From: Sulfurimonas sp.
GTDB lineage: Bacteria > Campylobacterota > Campylobacteria > Campylobacterales > Sulfurimonadaceae
Direction of reading: 5' to 3'
DNA: 64,000 nt
Assembly (NCBI GenBank): GCA_027063505.1
Contig: JAMORO010000068.1
Coordinates: 1 to 64,000, forward strand
Made by a program: the position numbers and the translations under genes
The notes under the pieces: model-generated
Told to the model about the DNA's origin: nothing
The model's input: only the letters and a program-made list of their open reading frames with translations
Databases searched by the model: none
Part shown: piece by piece, positions 1 to 64,000 of the stretch
Position numbering within the stretch: position 1 is the first letter of the stretch
Layout of the letters: each line of letters starts with the position of its first letter

Positions 1-72
1 CAGAAGCTAAGCCCCTCTTCGCTGATAATACTTATCCTTTCAGGATTGGAAACGTAGGTCGCTGCCTAGTTG
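1..72 (+). rRNA. rrf: 5S ribosomal RNA, 3' part
   Basis: The first 70 or so bases match the 3' half of a bacterial 5S rRNA: a GAAG.TAAGC segment, a CGCTGATAATACT segment, a short hairpin around TATCC..GGATTGG, then GTAGGTCGCTGCC that would pair with the missing 5' end. The 5' part lies outside the window. A T-rich run at 75-80 follows, as expected at the end of an rRNA operon. Recognised by pattern, so the exact 3' end is uncertain by a few bases. Confidence 0.8.
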
Positions 73-231
73 GTTGTTTTTACTCTTTATCCCTCTTTTA
101 CTTTATTATCTATCTGTTGACTTTTATCTTTTGCATTACTACTCTATTTCCCTTTATTTAGCACTTTATTATATAATATCATCTTTTTAAGTATAAGATT
201 TTTTTATTTTATTACTCTTGGAGTGAATATA

Positions 232-280
232 TTGTGATAATTATGTTACTATTATTCACACTGTGTTAAATTTATCACAA
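232..280. promoter_or_regulatory. Nested inverted repeats, possible operator
   Basis: TTGTGATAA at 232-240 is repeated as its exact reverse complement TTATCACAA at 272-280. GTGAATA at 223-229 pairs with TATTCAC at 253-259. Two overlapping symmetric pairs in a non-coding region suggest binding sites for a dimeric regulator or a cruciform. The distance to the -10 at 482 is about 200 bases, so a role in the porin promoter is only a guess. Confidence 0.3.
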
Positions 281-481
281 TAGCTTACTAAAGCTATTTG
301 AAGAGAAATATAATAAATAATATTACTATTTATTAAAAAGAGCACTAAAATGTACTTTAGATGATTAGTTTCTTATAATAGTTATATATTAATCTGATAA
401 TTTCATTCAAACCTATTAAAATCATCATAGAATCTTATATACCTAACTTTTATTTTAAGTTTTATTTAAAAATAACTCTCA

Positions 482-487
482 TATAAT
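482..487 (+). promoter_or_regulatory. Candidate -10 box of the porin gene
   Basis: TATAAT lies 57 bases before the start codon at 544. No good -35 is visible, which is usual for sigma-70 promoters in Campylobacterota. The same 11-base word TCTCATATAAT recurs at 1819-1829 before the next gene. Confidence 0.45.
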
Positions 488-543
488 GTTCACAGTCGAG
501 ATGGAAAATTCTATTTCAATATTTATTACTCTGAGGAGAGAAA

Positions 544-1707
544 ATGAGAAAAACAATTAAATTAGCAGTAGTAGCTGCATTAGCTTTAGGTACAACATCT
601 GCATTCGCAACAAATGGTTCAAATATGATTTCAACTGGTGCAAAATCATCTGGTATGGCTGGTATTGGTATAGGTATGAGTCATGGTGCTGAATCAGCAT
701 TATCGAATCCTGCTTTAATTACATCAGTAAAAGGTAGTGAAGTGTCATTTGGTGGTACTTTCTTTATGCCAGATGTTTCTACTGATGGTGGTTCTGCTGG
801 TGTTATGTCAGATGATAGTGCTGCTGATATGAATGTTATTCCTACTGTTGCTGTAGCTACAAAAATAAATGAAAACTTTTTTGTTGGTGTTGGAATGTGG
901 GGAACTGCTGGTATGGGTGTTGATTACAGAGATGCTACAAATCCTGGTACTATGAATATAGTAACAAATCTACAACTTATGCAATTTGGTGTACCTCTAG
1001 CATATACAACTAATGGTTTTAGTATAGCTGTTACACCGATACTTCAGTATGGTTCATTAGATATGGATTTTAATGCTGATATTAATCAAGATGGTACAGT
1101 TACTCATAATGCTGCAGGTGTATCTCAAGATTTACAATTTGGTTACAACATAGGTCTTGCTTATGAAATCGCTGACATAACAATGGGTGCAACATACGTT
1201 GCTCAAATTGATATGGATTACACAGGTCAGCCGATGATTACTGAGTTATCGACTCCAGCTACTATAGGTGTTGGTGCATCTTATAAATTTGGTGAAAGTA
1301 CAATTGCATTAGATTATAAAAGTATTGCATGGTCTTCAGCAAAAGGTTATGAAGATTTTGGATGGGAAGATCAAGATGTAATTACAATAGGTTATGAGTA
1401 TGCAACTAAAACTTGGGCAGCTCGTGCTGGTTACAACTATGCATCATCTCCAATTTCTGATGCTGGATATGCAGGTACAATGAGCAATATGTTTAACTTA
1501 TTAGGTTTCCCTGCAATTGTTGAATCTCATATAGCACTTGGTGGTACTTATGCATTTAGTGAGCAAACATCAATGGATATTGCATATGTATATTCTCCAG
1601 AAGCTAGTGAAAAATTCGATATTGCAACTAGTGCAACTACAGTATCAACAATAGAGACAAAACATTCACAAACTGCATTAAGTTTACAACTTAACTACGC
1701 TTTCTAA
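544..1707 (+). CDS. FadL/OMPP1/TodX-type outer-membrane transport protein
   Basis: This 387-residue protein starts with a typical Sec signal peptide (residues 1-22, ending AFA). The mature N-terminus begins NGSNMISTGAKSSGMAG and is followed by an ALSNPALI segment, the hallmark of the OMPP1/FadL family, whose N-terminus plugs a 14-strand barrel and lets hydrophobic compounds cross the outer membrane. The rest alternates short hydrophobic strands and ends in a C-terminal Phe, as outer-membrane barrels do. An AGGAGAG site precedes the ATG and a rho-independent terminator follows, so it is probably transcribed alone. The substrate cannot be read from sequence; alkanes, fatty acids, aromatics or hydrophobic sulfur are all possible. 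Confidence 0.85.
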   Translation: MRKTIKLAVVAALALGTTSAFATNGSNMISTGAKSSGMAGIGIGMSHGAESALSNPALITSVKGSEVSFGGTFFMPDVSTDGGSAGVMSDDSAADMNVIPTVAVATKINENFFVGVGMWGTAGMGVDYRDATNPGTMNIVTNLQLMQFGVPLAYTTNGFSIAVTPILQYGSLDMDFNADINQDGTVTHNAAGVSQDLQFGYNIGLAYEIADITMGATYVAQIDMDYTGQPMITELSTPATIGVGASYKFGESTIALDYKSIAWSSAKGYEDFGWEDQDVITIGYEYATKTWAARAGYNYASSPISDAGYAGTMSNMFNLLGFPAIVESHIALGGTYAFSEQTSMDIAYVYSPEASEKFDIATSATTVSTIETKHSQTALSLQLNYAF

Positions 1708-1738
1708 TCTAAAAGAAATTCTCCTTTTCTTTTTACAG

Positions 1739-1770
1739 CATCGTCAGATTTCTGGCGGTGTTCTTTTTTT
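1739..1770 (+). terminator. Rho-independent terminator after the porin gene
   Basis: Bases 1739-1747 pair with 1752-1760 (with a few G-T pairs) around a four-base loop, and the run TTCTTTTTTT follows directly at 1761-1770. Confidence 0.8.
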
Positions 1771-1904
1771 ACTTAGCTCTCTTAAAAATCTAGTTTAAAT
1801 ATAAAATTAATACACAAATCTCATATAATTATGCTAGAATTGTTGCAGTTAATTTGTGACTATTTTTTGATAAATAGCTCTAATACTACCTATAAGGAAA
1901 CAAT

Positions 1905-2891
1905 ATGATAAAAAACATAATAAAATCTACACTACTGATGTCACTCGCTGCTTCAGTTTCGTTTGCTGCTCCCGCTTCACACTTCAATGTTATCGATGGT
2001 GATATGGAAGATAAATACGAAAAAGAGTTTCTTCCAGCACTTGAAGAGGCTACTGGGTTTTCTCTTTCTGATCCACATGAAAAAATTAATGATGCTTATG
2101 AGAAACGTTATGGTAATCCAAAAGATCCTGATTACGATAAAGCTTGGACAACAAACTTAGACAACTTAGGTTTCTTCTCTATCTCTAATGATGTTGCACT
2201 GAAGCCTATTTTAGAGTCTTCTCCTCAAGCAGCTGGTTTTCAGCCGTTTAACCTTCATATCTATAAGACAAAAGCTGAAAATGTAACTTATATTGGTCAC
2301 TTAGCTCCTGAAACTATGCTTGACGTAACTGGTGTTACAAATGAAGCTGATAGAAAAGCTTATATTGATATGTACAAACCTTTAGATGCTTATGTTACTA
2401 AAGAGTTCGGTGGTAAAGTTATTAACACTACTTTCTCAAAACTTCCAGCACAGCCAATGATGACTTTTGAAGTTGATGTTGATAGAAGTGGAGATGTTGT
2501 TGAGTGGGCTGAAGCTTTCCAAGAAGAGTTAGAAGCTGCATTTGAAGATAAGCACTACATTATCGCAGGATTTAAAAACTTTGTTGAGACTTATGAAGAC
2601 TTAGAGACTCCTATGAAAGGTTATGACCAGTTCTTCGTATATGGTTTATGTCACTTTACATTCTCTTATAACGTGTTTAACAAAGGTCGTCCTGATGCTG
2701 GTGTTTTTGCTCCTTGTGCTATGTACTTCTACATTAAAGAGGGTTCAAACAAAATGATAGTTGGTATGCCACGTCTTTCTGTATGGGGTGCTGTTATGGA
2801 GATCAAAGATCCAGTTAAAAATGAGTGGATTAAGAAAATTGATGATGAAATTATTTCAATTATGAAAGGTTTAGGAGCAAAAGAGATATGA
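1905..2891 (+). CDS. Secreted DUF302-like protein (paralogue 1)
   Basis: This 328-residue protein has a Sec signal peptide (cleavage near residue 21) and no other membrane segment, so it should be periplasmic. Its C-terminal part, with CHFTFSYNVF around Cys249 and FAPCAMYFYIKEG around Cys271 followed by KMIVGMP, resembles the DUF302 fold. It aligns almost residue for residue with the protein encoded at 33256-34278: both have GF.PFNL.IY at residues 111-120 and the two cysteines. Paralogue 3 at 34389 shares the C-terminal block. A TATAAT at 1824-1829 may serve as promoter. The stop overlaps the next start (ATGA), so the two are translationally coupled. Function unknown; the DUF302 label is from recalled pattern. 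Confidence 0.65.
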   Translation: MIKNIIKSTLLMSLAASVSFAAPASHFNVIDGDMEDKYEKEFLPALEEATGFSLSDPHEKINDAYEKRYGNPKDPDYDKAWTTNLDNLGFFSISNDVALKPILESSPQAAGFQPFNLHIYKTKAENVTYIGHLAPETMLDVTGVTNEADRKAYIDMYKPLDAYVTKEFGGKVINTTFSKLPAQPMMTFEVDVDRSGDVVEWAEAFQEELEAAFEDKHYIIAGFKNFVETYEDLETPMKGYDQFFVYGLCHFTFSYNVFNKGRPDAGVFAPCAMYFYIKEGSNKMIVGMPRLSVWGAVMEIKDPVKNEWIKKIDDEIISIMKGLGAKEI

Positions 2892-3748
2892 GAAAACTAT
2901 TAGCACTTATTGCTTCAGTAGCAATACTTTCGTTTAGTGGATGCTCTTCTAGTGCTGTAGCACCAGAGAACACTTCATCTGGTCTTGAAGGAACAAAAGT
3001 AAGTACCTATTTAGTAGGTGCTTATGTTCCTGTTGATGAAGCAAAATCAAAATTAGAAAATGCTGGTTTTGAAGTTCTTGCAGCTTATGCATCTGTAAAA
3101 AAAGGTACAACAATTGTTTTTACAAATGAAGCACTTAAATCAGAAGCTGCAAAACCTGGTCGTGCTCATGCTGCCGTTATTCGTCTTTTTGTAGATGATA
3201 AAGAGAAAATGATAAGTTTTACTAACCCTGTTTATTTTGGAAAAGCATTTATGCAAGATGAGTATAATCATGCAGTATTTAACACTGCTTTAGAGAGTAT
3301 TAATACAGAGTTTTCTGATCTTAAAGGATCAAAAGATGAGTTAGAGTTTGATAAACTTGCAGGATACCACTTTATGATGAGTATGCCTTATTATGCTGAT
3401 GCAGATGCACTTGGAAAACCAAATGCTACAACTGAAGATGCTGTTAATAAAGCAAAAGCTTACAAAAAAGGGAAAGCTATAGTATTTGAACTTAAACTTT
3501 CTGAAACTAGTACACTTTTAGGTTATGACCTTGGTAAACGTACTAAGAAGTTTGTTAAGAAAATTGGTCGTGCTAATGCAGCTATCTTACCATACTGTGT
3601 AGCTATTGAAAATGGTCAAGCAACAGCATTAAATGCTAAGTATTATATTGCTATATCTTACCCTCTTTTAGATATGGGTGGATTTATGGGTATTGCAACT
3701 GTACCAGGTGCAATTACTAAAGATTTAGAGAAAGCTTTTAAAAAGTAA
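2888..3748 (+). CDS. DUF302-like lipoprotein
   Basis: This 286-residue protein starts with a lipoprotein signal (ILSFSGC, lipidated Cys19), so it should be membrane-anchored in the periplasm. Two segments look like DUF302 cores: around residues 50-120 (GFEVLAAYASVKKG, then HAAVIRLFVDD and SFTNPVYFGKAF) and around residues 175-270 (AIVFELKLSE, then ANAAILPYCVAIENG). It is more diverged from the other three DUF302-like proteins of the window than they are from one another. The start overlaps the stop of the preceding gene by four bases. The pair probably works together; no enzymatic motif is evident. Confidence 0.6.
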   Translation: MRKLLALIASVAILSFSGCSSSAVAPENTSSGLEGTKVSTYLVGAYVPVDEAKSKLENAGFEVLAAYASVKKGTTIVFTNEALKSEAAKPGRAHAAVIRLFVDDKEKMISFTNPVYFGKAFMQDEYNHAVFNTALESINTEFSDLKGSKDELEFDKLAGYHFMMSMPYYADADALGKPNATTEDAVNKAKAYKKGKAIVFELKLSETSTLLGYDLGKRTKKFVKKIGRANAAILPYCVAIENGQATALNAKYYIAISYPLLDMGGFMGIATVPGAITKDLEKAFKK

Positions 3749-3804
3749 GTATTTAGATTTGATTTTTAGGGAAGAGATTCCCTGAAGATTAATTATTATA
3801 GTTC

Positions 3805-3834
3805 TACCACACTTACACTTTAGTGCAAGTGGTA
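3805..3834. terminator. Hairpin between convergent genes
   Basis: TACCAC at 3805-3810 pairs with GTGGTA at 3829-3834, with an inner CACT/AGTG stem. It lies between the end of the DUF302 lipoprotein gene and purM on the other strand. There is no T-run on either side, so it is at best a weak two-way terminator. Confidence 0.3.
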
Positions 3835-3853
3835 TCGGCATTTAATGCCAGAT

Positions 3854-4852
3854 CTATATCATTTTTGCTTCGCGAGTTCCCTCTTTAATCTCACCAATAA
3901 GATAAGATCCTTCTGCTTTTGCTAAGACTGTGTCAACATTTTTGTCTTCTACTACAAGTATCATTCCAACACCCATATTAAATGCTCTGAACATCTCTGA
4001 ACGCTCTACATGCTCACTCATAAGTTCAAAGATAGGAAGAACGCGAATAGCATCCTCTTTTACCTCTGCCATTAAGTTCTCAGGAAGTACACGAGGAAGG
4101 TTTTCTACTATACCTCCACCTGTGATATGTGCCATTGCTACTATCTCGTTTTTTAGTGCTTTAAAAGTCTTTACATAGATATTTGTAGGTTCTAAAAGAG
4201 TATCGATTAGAGTTCTACCATTAAAGTTATCTGAAAAGTTCATTTTCATTTTTTCAAAAAGAACTTTACGAGCTAGTGAAAAACCATTTGAGTGAAGACC
4301 TGAAGATGGAAGTGCTATAAGTTTATGACCAGCACGAACAAGACTAACTCTATCCATTTCAGATTTCTCAGCTACACCTACAGCAAAACCAGCAAGATCG
4401 TAATCATCTTCAGAGTACATACCTGGCATCTCCGCAGTTTCACCACCGATAAGAGCACACTCAGAGCGTTTACAACCCTCAGCTATACCTGCAACTACAT
4501 TAGTAGCATTCACTACATCTAGCTTACCTGTTGCATAGTAATCAAGAAAGAAAGATGGAGTTCCAAAGTTACAAAGAAGGTCATTGACACACATTGCTAC
4601 TAGGTCAATTCCTACAGTGTTATGAATACCGCTATCGATAGCAAGTTTTAGTTTTGTTCCAACACCATCAGTTGCTGCAAGCATAACAGGTTCTTTAAAT
4701 CCAGTTGGAAGTTCAAATGCACCAGCAAAAGAACCTATTCCGCCCATTACACCAGGAATTTTAGTTGCTTTTACAAGGGGTTTAATATTTTCAACGAAAC
4801 TATTACCAGCATCAATATCGACACCAGCATCTTTATAACTAATTTGACTCAT
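3854..4852 (-). CDS. purM: Phosphoribosylformylglycinamidine cyclo-ligase (AIR synthetase)
   Basis: PurM closes the imidazole ring of purine precursors: FGAM + ATP gives AIR. The 332-residue protein is the usual length and carries the family blocks: GGIGSFAGAF near residue 37, ATDGVGTKLKLA, GIDLVAMCVNDLL, GGETAEMPGMY, the LHSNGFSLAR segment and AHITGGGIVENLPR. It is cytosolic. Its ATG overlaps the 3' end of the upstream DUF2892 gene by 14 bases, so the two share a transcript. Downstream it converges on the DUF302 lipoprotein gene. Confidence 0.97.
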   Translation of the reverse strand: MSQISYKDAGVDIDAGNSFVENIKPLVKATKIPGVMGGIGSFAGAFELPTGFKEPVMLAATDGVGTKLKLAIDSGIHNTVGIDLVAMCVNDLLCNFGTPSFFLDYYATGKLDVVNATNVVAGIAEGCKRSECALIGGETAEMPGMYSEDDYDLAGFAVGVAEKSEMDRVSLVRAGHKLIALPSSGLHSNGFSLARKVLFEKMKMNFSDNFNGRTLIDTLLEPTNIYVKTFKALKNEIVAMAHITGGGIVENLPRVLPENLMAEVKEDAIRVLPIFELMSEHVERSEMFRAFNMGVGMILVVEDKNVDTVLAKAEGSYLIGEIKEGTREAKMI

Positions 4853-5051
4853 GTTTTACTTCCTCATCGTGGTGAATATCACACTTTTGAGTAATTGTAC
4901 AAAGAGGACAGAAGTTTACAAGACCTGCGATAAGAGGAATAACTCCTAAATAAAAGAAATTTATTCCTGTAACAACAGCTGTAATGATTAAAGCAATTCC
5001 AAGCACTATTCTGATTGGTTTACAAGTTTTTCTAATTTTATTAAAATCCAT
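4839..5051 (-). CDS. DUF2892 small inner-membrane protein
   Basis: This 70-residue protein has two close hydrophobic segments (about residues 15-30 and 31-46) followed by GLVNFCPLCTITQKC, the pattern of DUF2892 proteins, which often accompany rhodaneses and sulfur genes. A charged His-rich tail (DIHHDEEVKH) follows. It overlaps purM by 14 bases. Its function is unknown; the Cys and His residues at the end could bind metal, but that is only inference. Confidence 0.75.
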   Translation of the reverse strand: MDFNKIRKTCKPIRIVLGIALIITAVVTGINFFYLGVIPLIAGLVNFCPLCTITQKCDIHHDEEVKHESN

Positions 5052-5156
5052 ACATATTACCTTTATGTTTTATAAATATTTCGTAATTATATCAATATTA
5101 AGTAAAAGTAAGCCAAAAGTGGTTAAAATCGCGGTAATAAATAAGGAATAATTAAT

Positions 5157-5705
5157 ATGAAAGATTTTATATATAATGAGATGATGGTACATGTTGGTGT
5201 ATGTACTAACAAAAAACCTGAAAATGTTCTTCTCATCAGTGATAATGTAGCTGATTTTGAAAATGAAATGAAAAAACATGATGGTATTGGTTACACTACT
5301 ATCAATGCAAAAATTGATGCACTTCGTGATGTGGCAGATGATTCTTGTGATGTTGTAATTTCTGAATTAAATGCAGATGCTGCTGTTCTTGCACACTATA
5401 ATCGTGTTTTAAAAGAGGATGGTCTACTCGTAACTACTATCCCTTCTTTAGACGATAACATAGATGAAAATAAACAAACTATGAGTATCTTAGGTAAATA
5501 TACAAAAGTTATTATGCCATTTCATATAGGTGGTGGAGAGAAAGCTCTTTTAGCATCTAAAGAGTATCATCCAACTGCAGATATTATTTTACATAGAACA
5601 GATATGTTAGATGGTTTAGAGTACTACAACTGTGATGTACATCCTGCTGCATTTGCAATGGGTAACTATATTCGTAAAGAGTACTTAGGAATTATTAAAA
5701 ACTAA
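5157..5705 (+). CDS. SpeE-like (spermidine synthase-like) protein, short form
   Basis: The 182-residue product resembles the C-terminal two thirds of the SpeE-like protein of Helicobacter: HVGVCTNKKPENVLLISDN near the N-terminus, a VLKEDGLLVT strand, and YYNCDVHPAAFAM near the end, which is typical of spermidine synthases. The N-terminal beta domain (about 70 residues) is missing, and the canonical glycine-rich GGGDG nucleotide loop is replaced by LLISDN. Aminopropyl transfer activity is therefore doubtful. The stop codon overlaps the coaE start by one base (TAATG), and dapF follows, so all three probably share one transcript. Confidence 0.7.
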   Translation: MKDFIYNEMMVHVGVCTNKKPENVLLISDNVADFENEMKKHDGIGYTTINAKIDALRDVADDSCDVVISELNADAAVLAHYNRVLKEDGLLVTTIPSLDDNIDENKQTMSILGKYTKVIMPFHIGGGEKALLASKEYHPTADIILHRTDMLDGLEYYNCDVHPAAFAMGNYIRKEYLGIIKN

Positions 5706-6301
5706 TGGCTTATGAGTATGCTATAGCTTTAACTGGAAGTATTGCTACTGGAAAGAGTACTGTAGCATCACTTATCGCTCTCAATGGTATGCGTATTATT
5801 GATGCAGATACTATTAGTCATGAGATATTAGATGCTTCTGCCTCTTGGGTAGAAGAGGCTTTTGGAAAAGAGTTTTTACGCTTAGGAAAAGTTGATCGTC
5901 CTAAACTTGGTGAGTTAGTTTTTTCTAACGAAGAGGCTAAAAAAATATTAGAAGATTTTTTACATCCCAAAATTCGAGAAGAGATACTTAGACGTAGTGA
6001 AAAACAGGATAAACTAAAGTTTCCTTACCTCATAGATATTCCTCTCTTTTTTGAAAATAACAATTATGATATAAAAGATAGTGTGGTTGTATTTACTCCC
6101 GCTGAAGTTCAGTTAGAGCGTTTTATGAAACGTAATGGATATAGTAAAGAGGAGTCACTCAAACGCATCGCCACACAGCTTCCTATACAAGAGAAGAAGG
6201 AGAGAGCTACTTGGGTGATAGATAATTCAAAAAATCTTAAACATCTTCAACAAGAGTGTGAAGATTTTGTAGCTATGATTAAAGAAAAATATTTAAAGTA
6301 A
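5705..6301 (+). CDS. coaE: Dephospho-CoA kinase
   Basis: CoaE phosphorylates dephospho-CoA in the last step of coenzyme A synthesis. The 198-residue protein has the P-loop GSIATGKST at residues 11-19, the following DADTISHEIL segment, FLHPKIREEI and the lid region with ERFMKRNGYS, all in the usual order and at usual length. It starts on the overlapping TAATG of the SpeE-like gene and ends 9 bases before dapF. Confidence 0.95.
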   Translation: MAYEYAIALTGSIATGKSTVASLIALNGMRIIDADTISHEILDASASWVEEAFGKEFLRLGKVDRPKLGELVFSNEEAKKILEDFLHPKIREEILRRSEKQDKLKFPYLIDIPLFFENNNYDIKDSVVVFTPAEVQLERFMKRNGYSKEESLKRIATQLPIQEKKERATWVIDNSKNLKHLQQECEDFVAMIKEKYLK

Positions 6302-6310
6302 GGAGTTCCT

Positions 6311-7069
6311 ATGCAACTTGCAAAATATAGTGCTAATGGAAATGACTTTGTACTGTTCTCTTCTGAAAAAAAAGAGCAGAGAGCAGAGTTAGCAAAAGTG
6401 CTTTGTCACCGCCAAGATGGTGTGGGTGCAGATGGGCTCATCGTTGTTGTTCCTCATGAGACTCTCGACTTTGAGTGGGAGTTTTATAATGCAGATGGAA
6501 GCCATGCAGATATGTGTGGTAATGGCTCCAGGGCTTGTGCACACTTCGCATTTAACCATGGATTTGCAAAAGAGAGTATGTCTTTTATGACTGGTGCTGG
6601 TGTTATAAATGCAAGAGTAAAAGATAATAGTTCAAAATCTGGAATGGTTTTAAGTGAACTGACTCCTCCTGAGATAATAGATAAAACTATAGAGTTTAAT
6701 GGAAAATCTTGGTGGCTTTTAAATACTGGTGTTCCTCATTTAGTTTGTTTGCAAGGTAATGTAGATGAATTTGACTTAGAAGAGGCACGAGAACTGCGCC
6801 AAAAATATAATGCAAATGTAAATATTTGTGCACTTGATGGCGAAAACTTGAGAGTAAGAACTTATGAACGTGGTGTAGAGAATGAAACATTAGCTTGTGG
6901 AACAGGAATGGCTGCCTGTTTTTATAAAGTATTGCAAGAGAAAAAAGTAAAAGAGAATATAGAAGTTTATCCTACAAGTGGTGAAACACTTTTCTTAGGT
7001 GTAAATGATAGAACTATTACATTTGAAGGTAGAGTTGTAAATACATTTAATACTGAGTGGGAAGTTTAA
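6311..7069 (+). CDS. dapF: Diaminopimelate epimerase
   Basis: DapF converts LL- to meso-diaminopimelate for lysine and peptidoglycan. The protein is 252 residues, slightly shorter than the E. coli enzyme. Both catalytic cysteines are present: Cys69 in ADMCGNGSRAC and Cys196 in LACGTGMAAC. The N-terminal YSANGNDFVL block and GVPHLV are also typical. An AGGAG site precedes the ATG. It converges on prfA, and its terminator hairpin reaches into the 3' end of prfA. Confidence 0.97.
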   Translation: MQLAKYSANGNDFVLFSSEKKEQRAELAKVLCHRQDGVGADGLIVVVPHETLDFEWEFYNADGSHADMCGNGSRACAHFAFNHGFAKESMSFMTGAGVINARVKDNSSKSGMVLSELTPPEIIDKTIEFNGKSWWLLNTGVPHLVCLQGNVDEFDLEEARELRQKYNANVNICALDGENLRVRTYERGVENETLACGTGMAACFYKVLQEKKVKENIEVYPTSGETLFLGVNDRTITFEGRVVNTFNTEWEV

Positions 7070-7076
7070 AAAGAGG

Positions 7077-7118
7077 TTGTTGAAGGCTGCTGAGACTAAA
7101 GTCCAGCTGCTTCAACAA
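7077..7118 (+). terminator. Hairpin terminator of the coaE-dapF transcript
   Basis: TTGTTGAAG at 7077-7085 pairs perfectly with CTTCAACAA at 7110-7118, with an inner GCTG/CAGC stem, and TTTTAG follows. The right arm lies within the last codons of prfA on the opposite strand. Confidence 0.5.
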
Positions 7119-8163
7119 TTTTAGCTTGATTATCTGCGATAAGAGGTTCGATTACTTCAAGAAGTAACCCACCACTCATTATCTCATTTAAACGATAAAG
7201 TGTAAGATTGATACGGTGATCACTCATACGGTTTTGTGGGTAGTTATAAGTACGAATGCGTCCAGATCTATCTCCACTTCCTACTTGTGCTGCTCTCTCT
7301 GCTGCATTTTCAGACTGTTGTTCTTGCATCTCAAGGTCATAAAGTCTAGCTTTAAGAACTTTCATCGCTTTTTCACGGTTTTTATGTTGTGATTTTTGAT
7401 CTTGGTTGGTTACTACTAATCCTGTTGGCAGGTGAGTAATACGTACAGCCGAATCGGTAGTATTTACCGACTGACCACCACAACCAGATGAACGCATAAC
7501 GTCTATCTTTAGATCTTTATCTTCAATAACTACTTCAACATCATCAACTTCAGGCATTACTGCTACTGTAATTGCTGATGTATGAACTCGTCCTTGAGAT
7601 TCTGTTTGTGGTACGCGTTGTACACGGTGAGTACCACCCTCATATTTCAACTTACTATAAACCTGTTCACCTTTTATAAGTGCAGTTACCTCTTTGTAGC
7701 CACCAGCATCGCTTGGACTAGTTGAGATAAGCTCTATTTTCCAACCTTGAAGGTCTGCAAAACGAGTATATGCATCAAAAAGATCTCCAACAAAGATAGC
7801 AGCTTCATCACCACCAGCACCAGCACGAAGTTCCACGATGATATTTCTATCATCATTTGGATCTTTTGGTAGAAGAAGTGTTTTGATCTCCTCTTCTAGT
7901 AGTGGTTTTTGTGGTTCAAGCTCTTTGAGCTCCTCTTTTGCCATTTCGCCCATTTCAGCATCACTAAGCATCTCTTTTGTATCAGCAATATCTGCGATTA
8001 AAGATTGATACTCTTTTGCTTTTTCGACTATTGGTAAAAGATTTGATTGTTCTCTTGAAAGATCTGTCATGCGTTTGATGTCAGAAGTTATGTCAGGTGA
8101 ACTCAGCAATTCGCCGAGTTCGTTATAGCGGTTGATAAACGGTGTTAGTTTATCTGCAAGCAT
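7096..8163 (-). CDS. prfA: Peptide chain release factor 1
   Basis: RF1 terminates translation at UAA and UAG. The 355-residue protein carries the peptidyl-hydrolysis GGQ motif at residues 229-231, the stop-codon recognition P-x-T tripeptide (PQT at 185-187, where E. coli has PAT) within [15 protein letters not shown], and the acidic GAGGDEA stretch near 115. The start lies 15 bases after the rpsT stop, so the pair forms a ribosome-related operon. Confidence 0.97.
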
Positions 8164-8178
8164 TAAATTATGCTCAGA

Positions 8179-8439
8179 TTATATAGCGTTAACAGCTTTA
8201 TGTAAGCGGCTCACTTTTCTAGCAGCAGTCTCTTTTTTAAGAATACCTTTGCTTACAAATTTATGAATTTGTTGGTTAGCAACTTTTAATGTAGCAGTTG
8301 CTTCTTCTTTGTTTCCTGCATCGATTGCAGTACGAACATCTTTAACGATGTTTTTAAGACGAGTTCTGTAAAAACGGTTACGCTCTGTACGAACGATTGT
8401 TTGACGAATTCTCTTTATTGATGACTTGTGATTTGCCAT
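8179..8439 (-). CDS. rpsT: 30S ribosomal protein S20
   Basis: This 86-residue, highly basic protein begins [14 protein letters not shown] and ends in KAVNAI, the standard S20 pattern of three long helices that bind 16S rRNA. AGGACTC before the start serves as ribosome binding site. It heads the rpsT-prfA operon; the 124-base gap to glmM must hold divergent promoters. Confidence 0.97.
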
Positions 8440-8563
8440 TGTGAGTCCTTTTTGGAATTTAAGTGCGCAATAATAGCTTAAAGATAATTAAAATTAAGTT
8501 AAAGGGTGGTAAAATACCTGAAATTATAAACAATGTTTACTAAAAAAGTGGGGAAATGAGATT

Positions 8564-9904
8564 ATGAAACTATTTGGAACAGATGGTGTCCGTGGGGAAG
8601 CGGGAAGTTTTTTAAGTGCTGAAGTTGCGATGCGTGTTGCTATGGCAGCAGGTATTTATCTAAAAGAGCAAGCAGTTACAAACCGTATACTAGTAGGAAA
8701 AGACACACGAAGAAGTGGCTATATGATAGAGAATGCTATCGTATGTGGACTTACTGCAGTTGGATACGATGTAATTGAAATTGGGCCAATGCCAACACCT
8801 GCTATCGCATTTATAACAGAAAATATGCGTTGTGATGCGGGAATAATGATATCAGCATCACATAACTCTTTTGAAGATAATGGGATTAAGCTTTTTGATG
8901 GAAAAGGGGATAAGTTTCCAACAGAGATAGAAAAAGAGATAGAGAATATCTATTTTGATGATGAGAAGATTCAAGAGGCACAAGAGATAGGAAAGGCTAT
9001 TGGTAAAGCTAAGCGTATTGATGATGTAATAGGGCGTTATATAGTACAGTTAAAAAATTCATTTCCTCGTCATCTCTCTTTACAAGGAATGCGTATTGTT
9101 TTAGATACAGCTAATGGAGCTGCTTATAAAGTAGGACCAACAGTACTTGAAGAGCTTGGGGCTGATGTAATTGTTTTACATAATAAACCTGATGGTTTTA
9201 ATATTAATGAAGGGTGTGGTGCACTACATCCTAAAAATGTAAGTGAAGCAGTTATACAGTATAGAGCAGACTTAGGTATCGCTCTTGATGGTGATGCAGA
9301 TAGACTTGTAGTTATAGATGAAAAGGGTGAAGTCGTTGATGGGGATCAACTTCTTGGTGCACTTGGAGTACATCTTAAAGAGCAAGGTGTCCTCAAAGGA
9401 GATGGTATTGTTGCTACTGTTATGAGTAACGCTGGCCTAGATGATTACATGAATGCAAATGGATTGAAACTTTGGCGTTCAAATGTTGGGGATAAACATG
9501 TTCTTGATATTATGAAAAAAGAGGGCATTAACTTTGGTGGTGAACAGAGTGGACATGTGATTATGCATGATTATGCTAAAACTGGTGATGGTTTGGTAAG
9601 TGCACTTCAAGTTTTAGCACTTATACTAGAGAAAAAAGATAAGGCTTCTAAACTGCTTCGTCCTTTTAAACTTTATCCTCAAAAACTAGTTAACTTAAAT
9701 GTTAAAGTGAAGAAACCTTTAGATAAGATAGATGGTTTAAGTGCAATACTAGACTCTTTAGAAAAAGAGAATGTTCGCCATTTAGTACGTTACTCTGGAA
9801 CAGAAAATAAACTTCGTGTACTACTTGAAGCAAAAGATGCAAAATTGATGAATAATCGAATGGATACATTAGTCACATTTTTTGAAAAAGTATTAAATGC
9901 CTAA
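8564..9904 (+). CDS. glmM: Phosphoglucosamine mutase
   Basis: GlmM converts glucosamine-6-phosphate to glucosamine-1-phosphate for UDP-GlcNAc, hence peptidoglycan and LPS. The 446-residue protein has the family start FGTDGVRG, the phosphoserine loop ISASHN (Ser99), the Mg-binding DGDADR loop near residue 240, the sugar-binding GGEQSGH motif and the phosphate-binding RYSGTEN motif near the end. The GGGGA before ATG 8564 fits. lspA starts 8 bases before its stop, so they are co-translated. Confidence 0.97.
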
Positions 9905-10373
9905 TCATACACTCCGTTTAGCTGCTGTATTACTCTTTAGTCTAGGAGGAATTTTTATAATTGATCAAAATATAAAAATGCTTTTTGTCGATGGTTACCG
10001 TTATTATGGTGAATATATGGATCTTATTCTTGTCTATAATAGAGGAGTGGCATTTAGTATGTTCTCTTTTCTAGCAGAGTATCTAAAGTATATACAGCTT
10101 TCTCTTGTAACGGCTGTATTGATATATGTTTTTTATCTTAAAAAGATCTGTTTCGCTCTTCCTGTAGGGATTTTACTTGGAGGAGCATTTTCAAATATTT
10201 ATGATAGGTTTATTCATGAGGGGGTGGTTGATATGTTCTATTATCATGCATGGCCTTACCCGATAGCGGGACAAAATGGATTTGCAGTATTTAATTTTGC
10301 AGATATCATGATTGATTTTGCTGTAGTCTGGCTACTCATCTTAAATTTTAAACCCCATTTGTGTAAAAGATAA
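9897..10373 (+). CDS. lspA: Lipoprotein signal peptidase (signal peptidase II)
   Basis: LspA cleaves the signal peptide of prolipoproteins in the inner membrane; several lipoproteins in this window would be substrates. The 158-residue protein has four hydrophobic segments and both catalytic aspartates, Asp103 in [14 protein letters not shown] and Asp136 in FNFADIMID, plus the conserved [10 protein letters not shown] stretch. The start overlaps glmM by 8 bases. Confidence 0.95.
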
Positions 10374-10459
10374 AAGCTAATTAAAAGCAGATTTTCGCTA
10401 ATATTAGCCAAAATAATAGTTATATAGCTATATAAAGAATTAAAAAATAAAGGAAATTG

Positions 10460-11752
10460 ATGGAAATCAAATCAAATAAAATCGACACTGCTAATGCTGA
10501 AATTACAGCTACAATCTCAATGGATGAGGTAAATGCTAACATAGAAAAAATTGCTAAACAATTAAGTAAAACTGCTAATGTTCAAGGTTTCCGTAAAGGT
10601 AAAGTTCCTGTTGCTATTGTTAAAAAACAGTATGGTCAAAAACTAGTAGAAGATGCTGAAGCTGAAGCACTTCGTGGTGTTTTATCAGAAGGTCTTAAAG
10701 AGTTAGAGATCTCAAATGAGTCTTTAATTGGTGAGCCAAATATTACTAAGTTTGATAAAAGTGAAGATAAAATTGAAGTAGCTGTAAAAGTTGCAATGCG
10801 TCCTTCAATAGAGCTTGGTGATGTAGCTGCTAATGTACCTGACTTTAAAAAACCAGAAGTTGCAACAAAAGATGTAACAGCACGTATTACAGAGATCGCA
10901 CAACAGCAAGCTCCTTTAGTTGATATCAAACGTAATCGTATGATGAAAAAAGGTGATACTGCAGTTATCGACTTTGAAGGTTCTGTTGATGGTGAGCTAT
11001 TTGAAGGTGGTGCTGGAAAAGATTTCGCACTTACTTTAGGTAGTGGTCAGTTTATTCCAGGTTTTGAAGATCAACTTATCGGTGTAAAGCGTGATGAAGA
11101 AGTTACTATCAAGGTTACTTTCCCTGAAAATTATGGTGGAGACTTAGGTGGAAAAGATGCTGAGTTTAAAGTAAAAGTTAATCAAATTCAAGTAAAAGAA
11201 GATGTAGAGATTAACGATGAGTTAGCCGCGAAACTTATGCCAGGTGAAGAGACTCAAACTGTTGAAGAGTTAACTGCTCAAGTTACAAAACAGTTAGAGG
11301 GTGAAGCACTTGCTAAACTTTATAATGAAGATTTAAAACCTAAACTTCTTGAGACTTTAGTTGATACACTTACATTTGACTTACCAGAGTTTGTTGTTGA
11401 ACAAGAGATTGATATGGCATTAAATAAAAAAGCTGGAACTATGAGTGAAGATGAGATTAAAGAGCTTCGTGAAAATGCAGACAAACTTACTGAACTTCGT
11501 GAAACTTTCCGTGAAGAAGCAGCAAGAAGTGTAAGAGCTACATTTATTATTGATGCTTTAGCACAAGAAAAAGGCGTAAAAGTAGAAGAGCAAGAAGTAA
11601 TGCAAACTATCTACTATGAAGCGATGCAAATGGGTCAAGATCCTCAAAAAGCTTATGATCAGTACAAAGATGCAGGGTACCTTCCAGCGATTCAAATGTC
11701 AATGGTAGAAGATAGAGTACTCTCTGGTCTTTTAAACGATAAGATAGCATAG
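10460..11752 (+). CDS. tig: Trigger factor
   Basis: Trigger factor binds the ribosome at the peptide exit and folds nascent chains. The 430-residue protein has the ribosome-binding GFRKGKVP signature near residue 46, an FKBP-type PPIase domain around residues 150-240 (GDTAVIDFEG, GSGQFIPGFE) and a helical C-terminal chaperone region. I chose ATG 10460 because AGGA stands 6 bases upstream; the TTG codon directly before it is a less likely start. clpP follows after 3 bases, the common tig-clpP arrangement. Confidence 0.96.
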   Translation: MEIKSNKIDTANAEITATISMDEVNANIEKIAKQLSKTANVQGFRKGKVPVAIVKKQYGQKLVEDAEAEALRGVLSEGLKELEISNESLIGEPNITKFDKSEDKIEVAVKVAMRPSIELGDVAANVPDFKKPEVATKDVTARITEIAQQQAPLVDIKRNRMMKKGDTAVIDFEGSVDGELFEGGAGKDFALTLGSGQFIPGFEDQLIGVKRDEEVTIKVTFPENYGGDLGGKDAEFKVKVNQIQVKEDVEINDELAAKLMPGEETQTVEELTAQVTKQLEGEALAKLYNEDLKPKLLETLVDTLTFDLPEFVVEQEIDMALNKKAGTMSEDEIKELRENADKLTELRETFREEAARSVRATFIIDALAQEKGVKVEEQEVMQTIYYEAMQMGQDPQKAYDQYKDAGYLPAIQMSMVEDRVLSGLLNDKIA

Positions 11753-11755
11753 GTT

Positions 11756-12346
11756 ATGAGTTATATTCCATATGTAGTAGAAAAAACGGGACGTGGTGAG
11801 CGTTCTTATGATATCTACTCACGTCTGCTTAAAGATAGAATTGTAATGCTAAGTGGAGAAGTAAATGATCAAGTTGCTTCTACAATAGTTGCACAGTTTC
11901 TGTTTCTTGAAGCAGAAGATCCAGAGAAAGACATCTATTTTTATATAAACTCTCCGGGTGGTGTTGTTACTGCTGGAATGGCTATTTTTGATACTATGAA
12001 CTATATTCGTCCAGATGTTGCTACTATCTGTATAGGGCAAGCAGCTTCTATGGGTGCATTCCTTCTCTCCTCTGGTGAAAAAGGAAAACGCTATGCTTTA
12101 CCTCATGCTCGTATTATGATTCACCAACCTCTTGGTGGTGCACAAGGACAAGCTACTGATATTCAGATTCAAGCAGAAGAGATTCTTCGTATGAAAGCTG
12201 AACTCAATGGAATCCTCGCTGAAAATACAGGACAAACTGTAAAACAGGTAGAAAAAGATACTGATCGTGATAACTTTATGAGTGCAACTGAAGCGCAAAA
12301 GTATGGTATGGTTGATGAAGTATTAATTAAAAACGATAAGAAGTAA
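11756..12346 (+). CDS. clpP: ATP-dependent Clp protease proteolytic subunit
   Basis: ClpP forms the barrel-shaped peptidase that works with ClpX or ClpA. The 196-residue protein has the full catalytic triad: Ser98 in GQAASMGA, His123 in MIHQPLGG and Asp172 in DTDRDNFMS. The oligomer handle and [14 protein letters not shown] start are typical. It is coupled to tig (3-base gap), and a GGDEF-like gene and def follow on the same strand. Confidence 0.98.
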
Positions 12347-12355
12347 GGGGTTATA

Positions 12356-13423
12356 ATGGGTGGTACATTAAGAAGTAGAAATCGTAGAAATATTGATGAT
12401 ACTCACGATGTGAGTGGTGCTTCTTCAAGAGCAGGTATAGAATCTTTAACACTAGATACTCCAACAAGTGATATAGAGATTTATGCTAAAGAAGTTCTTC
12501 ATGCCCTCATAGCAGATAATCTTCCTCCAACTCCAAATAACTTTTCACTCTATTTTGATAGACTCTTGGAAGAAAAAAGCGAAAATCTTCGTAAGCAGAT
12601 ACACTCTATGTTAGAGCTTGAAGAGAGTAATGATGCTGAAAATACTATTTTACTAGAGCAGAGTTTAAAACAGGGTTTTGGAAGTATAAAAAATATTTTA
12701 AATGTAACGGCAAATTTATATAAAAATATGTCTTTAATGACAAAAATTTTAGATAAAAGAAAAAGAGAGTTAGGTGAAAAACCTGAAATTCAAGAGGCAG
12801 TTGGTATTGTGGCTACACTTGAAGGTGATGTAAGTAAGTTAAACTCTATTTTAAAAACTCAAAGTTCTCAGATGAAAGGTATTTATGATGAGACAGCTAA
12901 GATTATTAAAAATGTAGAGCATGAGACTATTTTTGATAATCAATTTGGTGTTTATAATAAACGCTATCTTCTACGCAAGGTTGAGCAAGAGATAAAGCTT
13001 TTAAATGAATTTAAACACAAAAGTTCATTAATAATGATAGAGTTATGCCGTGATCTTAGAAAAAGTGTCAAAAATGATAAAGCGATTATTCTTATGACAA
13101 GAACAATTGCTAGATTACTTTTAAAAACTTCCAGACGCAGTGATATTGTTGCACACTATGGGAATGGCGTTTTTTCAATGCTTCTTAAACATACTGATAT
13201 TGAAAGTGCAAAGAAAGCGAGTGAGAGACTTATTGATCTTGTATCAAACTCTAACTTCTTTTTAGCCGATCGCGAGATTCAGTTGAAAATCTCTATTGGT
13301 GTGACATCGATTGAATCTACTTCATCAGTAGAAGAGATTATAGTGAATGCAATGGATGGTATAGAGAAAGCTTATTCACATAAAGATACAGACTATTCTG
13401 TAACACTAAGATCAGCAAAATGA
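12356..13423 (+). CDS. Degenerate GGDEF-domain protein
   Basis: This 355-residue protein has no signal peptide or membrane helix. The C-terminal 160 residues have the layout of a GGDEF (diguanylate cyclase) domain: DNQFGVYNKRYL at the start and LKISIGVTSI near the end. At the active-site hairpin it reads YGNGVF instead of GGDEF, so cyclase activity is very unlikely. The N-terminal 180 residues are helical and may be a coiled coil. It is placed between clpP (9-base gap, AAGGGG site) and def (ATGA overlap), which suggests constitutive expression with core genes. The role is unknown; it may bind a nucleotide or act as a scaffold. Confidence 0.75.
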   Translation: MGGTLRSRNRRNIDDTHDVSGASSRAGIESLTLDTPTSDIEIYAKEVLHALIADNLPPTPNNFSLYFDRLLEEKSENLRKQIHSMLELEESNDAENTILLEQSLKQGFGSIKNILNVTANLYKNMSLMTKILDKRKRELGEKPEIQEAVGIVATLEGDVSKLNSILKTQSSQMKGIYDETAKIIKNVEHETIFDNQFGVYNKRYLLRKVEQEIKLLNEFKHKSSLIMIELCRDLRKSVKNDKAIILMTRTIARLLLKTSRRSDIVAHYGNGVFSMLLKHTDIESAKKASERLIDLVSNSNFFLADREIQLKISIGVTSIESTSSVEEIIVNAMDGIEKAYSHKDTDYSVTLRSAK

Positions 13424-13941
13424 AATTAACGATCGTTGAGTATCCAGATAAGAGACTTCGTTTAAAATCAAAAGCAGTTGTCTCTTTTGATAAAAAACTG
13501 CATGACCTTTTAGACTCAATGTATCCTATAATGATAGATACAAATGGTATTGGTCTTGCAGCTATTCAGGTTGCACACCCTATTAGAGCTCTTATTTTAA
13601 ATATTCCTGATGAAGAGGGTGAACAGTCTGATGAGAATCTCCTTGAGATTATTAACCCTGTGATAACAGATAAAGCGGGGGAAACAGTCTACCAAGAGGG
13701 ATGCCTAAGTGTTCCAAAATTTTATGAAGATATAAAACGTTTTGATACACTTTCTCTAAACTATCAAGATAGAGAGGGGAACACAAAATCTCTCGAAGCT
13801 GATGGGCTCTTAAGTATTGCAATCCAGCATGAAATAGATCACTTAGAGGGCATACTGTTTATTGATAAGTTATCTTACTCTCGTCGTAAAAAGTTTGAAA
13901 AAGAGTATAAACGAATGCTTAAAGAGCGCAAAGAGTCTTAA
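13420..13941 (+). CDS. def: Peptide deformylase
   Basis: Def removes the formyl group from nascent proteins. The 173-residue protein has the three metal-site motifs: GIGLAAIQ (residues 43-50), EGCLSV with Cys95, and QHEIDH with His137, Glu138 and His141. It starts on the ATGA overlap with the GGDEF-like gene, so the group tig, clpP, GGDEF-like and def is one operon of nascent-protein processing. Confidence 0.97.
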   Translation: MKLTIVEYPDKRLRLKSKAVVSFDKKLHDLLDSMYPIMIDTNGIGLAAIQVAHPIRALILNIPDEEGEQSDENLLEIINPVITDKAGETVYQEGCLSVPKFYEDIKRFDTLSLNYQDREGNTKSLEADGLLSIAIQHEIDHLEGILFIDKLSYSRRKKFEKEYKRMLKERKES

Positions 13942-13944
13942 AAG

Positions 13945-13961
13945 TATGGCAATTTGCCATA
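13945..13961 (+). terminator. Possible terminator after def
   Basis: A 17-base palindrome (TATGGCAA, one base, TTGCCATA) starts 4 bases after the def stop and is followed by TTATTTCCCCTTTCTTT. The stem is AT-rich and the T-run is broken, so strength is uncertain. Confidence 0.45.
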
Positions 13962-14022
13962 TTATTTCCCCTTTCTTTACAATCCAGATACTATTAACCA
14001 CTTGAAATAAAGGTGGAAAATA

Positions 14023-15531
14023 ATGAAAACTTTACTCTGTGCTACCTATGAAGGGCTTGATGCAAAAGTTGTTGCAGTTGAGAGTACTCTCACAAAAGGC
14101 TTACCCTCTTTCTCTATTGTAGGGATGGCATCTACTGCTATAACAGAGTCAAAAGAGAGAGTAAAATCTGCACTTTTGAGCAATGATTTTTCCTTTCCTC
14201 CTAAACGCATCACTTTTTCACTTGCTCCAAGTGAGCTTTCAAAATCTGGTTCACAATTTGATCTAAGTATGGCACTTCTTATTTTACTTAACACTGAAGA
14301 GATAGAGTTACATGAGTGGTTTGTCTTTGGAGAGTTGGGACTTGATGGAAGAGTTAAGGAAAATATTCAACTCTATCCACTTATTTTATCTTTAGCAAAT
14401 CAAAATAAAATCCATAAAGCGATTGTTCCAAAGGAGTCTCTGCCTAAACTCTCTAAGATTCCTAATGTAGCATTTTATGGAGTGGAGAGTATGAACGAAG
14501 CTGTTACACTTTTAAAAAACCAAGAACATGCAATACCTAGCTTAAGTAGTAGTGATATTGGGTATCCCTCTTTTACTGTAAAGGGTGAAAAATATTACTA
14601 TCTTAAAGAGTATGAAGAGGACTTTTTAGATGTAAAAGGTCAAGAGATTGCAAAAAGAGCAGCCCTTATCGCAGCTGCAGGGTTTCATAACATCATTTTT
14701 GAGGGGAGTCCAGGTTGTGGTAAGAGTATGATAGCAAGTAGACTTCGTTATATTTTACCACCAATGAGTACTAGTGAGATTTTAGACTTAGCAAAATTAC
14801 AAGTTTTAGATGCAAAAGAACCAACATTTAAACCCCATAGAAATATGCAATCAGTGCATCATACTTCTACGAGTGCAAGTGTATTTGGAGGTGGCAGTTA
14901 TAGAGCAAAAATAGGAGAGGTTGGGCTCTCTCATAATGGGATACTCTTTTTTGATGAACTCCCACACTTTAGTAAGAGTGTTTTAGAGTCTCTTCGTGAG
15001 CCAATGCAAGATAAAAAGATACGTATCTCAAGAGTAAACTCCAAAGTTGAGTATCCAGCCTCTTTTCTTTTTATAGGAGCTATGAACCCTTGTCCTTGTG
15101 GAAATCTACTTGATGAATCAAAAGAGTGTCGCTGTAATGAACTTGAGATACAGAGATATAAAAATAGGCTAAGTGATCCTTTTTTAGATAGGATAGATTT
15201 GAATGTAGTGATGCAAAATGTAACTATTAGTGACAGACCTAGTCTCTCTTCAAAGGAGATGCATAAAGAGATAGTTTCTGTTCATATTCTAACTAAAGAG
15301 AGAGGGCAGGTAGGTTTTAATGCAAATCTAAATGATAAAGAGATAGAGAAGTTTTGTCTCTTAGATAGTGAAGCAAAAGAGGTTTTAGATATGGCAACTA
15401 CTCGTTTTACACTCTCATTTAGAAGTATTAAAAAAGTGCAAAAAGTGGCACGAACTATCGCTGATTTGGATGTAAGTAAAATGATTTTAAAGAAGCATCT
15501 ACTTGAGGCTTTGAGTTATCGTAGAAGATAA
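14023..15531 (+). CDS. comM: YifB/ComM-family Mg-chelatase-like AAA+ protein
   Basis: ComM is a hexameric helicase that aids branch migration during natural transformation. The 502-residue protein has the N-terminal Lon-like fold (LPSFSIVGMASTAITESKER), Walker A GSPGCGKS at residues 228-235, Walker B GILFFDELPHF, the MNPCPCG cysteine segment near residue 355 and the C-terminal Mg-chelatase domain ending in ALSYRR. It stands alone with an AAAGGTGG site, and its end is only 11 bases from metH on the other strand. Confidence 0.92.
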   Translation: MKTLLCATYEGLDAKVVAVESTLTKGLPSFSIVGMASTAITESKERVKSALLSNDFSFPPKRITFSLAPSELSKSGSQFDLSMALLILLNTEEIELHEWFVFGELGLDGRVKENIQLYPLILSLANQNKIHKAIVPKESLPKLSKIPNVAFYGVESMNEAVTLLKNQEHAIPSLSSSDIGYPSFTVKGEKYYYLKEYEEDFLDVKGQEIAKRAALIAAAGFHNIIFEGSPGCGKSMIASRLRYILPPMSTSEILDLAKLQVLDAKEPTFKPHRNMQSVHHTSTSASVFGGGSYRAKIGEVGLSHNGILFFDELPHFSKSVLESLREPMQDKKIRISRVNSKVEYPASFLFIGAMNPCPCGNLLDESKECRCNELEIQRYKNRLSDPFLDRIDLNVVMQNVTISDRPSLSSKEMHKEIVSVHILTKERGQVGFNANLNDKEIEKFCLLDSEAKEVLDMATTRFTLSFRSIKKVQKVARTIADLDVSKMILKKHLLEALSYRRR

Positions 15532-15542
15532 CTCAGAAGCTA

Positions 15543-18500
15543 TTAGACATTATAGTAAGTAGCATTTGGATGGTAGACTACAAGTGCTGAGGTAGATTGC
15601 TCAGGGTGAATTTGGAATGTTTCACTAAGTTCTATACCAAACTCTTCAGGTTTGAGCAGATCAAAAAGTGGACGGTTAAGTTCTAAGTCAGGACAAGCAG
15701 CATATCCAAATGAGTAGCGACTCCCTTGGTACTTGTTCATCTGTACATCTGCAAGTGTTGCTTTCTCTCCATCGGCTATGTTGAGGTCAAGACGTATCTG
15801 CTTATGTGCTATCTCAGCAAGGGCTTCGGCAAGTTCAACACCAAGACCGTGAAACTGGTAGTACTCAGTATAGTCGCCTCTCTCATAAATCTCTCGCTCA
15901 ACTTCACTTAGCTTTGCACCAGCACTTACACAAGTGAGAGCTATAACATCATGTCTATCAGCATGAAAAAAGTCACTGAGTGCACGGTGTGGTGCTTTTC
16001 TTTGACGTGGAAAACTAAACTCTTTAATAGCATTTTTTTTGACATCTTCAAGTAATTGTCTATTTATCTCACTCTCACTAAAGTAACCTTCACTCTCATC
16101 AAATATAAGTAGTTTATTATCATCAGAACGACAGGGCCAATAGCCGTAAACAATTGTTGGTTCAAAAAGCACTTCATCAAGAAATCGAGCTTTGAGTTTT
16201 TCATAAGCAGGCCAAACTACTTCTTCAAGCTGTTTCTCATAAGCCTCTTTTGTCATCCCTTTTGAACTATATCCCCAACGAGATTTAAAAAGTATCTTAT
16301 GATTTATCCAATCAAATGCCATCTCTACTTGCTGTTGTGTAAGTTTTATCTCACGGCGACCCCAAAATGGAGGTGTCGGAACATTTACATCTCGAGAAGG
16401 CATTTTTAACTCTTCAAAAGGTGGAATAATAACCTCTTTCTTCTTAACTCTTTCGATTTTTGGAGCATCAGGGTGGAGGTTTGTGTTCATATTTCCAGCT
16501 TCTATACGACTCATAGCTGTTACTCCATCAAAGGCATCTTTACAGTAAAAGATAGGACCATCATATGCAGGACGACAGAAGTCATCTATAAAGTTACGAG
16601 TGAGTGCTGCTCCTCCTAGAAGTATAGGAATGGTAATACCTTTCTCTTTGAGTATTCCAAGATTTTCAAGCATAACCTGTGTTGATTTTACTAGTAGACC
16701 ACTCATCCCAAGTGCAGAGACATGACCTTTTTCCATATCGGCAAGAAAACTATCAAGATCTACTTTAATACCAAGATTATTAACTTTATAGCCGTTATTT
16801 GAGAGGATAATGTCTACAAGGTTTTTTCCAACATCGTGTACATCTCCTTTTACTGTTCCAAGGCTGAGAGTTGTGTCAACCTCTTTTTCTACTTTTGGAA
16901 GATAAGGATTAAGATGATCTACAGTTTTCTTCATAGTCTCTGCTGATTGGAGGACAAAAGGGAGTTGCATCTGTCCACTTCCAAAGAGTTCACCAACAAC
17001 CTTCATGGCATCTATAAGAATCTCATTTACAATTACTTCAGGTTTTATTGTTTTACGAGCCTCTTCTACAAGAGGGATCATTCTCTCCTTATCTCCATCC
17101 ATAAGAAGTTTAGCAATTTTTTCCTCATCACTCATGGCTAGATAAGCCTCATCTACCGCATCATTATCTACAGCTTCTTTAGAGGAGAAGTGTTCTATAA
17201 ATCTAAAGAGAGCTTCACCATTTGGCAGGCGATTAAAGATTAAATCATCACAAATTTTTTGATCTTCCTCTGGAATTTTATTAAGAGGAATAATATGTTT
17301 TACATTGATGATAACAGAGGTTAAACCTGCTTGTACACAGTGATGTAAAAACATAGAGTTAAGATATGGTCGTGCATCTTTATCTAGTCCAAAAGAGATA
17401 TTTGAGAGTCCTAAAATAGCTCCAACTTCAGGGTGCTTTTTACGGAGTTGTCTAATAGCTTCGATAGTATTGATACCAGCTTCAAAATACTCTTCATCTC
17501 CTGAACCTAAGGTAAAGGTAAGTACATCAAAAACTAAATCCTCTTTTTTTATACCGTGGCGGTTTGTAGCAAGGTCGATAATTCTATCGGCAACTTTAAG
17601 TTTATCTTCTATACTTTTAGCCATTCCCACTTCATCGATAGTTAAACAGACTAAACTTGCACCATATTTTTTAGCTAACTGACAAACTGCATCAAATTTA
17701 GGTTCACCATCTTCAAGGTTGACAGAGTTAAGAATAGCTTTCCCACCTATATGTTTGAGTGCAGTCTCTAGCCCTTTTGTTTGAGTAGAGTCTGGCATCA
17801 GTGGTAGTGCAATTTTCTGTGCATACATAGCCATAACTTCAGTCATATCTTTGGTCTCATCACGACCAGCAAAACCGACATTTACATCCACAACATGAGC
17901 ACCAGCACGAACTTGTTGCTGTGCTACAGAGAGAGTCCCCTCGTAGTTCTCATTAAGGAGGAGTTCACGAAAGGCTTTTGAACCTGTAGCATTTGACCGC
18001 TCACCCACAAGTAGAGGTGCAGGCTCTTGCATAAGAGGCACAGTGTTAAAGAGTGAAGCTATAGAGTTCTCATGTGAACCTGTTGGTGCTTTTGGCATTT
18101 TATTTGTGACAGCGTTTACAAGTGCTCGTATATGTTGTGGAGTAGTTCCGCAACAACCCCCTAGAAATGAGACACCATCATAGTTTAAAAACTTCTCTTG
18201 TTGCGCTACAAACTCATCTGGTCCCATTGGGTAGTAAGTATAGCCTCCTCTGTTTTGAGGAAGCCCTGCATTTGAGTGAACACTAATTGGCTTATGCCAA
18301 AGTTCAGAGAGTGTTTTTACATGTTTTAAAACTTGTTCAGGACCTGTTCCACAGTTAAACCCAAGACTTAAAATATCAAAAGGCTCCATAATAGTTGCAA
18401 TAGTTTGAGCATCTGTACCGATGAGCATAGTTCCACTCAGCTCAATAGTAACAGAAACCATGATTGGAAGCTCAGTTTTCATCTGTCGGTTTGCTTCTTG

Positions 18501-19031
18501 ACAAGCATGTAGGGCCGCTTTTATCTGAAGAGGATCTTGACAAGTCTCTAGTAAAAATATATCAGTTCCACCCTCGATAAGTGCCTTACAAAAGTCAGTA
18601 TATCCTTCAAACATCTCATCATAAGTGATATGCCCTAGTGATGGAAGCTTTGTACCAGGTCCTACACTTCCTAAACAAAAACGAGGATGCTCAGGTGTAC
18701 TAAAGGCTTCACACTGGCGTTTTACAAGTGCAGCTCCTGCTTTTGTCAGTTCATAGGCTCTATCACCTATCTGATACTCATCTAAAACCCATGAAAAGGA
18801 TCCAAAAGTATTTGTGGTTATAAGGTCAGCACCTGCTGTAAGATAGGCTGAAAATATCTCTTCCATAATATCAGGAGCTGTAACATTTAGGATTTCATTA
18901 CACCCTTCATTCCCTTCCCAAGCTTCTTTTGAAATTTTATCATCGCGCTGCTGGAGCTGTGTACCCATAGCTCCATCAATAATGAGAGGACGTTTTTTTA
19001 TTGTCTCTAAAATATAATTTTTAGTATTCAT
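15543..19031 (-). CDS. metH: Cobalamin-dependent methionine synthase
   Basis: MetH moves a methyl group from methyl-tetrahydrofolate to homocysteine through cobalamin. All four modules are present in 1162 residues. The homocysteine domain has zinc ligands Cys226 (GFNCGTG) and Cys293/294 (GGCCGTTPQH). The pterin domain starts near VGERSNATGSKAF (342-353). The B12 domain has the axial-histidine motif DVHDVGKN at 730-737. The activation domain occupies about 870-1162, with YGYWPCRSDD in its SAM region. It is a little shorter than the E. coli enzyme. No SAM or cobalamin riboswitch is evident in the 142 bases upstream. Confidence 0.97.
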   Translation of the reverse strand: MNTKNYILETIKKRPLIIDGAMGTQLQQRDDKISKEAWEGNEGCNEILNVTAPDIMEEIFSAYLTAGADLITTNTFGSFSWVLDEYQIGDRAYELTKAGAALVKRQCEAFSTPEHPRFCLGSVGPGTKLPSLGHITYDEMFEGYTDFCKALIEGGTDIFLLETCQDPLQIKAALHACQEANRQMKTELPIMVSVTIELSGTMLIGTDAQTIATIMEPFDILSLGFNCGTGPEQVLKHVKTLSELWHKPISVHSNAGLPQNRGGYTYYPMGPDEFVAQQEKFLNYDGVSFLGGCCGTTPQHIRALVNAVTNKMPKAPTGSHENSIASLFNTVPLMQEPAPLLVGERSNATGSKAFRELLLNENYEGTLSVAQQQVRAGAHVVDVNVGFAGRDETKDMTEVMAMYAQKIALPLMPDSTQTKGLETALKHIGGKAILNSVNLEDGEPKFDAVCQLAKKYGASLVCLTIDEVGMAKSIEDKLKVADRIIDLATNRHGIKKEDLVFDVLTFTLGSGDEEYFEAGINTIEAIRQLRKKHPEVGAILGLSNISFGLDKDARPYLNSMFLHHCVQAGLTSVIINVKHIIPLNKIPEEDQKICDDLIFNRLPNGEALFRFIEHFSSKEAVDNDAVDEAYLAMSDEEKIAKLLMDGDKERMIPLVEEARKTIKPEVIVNEILIDAMKVVGELFGSGQMQLPFVLQSAETMKKTVDHLNPYLPKVEKEVDTTLSLGTVKGDVHDVGKNLVDIILSNNGYKVNNLGIKVDLDSFLADMEKGHVSALGMSGLLVKSTQVMLENLGILKEKGITIPILLGGAALTRNFIDDFCRPAYDGPIFYCKDAFDGVTAMSRIEAGNMNTNLHPDAPKIERVKKKEVIIPPFEELKMPSRDVNVPTPPFWGRREIKLTQQQVEMAFDWINHKILFKSRWGYSSKGMTKEAYEKQLEEVVWPAYEKLKARFLDEVLFEPTIVYGYWPCRSDDNKLLIFDESEGYFSESEINRQLLEDVKKNAIKEFSFPRQRKAPHRALSDFFHADRHDVIALTCVSAGAKLSEVEREIYERGDYTEYYQFHGLGVELAEALAEIAHKQIRLDLNIADGEKATLADVQMNKYQGSRYSFGYAACPDLELNRPLFDLLKPEEFGIELSETFQIHPEQSTSALVVYHPNATYYNV

Positions 19032-19173
19032 CTGTTTTAATCTTTTATGCTAAATTAATTTATATATCTTACCATTTTTGTGCATAAAGAATTCTGTAGA
19101 AATTTTTATGCTTTAAAGAGTACCATAATGATTTATGGCTATAATGTAAGTAGAAAATTATAAAGGAGTTTTT

Positions 19174-20199
19174 ATGTTTAAAACTATTTTAATGAGTGGA
19201 TTGTTAAGTTCTATGCTTCTTCTCTCGGGGTGTGGGGATGACAATAACGAAGGTGAGTCTAGACTCGAAACACAACAGATGTTGGATAATGGTGACTTTG
19301 CAGGGGTAATCTCTAAGCTAGAGTCTACGGCAACTACAAGAGATGATTATATCAACTTAGCTTCTGCTTATATGGGGAAAGCTGGCTTAACACTTACTCG
19401 CATTATTACTTCCATTACAAGTAGTGATGACACTGAAGATAATGGATTTTCGAGTTTTGTAAAAGGCATCTCAGAATCCTCTTCTCCAACAGCGATTTCT
19501 GACCTTGGAAAAGCAAATGATTTTTATAGAAAAGTTATAGGTGATAGATGTGTCTTAAATCGAACTTTAAGTGCTTCAGAGCGTGATGTTTGTCTCTATG
19601 TTGGTCTTGCAAATACAAGTCGTGCTGCAGTAACCATTGACTTGATTACTGAAGATATTGCTTCATTCGGTATTGAAGGTGATGGTGAAGAGGATTACAA
19701 ACTGAAGGCTTCTGCTTGTGCTTTAGAGTTTGCATTTAATGGAAATACTGGTGAGGACTGTAATATTACACAGGATGGTAATGTGACCTTTACAGTCTTA
19801 AATAGAACATATGACAAAATAAATATCGATGTTAATGGTACAGTTGAGCAGTTTCAGTACTTAATTGATAATAATCGTACCGTTCTTACAAAAGGTTACT
19901 GCTCTAATACAGATTTTTCTACAAGAACAGAAAATACTGTAAATGGCTATTATGTATGTCCAATTAATGAGTCTCCAAATGAAGAAGATATAACTACAAC
20001 AGGTGTACTTGTTGAGGTTCTCAATGGTGGTTTAAGTGCTCTTAACGGTGCAGCTACTGATGATATTAAAAGTGATATTGATGAGTTTAAGTGTGAAGTT
20101 CTTGGTGGTACATACGAGAATGAAGACTGTAATATAAGTTTAGATACACAGATTGATGAGCAGAGTATCATTGATTATCTAAATAAAGAAAATAAATAA
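19174..20199 (+). CDS. Lipoprotein of unknown function
   Basis: This 341-residue protein has a clear lipoprotein signal (MLLLSGC, Cys20). The first 100 residues after it look helical and TPR-like (ETQQMLDNGDFAGVISKLES, then INLASAYMGKAGL). The rest has several Cys residues that could form disulfides. An AAAGGAG site precedes the ATG. The gene is followed after 16 bases by an outer-membrane barrel gene, so the lipoprotein may be the periplasmic partner of that barrel. I do not recognise a named family. Confidence 0.7.
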   Translation: MFKTILMSGLLSSMLLLSGCGDDNNEGESRLETQQMLDNGDFAGVISKLESTATTRDDYINLASAYMGKAGLTLTRIITSITSSDDTEDNGFSSFVKGISESSSPTAISDLGKANDFYRKVIGDRCVLNRTLSASERDVCLYVGLANTSRAAVTIDLITEDIASFGIEGDGEEDYKLKASACALEFAFNGNTGEDCNITQDGNVTFTVLNRTYDKINIDVNGTVEQFQYLIDNNRTVLTKGYCSNTDFSTRTENTVNGYYVCPINESPNEEDITTTGVLVEVLNGGLSALNGAATDDIKSDIDEFKCEVLGGTYENEDCNISLDTQIDEQSIIDYLNKENK

Positions 20200-20215
20200 A
20201 CTAAGTGAGTAAAAA

Positions 20216-21388
20216 ATGAAACAAAAAATATTATTAAGCACTCTCCTTGGTGCTACAACTTCTTTAATGGCTCTTGGTGCTGAACAGGCTTTTCTTTACA
20301 AAGACCCTAGAATAATGGGAATGGGTGGAGCAAATGTTGCTGTTGGTTCATACTCAACATCAGTTTTTTCAAATCCTGCAGGACTTGCAACTCTGAAGAA
20401 GGATGATGGGTTTGTTGTAGATCTTCTTGGTTTATCAGTTTCTGCAACGGGAGATATCGCTGATTTTGCAGATGATATTGGAAATGCGGATACCGATGAT
20501 GAGATGACGGCTGTCTTAGAAAAATATGCAGGACAGCATTTCCATATAGGTGTTGATAACTATTCGGCTATTTCGAAAAACTCAGATGCTTTTGCTTGGA
20601 GTGTTGGTCTTTTAGCTGCATCAGATGTAAATCTTCAAGCACACCCAAATAGTGGACCAGATGGTGTTCTCGCTTCAAGTTCAAGAGGTTATGCTGGGCT
20701 TGTTGTAGGTGCTGCTAAACCTTTTACAACTAAGTATGGTCGAGTAGATGTTGGTGTGAGTGTAAAATATATAACACAACAGTCTTACGAGGGCTCTTTA
20801 CTAGTAAGTGATCTTACTGATGATGACAACGATATTGGAGAAACACTTCAAGATAAGTATGAGAAAACATCTTCTGGAATAGGAGTTGATTTAGGTGTGA
20901 CATATCACCCTTTTGAAAATAATTATTGGCATCCAGCAATAGGTATGAGTATCTTAAATATCGGTAGTATGGATATGGATGACAACTATGGTGGGCAACC
21001 AATGACACTGAATTTTGGTGCATCAATTACCCCAGAAGTTCCCTATCTTGATAAACTAGTTGTTGCCGTGGATTATGTAGATGCACTTAATAGCAATGTT
21101 ATTAGAGATTATACATACTCTGATAGTGGAGACGTGACATATGAAGATTTTGATGATACTGATGTAATGAAACGTTTACGTCTGGGGGTAGGTCTTGGAC
21201 TCATTGATAATTCATACTTTGGAACGACAGTTAATGTAGGAATGTATCAAGGAGCATATACTGCAGGTCTTGATATGAGACTTACATTAATTAAGCTTAA
21301 TATTGCTACATATGAAGAAGAAGTAGGGACTGGAAGTGTAGAAATACCTGATAGAAGATATATGGTACAGCTAGGAATGGGCTGGTAA
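20216..21388 (+). CDS. TraF-like/FadL-related outer-membrane barrel protein
   Basis: This 390-residue protein has a signal peptide ending near MALGA and then the pattern FLYKDPRIMGMGGANVAVG with FSNPAGLA. That is typical of the group often annotated as conjugal transfer TraF-like (a PorV/FadL-type barrel), which is not restricted to conjugation. The end, VQLGMGW, is a normal barrel C-terminus with a terminal aromatic. It directly follows the lipoprotein gene and probably shares its transcript. The TraF name should not be read as evidence of conjugation here. Confidence 0.65.
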   Translation: MKQKILLSTLLGATTSLMALGAEQAFLYKDPRIMGMGGANVAVGSYSTSVFSNPAGLATLKKDDGFVVDLLGLSVSATGDIADFADDIGNADTDDEMTAVLEKYAGQHFHIGVDNYSAISKNSDAFAWSVGLLAASDVNLQAHPNSGPDGVLASSSRGYAGLVVGAAKPFTTKYGRVDVGVSVKYITQQSYEGSLLVSDLTDDDNDIGETLQDKYEKTSSGIGVDLGVTYHPFENNYWHPAIGMSILNIGSMDMDDNYGGQPMTLNFGASITPEVPYLDKLVVAVDYVDALNSNVIRDYTYSDSGDVTYEDFDDTDVMKRLRLGVGLGLIDNSYFGTTVNVGMYQGAYTAGLDMRLTLIKLNIATYEEEVGTGSVEIPDRRYMVQLGMGW

Positions 21389-21410
21389 AACTGTTACAAA
21401 ACAATCACAT

Positions 21411-21443
21411 AAATTATTCTAATGATAATAATTAGAATAATTT
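21411..21443. promoter_or_regulatory. Perfect 12-base inverted repeat with Fur-box-like centre
   Basis: AAATTATTCTAA at 21411-21422 is repeated as TTAGAATAATTT at 21432-21443 around a 9-base spacer. The centre, 21418-21436, agrees with the E. coli Fur consensus at 14 of 19 positions by hand alignment (AATGATAATAATTA core). It lies about 36 bases before the TATAAT of ccoG. It could be a Fur site, or a weak terminator of the barrel gene. Confidence 0.35.
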
Positions 21444-21478
21444 ATAATATTTAAACTAAATCAAAGTGAACCCTTAGC

Positions 21479-21484
21479 TATAAT
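21479..21484 (+). promoter_or_regulatory. Candidate -10 box of ccoG
   Basis: TATAAT lies 29 bases before the ATG at 21513, giving a short leader with the GGAG site at 21501-21504. Confidence 0.45.
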
Positions 21485-21512
21485 ATAGAAAATAAAATAT
21501 GGAGTGCTTATT

Positions 21513-22955
21513 ATGAGTGAAAAAAAACAAGCTTTAAAAATACCTACCCCGTGGAGAATTAAGCGTTACTATGTATATGTAATAGCAACAATTATTTCCC
21601 TTTCTCTTCCTTGGATTATTATAGACGGGAATCACTTCTTCTTACTCTCATTTGATAAGATGAAGCTTCACTTAGCATTTGTTCAGTTTGATATGCAAGA
21701 GTTATACCTAATGCCTTTCTTATTGATGCTAATGTTTTTAGGAATCTTTGGTATGACTGTTGTAGGTGGTCGTGTGTTTTGTGGATGGGTCTGTCCTCAA
21801 ACAGTTTTTCGTGTTATCTATCGTGATCTTATAGAGACTAAAATTTTAGGTCTTCGTGGACGTATAAAAAACAAACAGAAAGAACCAGATATGTCTAAAC
21901 CTGAAAACAAGGTAAAGAAAGTTATCGCAGTCCTTATGTGGTCTGTTCTTGCGGTTATTGCTGGTGCTGACTTTATTTGGTACTTTGTACCACCAGAAGA
22001 TTTTTTCAACTACTTGAATAATCCAGCTGATCACATGACTATGATTGGATTTGTTCTTGGTGTAGCAGCATTCCTAATTTACGATATCGTTTTCTTAAAA
22101 GAGAATTTTTGTATCTATGTTTGTCCTTACTCTCGTGTTCAGTCAGTTCTTTATGATGATCACACTGTTATGGCACTTTACGATATGCACCGTGGTGGAG
22201 ATATTTATGAGGGTCATGAGAAAAAGTTTACAAAACAGAAAGAGCTTCAAGCATTTGAACCTACTGCAGAGTGTACAACTTGTGAGCAGTGTGTGACAGT
22301 ATGTCCGACTCATATTGATATTCGTCAAGGATTACAGCTTGAGTGTATTAACTGTTTAGAGTGTGTTGATGCTTGTACTACAGTTATGGGTAAACTTGGT
22401 AAGCCTTCTCTTGTAACATGGTCAAGTGACTATGAAATAGTGGATCAAAAAGGTAAAACGAAGTACTTTAGACCAAAAGTTCTAGCATACATAGCACTTT
22501 TAGTTGGTATTAGTATTATTCTTGGAATGATGGGTAGCACAAAAGAGCATATGCTTTTAAACATCAACAAAGAGACTAGACTTTACTCTACAAAAGCACT
22601 TAATGATGGAAGAGTAAGAGTTGATAACTCATATGTATTCTTACTTCAAAACACTGAAAATGAGAAGATGAAATTTTACTTTGATATTATTCCTCCAAAA
22701 GGTATGGAAGGTAAGATTAAAATTATAAAACCAAGTAAACCATTTATGGCAACACCTGGTGCTAAAAAGAAAAAAGTTGTTACACTAAGAACAACAGAAG
22801 TATTAGTATCGGATCCTAGAAAAGATACTATTATCCCTATCACTATTCATGCTTATGCATTTGATAAAGATGGTAAGAAAAGTGAAAAAGTTTCTGTAAT
22901 CAGAAAATCAACATTTATCTTTCCAAAAGAGAGTATTTTAAAGGCGGCTAAATAA
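21513..22955 (+). CDS. ccoG: Cytochrome c oxidase accessory protein CcoG (FixG/RdxA family)
   Basis: CcoG is an inner-membrane Fe-S protein needed for copper delivery to cbb3 oxidase. The 480-residue protein has about five membrane segments, the N-terminal VVGGRVFCGWVCPQ segment and two ferredoxin-type clusters: Cys254, 257, 260, 264 and Cys278, 281, 284, 288. A C-terminal Ig-like periplasmic domain follows. I prefer ATG 21513, with GGAG 8 bases upstream, over the GTG at 21504 that lies within that site. No cbb3 subunit genes are in the window. A Fur-box-like repeat upstream would suit an iron-rich protein. Confidence 0.92.
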   Translation: MSEKKQALKIPTPWRIKRYYVYVIATIISLSLPWIIIDGNHFFLLSFDKMKLHLAFVQFDMQELYLMPFLLMLMFLGIFGMTVVGGRVFCGWVCPQTVFRVIYRDLIETKILGLRGRIKNKQKEPDMSKPENKVKKVIAVLMWSVLAVIAGADFIWYFVPPEDFFNYLNNPADHMTMIGFVLGVAAFLIYDIVFLKENFCIYVCPYSRVQSVLYDDHTVMALYDMHRGGDIYEGHEKKFTKQKELQAFEPTAECTTCEQCVTVCPTHIDIRQGLQLECINCLECVDACTTVMGKLGKPSLVTWSSDYEIVDQKGKTKYFRPKVLAYIALLVGISIILGMMGSTKEHMLLNINKETRLYSTKALNDGRVRVDNSYVFLLQNTENEKMKFYFDIIPPKGMEGKIKIIKPSKPFMATPGAKKKKVVTLRTTEVLVSDPRKDTIIPITIHAYAFDKDGKKSEKVSVIRKSTFIFPKESILKAAK

Positions 22956-23011
22956 TTCACTTTTAACATGAAATAAGATAAACTTCATAGATATATTCTA
23001 TGGAGTTTTTC

Positions 23012-26000
23012 ATGTGCTTTTTCTGTAAAAAATTTCTTTTTTTTACCCTTCTTCTTTATACTATCTTAGGATTTTTCCTTCTTCCTTTACTTCTAAAACC
23101 ACAAATTATAAAGAGTGTCGATGAGAGTTTAAATGCTCATATCTCTATTGAAAACATCTATTTTAACCCTTTTATCTTTAAGTTCTCACTAATCGATGTA
23201 ACCCTACTTGACTTAGAAGAGAGACCTCTTCTCTCATTTGATGAGTTTTTTATAAACATAGACCCGAGCTCTCTCTTTTATGATGCACTACATATCAAAG
23301 AAGTTTCTCTCTCTTCACCACATATTTATCTTAACAACTCAAAGGAGAAAGGGATAAATCTTTTACATATTCTTAAACCCTCTGATAAGCTTCAAGAGGA
23401 GAAAAGTGAATCATCTCTTCCTCGTGTAATCATTGAAAAAGTCTCTATGATAGATGGGAGTGTAGCTATAGAGGATAGAACAAGAGAGAAGCTCTTTAAC
23501 TTTACTGTAGAGGGTATAGGTTTTATGCTTGAGAACATAGATACTCAAGAGTTAGATACTCAAGATGCAAAGCTTCGCTTCTACTCTCATTTAGGAGATG
23601 GTGGTTTTATAGATTTTAAAGCAAATATTGTTGGTCTTGATCCTTTCAAAGTAGAGGGAAGTCTAGATTTTCAAGCGAGTCAGCTCTATACAGAGTATAG
23701 ATATATTCAAGAAGATTTAAACCTTGAAGTAGCCGATGGTAAAATCTCTTTTCACACCCTCTATAACTTCAATGCAGCAGATATAAATAGCACAGCAGTG
23801 AAGAATTTAAAAATGAGTCTATCAAACCTCCGTATAAAACCAAAAAACCAGACTAGAGATGTACTTACACTCAAAGAGTTTTTTATTGATGATGCAGTTG
23901 TTTATCCATTTGCACAAGAGGGGAAGATAGAGAGTGTAGGAGTATCGCAACTTCATATAGATGCTAAACGGGATACTCTTGGGATAATAGACTGGTTAGA
24001 GTTTATAAAAGTAAAAGAGAAGGGTAATACTCTAACAAATGAAAAAAATAGAACAACAGAGACTAATAACTGGCAATTTCGAGTAGATAAGCTTGTTTTA
24101 GAAAAGATATCACTTCTTTTTGAGGATAGTGCGGTGACACCGGCTGTAAAAACAGACATAAGAGAGTTTGATTTTTATGCGAAAGATATAACACTTGCAG
24201 GGAAAAGTGCTATATCTTATAGTGTAAAACTTGATGCAAATGAGAATTTTCACTGTCAAGGGGAGGGAAGTCTCATACATAAAAAGCTAAATCTTACTTT
24301 TAATGGTAGCTGTCGAGATTTAGATTTAGTGCACTATAAACCCTATATAGATAAAGCTGCTAAAGAGAGTTTATCTGTATATGATGTAGTGTTACAAAGA
24401 GCTACTGCTGGAGTAGCGTTTCATCTACAAGTAGAGGAGGGAGAGAACAATAAAACGAACATTTTACTCAAGGATACCTCTCTTACTCTTGATGGCTTAA
24501 AAGTAGCTAAAAGAACTACTTCTGAAAAGCTAATAACACTCAAACATATGGGGGTTGAGGGTATCTCATATGAGAGTAGTAAGAGTGATGTAGAAGTTGG
24601 ACTTTTCGAGATAGAGGCATTAAAAGTAGATGCAAAACGGTATAAAGATGGGAAGCTTAACTTAGAAAATCTCGTAGTAGCATATCCTGAGAAAAAGAAG
24701 AAAAAGAGTGAGAAGAGTCAAGAGAAAGCTCTTACATTTTTACTAAAGAAGTTCTTAGTGGCAGATACAGAGATTGTATTTGAAGATAACTTCTTAGAAA
24801 AGAGAGTAAAAAATAGGATACAAAACATAGCATTTCGTGCAAATAATATCTCTCTTGAAGAGGGGACATGGTTTGATTATCGTGTATCAATGCTTGTAAA
24901 CAAAAAGGGAAAAATTAGTAGTCGTGGAAAAGTGAAACATACCCCTCTACAGCAAAAAGGTCGCTTTAGCATCACAAACCTTGGACTCGTTCCTTTAACT
25001 CCTTATCTCCAAGAGAGCAGTTATGTAGCTATCGAAGATGGTAGAGTTTCATTAAAAGGTAAAGTCTCTTATGCACCTTCAAAAAAGAGTCCCGATGTAC
25101 GAGTTGAGAGCTCCTTTTTGTTAGAGTCTCTTTTTATAAATAACTCTAAAGATAAAACGACACTTCTCTCTGTAAATGATGTTAAAACAGATCATTTTAC
25201 ACTCGAACTCTCTCCAAATCGTTTTTATATTAATGAGTTGGATGTAAACTCTTTTTATGTCAATGCTCTCATCGATCAAAATAGAACGATGAACTTTCAA
25301 AAACTGATGAAAAAGGGTAAAAATACTACTCCATCAAAACAAAAAGAGAAGAGTGAACCCTTTCCTGTAAAGGTTTTAAAAGTGAATGTTAAACTCGGAA
25401 GTGCAAAGTTTGCGGACTACTCTATTCCTCTTCATTTTTCTACACATATACATAACTTAAATGGTGTTTTATATTCACTCTCAAATGTAAAAAAAGAGAC
25501 TACTTATGTAGATATAGTGGGGGATGTTAATGAGTATGGTTCAACTTCACTCAGAGGAAGTTTTGATGGCTCAGATCCTTTTCTTTACACTGACTTAGCA
25601 TTTAGCTTCAAGAACTTAGATATGCACTCTTTAAGTGGTTACAGTGCATCTTTTGCAGGGCATGAGATAGATGATGGAAGGCTTTATTTAGATTTAGGGT
25701 ATGAGATACTGAACTCTGAACTGCTTGGTAGTAATAGTATTATCATGAAAAAAGTAGTACTAGGAAAAGAGATAGAGGATGAGAATGTTACTATCCTTCC
25801 TTTAGGTTTTGTCTTTGGACTTCTTGAAGATAGTGATGGAGTTATAGATATAGATATGCCAGTAGAGGGCAATGTAGATAACCCTGACTTTAAGTATGGA
25901 GCTCTTGTTTTAAGTACTATAGGCGGCCTTGTTGCAAAAGCGGTAACATCTCCTTTTAAGTTTTTAGGTAAAGTGATGGGCTTTGATGCAGAGGCTATAG

Positions 26001-26548
26001 AGTTTGTTCTTTTTGAACCAGCTCGAACAGTTATCTCTCCTCCAGAGAGAGAAAAACTAGACCAAGTCTATAAAATAATGCTCAAAAAACCAAAAATATC
26101 ACTCGCTATTAGGGGTAGTTATGATGAGGTTCTCGATACAAATACTCTGAAAATTGATGCTCTGATAAATAGAGTGATGAAGAAGAGTGGCATTAAAAAT
26201 AGAGAAGATCATGAGAGTGCTATGAGTACCTCACTCCTTGAAGATATATATGAAGATATGCGAGATGATGATTACCTTGATAGACTTCAAGAAGAGTTAG
26301 AGAAAGAAGATAGTAAAGATTTTGACCATAGATACCATAATAAACTTCTTGAACACTGTATAGAGATACAGCCTATAGCCAAGAGTACTCTTCTAGCTTT
26401 AGCTGAGAGTAGAGCAGATGCAATGGTGAATTACTTAGTAAAAGAGAGAGGTATCGCAGCCTCTCGTGTTATAAAACTAGTACCAAAAAGTTCACAGAGT
26501 GAGGGTGGAAAGATGGTAAAAGTGCTTATGCGAATAGAGGTAAAATAA
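23012..26548 (+). CDS. Very large DUF748/AsmA-like protein
   Basis: This protein of about 1178 residues has one N-terminal membrane segment (FLFFTLLLYTILGFFLLPLLL, near residues 8-28) followed by a long beta-rich body, as in the AsmA/TamB-like group that bridges the envelope to move lipids. The final 60 residues (ALAESRADAMVNYLVKERG, then SRVIKLVPK) are the OmpA-like end typical of DUF748 proteins. I chose ATG 23012 because GGAG lies 6 bases before it; ATG 23000 is in frame and also possible. It stands alone between ccoG and the exporter gene. Lipid or LPS transport is a family-level inference. Confidence 0.75.
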   Translation: MCFFCKKFLFFTLLLYTILGFFLLPLLLKPQIIKSVDESLNAHISIENIYFNPFIFKFSLIDVTLLDLEERPLLSFDEFFINIDPSSLFYDALHIKEVSLSSPHIYLNNSKEKGINLLHILKPSDKLQEEKSESSLPRVIIEKVSMIDGSVAIEDRTREKLFNFTVEGIGFMLENIDTQELDTQDAKLRFYSHLGDGGFIDFKANIVGLDPFKVEGSLDFQASQLYTEYRYIQEDLNLEVADGKISFHTLYNFNAADINSTAVKNLKMSLSNLRIKPKNQTRDVLTLKEFFIDDAVVYPFAQEGKIESVGVSQLHIDAKRDTLGIIDWLEFIKVKEKGNTLTNEKNRTTETNNWQFRVDKLVLEKISLLFEDSAVTPAVKTDIREFDFYAKDITLAGKSAISYSVKLDANENFHCQGEGSLIHKKLNLTFNGSCRDLDLVHYKPYIDKAAKESLSVYDVVLQRATAGVAFHLQVEEGENNKTNILLKDTSLTLDGLKVAKRTTSEKLITLKHMGVEGISYESSKSDVEVGLFEIEALKVDAKRYKDGKLNLENLVVAYPEKKKKKSEKSQEKALTFLLKKFLVADTEIVFEDNFLEKRVKNRIQNIAFRANNISLEEGTWFDYRVSMLVNKKGKISSRGKVKHTPLQQKGRFSITNLGLVPLTPYLQESSYVAIEDGRVSLKGKVSYAPSKKSPDVRVESSFLLESLFINNSKDKTTLLSVNDVKTDHFTLELSPNRFYINELDVNSFYVNALIDQNRTMNFQKLMKKGKNTTPSKQKEKSEPFPVKVLKVNVKLGSAKFADYSIPLHFSTHIHNLNGVLYSLSNVKKETTYVDIVGDVNEYGSTSLRGSFDGSDPFLYTDLAFSFKNLDMHSLSGYSASFAGHEIDDGRLYLDLGYEILNSELLGSNSIIMKKVVLGKEIEDENVTILPLGFVFGLLEDSDGVIDIDMPVEGNVDNPDFKYGALVLSTIGGLVAKAVTSPFKFLGKVMGFDAEAIEFVLFEPARTVISPPEREKLDQVYKIMLKKPKISLAIRGSYDEVLDTNTLKIDALINRVMKKSGIKNREDHESAMSTSLLEDIYEDMRDDDYLDRLQEELEKEDSKDFDHRYHNKLLEHCIEIQPIAKSTLLALAESRADAMVNYLVKERGIAASRVIKLVPKSSQSEGGKMVKVLMRIEVK

Positions 26549-26603
26549 CTTTTTGGTATAATTGCATTTCTGATTTAAAACTATTCTAATATAAAGGATT
26601 TAG

Positions 26604-27614
26604 ATGTTAGATATATCTAAATATAAAACATACACAAAGGGTTTACTTGCCAGTATTGCAGTAGCTATTGTCGCTAGTATCATTACTCACTTTATCTCTT
26701 TTAGTACAGCAACTGTAGCGATTATTCTCGGAATGATAGTAGGAAACAAATTTTACAACACTTTTCATGCAGAAGATTCTAAATTTAAAAGTGGTGTAAA
26801 GTGGGCGGAAAAAGACCTTTTGATGTTTGCTATCGCACTTATGGGGATAAACCTTAACTTTACTATGCTCGCAAACTTAGGGGTAAAGACTATCTTGATT
26901 ATCGTTTTTGGGATGATGTTTACTATCACTATGGGTATAGTTCTTGGGAAACTCTTTAAACTAAATCCGAAACTCTCTCTAATGATAGGTATAGGAAATG
27001 GTGTCTGTGGTAGTTCTGCCATCGCTGCAACATCAGGTGTAGCAAAAGTACAAAGTAATGATATCGGTATCAGTATAGCACTTGTAAATCTTATGGGAAC
27101 AATAGGTATATTTTTAGCACCATTCTTGGCACATCTCTTAGGGTTCACAGATATTCAAGCAGGAATTTTCACAGGAAATACTCTTCAAGCTGTTGGTCAA
27201 GCAGTTGCTGCTGGTTTTAGTATCTCTGATGAGGCTGGGCACTATGCGACAGTTGTGAAGATGGGAAGAGTTTTACTTCTTGTGCCTCTCGTACTTATCT
27301 TAATCTATGTAGCAAAAAGAGAGAACAAAAAAAATGGTGAAGAGATAGAAGCGAAAGGAAAAGTAGGTGTTCCTTCGTTTATTCTTTGGTTTGTAGGTTT
27401 CTCTGTTGTCGCTTCACTTGGATGGTTACCAAAAGAGGTGGAGACAATTATAGGGACTGTAAGTCACTACATCACGCTTATAGCTATGAGTGCTATCGGT
27501 TTAATGATACACTTTGGAACTATAGTAAAGAGTGCAGGAACAGCATTTAAAGTCTCTTCACTTCTCTTTGCACTACAACTTATGTTTAGTGCTTTACTTA
27601 TAAGTCTATTATAA
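26604..27614 (+). CDS. YeiH-family putative sulfate exporter
   Basis: This 336-residue protein has about ten hydrophobic segments. It has the YeiH (UPF0324) motifs IILGMIVGNKF near residue 40, LLMFAIALMGINLNF near 70 and the glycine-rich GIGNGVCGSSAIAA near 128. Members are annotated as putative sulfate exporters, and some are tied to taurine or sulfite metabolism, which would suit a sulfur oxidiser. An AAAGGA site precedes the ATG. The stop lies only 8 bases before the -10 of the candidate sRNA. Confidence 0.85.
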   Translation: MLDISKYKTYTKGLLASIAVAIVASIITHFISFSTATVAIILGMIVGNKFYNTFHAEDSKFKSGVKWAEKDLLMFAIALMGINLNFTMLANLGVKTILIIVFGMMFTITMGIVLGKLFKLNPKLSLMIGIGNGVCGSSAIAATSGVAKVQSNDIGISIALVNLMGTIGIFLAPFLAHLLGFTDIQAGIFTGNTLQAVGQAVAAGFSISDEAGHYATVVKMGRVLLLVPLVLILIYVAKRENKKNGEEIEAKGKVGVPSFILWFVGFSVVASLGWLPKEVETIIGTVSHYITLIAMSAIGLMIHFGTIVKSAGTAFKVSSLLFALQLMFSALLISLL

Positions 27615-27631
27615 TTTTATGGTATGATATC

Positions 27632-27717
27632 TGCGAAACATTGTTTACATTCGCAGGTTGATTACCTGCATGTGGGAATGAAAGCTCAACTGTATTTTAC
27701 AGTTGAGCTTTTTTTTT
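27632..27717 (+). ncRNA. Candidate small RNA with own promoter and terminator
   Basis: TATGAT at 27623-27628 stands at the right distance for a start near 27634. The region folds into TGCGAA/TTCGCA (27632-27637 with 27650-27655), GCAGGT/ACCTGC (27653-27658 with 27664-27669) and a 13-base terminator stem. The first two stems share three bases, so they may compete. There is no start codon with a ribosome binding site. It could instead be a 3' UTR of the exporter gene. I do not recognise a known RNA family. Confidence 0.45.
27682..27717 (+). terminator. Strong rho-independent terminator
   Basis: AAGCTCAACTGTA at 27682-27694 pairs perfectly with TACAGTTGAGCTT at 27698-27710 around a TTT loop, and seven T follow at 27711-27717. 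It ends the candidate sRNA and any read-through from the exporter gene. Confidence 0.9.
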
Positions 27718-27994
27718 GCTAAATTTTTAGTGAAATTGTGGGTTGTACTGGATGGGATCTCTCATAGAGGAGGTACTTGGCTACTTAGCCAAGTTGTTTT
27801 AGCATAAGGAGAGGGTTAATCGCCTCTCCTTATTTTTCATACTATATACTTATACACTATCAAGTTCTACATAAGGGTGATTGAAGCTGTATTTTTTCTT
27901 TATCATTTTGTAATTTGTAATTATTTTTTTAGAAAAAAAATCGGGCTTACTTTCAGTAAGCGAAGAGCAAGAGATAAAGAGTGCCAATTCTGGT
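27718..27994. other. Hairpin-rich non-coding stretch before the conjugation remnant
   Basis: This stretch holds two perfect hairpins: ACTTGGCTA/TAGCCAAGT at 27775-27794 and a terminator at 27805-27837. It is then AT-rich up to the truncated reading frame. Frame analysis shows the coding frame of the next feature is open back to 27914, after a TAA at 27911-27913. No tRNA, transposase or integrase is seen. Confidence 0.5.
27805..27837 (+). terminator. Rho-independent terminator
   Basis: TAAGGAGAGG at 27805-27814 pairs perfectly with CCTCTCCTTA at 27823-27832, followed by TTTTT. Together with the hairpin at 27775-27794 it may end a second short transcript starting somewhere after 27717. Confidence 0.75.
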
Positions 27995-29413
27995 ATGAAA
28001 GCAGAAGATGCTAATAAGATAGCTGAAGCATACACTAAGGGTGGAGAAGAAGCTGCTAAGAAGATGGCAGAGTCGTTAAGTGAGGGTGCTAAGCTAGATA
28101 TGAATTTGAGTGCTATTGATGGTGCAGGGATTTTGTCAGGGACTATGGCAGGGGCTAAGACGGCTAGTGATTTAAAAGCGGTTGATGCTCACGGGGGTTC
28201 TGAACAATATATTTCTGATAAGTCTGGTTCCACATATAGTAAAGAAATCACAGAGGCTACTGCTGCTCAATCTTTTGATAAGCCGGATATGATGAATAAA
28301 AAAGCTGGAATAATTATTGAAAGCAGAAGATCTGCAATGGGGGATGCTGCTGCTGAAAAAATAACTGCATCAATGGTGGAGCAAGGGATACTAGAAGAGG
28401 GATCAACATCCAAAGATTTTACAGCCACTACTGGTGATAAAGCAAGAAAGGCTTATGCTCAATCTAAAGCAGGAGCAATGGAGTCTGATGAAAAACTGAT
28501 GATTGATGATAGCAAGGTAAATGTTTCTCAAAATCTAACTAGCGGTAAAGGTGTAGCTACTTTTGATTCGGCTAACACATCCGTAACAGGTACTCAACAT
28601 ACATCTAAAGTGACTGATGCAGCAACAAAGAATTTACAAGATAGTGCAGAAGCAAATGGTTTAAGTCCAGATGAAATCAAGCAGCAGATGGAACAAACAA
28701 AAGCTAATGTAAATGTTGCGAATAAGCTAGAAACAGGATTAGCTGCTACAGTCATTAATGGAAGAGTCGGTAAAGATGGAATCGTAGCATCGGAAGAGAA
28801 TGGAGGAACTAAAGATAGCTCATTCTTAGCCGAACACATTGACGAGATGGCTATTGCTACAGGTGCTACGATGCTAGGTGCAACTGGATTGGCAGGACTA
28901 AATAAATACTCAAAAATCGTGCAACCAGAAAAAATTGCAATGTCTGAAAAAGATATGACAAGCAGAGGTTTTACCCCTAATGAAAATGGTGATATGGTTG
29001 GAAAGAATGGAAATATTGTAACTCAAAAAGATGGCAAGTTTTATGATGAGAGTGGTGATGTAATGAAAAAAGATAATCCAAAATATCAAAATGGCATAGT
29101 TAAGAGAGGATATGATGCGAGCGTTAGTAAGACAGGAGATTTACTTAGTAGTGTTTCTCCATTTACCAAGACCAAAGAACCCTTGGATGGCTCCACTGAT
29201 AGCACCAATCAAAATCAAAATGGCAAAAGCAACGACAGTGGACAAGATAGCCCAAATAATAAAGTTCATAATGACTCCTCAAAAGATAATATTGAAGGAA
29301 AGTCTCCTTCTAAAGATAGTATATCAAAAACGCCAAAAAGTCGCAAGTCTACTTATAACCCTGCAAAACTAATTGAGGCACAGGGGAAAGTAGAACTTTG
29401 GAATGAGTGGTGA
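27914..29413 (+). pseudogene. 5'-truncated conjugation-type (TraG-like) remnant
   Basis: From ATG 27995 the frame encodes 472 residues, but there is no ribosome binding site there. The same frame stays open upstream to 27914 and gives coherent-looking protein (GLLSVSEEQEIKSANSG). This suggests the true gene continued further and has lost its front. The product is rich in Ala, Ser, Gly and Lys, largely helical, with one hydrophobic stretch (IATGATMLGATGLAGL, near residue 286) and a disordered Asn/Ser/Lys tail. The composition resembles the soluble distal part of TraG-like mating-pair proteins, but I cannot confirm homology. It has no conjugation neighbours and sits between core genes, so a leftover of an integrated element is most likely. 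Confidence 0.4.
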
Positions 29414-29468
29414 GTGAAATCAGAGGAACTAAAAACCTCCTTTAAGGGCACTATGACATAAAAGATTA

Positions 29469-29474
29469 TATAAT
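29469..29474 (+). promoter_or_regulatory. Candidate -10 box of the 29507 operon
   Basis: TATAAT lies 33 bases before the ATG at 29507, with AAAGGAG at about 29489-29495. Confidence 0.45.
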
Positions 29475-29506
29475 TTACTAAAATAGTTTTAAAGGAGTTA
29501 AACACT

Positions 29507-29974
29507 ATGTCAAATCTGCCTAGTACACTTAACTCCTTTTGGCTTTGGCGAGAAGTATCCTCTAAGCTTGGTGTCTCAAATCCGGCTTATAAGTACTGGA
29601 AAAACACACCAAATATGAAACTAAACAACAAGTATGTTTTTATACAAAAAGAGACCCTCCCCCCTAAACATCTTCACATAGAAGAGATTTTGACAGACCT
29701 CTCTGGACATCTTCCTATAAAGTTTGCTTCTGATCAACTTCATGTAAATGAACATCTTTTTTCATCAGAGAAGATGCGACTCCATAAAGAGTTTGAGTAT
29801 AAGTTTGTAGAGGATGTAAAGTTTGTAAACATCAAGAAGTTTTTTCGTGAAAATGGTATCAAGGTAACAAAAAATTCTCTTGTTCAGCTTGGAAAAATGA
29901 GAGATTTAGAGTTCTCTATAGACTCTACATTTTATCGTTTAAAAGATGATTATGGTGTGGTGGTTTACGACTGA
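29507..29974 (+). CDS. Conserved-looking protein of unknown function
   Basis: This 155-residue soluble protein has a good AAAGGAG site and its own -10. The N-terminus (FWLWREVSSKLGVSNPAYKYW) has a shape that could be a helix-turn-helix, and the basic segment KKFFRENGIKVTKNSL could be a second one, so nucleic-acid binding is possible but unproven. The stop overlaps the start of the LapB-like gene (TGATG), so they are co-translated. I do not recognise a family. Confidence 0.6.
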   Translation: MSNLPSTLNSFWLWREVSSKLGVSNPAYKYWKNTPNMKLNNKYVFIQKETLPPKHLHIEEILTDLSGHLPIKFASDQLHVNEHLFSSEKMRLHKEFEYKFVEDVKFVNIKKFFRENGIKVTKNSLVQLGKMRDLEFSIDSTFYRLKDDYGVVVYD

Positions 29975-31017
29975 TGAATTCTTTTTTTATAGAGTTTAGA
30001 GATCCTCTTTTCTCGATTATCACTTTTTTTCTTATCATCTTCATTATCTCTTTTTTCTCCTACTGGTACAGTAAGTACAAAAACAGTGAAGACTCAAAGT
30101 ATCTCGATGAGTTTCTAAAACAGTTCCGTACACTCCCCTCAAAAGATGAACTTCAAGTTCTCATTAGTAGTGGAGAACTCTCTGAGAAGTCGTGGCTACT
30201 TCTTGCCCACTCATACTCTAAAAATGGAGATTATGAGAAGAGTATAGAGATCTATAATGAACTTTTAAAGATAAACAGTGCAAATAAAAGAGAGACTATG
30301 TTTCTCCTTGGAAAGACCTACTTTAAAGCGGGTTTTTTAGAGCGTTCTAAGCAGATATTTTTAAGTATACTAAAAACAAACCCTAGAACACCTCAGGCAC
30401 TTAACTACTTGCTTCTAGTCTATGAGTATATGAAAGACTTTCAGGCCGCACAAGATGTTTTAGAGCCCCTTGATGAGCTCAAAAAAGATATTAGACTCGA
30501 TAGTACATACTTAAAGACACTCGCTCTTTTAAATGAGCCGAAGATAGACCCAAAAGAGAAAGCCGTGCAGCTTCTTAGTGAGTATAAAAACCATCATCAT
30601 TTAGCACATATGATTTATGAGTATATTTTTCGAGTAGATCCCGCTTTAGCTTGGGAAAACTTTGACAGCTCAAAGAGCGAGTACCTGAGTGATATCCTTT
30701 GGAATTTGGATTTAAAAGATTTGAATTTAGATATAATTTCACAAAATGGTTATCTTAGAGAGCTCTACAGTGCCAAATCCTATGTCTCAATGGCAGAGGG
30801 TAGTTCTGTGTTTGAGTTTGATGTACTCATAAAGCTTCAAGGCAAGTCAAATGCTACTTTGAGTTTTGAGTATATCTGTGACAACTGTAAGGTAGTGTAT
30901 CCTTTTGTTTTTAACCGCTGCTCCTCCTGTCATGCTATAGATACAGCACGGGTTGAGTGGAGCTTGACAAAAGATTACTATAAAGATTTTAGTGAAGAAA
31001 ATAACTCTTTTCAATAA
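29974..31017 (+). CDS. LapB-like TPR protein with rubredoxin-type zinc site
   Basis: This 347-residue protein has one N-terminal membrane helix (about residues 11-31), then TPR-like repeats (SWLLLAHSYSKNGDYEKSIEIYNEL, split over 73-97, and more up to about 230). A C-terminal metal knuckle has Cys302, Cys305, Cys316 and Cys319. That is the architecture of LapB (YciM), which in E. coli tunes LPS synthesis by guiding LpxC to FtsH. It is about 40 residues shorter than the E. coli protein. It is co-translated with the unknown protein upstream and followed by rnc after 33 bases. Functional equivalence is inferred from architecture only. Confidence 0.7.
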   Translation: MNSFFIEFRDPLFSIITFFLIIFIISFFSYWYSKYKNSEDSKYLDEFLKQFRTLPSKDELQVLISSGELSEKSWLLLAHSYSKNGDYEKSIEIYNELLKINSANKRETMFLLGKTYFKAGFLERSKQIFLSILKTNPRTPQALNYLLLVYEYMKDFQAAQDVLEPLDELKKDIRLDSTYLKTLALLNEPKIDPKEKAVQLLSEYKNHHHLAHMIYEYIFRVDPALAWENFDSSKSEYLSDILWNLDLKDLNLDIISQNGYLRELYSAKSYVSMAEGSSVFEFDVLIKLQGKSNATLSFEYICDNCKVVYPFVFNRCSSCHAIDTARVEWSLTKDYYKDFSEENNSFQ

Positions 31018-31050
31018 TTATAAAAAGACTCACGATAAAGAGGAAAAAAA

Positions 31051-31731
31051 ATGAATAAAAATATAGAGATACTAGAGAAACAGCTTGATTATGAATTTAA
31101 AGATAAATCGCTGATTATCGAAGCGCTGACACATAAAAGTTATAAACAGCCCTACGATAATGAGCGCCTTGAGTTTCTTGGTGATGCAGTACTAGACCTT
31201 ATAGTAGGGGAGTACCTTTTTGTAAAGTTCAGAAAGTCAGATGAGGGAAAACTCTCAAAGATTCGTGCTTCACTTGTAAATGAGACAGGCTTTGATAAAC
31301 TTGCTCGTGCACTCCACTTGGGAGATTATATTTTACTCTCAAATGCAGAGGAGAACAATGGTGGTCGAGAGAAGTCTTCACTCCTCTCAAATGCTTTTGA
31401 AGCAGTTATGGGGGCTATCTATCTTGAGGCTGGACTTGATATTGTAGGTAAAATAGCTATAGACTTGATAGAGTCAAATCATGAGGATATCTCACTTGAC
31501 TCTCTCTTTAGAGATTTTAAAACAACACTTCAAGAGTTAACACAGGCTCGTTTTGGAATAACACCAGAGTACATAGTCCTCTCAAGTCGTGGACCTGACC
31601 ATCTTAAAGAGTTTGAAGTTGGTGTTTTTATAGAGGGTAGAGAGTATGCTCGTGCTCTTGGAAAGAGTAAGAAAATAGCACAACAAGAAGCAGCAGAGAT
31701 AGCAGTGCAGATGCTAAAAGAGGAGAAGTAA
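31051..31731 (+). CDS. rnc: Ribonuclease III
   Basis: RNase III cuts double-stranded RNA, including rRNA precursors. The 226-residue protein has the signature ERLEFLGDAVL at residues 38-48, the second acidic cluster in NAFEAVMGAIYLEAG, and a C-terminal double-stranded RNA-binding domain (about 156-226) with KIAQQEAAEIAVQML. Its stop overlaps the aroC start by one base. Confidence 0.97.
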   Translation: MNKNIEILEKQLDYEFKDKSLIIEALTHKSYKQPYDNERLEFLGDAVLDLIVGEYLFVKFRKSDEGKLSKIRASLVNETGFDKLARALHLGDYILLSNAEENNGGREKSSLLSNAFEAVMGAIYLEAGLDIVGKIAIDLIESNHEDISLDSLFRDFKTTLQELTQARFGITPEYIVLSSRGPDHLKEFEVGVFIEGREYARALGKSKKIAQQEAAEIAVQMLKEEK

Positions 31732-32804
31732 TGAATAGCTTTGGAATGAAACTGCGTTTTAGTACTTTTGGAGAGTCTCACGGAAAGGCACTCGGTTGTC
31801 TTCTTGATGGAGTTCCAGCAGGTCTGGAGATAGATGAAGCATTTATTCAAAGTGAACTTGATCGCCGTAAACCGGGAAAGAGTGAGTTTGAAACAGCACG
31901 AAAAGAGGCTGATAAAGTAGAGATACTCAGTGGTGTTTTTGAGGGGAAGAGTACGGGTACTCCTATCGCTATGATCATTTTTAACACAAACCAAAAGTCT
32001 AAAGATTACACAAACATTAAAGATGTGTTTCGTCCTGGGCATGCAGACTTTACTTACTTTCATAAGTATGGTATTCGTGACTACCGTGGTGGTGGGCGTA
32101 GCTCTGCTCGGGAGACTGCGGCTCGCGTTGCAGCTGGTGCTATCGCTAAGCTTATGTTACAAGAGCTAGGGATTAGTGTTAAGAGTGGTATCTGTGAGGT
32201 GGCTGGAATTAAAAGTGAAGCTTTTGACTATGAAGCTGCCAAAGGGAGTCTCATCTATGCACTTGATGCAAAGGTTGAGGATGCTCAAAAAGAGGCTATC
32301 TTAAAAGCTAAAAATGAGCATGACTCTGTTGGTGGTGTCTCTCGTGTACTTATAGAGGGTGTGCCAGTAGGGCTTGGTCAACCTCTCTACTATAAACTTG
32401 ATGGTGTCTTAGCAGATGCTATGATGGGTTTAAACGCTGTAAAAGCAGTAGAGATTGGAGATGGCGTTTTAAGTGCTCGCTCATTGGGCTCACAAAACAA
32501 TGATGCAATTCGTGCTGATGGTTTTGAGTCTAATCATTCTGGTGGTATTTTAGGTGGAATAAGTAATGGAGATGATATAGTAATTAATGTATATTTCAAA
32601 CCGACTCCTTCTATCTTTAAAGAGCAACACACTGTAACTACGACAAATGAAGAGGTTGACTTCTCTTTAAAAGGGAGACATGACCCTTGTGTTGCGATTC
32701 GTGGAACTGTTGTTTGTGAGTCTATGGCTGCATTAGTAGTGGCGGATATGTTACTACTCAATATGGGTTCTCATATGGAAGGTGTAAGTAAATATTATAA
32801 CTAG
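31731..32804 (+). CDS. aroC: Chorismate synthase
   Basis: AroC makes chorismate from EPSP, the last step of the shikimate pathway, using reduced FMN. The 357-residue protein has the signatures STFGESHGKALGC near the N-terminus, YRGGGRSSARETAARVAAGA in the middle and RADGFESNHSGGILGG later. It is coupled to rnc by a TAATG overlap and followed by a PAS gene after 9 bases. Confidence 0.97.
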   Translation: MNSFGMKLRFSTFGESHGKALGCLLDGVPAGLEIDEAFIQSELDRRKPGKSEFETARKEADKVEILSGVFEGKSTGTPIAMIIFNTNQKSKDYTNIKDVFRPGHADFTYFHKYGIRDYRGGGRSSARETAARVAAGAIAKLMLQELGISVKSGICEVAGIKSEAFDYEAAKGSLIYALDAKVEDAQKEAILKAKNEHDSVGGVSRVLIEGVPVGLGQPLYYKLDGVLADAMMGLNAVKAVEIGDGVLSARSLGSQNNDAIRADGFESNHSGGILGGISNGDDIVINVYFKPTPSIFKEQHTVTTTNEEVDFSLKGRHDPCVAIRGTVVCESMAALVVADMLLLNMGSHMEGVSKYYN

Positions 32805-32813
32805 GAGATAGAG

Positions 32814-33230
32814 ATGTCTAGAGTTTATAAAGATAATGTAAGTGATGAGTGGTATTTTCCAAGTGATGGATATATCCTGAGTGAAACAGATGCTAATGGA
32901 ATTATTATATATGCGAATGAACTCTTCTGTGAAATGGCAGGCTACACTTTAGATGAACTTATTGGAGAGCCACATAATATCGTGAGACATCCTGATATGC
33001 CTCGCATAGCGTTTAAAGGTCTCTGGGATGATGTACAGTCAAAAGGTTTCTGGACAGGTATAGTAAAAAATATACGAAAAGATAGAGGTTACTACTGGGT
33101 TCATGCAACTGCACTACGACGTGTACATAGTGATGGAAGTGTTACATATCTCTCTGTAAGACGTGTTCCAAATAGAGAAGAGGTCTCTAGCTGTATTACT
33201 CTTTATGCAGAGCTTAAGTCTCAAGAGTAG
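32814..33230 (+). CDS. Stand-alone Aer-type PAS domain protein
   Basis: This 138-residue cytosolic protein is a single PAS domain: ILSETDANGIIIYANELFCE, AGYTLDELIG, NIVRHPDMPR and GYYWVHATALRR. The pattern is that of the flavin-binding PAS of Aer-type redox or energy-taxis sensors. There is no output domain, so it must act through a partner such as a chemoreceptor or CheA complex, or a kinase. The stop codon lies in the loop of a terminator hairpin. Confidence 0.85.
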   Translation: MSRVYKDNVSDEWYFPSDGYILSETDANGIIIYANELFCEMAGYTLDELIGEPHNIVRHPDMPRIAFKGLWDDVQSKGFWTGIVKNIRKDRGYYWVHATALRRVHSDGSVTYLSVRRVPNREEVSSCITLYAELKSQE

Positions 33231-33239
33231 CTCTTGAGA
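33219..33239 (+). terminator. Terminator hairpin with the PAS stop codon in its loop
   Basis: TCTCAAGAG at 33219-33227 pairs perfectly with CTCTTGAGA at 33231-33239; the three-base loop is the TAG stop of the PAS gene. TCTACTTTT follows, a short T-run. Confidence 0.45.
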
Positions 33240-33255
33240 GTCTACTTTTAGAAAA

Positions 33256-34278
33256 TTATTTTGCTAAAAGTGGATTTATATTTTCTGTATCTATACCACC
33301 GAGTGAGTGTATAATAGCAGGGATCTCTGTATCTAGTTGATGGATTTTTTCAAGTTTATCTGCATCAGTGATATTAAGTGCTGCAGCCCAAGCACCTAGT
33401 GTTGGCATACCAATAACTATCTTATTCTCACCCTCTTTTATATAGGCATACATTGAACATGGTGCAAACATCGCAGCTTTAGGAAGTGGGTTCTTTCCAT
33501 CAAAAATAGTATACGAGAAAGGGATATGACAGAGTGACCATACAACATAAGCACTATATCCAGGAAGAGCATCCTCTTCACTGTTGAGACTCTCTTTCAT
33601 GTTATAAAAACCAGCAATGATGTAGCCTTTTGTTTCAAATGCTGACTCATATCTCTCCTGAAAATCATCAAAAAAATCATCAATATCTTCAGGCTCATCA
33701 AACGCTATCTCAAAGTTCATCATAGTCTTCTTAGCATAGCCTTGAAGTTTTGTGTATGACTTAGTCGCTTTTGGGTACTTACTCTCAATAGCTGCATCAA
33801 GAGGAATAAACATCTCTGTAAATTTTGCTCTTACATTTTTATCTTCTATCTGTAAGATATCTAGTGCTGCTTGAGGATAGATATGTGTGATGACTGTTTT
33901 ATGATCTGCTTTTTTTCTATAGATAACAAGATTAAAAGGAGTAAAACCACCAATACGAGGATCTGTGTTAAAAAGCTCTCTCGCTTTAGAGTCATTGACA
34001 AGTGAAGAGAAAGAGAGTTGCTCTAGCTTCGTCTCTCCTACCTGTTGTACATAAACATTTTGAACATTATGGTGTGGATCATTAAGAAAGAAACCAGTTT
34101 TTTCTACTGGTTCTTTTGTAAACTCGAAAAAGTCTTTATCAAACTCCGTAGTAGCTGTATCTATAGTATACTCTACAGCTAGTTTAGTGTTGTTACTTGG
34201 AGTAAATTTTGCACTCAGAGGTGTTAAAAGTAGACTAGAAAGAGTAGCTAAAATAAGTGTTTTTTTGAGAAGTTGCAT
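33256..34278 (-). CDS. Secreted DUF302-like protein (paralogue 2)
   Basis: This 340-residue protein has a Sec signal peptide ending near residue 23 (PLSA-KF) and no further membrane segment. It matches the protein at 1905-2891 along its length: FFLNDPHH near 63-70, GFTPFNLVIY at 111-120, a FFDDF.E..E acidic helix, CHIPFSYTIF around Cys250 and FAPCSMYAYIKEGENK around Cys274. It is thus a duplicate of that gene, 30 kb away. It lies downstream of another DUF302-like gene, with a hairpin between them. The function is unknown, but nearness to sox genes suggests a link with sulfur. Confidence 0.65.
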   Translation of the reverse strand: MQLLKKTLILATLSSLLLTPLSAKFTPSNNTKLAVEYTIDTATTEFDKDFFEFTKEPVEKTGFFLNDPHHNVQNVYVQQVGETKLEQLSFSSLVNDSKARELFNTDPRIGGFTPFNLVIYRKKADHKTVITHIYPQAALDILQIEDKNVRAKFTEMFIPLDAAIESKYPKATKSYTKLQGYAKKTMMNFEIAFDEPEDIDDFFDDFQERYESAFETKGYIIAGFYNMKESLNSEEDALPGYSAYVVWSLCHIPFSYTIFDGKNPLPKAAMFAPCSMYAYIKEGENKIVIGMPTLGAWAAALNITDADKLEKIHQLDTEIPAIIHSLGGIDTENINPLLAK

Positions 34279-34350
34279 TTGTTTCCTTACGGGTGAAGTA
34301 GATTAAAAAAAGTCTAAACTTTGAAAAGTGTACAATTTTTTTAATATGTT

Positions 34351-34373
34351 TAGACCACCATAGTGGTGGCCTA
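34351..34373 (-). other. Hairpin between two DUF302-like genes
   Basis: TAGACCACC pairs with GGTGGCCTA (one G-T pair) around a five-base loop. On the minus strand it lies between the two DUF302-like genes but has no T-run after it, so it may stabilise mRNA or reduce expression of the distal gene rather than stop transcription. Confidence 0.4.
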
Positions 34374-34388
34374 AAAAATAGTTAGAGA

Positions 34389-35372
34389 CTACTCAGTCAT
34401 ATCAGTGATGATAGCTTCGATATAGCCTTGAGCTTCACGAAGTTTTTTAGTACCCTCTTCATCTTCTGTCATGCCAATCGTAGTGATCCAGTTGTCAACA
34501 GATAAGAATCCCATGTACATTTTGTTTTCGCCAACTTTTTTATAAAGATAGAAAGAACATGGAGCCCAAGCACCTGCTTCTGGATGATCTTTAGATACAG
34601 GATAGATTACATCAAATTTACAGATAGAGTAAGTATGGTAAAAGTCATAAACACCAGTATACCCTTGGTCATCAAAAATCTCTTCTTGAACATTTGTGTA
34701 GTTAGGAAGTAAGAAACCTAAAGGCTCCATTTCACCTTCAAATTCAGCTTCAAAATCTTCGATAAACTCTTCTGCAGTTTGATCATCAAGTTCAACTTCC
34801 ATAGAGAAGTTAGTTGCTAAAGATTTGTTAGGGAATTTAACTGTGTGGTTTAACTCTTTAAATGAACCATCAGGCATTGCAGTTTTAAGTCCTTTTTTGA
34901 TTAAAGCAGCATATGCCATTAAGTCTGGATCAGTTACAGGAATGTTAGTCGCTCTAGCCATACCGTTGATAGTAAGAGTACTGATATTCATACAACCCTC
35001 TTTACCTTCCCAAATAGACATAGTAAGTGGTGTTAATGCACCAAAACTTGGATACTTTTTGATAAGTTTGTATGTTAGTTCATTGTTTACATACATAGCA
35101 AGGTTATACACTTTGTAGTGTAGTTTACCAAATCTTGTACCAAATGGTTTATTCATATCGTTGTTACCAGGAACACTTAAACCTACTGAGTCAAAAGCTT
35201 TTTCAATAGACTTTGCAGTGATTTTACCATCAGCATTTGGTGTAGAGAATACCTGTACATCTTGTATTCTCTTAGGTTTTTCAACAACAGGAGCACTTGG
35301 TGCTTCATTGTTACAACCAACAATAGACATTGCTACTAATGCAGCGAGTATCAGAGAGTATATTTTTTTCAT
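34389..35372 (-). CDS. DUF302-like lipoprotein (paralogue 3)
   Basis: This 327-residue protein has a lipoprotein signal (MSIVGC, Cys20). The C-terminal block aligns with the two secreted paralogues: CKFDVIYPVS around Cys251, WAPCSFYLYKKVGENKMYMG around Cys272. It also has the acidic EEFIEDFEAEF helix near 201-211. The N-terminal half is different and has an extra cysteine (Cys127). An AAGGAATTC site precedes the start. Likely a periplasmic partner of the protein encoded just downstream. Confidence 0.65.
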   Translation of the reverse strand: MKKIYSLILAALVAMSIVGCNNEAPSAPVVEKPKRIQDVQVFSTPNADGKITAKSIEKAFDSVGLSVPGNNDMNKPFGTRFGKLHYKVYNLAMYVNNELTYKLIKKYPSFGALTPLTMSIWEGKEGCMNISTLTINGMARATNIPVTDPDLMAYAALIKKGLKTAMPDGSFKELNHTVKFPNKSLATNFSMEVELDDQTAEEFIEDFEAEFEGEMEPLGFLLPNYTNVQEEIFDDQGYTGVYDFYHTYSICKFDVIYPVSKDHPEAGAWAPCSFYLYKKVGENKMYMGFLSVDNWITTIGMTEDEEGTKKLREAQGYIEAIITDMTE

Positions 35373-35432
35373 CTGAATTCCTTATTTTTAATTATTCTTG
35401 TCGATTTTAGCATTATTAACATATAAAATATA

Positions 35433-35885
35433 TTAATAGTTTAAAATTTCTACTTTATCATCTAGCACTATTTCAGAACTTCCCTCAATGACTCTAGCAA
35501 AGATCCCACGATCATTTTTGAGTAGTTTAGGAAGTTTAGAATTTACTGTTGATAATCCCTTACAGAGTGTACAGTGTTGTGTGATTTCAAGAATTGTATC
35601 TCCAATCTTGATCTTATCACCATGTTGCAAAGTATATGGATTTATATCAATAAGAATATTTTCTCCTAAAGAACCAGTTTGTAATTTTATGCCATTTTTT
35701 ATGGAGAGTTCGTAGCTCTCTTTAGATGTAATTAAAATTGAACGCATTGGGTCTTTAGAGTAAAACTTATCATTGAGTATGCCATTAGGGTCTACTTTTA
35801 TACCTGTTACACTCTCTCTGCCTTTAGATTTATCTGCATCTGTTATGAAGAGCTCTAAGACTTTTCCTTCTGATTTAGTTCTCAT
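35433..35885 (-). CDS. MOSC-domain protein
   Basis: This 150-residue protein is a single MOSC domain with the motif GSLGENI at residues 71-77 and a conserved cysteine region CTLCKG (Cys105, Cys108). MOSC domains occur in molybdenum cofactor sulfurases and in sulfur-carrier enzymes such as YiiM. Here it overlaps the thioredoxin-like gene by 11 bases, at the end of the soxCDYZ run. A role in molybdenum cofactor handling for SoxC or in sulfur transfer is plausible but inferred from position. Confidence 0.85.
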   Translation of the reverse strand: MRTKSEGKVLELFITDADKSKGRESVTGIKVDPNGILNDKFYSKDPMRSILITSKESYELSIKNGIKLQTGSLGENILIDINPYTLQHGDKIKIGDTILEITQHCTLCKGLSTVNSKLPKLLKNDRGIFARVIEGSSEIVLDDKVEILNY

Positions 35886-36399
35886 GTTTTCTCGGATCTA
35901 TTATTTCGTTATCTTGACTTTTCTGAAAGCCTATCTTCTCTTTATAAGTATCTAGTTTCATAGAGCTATTAGAATGGCTATAAATATAGTGTAGAATGAC
36001 TAAAAACTCTGACTCATCGTTATAGCCTACACTTGCATACTTAATATCACCACCATCATCTAAAAAAAGTGCAGAGGGGTAGAAGTCATAACCGATTCTT
36101 TTGGCAAGACATATACCACCACTCTTCTCTCCTTTATAGATATACGTATCTTTATGTGAGATATTTATCTGTATAACTTGAAAGTTATTCTCTAAGTACT
36201 CTGCGACATCATCATCTTCAAGGGTAAACTCCTGCATACTATTACAGTAGCTACAGCCAACTCTATGGAGATATAGCATTACTTCTTTGTTAGAATTATG
36301 TGCATTTTTTAAGATTTTGTCTATATTGATTTCGTTTGAGAGTAGAGAAGTTTGAAGAAGTGCAAGTGCAAAAAAAGTCTTAAAAAGTTTTTTTAGCAT
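35875..36399 (-). CDS. Periplasmic thioredoxin-fold protein (SoxW-like)
   Basis: This 174-residue protein has a signal peptide (residues 1-21) and a thioredoxin-like domain with active-site CSYC (Cys49, Cys52) in YLHRVGCSYCNSMQ and the cis-proline YPSALF. SoxW-type thioredoxins keep the SoxY carrier cysteine reduced or repair it, and the gene stands 45 bases after soxZ on the same strand. The C-terminus is longer than the domain needs. The assignment to SoxW is by position and fold. Confidence 0.75.
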   Translation of the reverse strand: MLKKLFKTFFALALLQTSLLSNEINIDKILKNAHNSNKEVMLYLHRVGCSYCNSMQEFTLEDDDVAEYLENNFQVIQINISHKDTYIYKGEKSGGICLAKRIGYDFYPSALFLDDGGDIKYASVGYNDESEFLVILHYIYSHSNSSMKLDTYKEKIGFQKSQDNEIIDPRKHEN

Positions 36400-36444
36400 C
36401 TATTGCACCGAAATAAAGTTATAAATAACTAGCAAAAATGCTAA

Positions 36445-36753
36445 TTATTTAATTTTACCTTTACCTTTACCAGTTTTACCTTTACGGTCAGTCCATGACA
36501 TTAAAAGTTTGTCACCTTTTTTGAAACCATCTGCTTTAAATTGGAATTTAAAGATAGGGTTTTTAGAAAGGAACTGAGAAGTAGACATGTCAAAAACAGT
36601 CTCTCCATTTACAGTACCAGTTAGGTGAAAAATAAAGTTAGCGTTTTCACGATCACCAGTTTTTTTCTCCATCATGTTAAATGTAGACATTTCGTGTTTA
36701 GCCATAGCTTTAACTTTTATAACACCATTTTTTAATTTTGCTTTTACTTTCAT
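36445..36753 (-). CDS. soxZ: Thiosulfate oxidation carrier protein SoxZ
   Basis: SoxZ pairs with SoxY to hold sulfur intermediates during thiosulfate oxidation. This 102-residue protein begins KVKAKLKNGVIKVKAMAKHEM and ends with KGDKLLMSWTDRKG, the usual SoxZ Ig-like pattern, and has no signal peptide; SoxZ is exported together with SoxY. It follows soxY by 46 bases. Confidence 0.93.
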   Translation of the reverse strand: MKVKAKLKNGVIKVKAMAKHEMSTFNMMEKKTGDRENANFIFHLTGTVNGETVFDMSTSQFLSKNPIFKFQFKADGFKKGDKLLMSWTDRKGKTGKGKGKIK

Positions 36754-36799
36754 AATATACCTTTATTAATTAATTTTTATAGTTAAGGGAGGAAAGGGA

Positions 36800-37252
36800 T
36801 TAACCTTCACATCCACCAAGTGCAACATCTAAAGATTGTTTAGCTGCATATAATTTACCATCTGTACCTTCAGCAACGACAGTAATAGCACCTGATTTAC
36901 CCATTTTAATTTTAATAGAGTATTTGTTAATAGAGTATTTGTTTGTAGTAATTGCACATACAGCAGCTTCAGGGTTTGCATCTTGAAATACTGCGATAGA
37001 TTTAATATCTTTATCACAAGAAAAATCAACAGGGATTGCACCACCATTACTCGCTACTTTTGGAGCTGTTAAAGAAACACCTTCCATTACTAAATCAGTA
37101 GAACCGTACATTGCTTTGATAGCATCATCAACAGTGTGAGCTGACCAAACAGCTGGTCTAGTTTTTCTATAATCTTCTGCATTTACACTAGCAGGTACAG
37201 CAGCTAAAGCTAATGCACCTAGAGTTACGTTTAAAAAATTTCTTCTTTCCAT
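36800..37252 (-). CDS. soxY: Sulfur carrier protein SoxY
   Basis: SoxY carries thiosulfate-derived sulfur on a C-terminal cysteine. The 150-residue protein begins ERRNFLNVTLGALALAA, a Tat-type signal that co-exports SoxZ, and ends in GGCEG with carrier Cys148; the textbook swinging arm is GGCGG, so one glycine is replaced by Glu. Residues 104-113 contain NKYSI twice, from an exact 15-base tandem duplication at 36914-36943. It sits between soxD and soxZ, as expected in the second sox cluster of Campylobacterota. Confidence 0.93.
   Translation of the reverse strand: MERRNFLNVTLGALALAAVPASVNAEDYRKTRPAVWSAHTVDDAIKAMYGSTDLVMEGVSLTAPKVASNGGAIPVDFSCDKDIKSIAVFQDANPEAAVCAITTNKYSINKYSIKIKMGKSGAITVVAEGTDGKLYAAKQSLDVALGGCEG
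36914..36943. repeat. 15-base tandem duplication inside soxY
   Basis: AATAGAGTATTTGTT occurs twice in direct succession (36914-36928 and 36929-36943) with no mismatch. It is in frame and adds five residues. The identity of the copies suggests a recent slippage event. Confidence 0.9.
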
Positions 37253-37266
37253 AATTATTCCTTTTG

Positions 37267-38412
37267 TTATTTTACTTTACCAGTAGTGATGTAATCAACT
37301 ACAGTTTTAAAGTTAGCATCTGAAAGGCTTGTTCCACCTTTAGCAGGCATACCACCCTCTGTTCCATGAATAGCGTTTGCATAAACTTTATCCATACCCT
37401 TAGTTAAGTATCCAGCCCATTCAGCTGAACCTGGAGAGAGGTAAGATGAGTGACACATAGCACAAGAATTTTTATACTCTTTAACTGGGTCTACTTTTAC
37501 CTCTTTTTCTACAGGTAAGTTTCTAGTACTATCCATTGGAGGTAAGAAGTCTTTAATCCCACCATTTTGAATATATCTAACTTTTACACTATCTTTTTGA
37601 CAATCTTTTAGACAACGATCTTCGTATTTTACTTTAAGTGCACCAAAGTTAGTTGGATTAGCATAGTAAGCACGTACATTGTCACGACCATTTGGTCCAT
37701 CAATATTTGGTTCAAAACCATCTACATTTGGCATTTTAACTTTAAGAAGTTTTGCACGATCGAGTACATACTCATCATCAACTTCTTCACCATCAATCTC
37801 AAACTCATTAATATTTAAAATATATGCAGTAAGTGCATAAGTCTCATCAGTACTTAATGATTTACTAAATGGGTGAGGCATACCATCTTTGATGTACCAG
37901 AAAAGTGTACTTACTTGTGGCCAGTATGAACCAAATACACGTACCGGACCATCTGCTTCAGGATCTTTCCATCTGTTGTTAGTAAGTGTTTTCTGCATCT
38001 CTACAGCGTTTCCTTTAGAGAGTGATGGATAACCACCACCACCTGAACCAAAGTCACCGTGACACATAACACACTGTGCTTCATAAAGCTCTTCACCATC
38101 TTCAACTGAACCACTACCTTCTGGTAAACCTGTACCATCTGGCATAACATCTTTATTCCAAGCTTTTAGTTCATTAGCAGTTGGCACACGACCATTGTTA
38201 ATATTTGCTGGAATGTTAGTGTTTACATAGTAAGGACCAGTTTTATCATTTACAACAGGATAAACAACACCACCATCGATAGTTACTTTGCCATTTAATG
38301 TATTTGTAGCAGTTGAAGTATTCGTGTTTCCACCACCACAACCTACAGCAAATAGTGCAACTGTTGCTGCTACAGAAGCAGAAATAATTAATTTACGATC
38401 TAATTTGAACAT
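37267..38412 (-). CDS. soxD: Di-haem cytochrome c subunit SoxD of sulfane dehydrogenase
   Basis: SoxD takes electrons from the SoxC molybdenum site. The 381-residue protein has two CxxCH haem sites: Cys114-Cys117-His118 (AQCVMCHGD) and Cys317-Cys320-His321 (NSCAMCHSS). The N-terminus has a lipoprotein-like signal (FAVGCGGG, Cys25), so it may be membrane-anchored. Methionines suitable as axial ligands are in DGMPHPF and GGMPAKG. The start overlaps the soxC end by 20 bases. Confidence 0.92.
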   Translation of the reverse strand: MFKLDRKLIISASVAATVALFAVGCGGGNTNTSTATNTLNGKVTIDGGVVYPVVNDKTGPYYVNTNIPANINNGRVPTANELKAWNKDVMPDGTGLPEGSGSVEDGEELYEAQCVMCHGDFGSGGGGYPSLSKGNAVEMQKTLTNNRWKDPEADGPVRVFGSYWPQVSTLFWYIKDGMPHPFSKSLSTDETYALTAYILNINEFEIDGEEVDDEYVLDRAKLLKVKMPNVDGFEPNIDGPNGRDNVRAYYANPTNFGALKVKYEDRCLKDCQKDSVKVRYIQNGGIKDFLPPMDSTRNLPVEKEVKVDPVKEYKNSCAMCHSSYLSPGSAEWAGYLTKGMDKVYANAIHGTEGGMPAKGGTSLSDANFKTVVDYITTGKVK

Positions 38413-39688
38413 GGTTTACCTCTCCTGTCTCTGTTACTTCCCAAGTCTCTACCGCATTTCTGTGGTAAACTGATTCAACACCCATTACACTAACCTCTTG
38501 GTCAATTGTAGGTTGAATATATCCAGCATCATCCATAGCACGAGAAGTTAGGTAAAGTTTATCACCTTTCTTGTATGTATGCATGTAAGACCAACGAGTC
38601 CATGATTTTGGAAGTACTAGACCTTTAAGTTTAGCAGCTTTATAGTTGTCTCCACCATCAAAAGAGATGTCAACAGCAGTAATAGTACCCATACCTGACC
38701 ATGCAAGTCCTTCGATCTCAACAACATCACCATCTTTAAGATGTGACCAGTCAATCTCTGGAGATGGAGAAGTGACAGTTGAGTTAACTTCATTTGCATA
38801 GAAATGCTGAATAGCTTTACCAGTTGGTTTTAGTGCAGTATATTTAGAAGTCTCTTCTTTAGCATACCATGGCTCAGCAGAAAAATCTAAACGCTTTAAC
38901 CATTTAACACATAAGTTCCCTTCCCAACCTGGAAGAAGAAGTCTTACTGGGTAACCTTGTTCTGGACGAAGTGCTTCACCATTTTGTCCCCAAACGATCA
39001 TAGCATCATCAAGAATCTTATCAATAGGAACAGAACGTCCCATTTCAGAGTTATCAGAACCCTCTGCAAGCATCCAGTTCGCTTCATCTTTAAGACCTAA
39101 ATCTTCTAAGATAGTTTTGATGTAAACACCAGTCCACTCAGCACAAGACATAAAACCTTTTGCAAATTGGATAGAGTTGAACTGTGGTCCACGCCACTCT
39201 TGTCCACCATTAGCAGGACACTCAATAAAGTGAGTACGAGTTACAGATGGATAGCGTTTTAGTTGCTCTAAAGTAAGAACGATAGGCTTCTCAACAAGAC
39301 CATGAATCATTAAACGGTATTCATTTGGATCTACATGTGCAACACCACCATGTGAACGTGAGAAAAACAGACCATTTGGTGTAATGATTCCCATTGACTC
39401 TTGTATAGGTGTTACTGCGATTGATGCTCTAAAGTTCCCTGAAGCAAGAAGTTTAGTATTTCTTCTTAATACATTATGCTCGTATTTTGAAGGTACACCA
39501 TAACGGTTTTTTGTTACTGGATCACCCCATTTTTGGCCCCATGAGGGATGGTGCATGATTGCTGGGTCATCAGCTCTAGCATTTGATGATACAAGAGATG
39601 TTCCAGCAATAGCAGTTACTGACATAGCAGCTGTTTTTCTGAAAAAATCTCTTCTATCAATTTCTTGATTAGATTTTTTATTATCCAA
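38393..39688 (-). CDS. soxC: Sulfane dehydrogenase molybdenum subunit SoxC
   Basis: SoxC oxidises the sulfane sulfur left on SoxY, giving up to six electrons to SoxD. The 431-residue protein has a Tat signal (RRDFF at residues 12-16) and the sulfite-oxidase fold: molybdenum ligand Cys157 in HFIECPANGG, and VRLLLPGWEGNLCVKWL in the cofactor region. The start is an unusual TTG, but AAAGGAG lies 5 bases before it and the Tat signal begins right after, so I accept it. It heads the run soxC-soxD-soxY-soxZ. moaC and mobA, 3 to 5 kb upstream, supply its cofactor pathway. Confidence 0.94.
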   Translation of the reverse strand: MDNKKSNQEIDRRDFFRKTAAMSVTAIAGTSLVSSNARADDPAIMHHPSWGQKWGDPVTKNRYGVPSKYEHNVLRRNTKLLASGNFRASIAVTPIQESMGIITPNGLFFSRSHGGVAHVDPNEYRLMIHGLVEKPIVLTLEQLKRYPSVTRTHFIECPANGGQEWRGPQFNSIQFAKGFMSCAEWTGVYIKTILEDLGLKDEANWMLAEGSDNSEMGRSVPIDKILDDAMIVWGQNGEALRPEQGYPVRLLLPGWEGNLCVKWLKRLDFSAEPWYAKEETSKYTALKPTGKAIQHFYANEVNSTVTSPSPEIDWSHLKDGDVVEIEGLAWSGMGTITAVDISFDGGDNYKAAKLKGLVLPKSWTRWSYMHTYKKGDKLYLTSRAMDDAGYIQPTIDQEVSVMGVESVYHRNAVETWEVTETGEVNHVQIRS

Positions 39689-39892
39689 ATTGTCTCCTTT
39701 GAAAGATTATTATTGCTTAGATTTATAAATAAAATAAACTGTTTTAATAGTTAAAACTTTTAAGCTTTTACCTCCACATTATGCCATTTTATGCTTAAGT
39801 GAAAATATATGATTGGAGCTAATAGGGTGTTTAATGAGATAAAAATGTGATATTCGAGAATAATCTCATATAAGGTGTTACCAAATGAAACT

Positions 39893-40174
39893 TTACTGGG
39901 AAATTTCTTTTGGTAAGATATTTAAAATGAGGTATTGGTCATGTTGTGTGTCTATGAAAAATACAATAGTGAAATTCTCGTGAGGAATATCTTTTATATT
40001 ATCATCATCAAAGTAGATTGACTTTTTATACTTCGTTGCTTTTGTTGGTATATTAACAATTATAGTATCAAGATAGAGTTTGAACTTTTTTGTTGCTGCA
40101 AAGTCCTCTTTGATGAACTCATCTAAGATACTCTTGAGACTGTTTTCAAAAAGTTCACTACATAAAATATTCAT
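39893..40174 (-). CDS. RelE/ParE-type toxin-like protein
   Basis: From ATG 40174 the product is 93 residues and has the shape of a RelE/ParE toxin: an initial strand and helix (MNILCSELFENSLKSILDEF), a middle KYKKSIYFDDDNIKDI, and the final strands FTIVFFIDTQHDQYLILNIL. A longer form from ATG 40207 is possible, but 40174 gives a 4-base ATGA overlap with the small gene upstream and fits the family's usual N-terminus. It would cleave mRNA or inhibit gyrase if active. Homology is by pattern only. Confidence 0.55.
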   Translation of the reverse strand: MNILCSELFENSLKSILDEFIKEDFAATKKFKLYLDTIIVNIPTKATKYKKSIYFDDDNIKDIPHENFTIVFFIDTQHDQYLILNILPKEISQ

Positions 40175-40317
40175 GAGTGCAACTTTTTGGCTTGTTCTTG
40201 AAGCCATGTGGAGATCTCTTTCATACTTGAAAAGTAAAGTTTTGCTTTAAAACCATTAGTTTTGTACTCTTCTAAGGCTTTTTGCATTACTGCTACTTGT
40301 TGTTCTCTATCTTTCAT
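40171..40317 (-). CDS. Small antitoxin-like protein (48 residues)
   Basis: This short frame encodes 48 residues, MKDREQQVAVMQKALEEYKT followed by NGFKAKLYFSSMKEISTWLQ and EQAKKLHS. It starts 2 bases after the stop of the DUF2231 gene and its TGA overlaps the ATG of the toxin-like gene. The size, helical and basic character and strict coupling fit an antitoxin. I recognise no named antitoxin family. Confidence 0.5.
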   Translation of the reverse strand: MKDREQQVAVMQKALEEYKTNGFKAKLYFSSMKEISTWLQEQAKKLHS

Positions 40318-40319
40318 GG

Positions 40320-40934
40320 TTACTCTTCTGCTTCCTCATCATCTTCATCATCATCTTCAACTGGTGCAGTGATTCCATAAAGAGCATTTACCTCTTCATC
40401 AAGCATCTTAATATCATCAATAGCATCTTCAAAAGCTTCTATTTTTGCTTCATCTTCTTCTTCCTCTTCTGCAGTAGCTACAGCTTCGTTGAGTGAGTCC
40501 ATTATCATGTATGATTTAAAAGGTGTTCCGTGGTTATATACTAGCTCTCCACCCATTTTCCCTTGAAGAAAAGTTGTAGCTGTTGCACCAAGAAGAGCTA
40601 TGATAGCTGCAGTTTCGATAAGACGTTTTCCTAGTTTACATCCAATCATCTGAACAATAGCAATAATACTCATCGCAATAGCAAGATAGAGACCAAGGTT
40701 TTTATGAGAGATAAGAGTTGCTTGACCTGCTTCGCTTAGGTAGTCATATATCTGTGGTCCTGCTTGGCTTCCTGTGTACCAAACACCAATCATAGCAATC
40801 GCTGCTAAAAGAGTTAGGCGTGCTGCAATCTTTGAGAATAGTTCACCTTTTTTTGTAAGGTAAATTAGTCCAAAAGCAGAGGCAACGACTGGTAAAACCA
40901 TTGCAAAGTGAGCTGTAGCTGGGTGTATCATCAT
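40320..40934 (-). CDS. DUF2231 inner-membrane protein with acidic tail
   Basis: This 204-residue protein has four hydrophobic segments in the first 130 residues and the DUF2231 opening IHPATAHFAMVLP, with G-rich membrane turns. His residues in HPATAHF could bind haem or metal, as suggested for some relatives. The last 60 residues are highly acidic (EEEEEDEAK, DDDEDDEEAEE). It is followed after 2 bases by the antitoxin-like gene, so all three share a transcript. Function unknown. Confidence 0.8.
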   Translation of the reverse strand: MMIHPATAHFAMVLPVVASAFGLIYLTKKGELFSKIAARLTLLAAIAMIGVWYTGSQAGPQIYDYLSEAGQATLISHKNLGLYLAIAMSIIAIVQMIGCKLGKRLIETAAIIALLGATATTFLQGKMGGELVYNHGTPFKSYMIMDSLNEAVATAEEEEEDEAKIEAFEDAIDDIKMLDEEVNALYGITAPVEDDDEDDEEAEE

Positions 40935-41014
40935 AGAAGAGTCCTTTTTTTCGAATTATAGTTAAAGCATTATATCAGAGATCTTATTAAATATAATAAA
41001 TAATTATATTTAAG

Positions 41015-42055
41015 TTACTTTTTATCCATTGCATCTTTGGCAGATTTGAGTGCTGTTCCAAGTGCTTCTTTGGCAACACCAAAGGCTTGAATACCCATAC
41101 GTTTTGCCTCTTGTGCTTTTGGAGACTTGAGTGCAATGTCTGCTCTTTTAACCGCCGTTTTTGCAAAGTCTGAAAATCTATCTTTGAGAACTTCCGCAGT
41201 CTCTTTAGAGATATGTACTAACTCTTCAAGATCATAAGACATAGCTTTGTTGAGATCGAGAAGAATTTTTCTTGTTGTTTGTGTACTCTCACCAGCTTGT
41301 GTTGCTACCACTTGTGAGAAGAGTGTATCTGTCTGATTTAAGTCAGAGATAATAGTGTCATAATCTTCTATAAGTATATGTTTTGCTTCCATAGGCATAA
41401 ACTCAAGACGTTTTTTAAATCTGTTTATAGATTTTATAAGACCTCCACGCATACCTTTGAGTGTTGCACTTAAAATCTGCTCAGCTCTTGTTGGTGTCGC
41501 TTCTGCTACATCAATAGCACTAACAAGTATTGTAGAGAGAATTTTACGAACACGAATAGTATTTAAAGAACCCTCTTTTATAGACTCATAAGTCATCTCT
41601 TTAATAACTTCTGTCGTTGATTCTGAAATATCTCCTTCACTATCTTTCTCTAAAGCGGTAATAATAGCAGACTCGACCATCTCACTTAAAATATCATAAA
41701 GGTCTATAGATTGAAGTTTTACTTGATGGAGTTTTGAGAGAGCTGAAGGTGTCTCCATAAACTCATCTTCTAAAGCATTAAAGATCTCATATTTTGTATC
41801 TTGAAGCTCTTCAGATTTTTTCTCTAAGACTCTCTCTATCGCTTCTTTTTGACTCATAAGTGCTTGAAGATCCTCTTGGAGTGTTTTTGTCTCTAGCTCA
41901 ACAATAGTAGTAGCGAGTTCACGCATCTCTTGGAGTGTTAATGAACTTGCCTTTATGTCACTCTCATTTACAGCAGTAGTAACACGTTTGCCTATACTTT
42001 TATATCTTTTAGAGTAGTTCTCTTTTAAAGTTTCTTGTATTGTATTATTTGACAT
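41015..42055 (-). CDS. Helical coiled-coil protein of unknown function
   Basis: This 346-residue soluble protein is almost entirely helical. A coiled coil is likely around residues 40-90 (ELATTIVELETKTLQEDLQA onward). The C-terminal 50 residues are Ala/Lys-rich amphipathic helix (GVAKEALGTALKSAKDAMDK), which could bind membranes. The gene is 18 bases from DUF493. I do not recognise a family with confidence. Confidence 0.6.
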   Translation of the reverse strand: MSNNTIQETLKENYSKRYKSIGKRVTTAVNESDIKASSLTLQEMRELATTIVELETKTLQEDLQALMSQKEAIERVLEKKSEELQDTKYEIFNALEDEFMETPSALSKLHQVKLQSIDLYDILSEMVESAIITALEKDSEGDISESTTEVIKEMTYESIKEGSLNTIRVRKILSTILVSAIDVAEATPTRAEQILSATLKGMRGGLIKSINRFKKRLEFMPMEAKHILIEDYDTIISDLNQTDTLFSQVVATQAGESTQTTRKILLDLNKAMSYDLEELVHISKETAEVLKDRFSDFAKTAVKRADIALKSPKAQEAKRMGIQAFGVAKEALGTALKSAKDAMDKK

Positions 42056-42073
42056 AAGGATTTCCTCTTAGTA

Positions 42074-42343
42074 TTAGAGAACCATCTTTATATCTTGATG
42101 GCGTTTAAGTGCATCAAAGATAAAAGTACGGTCATCTTCATTGTGAACAAGTATATCGAGATTCATACTGATATACTTACCTGTTTTAGACTTGTTTGAT
42201 GATTCTAGTGAATGATCTCTCTCATCTATTACATCACGGATTGCCTGCTCTAGTGCTGCTCTCTCAGTTGCTATAACTTTGTAGCACCAGTTACACGGAT
42301 ACTCTATAACTACTTTCTGTTTGCTATCGTTGATAGTCTCCAC
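42074..42343 (-). CDS. DUF493 (YbeD-like) protein
   Basis: This 89-residue protein has the DUF493 ferredoxin-like fold: [20 protein letters not shown] at the start, [18 protein letters not shown] in the middle and DIKMVL at the end. Its role is unknown; the E. coli relative YbeD lies near lipoate genes. The start lies inside the moaC end (20-base overlap). Confidence 0.85.
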
Positions 42344-42794
42344 TTTTGCCTCCTGATTTTGTTTCTAGTTGTACATGGCGGATAACCATTCCTTTATCTA
42401 TGGCTTTAACCATATCATAGATAGTAAGCAACCCTATACTTGTTCCTGTAAGGGCTTCCATCTCTACACCTGTTTGACCAGTAAGTTTTGCTGTTACTAT
42501 TAACTTAAATCCTGGAAGTTCAGGTAACTCTTCAACATCACAGTTAATTCCACTGAGGTTTAAAGGGTGACACATAGGAATCAGGTCACTTGTTTTTTTA
42601 ACTCCCATAATAGCGGCAATTACAGCTGTCTGAAGAACAGGACCTTTTTTTGTTTTTTCACTTACAATAGTGTCAAAAGCATCTTGGCTCATCTCTATAA
42701 TACCACTTGCTACTGCTACTCTTGTAGTCTCTTGTTTATCACTTACATCGACCATCTTAGGTCTTAGGTTATCGTCTAGGTGTGTTAAGTTCAT
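42324..42794 (-). CDS. moaC: Cyclic pyranopterin monophosphate synthase
   Basis: MoaC finishes cyclic pyranopterin in molybdenum cofactor synthesis. The 156-residue protein has the signature [12 protein letters not shown] near residue 73 and [20 protein letters not shown] near 118, with normal length. The cofactor is needed by SoxC in this window. It overlaps DUF493 and lies 50 bases from mobA, on the same strand. Confidence 0.96.
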
Positions 42795-42844
42795 AGTTAT
42801 ATTCTTTGTAATTTTTGTATATTATAGCAAAGAGGTGTTAATAA

Positions 42845-43423
42845 TTAGTTAGGGAGTAATTTAAGAGCTTGTTGATACTCATGTGGATGGTTGAGATTTA
42901 AAAAAATTGTTTCATCGCTAAAGGGTATGAAAGCTGTATTTTTATTTTTGAGTAGATAGCCTAATCTATGTTGCTCTGTCTCTAGCATCTTAGTAAAGTC
43001 ATTGAGAAGAGATTTATGATAGATACCACAGAGTGGCTGTATACCTAATGGTGTTTTAGCAACGGTTGCATCATTAGTAGGGATGTCATGTGAAAAGATT
43101 GTTTCTATAGTGGGTAGATCTATAAAGGGTGCATCTACGCTAATGGCGAAGAAAGTTTCACAGTTAAGTTTTTGAAAAGTAGTTACGAAGCCGAGAGTTG
43201 GTGCATAAGTCTCATCGATAGGGATATCATAAACATATTTTGCAGGAAAATTAAATTTTGTATCTTCTTTACATGAGATGTAAACATCTGTAAAAAATTT
43301 AGAAAGTCTTCTGTATTGAAATTCAATAAGAGTATCATAACCAGCGAAGGGGAGGAGTGCTTTATTCTCACCCATTCGCGAGCTTTTTCCCCCTGCAAAA
43401 ATGATGCAAGGAGTATCAATCAT
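42845..43423 (-). CDS. mobA: Molybdenum cofactor guanylyltransferase
   Basis: MobA links GMP to molybdopterin. The 192-residue protein has the nucleotide-binding signature FAGGKSSRMGENKALLPF near the N-terminus and the metal-binding SVDAPFID segment. I chose ATG 43423, one base after the stop of the OmpA gene; an upstream in-frame start at 43486 would overlap that gene by 62 bases and add residues without family likeness. Its presence suggests that some molybdoenzyme in the cell uses the bis-MGD form. Confidence 0.85.
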   Translation of the reverse strand: MIDTPCIIFAGGKSSRMGENKALLPFAGYDTLIEFQYRRLSKFFTDVYISCKEDTKFNFPAKYVYDIPIDETYAPTLGFVTTFQKLNCETFFAISVDAPFIDLPTIETIFSHDIPTNDATVAKTPLGIQPLCGIYHKSLLNDFTKMLETEQHRLGYLLKNKNTAFIPFSDETIFLNLNHPHEYQQALKLLPN

Positions 43424-43424
43424 C

Positions 43425-44675
43425 TTAGTTTCTTGTGAGTTCAGCTTCAATTCTTCTGTTCTTTGCACGACCTTCAGCCGTATCATTTGTTGCGATTGGA
43501 TCTACTTCACCTGCACCTTTTGCGATAACTCTTGAAGACTCTACCCCATTGTTGACAAGGTATTTAGCTACTGCATCTGCTCTTTTTTGAGAAAGTTTTT
43601 TGTTGTAACTAGCACTTCCTCTACTATCTGTATAACCAACAATTTTAGCACTGTAGTTTTTGTTTTTATTTAAAAAAGCACTATACTTTTGCATTTGAGG
43701 GAGAGACTCTTCTTTAATCTCTGCAGAGTTCGTTTTAAAAGTTACATCTAATGTAATAATTTTTGGACATCCATCACTATTTACTTCAGTATCAAGTGGT
43801 GTGTTTGCACAGAGGTCTTTCTCATTTAAAACACCATCATTATCTGTATCAGCATTACATCCCTTTGCATCAACGGCGATGTTTTCAAGAGTATTTGGAC
43901 ATGCATCAGCAGCATTTAAAACGCCATCGTTATCTGTATCTACATTACACCCTTTAGCGTCAACCTTGATTCCCTTTAGAGTATTAGGACAACTATCTGC
44001 TTTATTTAAAACACCATCTTTATCATCATCTTTCTCTACAACAGCTACTACGACAGGCGCAACTACTGGTTCAGCTTCCTCTACTACTGGTTCAGGAGTT
44101 GGCTGGGATGCTGGTGCTGACTTTGTATTGTCTCCACCAAATGAAAAAGTTAACCCAACCATAGTGATGAGGTTACTATCTGCCATACCTGTATTGTTTG
44201 TTCTTAGTTTAGCCATATAGATAGCTTCCATTTTAAGTGCTAAATGGTCAGTAAAAGGGATTTTAGCTCCCGCTCCTGCATCTAAGAAAAAACCATCATC
44301 AAGCTCATTACTCGGATTTTTTACAGCTTCAAAACCAGCACCAAGTTTTGCAAAAGGTTGGAACATATCCATAGTGTCAAAAGTATATACACCATTAAAT
44401 GCTACACGAACAACACGTGTATCTTGACCAGCAATCGAGCTACCATTGTCATAATCAACACCATCTGAGTATAGTAAAGAGAACTCTGGGCTTATCTTTG
44501 AATCTGGAGTGTTAAATTGAATCTCAAGACCACCCACTGGGTAACCATTGTTTTCTACACCGAAGTTACCTTCCGCAAAATCATATCCTATCATTGGAGA
44601 GATCTCAAACTTATGTTGTTGTGCAAGTGCTAAACTTCCAGCAAGAAGAGCTGGAATAAGAAGAAGTTTTTTCAT
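43425..44675 (-). CDS. OmpA-family protein with thrombospondin type-3 repeats
   Basis: This 416-residue protein has a signal peptide (MKKLLLIPALLAGSLALA), an N-terminal eight-strand-type barrel to about residue 182, a Pro/Val linker, three 30-residue calcium-binding-type repeats at 217-304 (each with TDNDGVLN..D.CPNT and VDAKGC or a variant), and a C-terminal OmpA domain (306-416, with TDSRGSASYNKKLSQKRADA) that holds peptidoglycan. It anchors the outer membrane to the wall. mobA follows after 1 base. Confidence 0.92.
   Translation of the reverse strand: MKKLLLIPALLAGSLALAQQHKFEISPMIGYDFAEGNFGVENNGYPVGGLEIQFNTPDSKISPEFSLLYSDGVDYDNGSSIAGQDTRVVRVAFNGVYTFDTMDMFQPFAKLGAGFEAVKNPSNELDDGFFLDAGAGAKIPFTDHLALKMEAIYMAKLRTNNTGMADSNLITMVGLTFSFGGDNTKSAPASQPTPEPVVEEAEPVVAPVVVAVVEKDDDKDGVLNKADSCPNTLKGIKVDAKGCNVDTDNDGVLNAADACPNTLENIAVDAKGCNADTDNDGVLNEKDLCANTPLDTEVNSDGCPKIITLDVTFKTNSAEIKEESLPQMQKYSAFLNKNKNYSAKIVGYTDSRGSASYNKKLSQKRADAVAKYLVNNGVESSRVIAKGAGEVDPIATNDTAEGRAKNRRIEAELTRN
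43764..44027. repeat. Three 90-base repeats encoding type-3 repeats
   Basis: The stretch encodes three successive 30-residue units of the OmpA-family protein. Copies are diverged at the DNA level, so the array is old; the last unit is the most different (ANTPLDTEVNSDGCP). Confidence 0.8.
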
Positions 44676-44691
44676 GGGTATTTATCCTTAA

Positions 44692-44697
44692 ATCATA
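44692..44697 (-). promoter_or_regulatory. Candidate -10 box of the OmpA-family gene
   Basis: TATGAT on the minus strand, 16 bases before the ATG at 44675, followed by an AAGGATA site. The leader would be very short. Confidence 0.35.
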
Positions 44698-44741
44698 TAA
44701 TGCTGAAATAGTAGCACACAGAAGTGAGAATCTAGTGACTC

Positions 44742-46001
44742 TTATCTAGGGTCTGTAATGTAACCTGTAATAGCAGAGATAGCAGCAACGGCAGAGTTTG
44801 CTAAGTATACTTTAGATGAGCGACTCCCCATACGACCAACAAAGTTTCTATTTGTTGTAGAGATTGCTACTTCATTGTCTCCAAGTATTCCCATATAACC
44901 ACCAAGACAAGCACCACATGTTGGATTACTCACAACACCACCAGCCTCGACAATAATATCAATATAACCTAAGTGATTCGCTTCACGTAAGATTTTTTGT
45001 GTCCCTGGTGTTACGATAAGACGAACATCTTCATGTACTCTTTTACCTTTTAAAATTTCAGCTGCAACTTTTAAGTCAGCTAAACGTCCATTTGTACATG
45101 AACCGATAAATGCTTGATCTACTTTGATCTTATCTGCCTCAGCCTGAACTACAGAGTGACCATTTGATGGTAAGAAAGGATAAGCGATAACTGGGTCAAG
45201 GTTAGCAACATCAATCTCTATAACTTTTGCATAAACTGCATCTTCATCTGAGTAGTGCTCTTTAGGTTCACGTGCAAGGTTCTTATCTGCTAAAAACTCT
45301 CTCGTGATATCATCTACCGCTACGATTCCAGATTTTGCACCTGCTTCTATAGCCATGTTACACATAGAGAATCTATCATCAATAGTAAGATGTTCTATAG
45401 TTGAACCTGTGAATTCTAAAGTTCTATAAAGTGCACCATCAACACCAATCATACGGATAATCTCTAAAATGATATCTTTTCCTGTTGTATGAAGTCCTGG
45501 TTTTCCCGAGAGAACTACTTTGATAGACTCAGGAACTTTAAACCAGTTGCCTCCGCTTATCATTGCGAATGCTAAGTCTGTTGAACCCATACCTGTTGAG
45601 AATGCTCCAAGAGCACCGTGTGTACATGTATGTGAATCTGCTCCGATGATTACATCACCAGGAACAACAAGTCCTTTTTCTGGTAAAAGAGCATGCTCTA
45701 TCCCCATATCTTTTTCATCAAAAAAGTTTTTAAGTTTATGTTTTTTTGCAAAGTCACGACTAATTCTTGCTTGATTTGCTGATGCAATATCTTTTGCAGG
45801 AATAAAGTGATCAAGTACGATAGAGAAACCATCTGGATTTGCGAGTTTCTCTGCACCACTAAGGTTAAATGCTGAGATAGAGATAGGAGTTGTAATATCG
45901 TTTCCGATAACCATGTCGATGTTTGAGCGGATGATTTCACCAGCGAAAACTTCGCGGCCTACATGCTCTGAAAATATTTTTTCTGTAATAGTTTGAGCCA
46001 T
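44742..46001 (-). CDS. leuC: 3-isopropylmalate dehydratase large subunit
   Basis: LeuC with LeuD isomerises isopropylmalate in leucine synthesis. The 419-residue protein is the shorter LeuC/HacA type and has the aconitase-family 4Fe-4S cysteines in IGSCTNGR and in PTCGACLGG (Cys362, Cys365), and the GADSHTCTHGALGAFSTG motif. leuD is not adjacent. A related homoaconitase role is possible for this subtype, but leucine synthesis is the simplest reading. Confidence 0.93.
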   Translation of the reverse strand: MAQTITEKIFSEHVGREVFAGEIIRSNIDMVIGNDITTPISISAFNLSGAEKLANPDGFSIVLDHFIPAKDIASANQARISRDFAKKHKLKNFFDEKDMGIEHALLPEKGLVVPGDVIIGADSHTCTHGALGAFSTGMGSTDLAFAMISGGNWFKVPESIKVVLSGKPGLHTTGKDIILEIIRMIGVDGALYRTLEFTGSTIEHLTIDDRFSMCNMAIEAGAKSGIVAVDDITREFLADKNLAREPKEHYSDEDAVYAKVIEIDVANLDPVIAYPFLPSNGHSVVQAEADKIKVDQAFIGSCTNGRLADLKVAAEILKGKRVHEDVRLIVTPGTQKILREANHLGYIDIIVEAGGVVSNPTCGACLGGYMGILGDNEVAISTTNRNFVGRMGSRSSKVYLANSAVAAISAITGYITDPR

Positions 46002-46052
46002 AAAATGAACCTCTTATAAGTATATTAATTGCGTGATTATAGCGTAAGAGGT

Positions 46053-46727
46053 TTAATCTAGCTTTTTAATTCTGTTTTGAATGTAGTGTGCAACTGATTT
46101 TAACTCGATGTCATTATATCTTTTACCCCATGCAGGCATATCTGCTTTATCTGTGCCCCAAAATTTCCCGCCATATTTAGCAAATAGAAAAATTTGATTT
46201 TCATTAAGAAGTGTTCTTGTGAGATTGTAAGGATAAATAAAAGCATGTCGCCCTTGTGAGTTTTTGGTATATTCACTGACTGCATCACCTTTGATTCCAT
46301 GACATAGAGCACACGATTTTTTGAAGATCTTTTCACCAACTAGCATACGGTTTTGAAGCTCTTGTGTTGAAAGTGGGGTACTTTGTGAGAGAAGATCTCT
46401 TGTTTTTATCTCTATGTTTTTATTAAAAGTTTGGCTGACATAGTGTGCAAGAGAGTAAATCTGTTTATCACTAAGTAGATACTTAAAGGCAGGCATAATA
46501 TCGGAGTGTGCACCCCAGAAGTGTGCCCCCTCTTTAATGATGGCAAAGGACTGCTTTTGATTTAAAATAGTACGATCTAGTTTTCTTGGTTTTACAAGTA
46601 ATTTTATCTCTTGATTTGTTTCACCTGAATCAGAGTGACAGCTGATACAAGCTTTTTTGTAGAGCTCTTCTGCCTCTGATGAGAGAAGAAGAACAGAACT
46701 TATCCAAAAAATTAAAAGATATCTCAT
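46053..46727 (-). CDS. Periplasmic di-haem cytochrome c
   Basis: This 224-residue protein has a signal peptide (to about residue 18) and two class-I cytochrome c domains, each with a CxxCH: CISCHSD (Cys27) and CALCHGI. Both domains have a similar W.. and MP.. end (HSDIMPAF and KADMPAW), where the Met is likely the axial ligand. So the protein is an internal duplication. It is the last gene of a run with cupredoxin and peroxidase and probably exchanges electrons with them. Confidence 0.88.
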   Translation of the reverse strand: MRYLLIFWISSVLLLSSEAEELYKKACISCHSDSGETNQEIKLLVKPRKLDRTILNQKQSFAIIKEGAHFWGAHSDIMPAFKYLLSDKQIYSLAHYVSQTFNKNIEIKTRDLLSQSTPLSTQELQNRMLVGEKIFKKSCALCHGIKGDAVSEYTKNSQGRHAFIYPYNLTRTLLNENQIFLFAKYGGKFWGTDKADMPAWGKRYNDIELKSVAHYIQNRIKKLD

Positions 46728-46733
46728 ATCTAT

Positions 46734-47042
46734 TTATTTTGTAACTTTAACTTTAATAAGCATGTTAGGATGAATAGCACACTCAATGTTAAACTCCCCT
46801 TCCTTTTTTATTTTTACAGATTTTGTAGTTCCTGTAGCTTGCATACCGATGTCAAACTCATTATCTTCATCATCAGTATAAGCATTGTGAGAGAAGGGAT
46901 CTGAGTTTTTAAAGGTGATGGTATCTCCTACTTTTACATTAAGTGTGCCTGGTATAAATGTTTTATCTTTTTGGTCAACAATTATCTCTCTTGCGAAGAG
47001 TGAACCTGTGAGTGTTAAGAGTAGTAAAATTACTGTTTTCAT
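46734..47042 (-). CDS. Cupredoxin (plastocyanin/amicyanin-like)
   Basis: This 102-residue protein has a signal peptide (to about residue 17) and a type-1 copper fold. The ligand set is visible: His in DPFSHNAYTD, then Cys, His and Met in ECAIHPNMLIKV. It is a small soluble electron carrier. The gene lies 6 bases from the di-haem cytochrome and 11 bases from the peroxidase, so the three probably form one electron-transfer chain in the periplasm. Confidence 0.9.
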   Translation of the reverse strand: MKTVILLLLTLTGSLFAREIIVDQKDKTFIPGTLNVKVGDTITFKNSDPFSHNAYTDDEDNEFDIGMQATGTTKSVKIKKEGEFNIECAIHPNMLIKVKVTK

Positions 47043-47053
47043 ATCTATCCTTT

Positions 47054-48070
47054 TTATTGTGGAAATTTTTTTGGAATAATTATATCTAAGTCTGGACCAG
47101 TTAATGTTTTTGTAAATGAGACAATTTGGTCAATCTCTTGTTCGTTGAGTTCTCTATCTTTCATTGATGTAGATTTATTCTTTACATCCATTTCGTAACG
47201 GCCGCCAGAAGCACAGAGTGCAGTTGCTTCTTTAAGTGTTTGAACACTTCCATCATGAAAGTATGGATAAGACTTTGTTACATCTCTTAAGGTTGGTGTT
47301 TTCATTACACCATACCAAGCGGCACGTTTTTTGACATTATAACGGCCAAGCTCTTTGCCCTGCAGCTCTCCATCATTAAGACCAATATTATGAAAACTTC
47401 CATCTGTAAAGTTAAAACCATCATGACAATCAGTACAGTGTGCCTTATTTTTAAAGAGTTCAAACCCCTTAATAGCATTAGGACTCATAGCCTTTTTATC
47501 ACCCTTTATATATCTATCAAAAGGAGACTCTGTCGAAACAATCGTTCTCTCAAAACTAGCGATAGCTTTTGCTAAAGACTCTTTTGTTAGACCCTCATTT
47601 GGATATGCAATTTTGAAAAGTTTTACATAACCGCTAATAGCGTTTAACTTAGGAATGAGAGTTGAGAGTGGCATATTCATCTCAATATCTGCTTCTAGTG
47701 GTCCAAGTGCTTGTTCTTCTAATGTTTTGACTCTTCCATCCCAAAACTGTCTGTTCTGATAAGCAACATTGAGTAGTGTAGGAGAGTTTCGTGGACCTCG
47801 TTTTTTCTTAAACCCTAAAGCCTTTGTAACAGGAACTAAGTCTGTCCAACCTCGTTTTGGATGATGGCAAGTAGCACAGGAGATAGTGTTGTCACGAGAG
47901 AGACGCACATCAAAGAAGAGAAGTTTCCCAAGTTCAATACGCTCTTGTGTAAGTAGGTTGTCTTGAGGCACTGGAACAGTAGTAGGACGTAGCCACTTTT
48001 GTATCTCAGATGCAGACAATGAGCTGACACTCAGTATGAAAAATAGAAAAATTAATAAAAACTGTTTCAT
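47054..48070 (-). CDS. Di-haem cytochrome c peroxidase (CcpA/MauG family)
   Basis: This 338-residue protein has a signal peptide and two haem sites: CATCHHPKRGWTD in the N-terminal domain and CTDCHDGFNFTDG in the C-terminal domain. It has the family blocks GPRNSPTLLNVAYQNRQFWD, PLEADIEMNMP and PTLRDVTKSYPYFHDG. It reduces hydrogen peroxide with electrons from a cytochrome or cupredoxin, both encoded next to it. MauG-like oxidation of a protein partner is an alternative. Confidence 0.92.
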   Translation of the reverse strand: MKQFLLIFLFFILSVSSLSASEIQKWLRPTTVPVPQDNLLTQERIELGKLLFFDVRLSRDNTISCATCHHPKRGWTDLVPVTKALGFKKKRGPRNSPTLLNVAYQNRQFWDGRVKTLEEQALGPLEADIEMNMPLSTLIPKLNAISGYVKLFKIAYPNEGLTKESLAKAIASFERTIVSTESPFDRYIKGDKKAMSPNAIKGFELFKNKAHCTDCHDGFNFTDGSFHNIGLNDGELQGKELGRYNVKKRAAWYGVMKTPTLRDVTKSYPYFHDGSVQTLKEATALCASGGRYEMDVKNKSTSMKDRELNEQEIDQIVSFTKTLTGPDLDIIIPKKFPQ

Positions 48071-48079
48071 AAATATTCC

Positions 48080-48583
48080 CTAAATAGTGTACTTAAGCGC
48101 TTTTTTTGTAAACTCTGTAGAGCAGAAAAACATTGCTATAAAGATAGGATTTAATTTTACCTCGTCATCACTAACCATATCAAATACTTTAAAGTTAAAT
48201 CCAGCACCATCATTTTGATTCTGTGGTGTTACAGTAAATTCGATAGGAGAGAGCGTTCTAATAACATTTAAAATAAGTTTTCTTTTTTTCTGATTTGGCT
48301 CACTTAAAATGTTGAAATCTGGCTCTTCAGCACTTCTGTGAACTGCAAGAATCGTCTCTATTACATCTACTTTATCCTGAAAAACAACTTTGTTCCATTT
48401 GATGATAGTATTGTTTGAAGAGATTTGACATGCTTTAAAAGAGAGTGGACTTGGTTTTTTACTTCGCATCGCCTCTATAAGTGCTAAAAGAAAGTTTGTT
48501 CCACCAACATTTTCAGCTGCTTTTGTCATAAAAAGATGGACAAGGGCCTTAGTATCTTCATTTTGTTTATTAAAATTACACAT
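48080..48583 (-). CDS. Protein of unknown function
   Basis: This 167-residue protein lacks a signal peptide and membrane segment. It has several scattered Cys and a mixed alpha/beta look (HLFMTKAAENVGGTNFLLAL, FDMVSDDEVKLNPIFIAMFF). It starts one base from the stop of the diguanylate cyclase gene and lies 9 bases before the peroxidase gene, so it is in the same operon. It might be a response element for the cyclase, but nothing in the sequence shows it. Confidence 0.55.
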   Translation of the reverse strand: MCNFNKQNEDTKALVHLFMTKAAENVGGTNFLLALIEAMRSKKPSPLSFKACQISSNNTIIKWNKVVFQDKVDVIETILAVHRSAEEPDFNILSEPNQKKRKLILNVIRTLSPIEFTVTPQNQNDGAGFNFKVFDMVSDDEVKLNPIFIAMFFCSTEFTKKALKYTI

Positions 48584-50143
48584 TTATTTTTTTTCCTCTT
48601 TGGTATATAGGGTTACCTGATTTTTACCGTTTAGTTTTGATTTGTACATCATATTATCTGCATATTTTACAAGGTCTATAGTCTTTCTTGCATGATCAGG
48701 ATAAATAGATATTCCAATACTTGCACCTATGTGTACAACTTTGTGATTTACAATTATATCTTTATTTAGCTCATTAATGATTACTTGAGCTACTTTTTCT
48801 GCTTCTTGGATATTTTTAATGTCTGGTAGAATAACTGTAAACTCATCTCCTGAGAGGCGAGAGGCAATATCTGTTTTTCGAATAGAACTTGTTAAAATAT
48901 TAGCAACTTTTTTCAGGAGTTCGTCTCCTGCTTGATGTCCGTAGGTATCGTTAATAGCCTTAAATCCATCAAGATCTATAAACATAAGTGCTACACGGTA
49001 ATTATATCGAAAAGCACGGTTGAGCTCATTTTGAAATTCAATGTTAAAGAGAGTTCTATTTGGTAGTTTTGTAAGTGTGTCATAGAGTGCAAGGTTTTTG
49101 AGCTTTTCACGGTTTAAGATAACATAGATAGAGAAAAAATAGAGAAGTATAAAGACTGTAAGAAAGAGAATTTTTAAATAGTTATGTTCTATCTCTATAT
49201 TACTGAGGTAATCAGACTCTGTATAGGTTACAATATATGCTGCATTCCTATTATTTTGTACCCCTTTAAGTGGTAGAAATGTCAAGATAATATTTTGATA
49301 GTTATAAATAATGGCAATTGAGAAGGGTTTCTCTTCCTTAATTTTTTGTTGTATTTTGTACCTTAGCTCTGGTGTTGCTATCTTATCGTAGAGCAGTTGA
49401 TCATTTATCCGTTTATGTGTGATACTCTCTATATAGTACTCTGTACTCTCCCAACTATTTTGATAATTAATAAGATAATTCTCCTCTATAATAGTATTTT
49501 TGGCAATGTTCTTAGATACTAAAATATGGGCATCATATACAAATTCATCTGTAATGTTTTTAAGAATATAAGCAGTGGAGAATCCTATCTCTACACTTCC
49601 TAGATGCTCTCCCTCTGCTGTTATAAGTGGATAGACAAAGCGTAATCCAACCATAAACTTACATGCTTCAAAAGCATTCTGCTCTTGGAGTGTTCTATTG
49701 GCTAGAACAACAGATGGTTCTATTTTACTAAGATCATCTCCAAACTCTGTAGGTTTATACATTCTTAAGAAGCTTTTATTATCTGGTGTGTGAAAATGTA
49801 TTTGGGAGATTCCCATATGTTTGAGTCGTTTATAGTTTCGTTTGAGCAGATTGTAGGCTTTCTCTCTTGCCGCTCTTTTTCCTATTTCATCTGAATCTTT
49901 GGCTTTTTTTAGTGTATCCATAAGTTTATGATTATGTGTGTACATAGTATGAATATCATCAGACATAATCTTTAAGTATCTGAAAACTGATTTGTACTTT
50001 ACATGAAGAATCTCACTCTGAACAGTAAGGTAATACTCTTTTTTATCAGTAATCAATTTATCGATCAGAAGTGATCCCACAAAAAGAAGCAGTGAAAAAA
50101 TAATAGTAAGTAAAATAAGTTTATCTTTTTTATTATTGAGCAT
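48584..50143 (-). CDS. Membrane diguanylate cyclase with periplasmic sensor
   Basis: This 519-residue protein has a membrane segment near residues 10-27, a periplasmic region of about 290 residues (dCache-like, with FLRMYKPTEFGDDLSK and VYPLITAEGEHLGSVEIGF), a second membrane segment near 325-345, and a GGDEF domain. The active site reads SGDEF (431-435), a variant still found in active cyclases, and an inhibitory site RKTD lies at 422-425, so c-di-GMP feedback is likely. Expressed with the peroxidase and cytochrome genes, it may sense a redox-related ligand. Confidence 0.88.
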   Translation of the reverse strand: MLNNKKDKLILLTIIFSLLLFVGSLLIDKLITDKKEYYLTVQSEILHVKYKSVFRYLKIMSDDIHTMYTHNHKLMDTLKKAKDSDEIGKRAAREKAYNLLKRNYKRLKHMGISQIHFHTPDNKSFLRMYKPTEFGDDLSKIEPSVVLANRTLQEQNAFEACKFMVGLRFVYPLITAEGEHLGSVEIGFSTAYILKNITDEFVYDAHILVSKNIAKNTIIEENYLINYQNSWESTEYYIESITHKRINDQLLYDKIATPELRYKIQQKIKEEKPFSIAIIYNYQNIILTFLPLKGVQNNRNAAYIVTYTESDYLSNIEIEHNYLKILFLTVFILLYFFSIYVILNREKLKNLALYDTLTKLPNRTLFNIEFQNELNRAFRYNYRVALMFIDLDGFKAINDTYGHQAGDELLKKVANILTSSIRKTDIASRLSGDEFTVILPDIKNIQEAEKVAQVIINELNKDIIVNHKVVHIGASIGISIYPDHARKTIDLVKYADNMMYKSKLNGKNQVTLYTKEEKK

Positions 50144-50269
50144 TAGACTCCAGTAAAAGTTATCTTATCTATATTATACATCACTCAATGCTGTTTTAAT
50201 TCTTAAAGCATATATGAACTTAAATTTCCTTAAGCGAATCATAATCACAAAGCTATTATGATGTCGTAA

Positions 50270-51547
<1,278 letters not shown>

Positions 51548-51590
51548 ATAGAAAATTAAACAAATTTAAAAGTAAAAAAAAGGAAAACAG

Positions 51591-52571
51591 ATGGCAAAAG
51601 CAGACATATTAGGCGACTCTCTTTGGGACGCATACTCTGATAAAGTAACAACTCTTATGAATAACCCTCAACATCAAGGGGAACTTTTCCAAGGAGAAGT
51701 TGAAAAACGTGGTAACAAGCTTATTGTTGCTGATTTTGGTGCAGAGTCTTGTGGTGATGCAGTGCGTTTATACTGGGAGATTGACCCAGCGACAGACACT
51801 ATTGTAAACTCAAAATTTAAATCTTTTGGTTGTGGTACTGCTATCGCATCATCTGACGTAATGACTGAACTTTGTATCGGTAAAACAGTACAAGAGGCTG
51901 TTAAAATTACAAACATTGATGTTGAGTTAGCACTTCGTGATACTCCAGATGTTCCAGCTGTGCCACCTCAAAAAATGCACTGTTCAGTAATGGCTTATGA
52001 TGTTATCAAAAAAGCTGCAGGTCTTTACATGGGTGTTGATGCTGAGAGTTTTGAAGAGGAGATTATCGTATGTGAGTGTGCTCGTGTATCTCTAAACACT
52101 CTTAAAGAGGTTATTAAACTTAATGATCTTCATACTATTGAAGAGATTACTGACTACACAAAAGCGGGTGGTTTTTGTAAGTCTTGTATCAAACCAGGTG
52201 GACATGAAGCTCGTGAGTGGTACTTAGTAGATATCTTAGCTGACACTCGTAAAGAGATGGATGAAGAGAAGATGAAAGCTGCTGCTGATGCTCAGGCTGC
52301 AGGTGGTGGTAACTTTGAAGAGATGACTCTTGTACAACAGATCAAAGCTGTTGATGCTATCATCGATGAGAATGTACGTCAGTTCTTAATCATGGATGGT
52401 GGTGATATGGAGATTATCGACATCAAGAAAAATGATGGATATATTGATATTTATATTCGTTACCTTGGTGCTTGTAACGGTTGTGCTTCAAGTGCAACTG
52501 GTACACTCTATGCGATAGAGTCTACTCTTAAAGAGAAACTCTCAAGCAATATTCGTGTTTTACCTATCTAG
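51591..52571 (+). CDS. nifU: Fe-S cluster scaffold NifU
   Basis: NifU builds Fe-S clusters with NifS. The 326-residue protein has all three modules: an IscU-type domain with Cys54, Cys81 and Cys131; a central 2Fe-2S ferredoxin-like domain with Cys161, Cys163, Cys196 and Cys199; and a C-terminal Nfu domain with Cys295 and Cys298 (GACNGCAS). It follows nifS after 43 bases with an AAGGAAA site and ends at a long hairpin. Confidence 0.96.
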   Translation: MAKADILGDSLWDAYSDKVTTLMNNPQHQGELFQGEVEKRGNKLIVADFGAESCGDAVRLYWEIDPATDTIVNSKFKSFGCGTAIASSDVMTELCIGKTVQEAVKITNIDVELALRDTPDVPAVPPQKMHCSVMAYDVIKKAAGLYMGVDAESFEEEIIVCECARVSLNTLKEVIKLNDLHTIEEITDYTKAGGFCKSCIKPGGHEAREWYLVDILADTRKEMDEEKMKAAADAQAAGGGNFEEMTLVQQIKAVDAIIDENVRQFLIMDGGDMEIIDIKKNDGYIDIYIRYLGACNGCASSATGTLYAIESTLKEKLSSNIRVLPI

Positions 52572-52590
52572 TCTCATAGTAGCTAGTTTC

Positions 52591-52623
52591 TCTAGACTAA
52601 AAGTATAATACTTTTAGTCTAGA
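52591..52623. terminator. 15-base perfect hairpin between nifU and the chemoreceptor gene
   Basis: TCTAGACTAAAAGTA at 52591-52605 pairs with TACTTTTAGTCTAGA at 52609-52623 around TAA. The genes converge here, so it probably stops transcription from both sides, though neither side has a long T-run. Confidence 0.6.
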
Positions 52624-52707
52624 TGCTCTCTTTATCCACAACTAAAACACCTATATGTGAACTGTTTATAAGTTGATTTGTCCAGTGTATATTTTTTTCA
52701 TAAATCT

Positions 52708-53826
52708 TTAGTTAGCATGTCTTATTGATTTTTCTTCTTCTAACATACTATTTAAAGTACTTATAACCTCTATAGACGCTTTTTCAGCTGCACCAAAATA
52801 AGTCATAACATTTTTGGAGTGCTCTGTACAAGTACCTTCTTGTACACATTTTACTGCTTTTTGAATGTTTTTATGTACTTCTTTGTGGGGTGCTGCCATT
52901 TTATTATAACTCGGAACCTTTCCAAATTTTTCTTTTCCATTACCTTCTAAATACCATTTGCCAAGTCTACATTCACTATCTGTTGCAAAATTCCCCGTTA
53001 CTTCTCCTGTAAAAACTGTTTTATATCCATTTGCTTTAAATAGTAGATGGTCAAGTTTACTTAGAACCATAAAAACAGCATAGGTAATATCTTTGTTCTC
53101 TTGGGAAATAATTTGAGAATTACTCGAGAGGAGAGACATCTGTTCTTGAAAAATATCCATCTGTTTATTTGATTGATTAGATAACTCCTCCATTGCTTGA
53201 GAGTGTTCATGAACTTCTTGAGTGTTTTGTTTTAGGGATGAAACGGATATTTCCACTTCACTTGTTGCTTTTTGTGTTCGTTCGGCAAGCTTACGTACTT
53301 CATCTGCAACAACTGCAAAACCACGACCATGTTCCCCTGCACGTGCTGCTTCTATAGCTGCATTAAGTGCTAAAAGGTTTGTTTGGTCTGAAATATCTTT
53401 GATAAGGGTAATAACATCAGTAATACTATCAACATTAGAGTTAAGAGTATTTACCTGTTCATAAGTACTGGTAATATGCTCTAAAAGAGAACTCATAGTT
53501 CCTGATAGTGTTACGATTTCAGATGAACACACCATAGTATGTTTATTGTTTTCACTATTTCTTACATCTACATCTTTTAAAGCTTGAAGATTGTTCTCTA
53601 AATCCTTTTGAATTATAGTGAGATCTCTATCGCATCCATCTGTTAAAGCATGAGTTAACGACTTAATAAGTTCGTTCATAGTTTTGTTAGATTCTGCATA
53701 TCGAGCTTGCTTTTCTAACTCACCTTTTTGTTCTTCTATCAGTTGTATCTGCTCTTTTAGAGTAACAATTTCTCTCTTTTGAGCATCTAATTCATCTTTG
53801 AGCTTTGTATCGTTCGAAAAAAACAT
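52708..53826 (-). CDS. Soluble chemoreceptor with zinc-binding CZB domain
   Basis: This 372-residue methyl-accepting chemotaxis-type protein has no membrane segment. The N-terminal 45 residues are a coiled coil, and the signalling hairpin is at about 140-190 ([20 protein letters not shown]). The C-terminal CZB domain has the zinc ligands His260, Cys286, His314 and His318 ([24 protein letters not shown]). The layout is that of TlpD of Helicobacter, which senses oxidative stress or redox through zinc. It is probably cytosolic and joins the polar chemoreceptor array. Confidence 0.9.
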
Positions 53827-53912
53827 TTACTTCCTTTTGTCCAAGCATGTTTAATAGTAACTTAATTATAAACAATAGAGGAAAGTTTATAGTTTTTTGA
53901 TAGAATGATGTC

Positions 53913-54506
53913 ATGAAAAAAGTATATTACTCTGAGATTACTGATGCTCTTGTATCTGATGGATATATTGTTGTGAAAAATGCTTTTAGTGAAGCATACT
54001 GTAAAAATTTATTGGATTTAGCTCTTGATGAATCAGAGTATAAAAAAGCGGGTATTTCAAGTAGTGAAAAACTTCATATAGACTCTACAAAGCGTCGTGA
54101 TAAAACGCTATGGATAGATGAAGATGGAGCAACCTTAAGTGAGTACTTATCCTTTTGTAGAGGACTTCAAGAGTATTTAAACCGCTCACTCTATCTTGGA
54201 CTCTCCTACTACGAGGCACATTTTGCTATCTATGAAGAGGGTGATTTCTATGAGAAACATTTGGATGCTTTTAAGGGGAGTAAAAACAGAGTTGTAACTA
54301 CAGTTTTGTATCTAAATGAAGGGTGGAGTGAAGAGGATGGTGGTGCACTTATAGTTTATGATGAAGATGATAAAAAGATAAAAAAAGTAGTGCCAAACAT
54401 GGGAACTCTAGTCGTTTTTCTAAGTGATAAATTTCCACATGAAGTCCTCCCTACAAATAAAAAACGCCACTCTATTGCAGGGTGGTTTCGGGTAGATAAG
54501 AGATGA
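53913..54506 (+). CDS. 2OG-Fe(II) oxygenase
   Basis: This 197-residue protein has the dioxygenase fold with the iron triad His116, Asp118 (YEKHLDAF) and His176 (KFPHEVLP), and the 2-oxoglutarate-binding Arg185 (KRHSIAGWFR). It resembles the prolyl-4-hydroxylase/SM-20 group, for which ribosomal-protein or small-molecule substrates are known. The stop overlaps the next start (ATGA). The substrate is unknown. Confidence 0.8.
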   Translation: MKKVYYSEITDALVSDGYIVVKNAFSEAYCKNLLDLALDESEYKKAGISSSEKLHIDSTKRRDKTLWIDEDGATLSEYLSFCRGLQEYLNRSLYLGLSYYEAHFAIYEEGDFYEKHLDAFKGSKNRVVTTVLYLNEGWSEEDGGALIVYDEDDKKIKKVVPNMGTLVVFLSDKFPHEVLPTNKKRHSIAGWFRVDKR

Positions 54507-55381
54507 AAGATATAAATTATTTAGCACTTGGTGGTACTCTTTTTATCCCTGCTTCTCATAGCTCTTTAAACGCTATTGTTAATGAGCAGAAGTATAGTGG
54601 GCTTAAGAGTGTGGTGATTGACTTTGAAGATGGACTGGAGAGTAAAGTGTTTGAAAACGCTATGAATACTTTAGATAGCGTTTTAAAAAACATCTCAACT
54701 CTCTCTCCTTATGTTTTTCTTCGGGCAAGAGATAGTGAACACTTAGAAGAGCTTCTACTTTTAGACTCTATCTCTACTGTTACTGGTTTTGTGTTAGCAA
54801 AGTTCTCTTTACTTAATGCAGATACTTACTTAGCATTACTACAAGATAAAGAGTTCTATATGATGCCGAGTATAGAGGGGTCTGAGCTTTTTAATCATCA
54901 AGAGCTACAGGAACTTAAAGAGAAGATACTCACTAACAAACAGAATGTTTTGTTAGTTCGTTTTGGACTTGAAGATATGTTACGACAGCTTGGAATGCGC
55001 CGAAAATGTGATGAGTCCATTTTTGACTTTAGTAGTACCTCTGTTGTAGTTGGTAACTTTATAGCCACTTTTAAGAGTGCTGGATTTGGAGTGAGTGGTG
55101 GTGTTTATCCCTGTTTTAAAGATAGAGAAGGGTTTACTCATGATGTGCAGAGAGATCTCAAAGAGGGGCTTTTTTCTAAGACTATTATACACCCAAGTCA
55201 AATTGAGATTATTAATAGTCTTTATTGTGTTACTAAAGAGGAGTTCGATGAAGCTACAGATATCCTCTCTGCAACATCTACTCTCTTTGCACAAAATGAT
55301 AAAATGGCTGAGGTAATTACGATGGAGCCTCATTCAGAGATGATTTTACAAAGAGCGAGTCTCTATGGAGTAAAGGATTAA
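54503..55381 (+). CDS. CitE-like HpcH/HpaI-family lyase
   Basis: This 292-residue protein has the TIM-barrel pattern of the CitE/malyl-CoA lyase group: LFIPASHSSLNAIVNEQ at the start, VIDFEDGLES with the Mg-binding acidic residues, VFLRARDS with the substrate Arg, PSIEGSEL and TIIHPSQIEIIN near the end. These enzymes split or join acyl-CoA or hydroxy-acids. It starts inside the oxygenase stop (ATGA) and is followed by the antiporter gene 1 base later. No other citrate lyase subunit is seen. Confidence 0.75.
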   Translation: MKDINYLALGGTLFIPASHSSLNAIVNEQKYSGLKSVVIDFEDGLESKVFENAMNTLDSVLKNISTLSPYVFLRARDSEHLEELLLLDSISTVTGFVLAKFSLLNADTYLALLQDKEFYMMPSIEGSELFNHQELQELKEKILTNKQNVLLVRFGLEDMLRQLGMRRKCDESIFDFSSTSVVVGNFIATFKSAGFGVSGGVYPCFKDREGFTHDVQRDLKEGLFSKTIIHPSQIEIINSLYCVTKEEFDEATDILSATSTLFAQNDKMAEVITMEPHSEMILQRASLYGVKD

Positions 55382-55382
55382 C

Positions 55383-56579
55383 ATGCATGAACATATAGCA
55401 ATTCTACTTATCACTCTTGTGATTTTAGGGTATGGATATATCTCAAAACTTTTAGAGAGATTTAGTATCTCAGGGCCTATGGTTTTTACCACTATAGGTA
55501 TTTTACTCTCATCCTTAGTCTCTGGGGTAGTTGATGCTAAACCGAGTACAGAAGTCATAACCATTATCGCTGAAATTGCTTTAATTATTGTTCTTTTTTC
55601 AGATGCTTCAACACTAAATCTTAAAGAGCTTCGATGGGGAATCCCCTCTCGGTTACTGTTTATTGGACTTCCTTTAACTATCGTTTTATCTACACTCTGT
55701 GCAATGTATATCTTTCCTCAAGAGAGTATTTTGTACCTATTTTTGATGGCACTGTTACTCGCTCCAACTGATGCTGCACTCGGCAAGGCTGTTGTTTCAG
55801 ATAGAGATGTCCCTTTAAAAATTCGTTCAGCTATTAATGTTGAAAGTGGACTTAATGATGGGATAGTTTTTCCTATCATTCTTGGGGCATTAGTCGCTAT
55901 AAATCAGTCTATAGATAATGTGAGTGGAACATACTGGCTTGTGTATGTTTTGCAACAAATTAGTGTTGGTGCTATAATTGGGAGTTTTATTGGCTATCTA
56001 AATGCTAGATTGTCTCTTTTTTTCATTAAAAAAGGAGATATGGGAAGTGCTTATAAAAACCTTTTACCCTTAGCTATAGCCATTTTTGCTTACTATGTGG
56101 CAGAGTATCTTGGTGGGAATGGTTTTATCGCTGCATTTTTTGCAGGACTTCTTTTAGGAAACTATAACGAGAGTTTAAAAGAGAATGTGAATAACTTTGC
56201 AGAGAGTGAGAGTGAACTTCTACTTCTTATGAGTTTTATGGTCTTTGGTTTTACTTTTGTTCCCTATGCAGTAGAGTTTTGGGATGTTCGTGTTGTAGTT
56301 TACTCTCTCTTAAGTCTTACTTTTTTAAGGATGATTCCCGTGGCTTTGAGTCTTATTGGGACAAAGCTTGATATGGCAACACTTCTGTTTATCGGTTGGT
56401 TTGGTCCAAGAGGTATCGCTTCTGTTTTATATATTCTCATTGTCGTTGATAAGATAGAGGGTGTAAAGGGGCATGAAACTATCTTTAGTGTAGTAACTTT
56501 AACAATTTTAATGAGTATCTTTTTACACGGTATAACAGCAAAACCTTTCGTTTCTCTTTATGGTAAAAACCATCATTAA
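55383..56579 (+). CDS. Cation/proton antiporter (CPA1 family)
   Basis: This 398-residue protein has about twelve membrane segments. It has the CPA1 pattern LLLAPTDAALGKAVV, NVESGLNDGIVFP with the ion-binding Asn-Asp pair, and WFGPRGIASVLYILIV near the end. It exchanges Na+ or K+ for H+. It is coupled to the CitE-like gene (1-base gap), so pH or sodium homeostasis may be linked to the same pathway or just share the transcript. Confidence 0.88.
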   Translation: MHEHIAILLITLVILGYGYISKLLERFSISGPMVFTTIGILLSSLVSGVVDAKPSTEVITIIAEIALIIVLFSDASTLNLKELRWGIPSRLLFIGLPLTIVLSTLCAMYIFPQESILYLFLMALLLAPTDAALGKAVVSDRDVPLKIRSAINVESGLNDGIVFPIILGALVAINQSIDNVSGTYWLVYVLQQISVGAIIGSFIGYLNARLSLFFIKKGDMGSAYKNLLPLAIAIFAYYVAEYLGGNGFIAAFFAGLLLGNYNESLKENVNNFAESESELLLLMSFMVFGFTFVPYAVEFWDVRVVVYSLLSLTFLRMIPVALSLIGTKLDMATLLFIGWFGPRGIASVLYILIVVDKIEGVKGHETIFSVVTLTILMSIFLHGITAKPFVSLYGKNHH

Positions 56580-56632
56580 AGCAAAGAAAATGTATAATTT
56601 TTACTACTTAAACATTAGTCAAAAGAGAATTT

Positions 56633-57916
56633 ATGAAACAGTTTGATAAAGAGCACATCCTCCACCCTTATGCCCCCTCACAACCCTTAGCCGAGATGCA
56701 ACTTGTAAAGTCTGCTCATGGCGTTTACTTAGAGCTTGAGAGTGGTGAGCGAGTCATTGATGGGATGAGCTCTTGGTGGTCAGTTATACATGGCTATAAT
56801 GTACCTGAGTTAAATGATGCAGCAAGCAAGCAACTCTCTAAAATGAGTCATGTTATGTTTGGTGGTTTAACTCACGAACCTGCAATTAAGCTTGCTCAAA
56901 CGCTACTAGAGATTACAGATGAGAGTTTAGAGCATATCTTCTTTAGTGATAGTGGAAGTGTGAGTGTTGAGGTGGCATTGAAGATGGCGTTTCAGTATCA
57001 CAACTCACAAGGCAATAGAAAAAAAATAAAGATTTTAGCCTTTGAGAAGGGGTATCACGGGGATACTTTTGGAGCGATGAGTGTCTGTGATCCTGTTACT
57101 GGAATGCATACGGCATTTGAGGGAATACTCCATAAAAACATCTTCACAAAAGCACCAGAACCCGCTTTTAGTGAGAGTTGGGATGACTCTTATATGAGTG
57201 ACTTTAAGAGTAAACTAGAATCACATCATGAAGAGATTGCTGCTGTTATACTTGAACCCATAGTGCAAGGTGCTGGTGGTATGCGTATCTACTCGCCACA
57301 CTTTTTAAAGCGAGTACGAGAGCTCTGTAGTGAGTATGATGTACTGTTTATCTTAGATGAGATTGCAACGGGATTTGGTCGGACTGGAAAGCTCTTTGCC
57401 TATGAGCATGCAGGTGTAAGACCTGATATACTCTGTGTAGGAAAAGCACTAACTGGTGGTTATATGTCACTCGCAGCAACACTTACAAGTAAAAAAGTGA
57501 TGCAGGGAGTAGAAGAGGGAGGTAATGTTCTTATGCATGGCCCAACCTTTATGGCAAATCCTCTCGCATGTGCTGTGGCAAATGCCTCTTTAGAGCTCCT
57601 TTTAAACTCCCCTTGGCAAGAGCGAATCCAAGCAATAGAGCTACAGTTAAAAGAGGAACTAGGTAGATGTGAAGCACTTGAAATAGTAAAAGAGGTTCGT
57701 GTTATCGGGGCTATTGGGGTTGTCGAGCTTACAAAACCAACAGACTTGGCACTGCTTACTCCGATGTTTATACAACATGGCGTTTGGGTCAGACCATTTT
57801 TAAATCTTGTTTATATTATGCCGCAGTATGTTATAAGCAAAGAGGAACTCTCTCATCTAACAGAGGCGATATTTGAAGTTATAAAAGAGTTTGAAAAGAT
57901 AGAGGGAGAGAGATGA
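56633..57916 (+). CDS. bioA: Adenosylmethionine-8-amino-7-oxononanoate aminotransferase
   Basis: BioA moves an amino group from SAM in biotin synthesis. The 427-residue PLP enzyme has the catalytic Lys271 in CVGKALTGG, the SSWWSVIHGYNVPELN block near 47 and FILDEIATGFGRTG near 239. SSWW and the DGMSSW start are characteristic of BioA over other class-III aminotransferases. The stop overlaps the agmatinase-like start. Other biotin genes are not in the window. Confidence 0.88.
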   Translation: MKQFDKEHILHPYAPSQPLAEMQLVKSAHGVYLELESGERVIDGMSSWWSVIHGYNVPELNDAASKQLSKMSHVMFGGLTHEPAIKLAQTLLEITDESLEHIFFSDSGSVSVEVALKMAFQYHNSQGNRKKIKILAFEKGYHGDTFGAMSVCDPVTGMHTAFEGILHKNIFTKAPEPAFSESWDDSYMSDFKSKLESHHEEIAAVILEPIVQGAGGMRIYSPHFLKRVRELCSEYDVLFILDEIATGFGRTGKLFAYEHAGVRPDILCVGKALTGGYMSLAATLTSKKVMQGVEEGGNVLMHGPTFMANPLACAVANASLELLLNSPWQERIQAIELQLKEELGRCEALEIVKEVRVIGAIGVVELTKPTDLALLTPMFIQHGVWVRPFLNLVYIMPQYVISKEELSHLTEAIFEVIKEFEKIEGER

Positions 57917-58833
57917 TGAAAGATAATATAGTAAAGAGTGAAATACAGTATCAAGAACTCCCAAATGCTAAACCAAGTGAAGCGGATATTCTCATTCAGA
58001 GAGTAGCATTTGGTGGGGCTGTGAGTGGAGAGAGTGGAACAGAGAGAGCACCTGATGCTATCTTAGAGATAAGTGAGCAGTTGGAGTACTATGATGAAGA
58101 TTTAGAGTGGTCTCCTATGAAGTATATGTCTGTTTGTGTGAGTGAGTCTGTGAGTAAATATAGAGAGATAAAACCCTCCACAAAAGCACTGCTACAAGGG
58201 GAAAATCAACTCCTTATCTCTCTAGGAGGTGACCACTCTATAACACCTCAGATAACACGAGGTTTGTTAGCCTCTCCCTCTACTATCGTTTTCTTAGATG
58301 CACATGCAGATCTCAGAGAGAGTTATATGGGTGATCCATACTCACATGCTACACCGGTGCATCATCTTTTGTGCGATGGGCATAGAGTTATTATGATAGG
58401 GATTCGCTCTATCTATGAAGAGGAAGCGATCCGTATAAAAGAGGATGAGATGATAGAGTTTTATGGGGATAGAATGCTACGAGATGAGAGAGTCAAACAG
58501 AGACTCTTTGAGAGAATCCGCTCTCTAGAGGGGGATATCTATCTGAGCATAGATATGGATGCTTTTAATCCAGCTTTCGTTCCAAGTGTAGGAACACCAC
58601 AACCGGGTGGACTTGACTACTACTTTGCTACCGATATTTTAGAAGCACTCTTTTTAAACTCAGATGCAAAAGTTTTAGGGGCTGATCTTGTAGAGCTTAT
58701 TCCCGAAGCTTCAACAGTCTCACAAACTTTTACAGCGAAAATTCTCCAAAAAATCATCAGCTATTGGGGAAAATCTCAGGGGTTTGAGCATCGTGAGATG
58801 TGTGGCTCTCAGATGCAAGTAGAGTATGACTAA
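57913..58833 (+). CDS. Agmatinase/arginase-family ureohydrolase
   Basis: This 306-residue protein has the manganese-site motifs of the family: GGDHSIT, FLDAHADLRESYMG and SIDMDAFNPAFVPSVGTPQPGG. The group includes agmatinase (SpeB), arginase and related enzymes that release urea; the PGG..Y segment fits agmatinase best. The start overlaps the bioA stop, with a second ATG one codon later. Directly after its stop begins a glutathionylspermidine-synthase-like gene, so polyamine metabolism is the likely setting. Confidence 0.88.
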   Translation: MMKDNIVKSEIQYQELPNAKPSEADILIQRVAFGGAVSGESGTERAPDAILEISEQLEYYDEDLEWSPMKYMSVCVSESVSKYREIKPSTKALLQGENQLLISLGGDHSITPQITRGLLASPSTIVFLDAHADLRESYMGDPYSHATPVHHLLCDGHRVIMIGIRSIYEEEAIRIKEDEMIEFYGDRMLRDERVKQRLFERIRSLEGDIYLSIDMDAFNPAFVPSVGTPQPGGLDYYFATDILEALFLNSDAKVLGADLVELIPEASTVSQTFTAKILQKIISYWGKSQGFEHREMCGSQMQVEYD

Positions 58834-59958
58834 GTGCTTAGTTTAACAGAGATAGCACCACTTGAACTCTCCTACTTTGAGCAGATGGGATTTAGTTGGC
58901 ATACAGACAGCACAAGACCCTATGTTGTAAGAGATAAGATGTTAGCACTTACCCATACTGAAGTGGATGCTTATGTAAACGCTACAAGTGAACTCTACCG
59001 TATGTATGAAGCGGGTGCAGAGTATGTGATAGAGAATAATCTTTTTGATGCATTAGATATTCCTAAAAATCTTATCGAGAGTATAAAAGAGAGTTTTGAG
59101 AAAGAGAGAGACAACCATCTTTATGGTCGTTTTGATCTGAGTGGAGGGATAGATAACAGGCCTATAAAGCTTATAGAGTTTAATGCCGATACCCCGACAC
59201 TTTTAGTAGAGTCTACTCTTATTCAGTGGATGATGTTACAAAAGAGTGGCCTCAAAGAGTGTGCACAGTTTAATGCAATCTATGAAGGCATACAGAAGAA
59301 GTTTATAGCAATAGCCTCTTCAAAAAAAGGGAGCTTTTCTAAGTTTCTCTTTAGTAGTATAAGTGGAGTGGATGAGGAGATAGAGACCGTTAAACTGCTC
59401 CAAAATATGGCAAAAGATGCAGGGCTTTTAACACACTTTACCTACCTTGAAGAGATGGCATTTAGTGAGGATGCTGTTTTAGATGAAGAGGAGAGAGCCT
59501 ATGAGTTTTGGTTTAAACTTTTTCCTTGGGAGGAGATGCTTGCATTTGAGGGTGGATTAGAGACATCTCTTTTAAATCCGGCATTTACACTACTCTATCA
59601 GTCTAAGGGGATGTTAGCGATTCTTTCACAACTTTTTCCAGACTCTCCCTATCTTCTTGAGAGCTCATTTGAACCACTACAAGAGAAAAAGTATGTGAAA
59701 AAAACTATGTTTGGGAGAGAGGGTGCAAACATAGATATCGTAGCTAATGGTGAAACTCTTAAGAGTACAGAGGGTGCTTATGGGGAGTACAAAGTAGTCT
59801 ATCAAGAGTATGTTGATTTCGTTCGTGATGGTGATGGTGAGTACTATCAGGCGGGTGTTTTTTACTCAGGAGAGCCTTGTGGAATAGGCTTTCGTAGAGG
59901 TGCAGAGATACTAGATAATATGAGTCAGTTTATAGGACATTATGTTAAAAGTGTATAG
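58834..59958 (+). CDS. Glutathionylspermidine-synthase-like ATP-grasp ligase
   Basis: This 374-residue protein resembles the synthetase half of bifunctional Gss: FNADTPTLLVEST near residue 115, LEGG-type acidic loops, and MFGREGANIDIV near 295, then IGFRRG. It makes an amide bond, in the classical case between glutathione and spermidine. There is no amidase domain. The start is GTG directly after the agmatinase-family stop. Campylobacterota generally lack a standard glutathione pathway, so the true substrates may differ. Its 3' end overlaps the histidine kinase end by 14 bases (convergent). Confidence 0.85.
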   Translation: MLSLTEIAPLELSYFEQMGFSWHTDSTRPYVVRDKMLALTHTEVDAYVNATSELYRMYEAGAEYVIENNLFDALDIPKNLIESIKESFEKERDNHLYGRFDLSGGIDNRPIKLIEFNADTPTLLVESTLIQWMMLQKSGLKECAQFNAIYEGIQKKFIAIASSKKGSFSKFLFSSISGVDEEIETVKLLQNMAKDAGLLTHFTYLEEMAFSEDAVLDEEERAYEFWFKLFPWEEMLAFEGGLETSLLNPAFTLLYQSKGMLAILSQLFPDSPYLLESSFEPLQEKKYVKKTMFGREGANIDIVANGETLKSTEGAYGEYKVVYQEYVDFVRDGDGEYYQAGVFYSGEPCGIGFRRGAEILDNMSQFIGHYVKSV

Positions 59959-61084
59959 TGACTTTCGTTCCCTCTCCTAAAGTAGAGTCTATCTCTATTT
60001 TAAAGTTATACTCTTTAACAATGCTATCAACGATGTTTAGTCCCACCCCAAAACCACCTGCATAACTATTGGCTCTTACAAAGCGTTTAAATATCTCATC
60101 CAGTTTATCTTTAGCTATCCCTATACCCTCATCGGTAATTGTAAAACTTTTGGCTGTTGTTTTAATCTCTATATTTGTATTTGGTGTGGAGTATTTGATA
60201 GCATTTGTAAGAAGATTGTTGATAAGCATTTTTGCTTTTGTTGGTGCGATGGTAATATTACACTCTTGAAGCTCTGAGCTGATTTTTATATTTTTTTTCT
60301 CTAAGAGTTCACTCATGTAGTTTATATCCTCTTGGACTACTCTGTGAAATGCTAGAAGTTCTGCCACTTCACTCTTGTTGTCAAAACTTAAAAAACTCAG
60401 AGAGGCATAGATATCATAGAGCTGTTTTGTGCTAATGCTAATGTTTTTTGTAATCTTTTCATCATAAAGTTTTTTTGTTTTCAGTCTTGAAGTACTCATC
60501 ATAAGTGCAGTGATGGGGGTGTTTAGTTCATGTGTTGTATCTTTTACAAACTGCTCTATCTCCTGCATCTTATCTCTGAGGGGTCTTAAAAACATATAGG
60601 ATAAAAAGACAGAGATGATGACAATAAAGAGGGCCGTTAAGATAACTGTATAGGCGACACTATTTTTAAGGCTTGCCACATTATGGTTACACTGGCTACT
60701 CTGAACTACAACATACTCTACACCAAGGTGTCCTGAAGCATGTTTAGAGACAAGTGTAAAACCACCATCTTTCATATAAAAATCTTTTGAGAAGTCTACA
60801 TTTTGGTTTAGTTTTCCTTGAAGTATAGTTTTGTTTGCATCAAGGAGTGCTACAGAGGTGTTTGGAAATGACTCAAGGGTATAGTTTTTATGCATCATAT
60901 GGGCTTGAATCACTTTTGAACTTACTGTATCTGCTACTTGTGTCATACGGTAGAAGTTATTGTTCATCTCCATGGAGACCTGTGAGGTGAAAAACCAGTA
61001 TGCAGCGAGTGCAAGAAAGATAAAAGAGCTTATAAGATAGAGGGCTAAAAATGAGTAGAAGCTTTTTTTGGTTATCTTATTCAT
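59945..61084 (-). CDS. Sensor histidine kinase
   Basis: This 379-residue protein has two membrane segments (about 12-32 and 145-167) with a small periplasmic sensor between, the phospho-acceptor His185 in KDTTHELNTPI, and the ATP-binding domain with N box NNLLTNAIKYS, DEGIGI and GGFGVGLNIV. The His is followed by Glu-Leu, the common HisKA form. It starts inside the response regulator gene end (8-base overlap), so the two form one two-component system. Confidence 0.93.
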   Translation of the reverse strand: MNKITKKSFYSFLALYLISSFIFLALAAYWFFTSQVSMEMNNNFYRMTQVADTVSSKVIQAHMMHKNYTLESFPNTSVALLDANKTILQGKLNQNVDFSKDFYMKDGGFTLVSKHASGHLGVEYVVVQSSQCNHNVASLKNSVAYTVILTALFIVIISVFLSYMFLRPLRDKMQEIEQFVKDTTHELNTPITALMMSTSRLKTKKLYDEKITKNISISTKQLYDIYASLSFLSFDNKSEVAELLAFHRVVQEDINYMSELLEKKNIKISSELQECNITIAPTKAKMLINNLLTNAIKYSTPNTNIEIKTTAKSFTITDEGIGIAKDKLDEIFKRFVRANSYAGGFGVGLNIVDSIVKEYNFKIEIDSTLGEGTKVTIHF

Positions 61085-61730
61085 AGATATACCCTGAGCC
61101 TCTAAGTGTTGTAATCTTCTCTTTTCCTATGATGTCTCGGAGTGTTCTGATGTGAGAGCGAAGTGTTGCATCGCTTGGTGTTGTGTCGAAGTCCCATACA
61201 TTCTGCATAAGTTCTTCGCTTGAGAGTACTCTCTTTTGGTTTGCTAAAAAGTAGCTCAGAAGTAGACAATCTTTCGCTCCTAAGGAGAGCTTCACCCCAT
61301 CCTTTGTAATCTCTTTAAACTCTTTGCAAAAGCTTATCTGCTCTGTGATTTTTATCTCTTTAGTTGTATCTATGTTAAAGAGGCGTTTTGTGTTTTCTAT
61401 GCGAACATTGAGCTCTTCGAGTTCAAAAGGTTTTTTTATATAGTCATGAGCCCCTAAATCAAATGCTTTTTTTAAGTAGGCTGTATCTGTATAGGCAGTG
61501 ATGAAGATAGTGGGTGTTGTATCGCTGTAGGCTCGAAGCTCCTCTAAAAGTTCAAGTCCATTAAGTCCTGCAACATTAATATCGAAGATAAATATATCAA
61601 ACTTTTGACTCTCTAAATGTTTGTAGACATCATCTGAGTTAAAAGCATACTCTACACTGTAATTCTCGCGTAAAAAATCAAGAAGTATGTCGGAGAGGAC
61701 AGCATCATCTTCCATTAAGAGTATCTTCAT
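61077..61730 (-). CDS. OmpR-type response regulator
   Basis: This 217-residue protein has a receiver domain with acidic pocket MEDD (7-9), phospho-acceptor Asp50 and Lys in YIKKPFE, and a C-terminal winged-helix DNA-binding domain (LSSEELMQNVWD, TLRGSGYIYE). I chose ATG 61730, where the receiver begins; the TTG at 61781 adds 17 unlikely residues. It partners the kinase gene that follows. Target genes are unknown. Confidence 0.93.
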   Translation of the reverse strand: MKILLMEDDAVLSDILLDFLRENYSVEYAFNSDDVYKHLESQKFDIFIFDINVAGLNGLELLEELRAYSDTTPTIFITAYTDTAYLKKAFDLGAHDYIKKPFELEELNVRIENTKRLFNIDTTKEIKITEQISFCKEFKEITKDGVKLSLGAKDCLLLSYFLANQKRVLSSEELMQNVWDFDTTPSDATLRSHIRTLRDIIGKEKITTLRGSGYIYE

Positions 61731-61812
61731 AAAAAACCTTTTTATCGATGTTAGTCTATTTACAAGAACTATTTGATACAATTATATCAGAAGAAAAAGA
61801 GGAAACTATAAA

Positions 61813-63042
61813 ATGCAAAATATCTATATAGGTCGTCAGCCTATTATTGACTTAGAAGATAATCTTTGTGCCTATGAAGTTCTATATAAAGGCTCTAAAG
61901 CTGTACAGAGCCGTTATAGTAGTGCTTCAATTATTAATAATGTTCTCAATAAGTTTGGTACAAAAAGCCTTCTTGGAAAACGAAAAGCATTTGTAAAAGT
62001 GGATGAAACCTTTTTGATGCATGATATTATTTTTAGTATACCAAATAACTTTTTTATTTTTTCTATTCAAGCTGATGTTCTTATGAGTGAGAGAGTTGTA
62101 GAACGGATGCAAAAGCTTTCAGAACTTGGGTACCATCTCTCTGTTGATAATGTTGTTTTTACACAAGAAAATAGCTATAAGTATGAAGATGTTTATGCAC
62201 AACTCTCTTTTATAAAAATAGATATAGCAAAAAGTAAAGAGAGTGTTTTAAAAAGAGTTATTCCTAGTTTAAAAAGTGCATCTATCAGAGTTGTCGCAGA
62301 TTATATTAATGATGAAACGGCACATAAAGAGGCTAAAGCAGTTGGCTGTGAATGGTTTCAAGGTTACTTTTTTGCTGCACCAAAAATAATTGAAAATGTA
62401 GAGAGTGAGCCCTCTCGACAAGCAGTTTTTAAACTCTATAACTTACTGCTTCAAGATGTAAACATTGATGAGATTACCAATGAGTTTGAGCGAAACCATG
62501 AACTAAGTGTACAGCTCTTACAGTTTATAAACTCGGGAGCTTTTCACTTCAAAAAAAGAATCTCTAGTATTCATCATGTACTGACTTTAGTAGGTAGAAT
62601 TCCCTTATCTCAGTGGTTAATGCTGATGATTTACTCGAAATCTATGTCAACAGAGCAAAAGTCTCCACTTATGCTTATGGTAAAACAGCGCACACAACTA
62701 ATGCAAGATATCTTAAAAGCTATAGAGCCAAATGTGGGGACAAATATGCTTGGAGAAGCTTATTTTGTTGGAGTTCTTTCATTAATAGATACTGTCTTTG
62801 GAGTACAACTTACGACTATTTTAAAACATATAAATATCTCTGATGAGGTGAGAGTAGCACTCCTTAAACAGGAGGACGTTTTAGGTGAAATCTTTACTCT
62901 TGTTCGTGGTGTAGAGGCCTTTCATACAGAGGATTTTCATCTATTTGAGAAGCAGTACTCTCTTAGTAGTGGTGCAATAGAAAAAATAGTTATACTTGCT
63001 ATGGAAGAGTTAAACTACTTTGAAGAGCCTATCGCGTCATGA
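61813..63042 (+). CDS. EAL-HDOD signalling protein (degenerate EAL)
   Basis: This 409-residue cytosolic protein joins an EAL-like domain (YIGRQPIIDLEDNLCAYEVLYKG at the start) to a C-terminal HDOD domain (NEFERNHELSVQLLQFINSG, about 215-400). The EAL motif reads EVL and the later acidic metal residues are largely absent (HLSVDNVV), so it is probably not a c-di-GMP phosphodiesterase. Such YuxH/CdgJ proteins regulate motility or stress through protein contacts. The stop overlaps the RNA methyltransferase start (ATGA). Confidence 0.85.
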   Translation: MQNIYIGRQPIIDLEDNLCAYEVLYKGSKAVQSRYSSASIINNVLNKFGTKSLLGKRKAFVKVDETFLMHDIIFSIPNNFFIFSIQADVLMSERVVERMQKLSELGYHLSVDNVVFTQENSYKYEDVYAQLSFIKIDIAKSKESVLKRVIPSLKSASIRVVADYINDETAHKEAKAVGCEWFQGYFFAAPKIIENVESEPSRQAVFKLYNLLLQDVNIDEITNEFERNHELSVQLLQFINSGAFHFKKRISSIHHVLTLVGRIPLSQWLMLMIYSKSMSTEQKSPLMLMVKQRTQLMQDILKAIEPNVGTNMLGEAYFVGVLSLIDTVFGVQLTTILKHINISDEVRVALLKQEDVLGEIFTLVRGVEAFHTEDFHLFEKQYSLSSGAIEKIVILAMEELNYFEEPIAS

Positions 63043-63824
63043 TAAAGCAGATACAGAACATAGATATTCCCGAGTTAGAGATATATAGCTCTCTACGTGA
63101 ATCTGCCTTTCGAGAAGATGGAAGTTTTATTGCAGATAGCCCAAAGGTAGTCAATCTTCTTTTAGAGAGTGACTTAGAGATAAAAAGTATGCTTGCAACG
63201 GCCGAGTACTACGAAGAGTTTACTGCACTTGTAAATGCTAAAAATATTCCTCATAAATACCTCACAACAAAAGAGGAGATGAAAAAGATAGTAGGGCACA
63301 AAATACATCATAACTGTATGATGCACGGTATTCGTCCTGCTGATACCCCTTTAGATGCTCTTGATGACACGATACTTATCTTAGATGGTATTACATCGGC
63401 TGAGAATGTTGGCTCTATTGTACGGAGTTGTGCAGCACTTGGCGTTGGGTCACTCATCTTTGCAAATGAGACACCACACCCTTTTAATAGACGGGCACTG
63501 CGTGTCTCAATGGGTCACTCACATCTTATAAAAACACATGTTCATAGAGATATAAAAGAGACCATTCTCTCTCTTCAAGCCAAAGGGTATAGCGTTTTTG
63601 CTGCGGAAGTAACGGTAGACTCCGTTCCATTAAGTCAAGCAGAAGTACCTAAAAAATGGGCACTCATTATGGGACATGAGGGGAGAGGTATCGCTGATGA
63701 TATTTTAGAACTCTGCGATAGTGTCGTGACTATCGAGATGCAAGAGGGGATAAAGAGTTTTAATGTGGGTGTTGCAGCTTCAATAATGATGTATAGCTTT
63801 AAGAATAAGGGTATAATTTCATAA
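63039..63824 (+). CDS. SpoU/TrmH-family RNA 2'-O-methyltransferase
   Basis: This 261-residue protein has the three SpoU motifs: motif 1 SAENVGSIVRSCAALGVG, motif 2 ALIMGHEGRGI and motif 3 GIKSFNVGVAASIMMYSF, which form the trefoil-knot SAM site. An N-terminal substrate-binding region of about 110 residues precedes it. It methylates tRNA or rRNA ribose; the exact position cannot be read here. It is coupled to the EAL-HDOD gene by an ATGA overlap. Confidence 0.92.
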   Translation: MIKQIQNIDIPELEIYSSLRESAFREDGSFIADSPKVVNLLLESDLEIKSMLATAEYYEEFTALVNAKNIPHKYLTTKEEMKKIVGHKIHHNCMMHGIRPADTPLDALDDTILILDGITSAENVGSIVRSCAALGVGSLIFANETPHPFNRRALRVSMGHSHLIKTHVHRDIKETILSLQAKGYSVFAAEVTVDSVPLSQAEVPKKWALIMGHEGRGIADDILELCDSVVTIEMQEGIKSFNVGVAASIMMYSFKNKGIIS

Positions 63825-63836
63825 AAAGATAACATT

Positions 63837-64000
63837 ATGAACTTTTCACAACTCCCTCTCTCAAAAGAGATGCTTACAACACTCGACTCTCTAGGCTATA
63901 AAAACGCTACTGAAATTCAATCTCAAACACTTCCTCTTATACTTGATGGTAAAGATATCATTGCTGAGGCGAAAACTGGGAGTGGAAAAACAGCTGCTTT
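63837..64000 (+). CDS. DEAD-box RNA helicase, N-terminal part
   Basis: The last 164 bases encode MNFSQLPLSKEMLTTLDSLG and so on: a Q motif (SLGYKNATEIQSQTLPLIL) and the P-loop AKTGSGKTAA of DEAD-box helicases. The frame runs off the end of the window. It starts 12 bases after the RNA methyltransferase stop, and the N-terminus is most like DbpA/RhlE types, which act in ribosome assembly. The partner gene upstream also acts on RNA. Confidence 0.92.
   Translation, partial: MNFSQLPLSKEMLTTLDSLGYKNATEIQSQTLPLILDGKDIIAEAKTGSGKTAA

Follow-up and report, generated by a model that had tools for sequence, protein, structure and literature searches.

Tandem DUF302 proteins of Sulfurimonas and related bacteria: a class linked to sox genes and a class paired with a predicted lipoprotein beside a FadL-type channel

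The tandem DUF302 proteins of Campylobacterales fall into a class that is tied to Sox and a class that is not, and these are here separated. Members of the first close sox gene clusters, whereas those of the second are paired with, or fused to, a partner family without a name and are linked to one subfamily of FadL-type outer-membrane channels; the cysteine pair of the second DUF302 domain is conserved in both. These patterns tentatively suggest, at rather less than even confidence, two related but separable systems, namely Sox accessory proteins (D and C in table 1, together with a sister class, E) and a FadL-linked envelope unit (A and B) for a sulfur-reactive hydrophobic compound.

The window, i.e., the whole 64,000-nucleotide stretch analyzed here, is one contig of a Sulfurimonas-type assembly (2.1 Mb, 86 contigs, 93% complete), with Sulfurimonas and Sulfuricurvum as the nearest relatives that bear a name. 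Its genes were found where the original prediction had placed them (table 1), and the porin ahead of A is indeed of the FadL type, its PF03349 score lying well above the cut-off of 29.7 bits. A separate terminator precedes A, so the FadL gene and A-B are neighbors that are probably carried on separate transcripts. Some 30 kb from A-B, the minus strand reads soxC, soxD, soxY, soxZ, a thioredoxin-like gene, a MOSC gene, D, and C, the last gene of the cluster, which is without a B partner. Family models support the soxC, soxY, and soxZ assignments already proposed, while soxD encodes a cytochrome c assigned by position. One SoxY and one SoxZ were found in the window genome (G000), both encoded in soxCDYZ. 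No soxXYZAB cluster was seen in the assembly at its 93% completeness, and the absence of this cluster has reportedly been noted likewise in Sulfurimonas sp. CVO. Just upstream of soxC lies an ORF of 104 aa (39893-40207, minus strand) with weak similarity to ParE (19.6 bits, below cut-off). Its place is conserved in Sulfurimonas and Sulfuricurvum, and an antitoxin was not seen; instead of a toxin, it may encode a protein related to Sox.

Table 1. Features of the two loci, with positions in the window and the basis of each assignment
Feature	Position	Strand	Basis
FadL/OMPP1/TodX-type outer-membrane channel, 387 aa	544..1707	+	PF03349, 87.1 bits; subfamily co-occurring with B
Rho-independent terminator of the FadL gene	1737..1762	+	11-pair stem followed by T run; RNA fold -14.7 kcal/mol, z -5.4
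A, exported tandem-DUF302 protein, 328 aa	1905..2891	+	AlphaFold2 model, Foldseek; Cys249 and Cys271 in second domain
B, predicted lipoprotein, 286 aa, family without a name	2888..3748	+	Lipobox FSGC; no Pfam match; adjacent or fused to A across families
C, exported tandem-DUF302 protein of A type	33256..34278	-	DUF302, 29.0 bits; tree; synteny in Sulfurimonas and Sulfuricurvum
D, tandem-DUF302 lipoprotein, sox-operon class	34389..35372	-	DUF302, 33.1 bits; tree; SoxZ neighbor across genomes
MOSC-domain protein	35433..35885	-	PF03473, 35.4 bits; kept between soxZ and D
Thioredoxin-like protein, CSYC motif, probably exported	35875..36399	-	PF13098, 39.2 bits
SoxZ	36445..36753	-	TIGR04490, 93 bits, over cut-off
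SoxY, C-terminus GGCEG	36800..37252	-	PF13501, 80 bits; TIGR04488, 102 bits, under its cut-off of 125
SoxD-position cytochrome c	37267..38412	-	PF13442, 70 bits, two stretches; assigned by position after soxC
SoxC, sulfane dehydrogenase molybdenum subunit	38393..39688	-	TIGR04555, 580.7 bits

To our knowledge, DUF302 has no settled function. A and C had been described as aligning almost residue for residue; the two cysteines are indeed shared, but at an identity of 37.6% over 290 residues (E about 1e-63) that description is too strong. D is a true paralog of both, although a distant one (23-26% identity, E about 1e-15). With the Pfam DUF302 model (PF03625, cut-off 23 bits), C and D score above the threshold and A, at 21.6 bits, falls just under it; A is counted as a DUF302 protein because of its fold and its homology to C. 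The fold was tested on A, whose AlphaFold2 model (pLDDT 89.5, built on a shallow alignment of 21 sequences) has the DUF302 structure 1q9u as its best Foldseek match (E 1.4e-6, TM 0.78 on the target), with 1j3m and 7tj1 also recovered. The last of these is a PDB entry named fluoride transporter CrcB, and the name looks wrong for the chain that resembles the DUF302 part of A. The N- and C-terminal halves of A match each other in profile comparison (96.8% match probability), indicating a tandem of two DUF302 domains. Both cysteines of the second domain are present in all 72 collected relatives, whatever their class, and in A they (Cys249 and Cys271) occupy the same alignment columns as the cysteines of the CNP and PC motifs in 1q9u; they lie about 22 residues apart and form no CxxC motif. 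The first domain of A has lost both. Elsewhere in the same genome, a small exported protein with a single DUF302 domain is encoded directly after the gene of a membrane-anchored multihaem cytochrome c (L001 1354-1797; G000 contig C35).

The suggestion that B too is DUF302-like was rejected, profile, hhalign, and Foldseek searches all being negative. No match to B was found in Pfam, the DUF302 model included, or among PDB sequences, and NCBIfam gave only weak lipoprotein-signal matches. Comparison with A by hhalign (9%) revealed no profile similarity, and the B model (pLDDT 81.7, likewise on a shallow alignment) retrieved no credible PDB fold, the best Foldseek hits (E 0.03) being to unrelated folds; a DUF302-like order of strands and helices is an impression gained by eye only. 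The near-invariant residues of the family are aromatic or aliphatic, or Pro, Gly, Asn, Ala, and Met, with none charged and none Cys. Apart from the lipobox (FSGC, ending at residue 19) B has no conserved Cys. This lipobox and that of D (IVGC, ending at residue 20) are pattern matches, and such calls are not conserved across relatives. The proposed pattern of a secreted protein plus a lipoprotein holds in the window genome, but in Sulfuricurvum and Sulfurovum a lipobox is often missing from B or from D.

The association of A with B is tight. The start of B overlaps the stop of A by 4 bp, and in our sample of 150 Campylobacterales genomes B was found within 1.5 kb of an A-family gene 21 times, in 17 genomes and always on the same strand. 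In many Sulfurovum-type genomes the two are fused in one reading frame across a low-complexity or coiled linker, some fusions having two A parts. At the genus level B is present in 14 of the 15 genera with A/C proteins (p = 1.9e-9; the genomes are mutually related, so p-values here and below serve only as guides, and genus-level counts soften the effect of kinship). Taken together, the overlap, the same-strand adjacency, the fusions, and the genus-level co-occurrence indicate a shared function and constitute strong evidence that A and B form one functional unit. The window genome also encodes a second B-family protein, of 346 aa, that has no A neighbor (G000:C6:41679-42434; L084 5677-6714), and solo copies similar to it occur in several genomes. 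Among plasmid records B was not found, and the only DUF302 relative was one in Sulfurovum mangrovi.

The branching pattern of a 72-sequence tree separates D/E from A/C with full support. D falls inside the sox-operon clade, while C belongs with the A/C proteins, where its closest neighbors are A proteins carrying a fused B domain; C is a member of this second clade whose gene became part of the soxCDYZ cluster. The original prediction had taken A-B and C-D for two copies of one duplicated unit of a secreted protein and a lipoprotein. This is ruled out by the tree and by the lack of homology between B and D, the two pairs having arisen differently.

The two classes also differ in their relation to Sox. 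Across genomes D closes the arrangement soxCDYZ-(thioredoxin)-MOSC, and the sister class E, which was not found in the window assembly, closes soxXYZAB-(porin)-MBL-thioredoxin-DsrE. SoxZ is present in 17 of 17 genera with the D/E class and in all 21 genomes that have D/E only (class counts for hits outside the fetched loci rest on scores and neighborhood), and 33 of 67 family hits have SoxZ no more than 10 kb away, where about 0.9 would be expected. The Sox link of C comes from its operon position only, as seen in Sulfurimonas and Sulfuricurvum clusters. The predicted co-occurrence with sox is thus overwhelming for the D class, whereas A-B as a class shows no association at the genus level (p = 0.47). 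SoxY and SoxZ are both absent from 9 of the 20 genomes of the A-B class, although incomplete metagenome-assembled genomes can hide genes; all nine carry A, and most of them B. Hand-over to Sox is therefore not a general role of A-B. One genome has three tandem copies, identical in their scores, of a unit of about 3.9 kb that encodes an MBL-like protein, two thioredoxin-like proteins with cytochrome-type N-termini, DsrE, and a D/E-class DUF302 protein (L074, G141:C1:1755000-1774900, 8640-19899); this is either a recent amplification or an assembly artefact.

The expected link between A-B and FadL, on the other hand, was supported. Of the genomes with B, 21 of 28 carry the FadL subfamily found in the window, compared with 18 of the 122 that lack B (p = 1.2e-9), and the association persists at the genus level for B (p = 4.7e-5) and for A/C (p = 3e-4). 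A FadL gene adjoins A or B in six genomes (G000, G126, G137, G095, G131, and G071), against 0.16 expected, and likewise in the loci L017, L019, and L021; many A-B pairs have no adjoining FadL. Acyl-CoA dehydrogenase is absent from 12 of the 13 A-B genomes tested, which weakens the case for a FadL role in fatty-acid catabolism, and we rejected that role on this ground. Regarding other neighbors, four Sulfuricurvum-type loci have soxCDYZ directly downstream of A-B, and in one survey genome (G042) an A+B fusion gene, accompanied by a MOSC gene, is divergent from soxC. Genes for a split RND pump and HlyD-type genes occur near the A-B fusion in L016, L017, L018, L075, and L096; the pump consists of two half-length ACR_tran genes, identified in L017, with pairs of similar size elsewhere. 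An apolipoprotein-like amphipathic protein is encoded near the fusion in L017 and L075. In a sox-less genome (G004; L094 2378-3483), a gene with an SCP-2 lipid-transfer domain and two DUF2173 genes precede A.

From these linkages we infer the following chemical steps, substrate, and direction of transfer. D, E, and C would be periplasmic Sox accessory proteins whose second domain most likely works through its cysteine pair. They may carry or exchange sulfane sulfur, or a thiol/disulfide state, between the SoxYZ carrier and the products of the genes immediately preceding theirs, which are thioredoxin-like, DsrE, or MOSC proteins. The A-B unit would combine a DUF302 protein bearing the cysteine pair with a cysteine-free partner, lipid-anchored in Sulfurimonas, and beside FadL it most likely receives a hydrophobic compound that reacts with sulfur, for example S8 or a polysulfide chain, once this has crossed the outer membrane. 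The cysteines of A could then open or bind the compound, to be passed on to Sox where present and otherwise to another periplasmic acceptor. S8 or polysulfide is the leading candidate substrate where Sox is present. Against the reading as a whole count the failure of A-B as a class to track Sox, the separate termination of FadL in the window, the many A-B pairs without an adjoining FadL, and the lack of any sulfur-specific enzyme seen next to A-B in sox-less genomes. In the single relay originally proposed, running from FadL through A-B to Sox, the Sox-accessory position of D and C and the tie of A-B to FadL stand, but A-B does not track sox. Such a relay is compatible with the Sulfuricurvum and G042 loci and is not established. 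Its most far-reaching form makes FadL-A-B the S8 entry route of Campylobacterota, with FadL admitting S8, A-B binding it and opening its ring at the cysteine pair, and D and C transferring the chain so formed to SoxYZ, or, where Sox is missing, with the unit feeding S0 reduction or another acceptor; this we consider distinctly unlikely.

The main rival to the two-system reading is that FadL-A-B serves the envelope more generally, handling some hydrophobic substance that is not sulfur (lipids, quinone-like or other small hydrophobic molecules), with only D, C, and E being Sox-related and C recruited later from an A-type gene. The failure of A-B to track Sox fits this, as do the SCP-2 gene directly upstream of A in the sox-less G004, the split RND pump and apolipoprotein-like amphipathic protein encoded ahead of A-B in Sulfurovum-type genomes, and the lack of reactive residues in B. 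Yet the absence of acyl-CoA dehydrogenase argues that this FadL does not serve fatty-acid catabolism, A-B directly adjoins soxCDYZ in Sulfuricurvum and G042, a member of the A/C clade sits in a sox operon, and A proteins invariably retain their two cysteines. We regard a non-sulfur module as a real, if doubtful, possibility. That A-B, FadL, and sox lie close by chance, with A-B having no shared function, would be in keeping with the separation of the two window loci by about 30 kb and the position of A-B outside the sox operon here; it is strongly disfavored, to the point of deserving almost no credence, by the A-B fusions and conserved overlap, by the excess of family hits near SoxZ (33/67 against 0.9 expected), and by FadL standing beside A or B in 6 genomes against 0.16 expected.

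Other explanations concern the chemistry of the cysteine pair. D, C, and E might be maturation or repair factors of Sox, keeping the SoxY carrier cysteine reduced or handling metal, with A-B doing the same for other envelope proteins. As such a role would lead one to expect, the DUF302 genes come after thioredoxin-like genes in each of the two sox clusters, and none of the relatives has lost the cysteine pair. Canonical DUF302 genes also occur in cyanobacterial sqr contexts. Moreover, members are found in metal and arsenic contexts (PMC5061849, PMC7760498), which favors the maturation reading and, over this whole range of contexts, means that the cysteine pair need not stand for sulfur transfer. 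Against it, the obligate partnership of A with B and the FadL linkage are left unexplained, and cysteines about 22 residues apart are not the CxxC motif; we judge this explanation unlikely, though not negligible. Very improbable is that the sox-linked DUF302 proteins hydrolyze or bind trithionate or polythionates: D closes soxCDYZ, which in these bacteria is the cluster linked to S0, nothing in our data indicates polythionates, and we know of no catalytic residue set in DUF302. The idea derives from speculation about Acidithiobacillia, where the gene concerned lies between soxA and soxB (PMC5037610).

The two-system reading, if correct, would bear on how solid sulfur reaches the oxidation machinery. 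The soxCDYZ cluster is associated with S0 in Campylobacterota (PMC10045233, PMC9122950). According to PMC10045233, the membrane proteins that transport S0 still await confirmation, and how S0 is activated is not known. A-B and D/C are testable candidates for this task, narrowing the uptake and activation of solid S8 by neutrophilic sulfur oxidizers to named genes with conserved cysteines, together with the unnamed partner family B and one specific FadL subfamily. DUF302 genes in sox clusters have been reported before, without a function, between soxA and soxB in Acidithiobacillia, with a speculated trithionate role (PMC5037610), and between soxF and soxH in Sulfitobacter (PMC11034169). A literature search that covered few subscription-journal papers found no account of tandem DUF302 proteins, the B family, or a link to FadL, and no paper tying DUF302 to S0 growth in Sulfurimonas.

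Compared with known systems, the fold of A, the aligned cysteine pair, and the scores of C and D above the Pfam cut-off place these proteins with DUF302 (PF03625; 1q9u, 1j3m). The solved structures, however, have one domain, whereas A, C, and D are exported and have two in tandem, with cysteines in the second only. The product of 544-1707 belongs to the FadL/OMPP1/TodX family (PF03349, 87.1 over 29.7 bits), whose known members take up fatty acids or aromatic hydrocarbons, but its subfamily co-occurs with B, and 12/13 A-B genomes lack acyl-CoA dehydrogenase. SoxW thioredoxin and DsrE occupy the same operon position next to D/E, and a periplasmic cysteine chemistry is plausible here as well; unlike them, A, C, and D have neither a thioredoxin fold nor a CxxC motif. 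Finally, D, C, and E are encoded within sox clusters, as are the published DUF302 proteins of Acidithiobacillia and Sulfitobacter. The Acidithiobacillia protein has 191 aa, in contrast to the tandem proteins of about 307-340 aa encoded here at the end of soxXYZAB and soxCDYZ, and Campylobacterota have, in addition, an A-type paralog paired with B.
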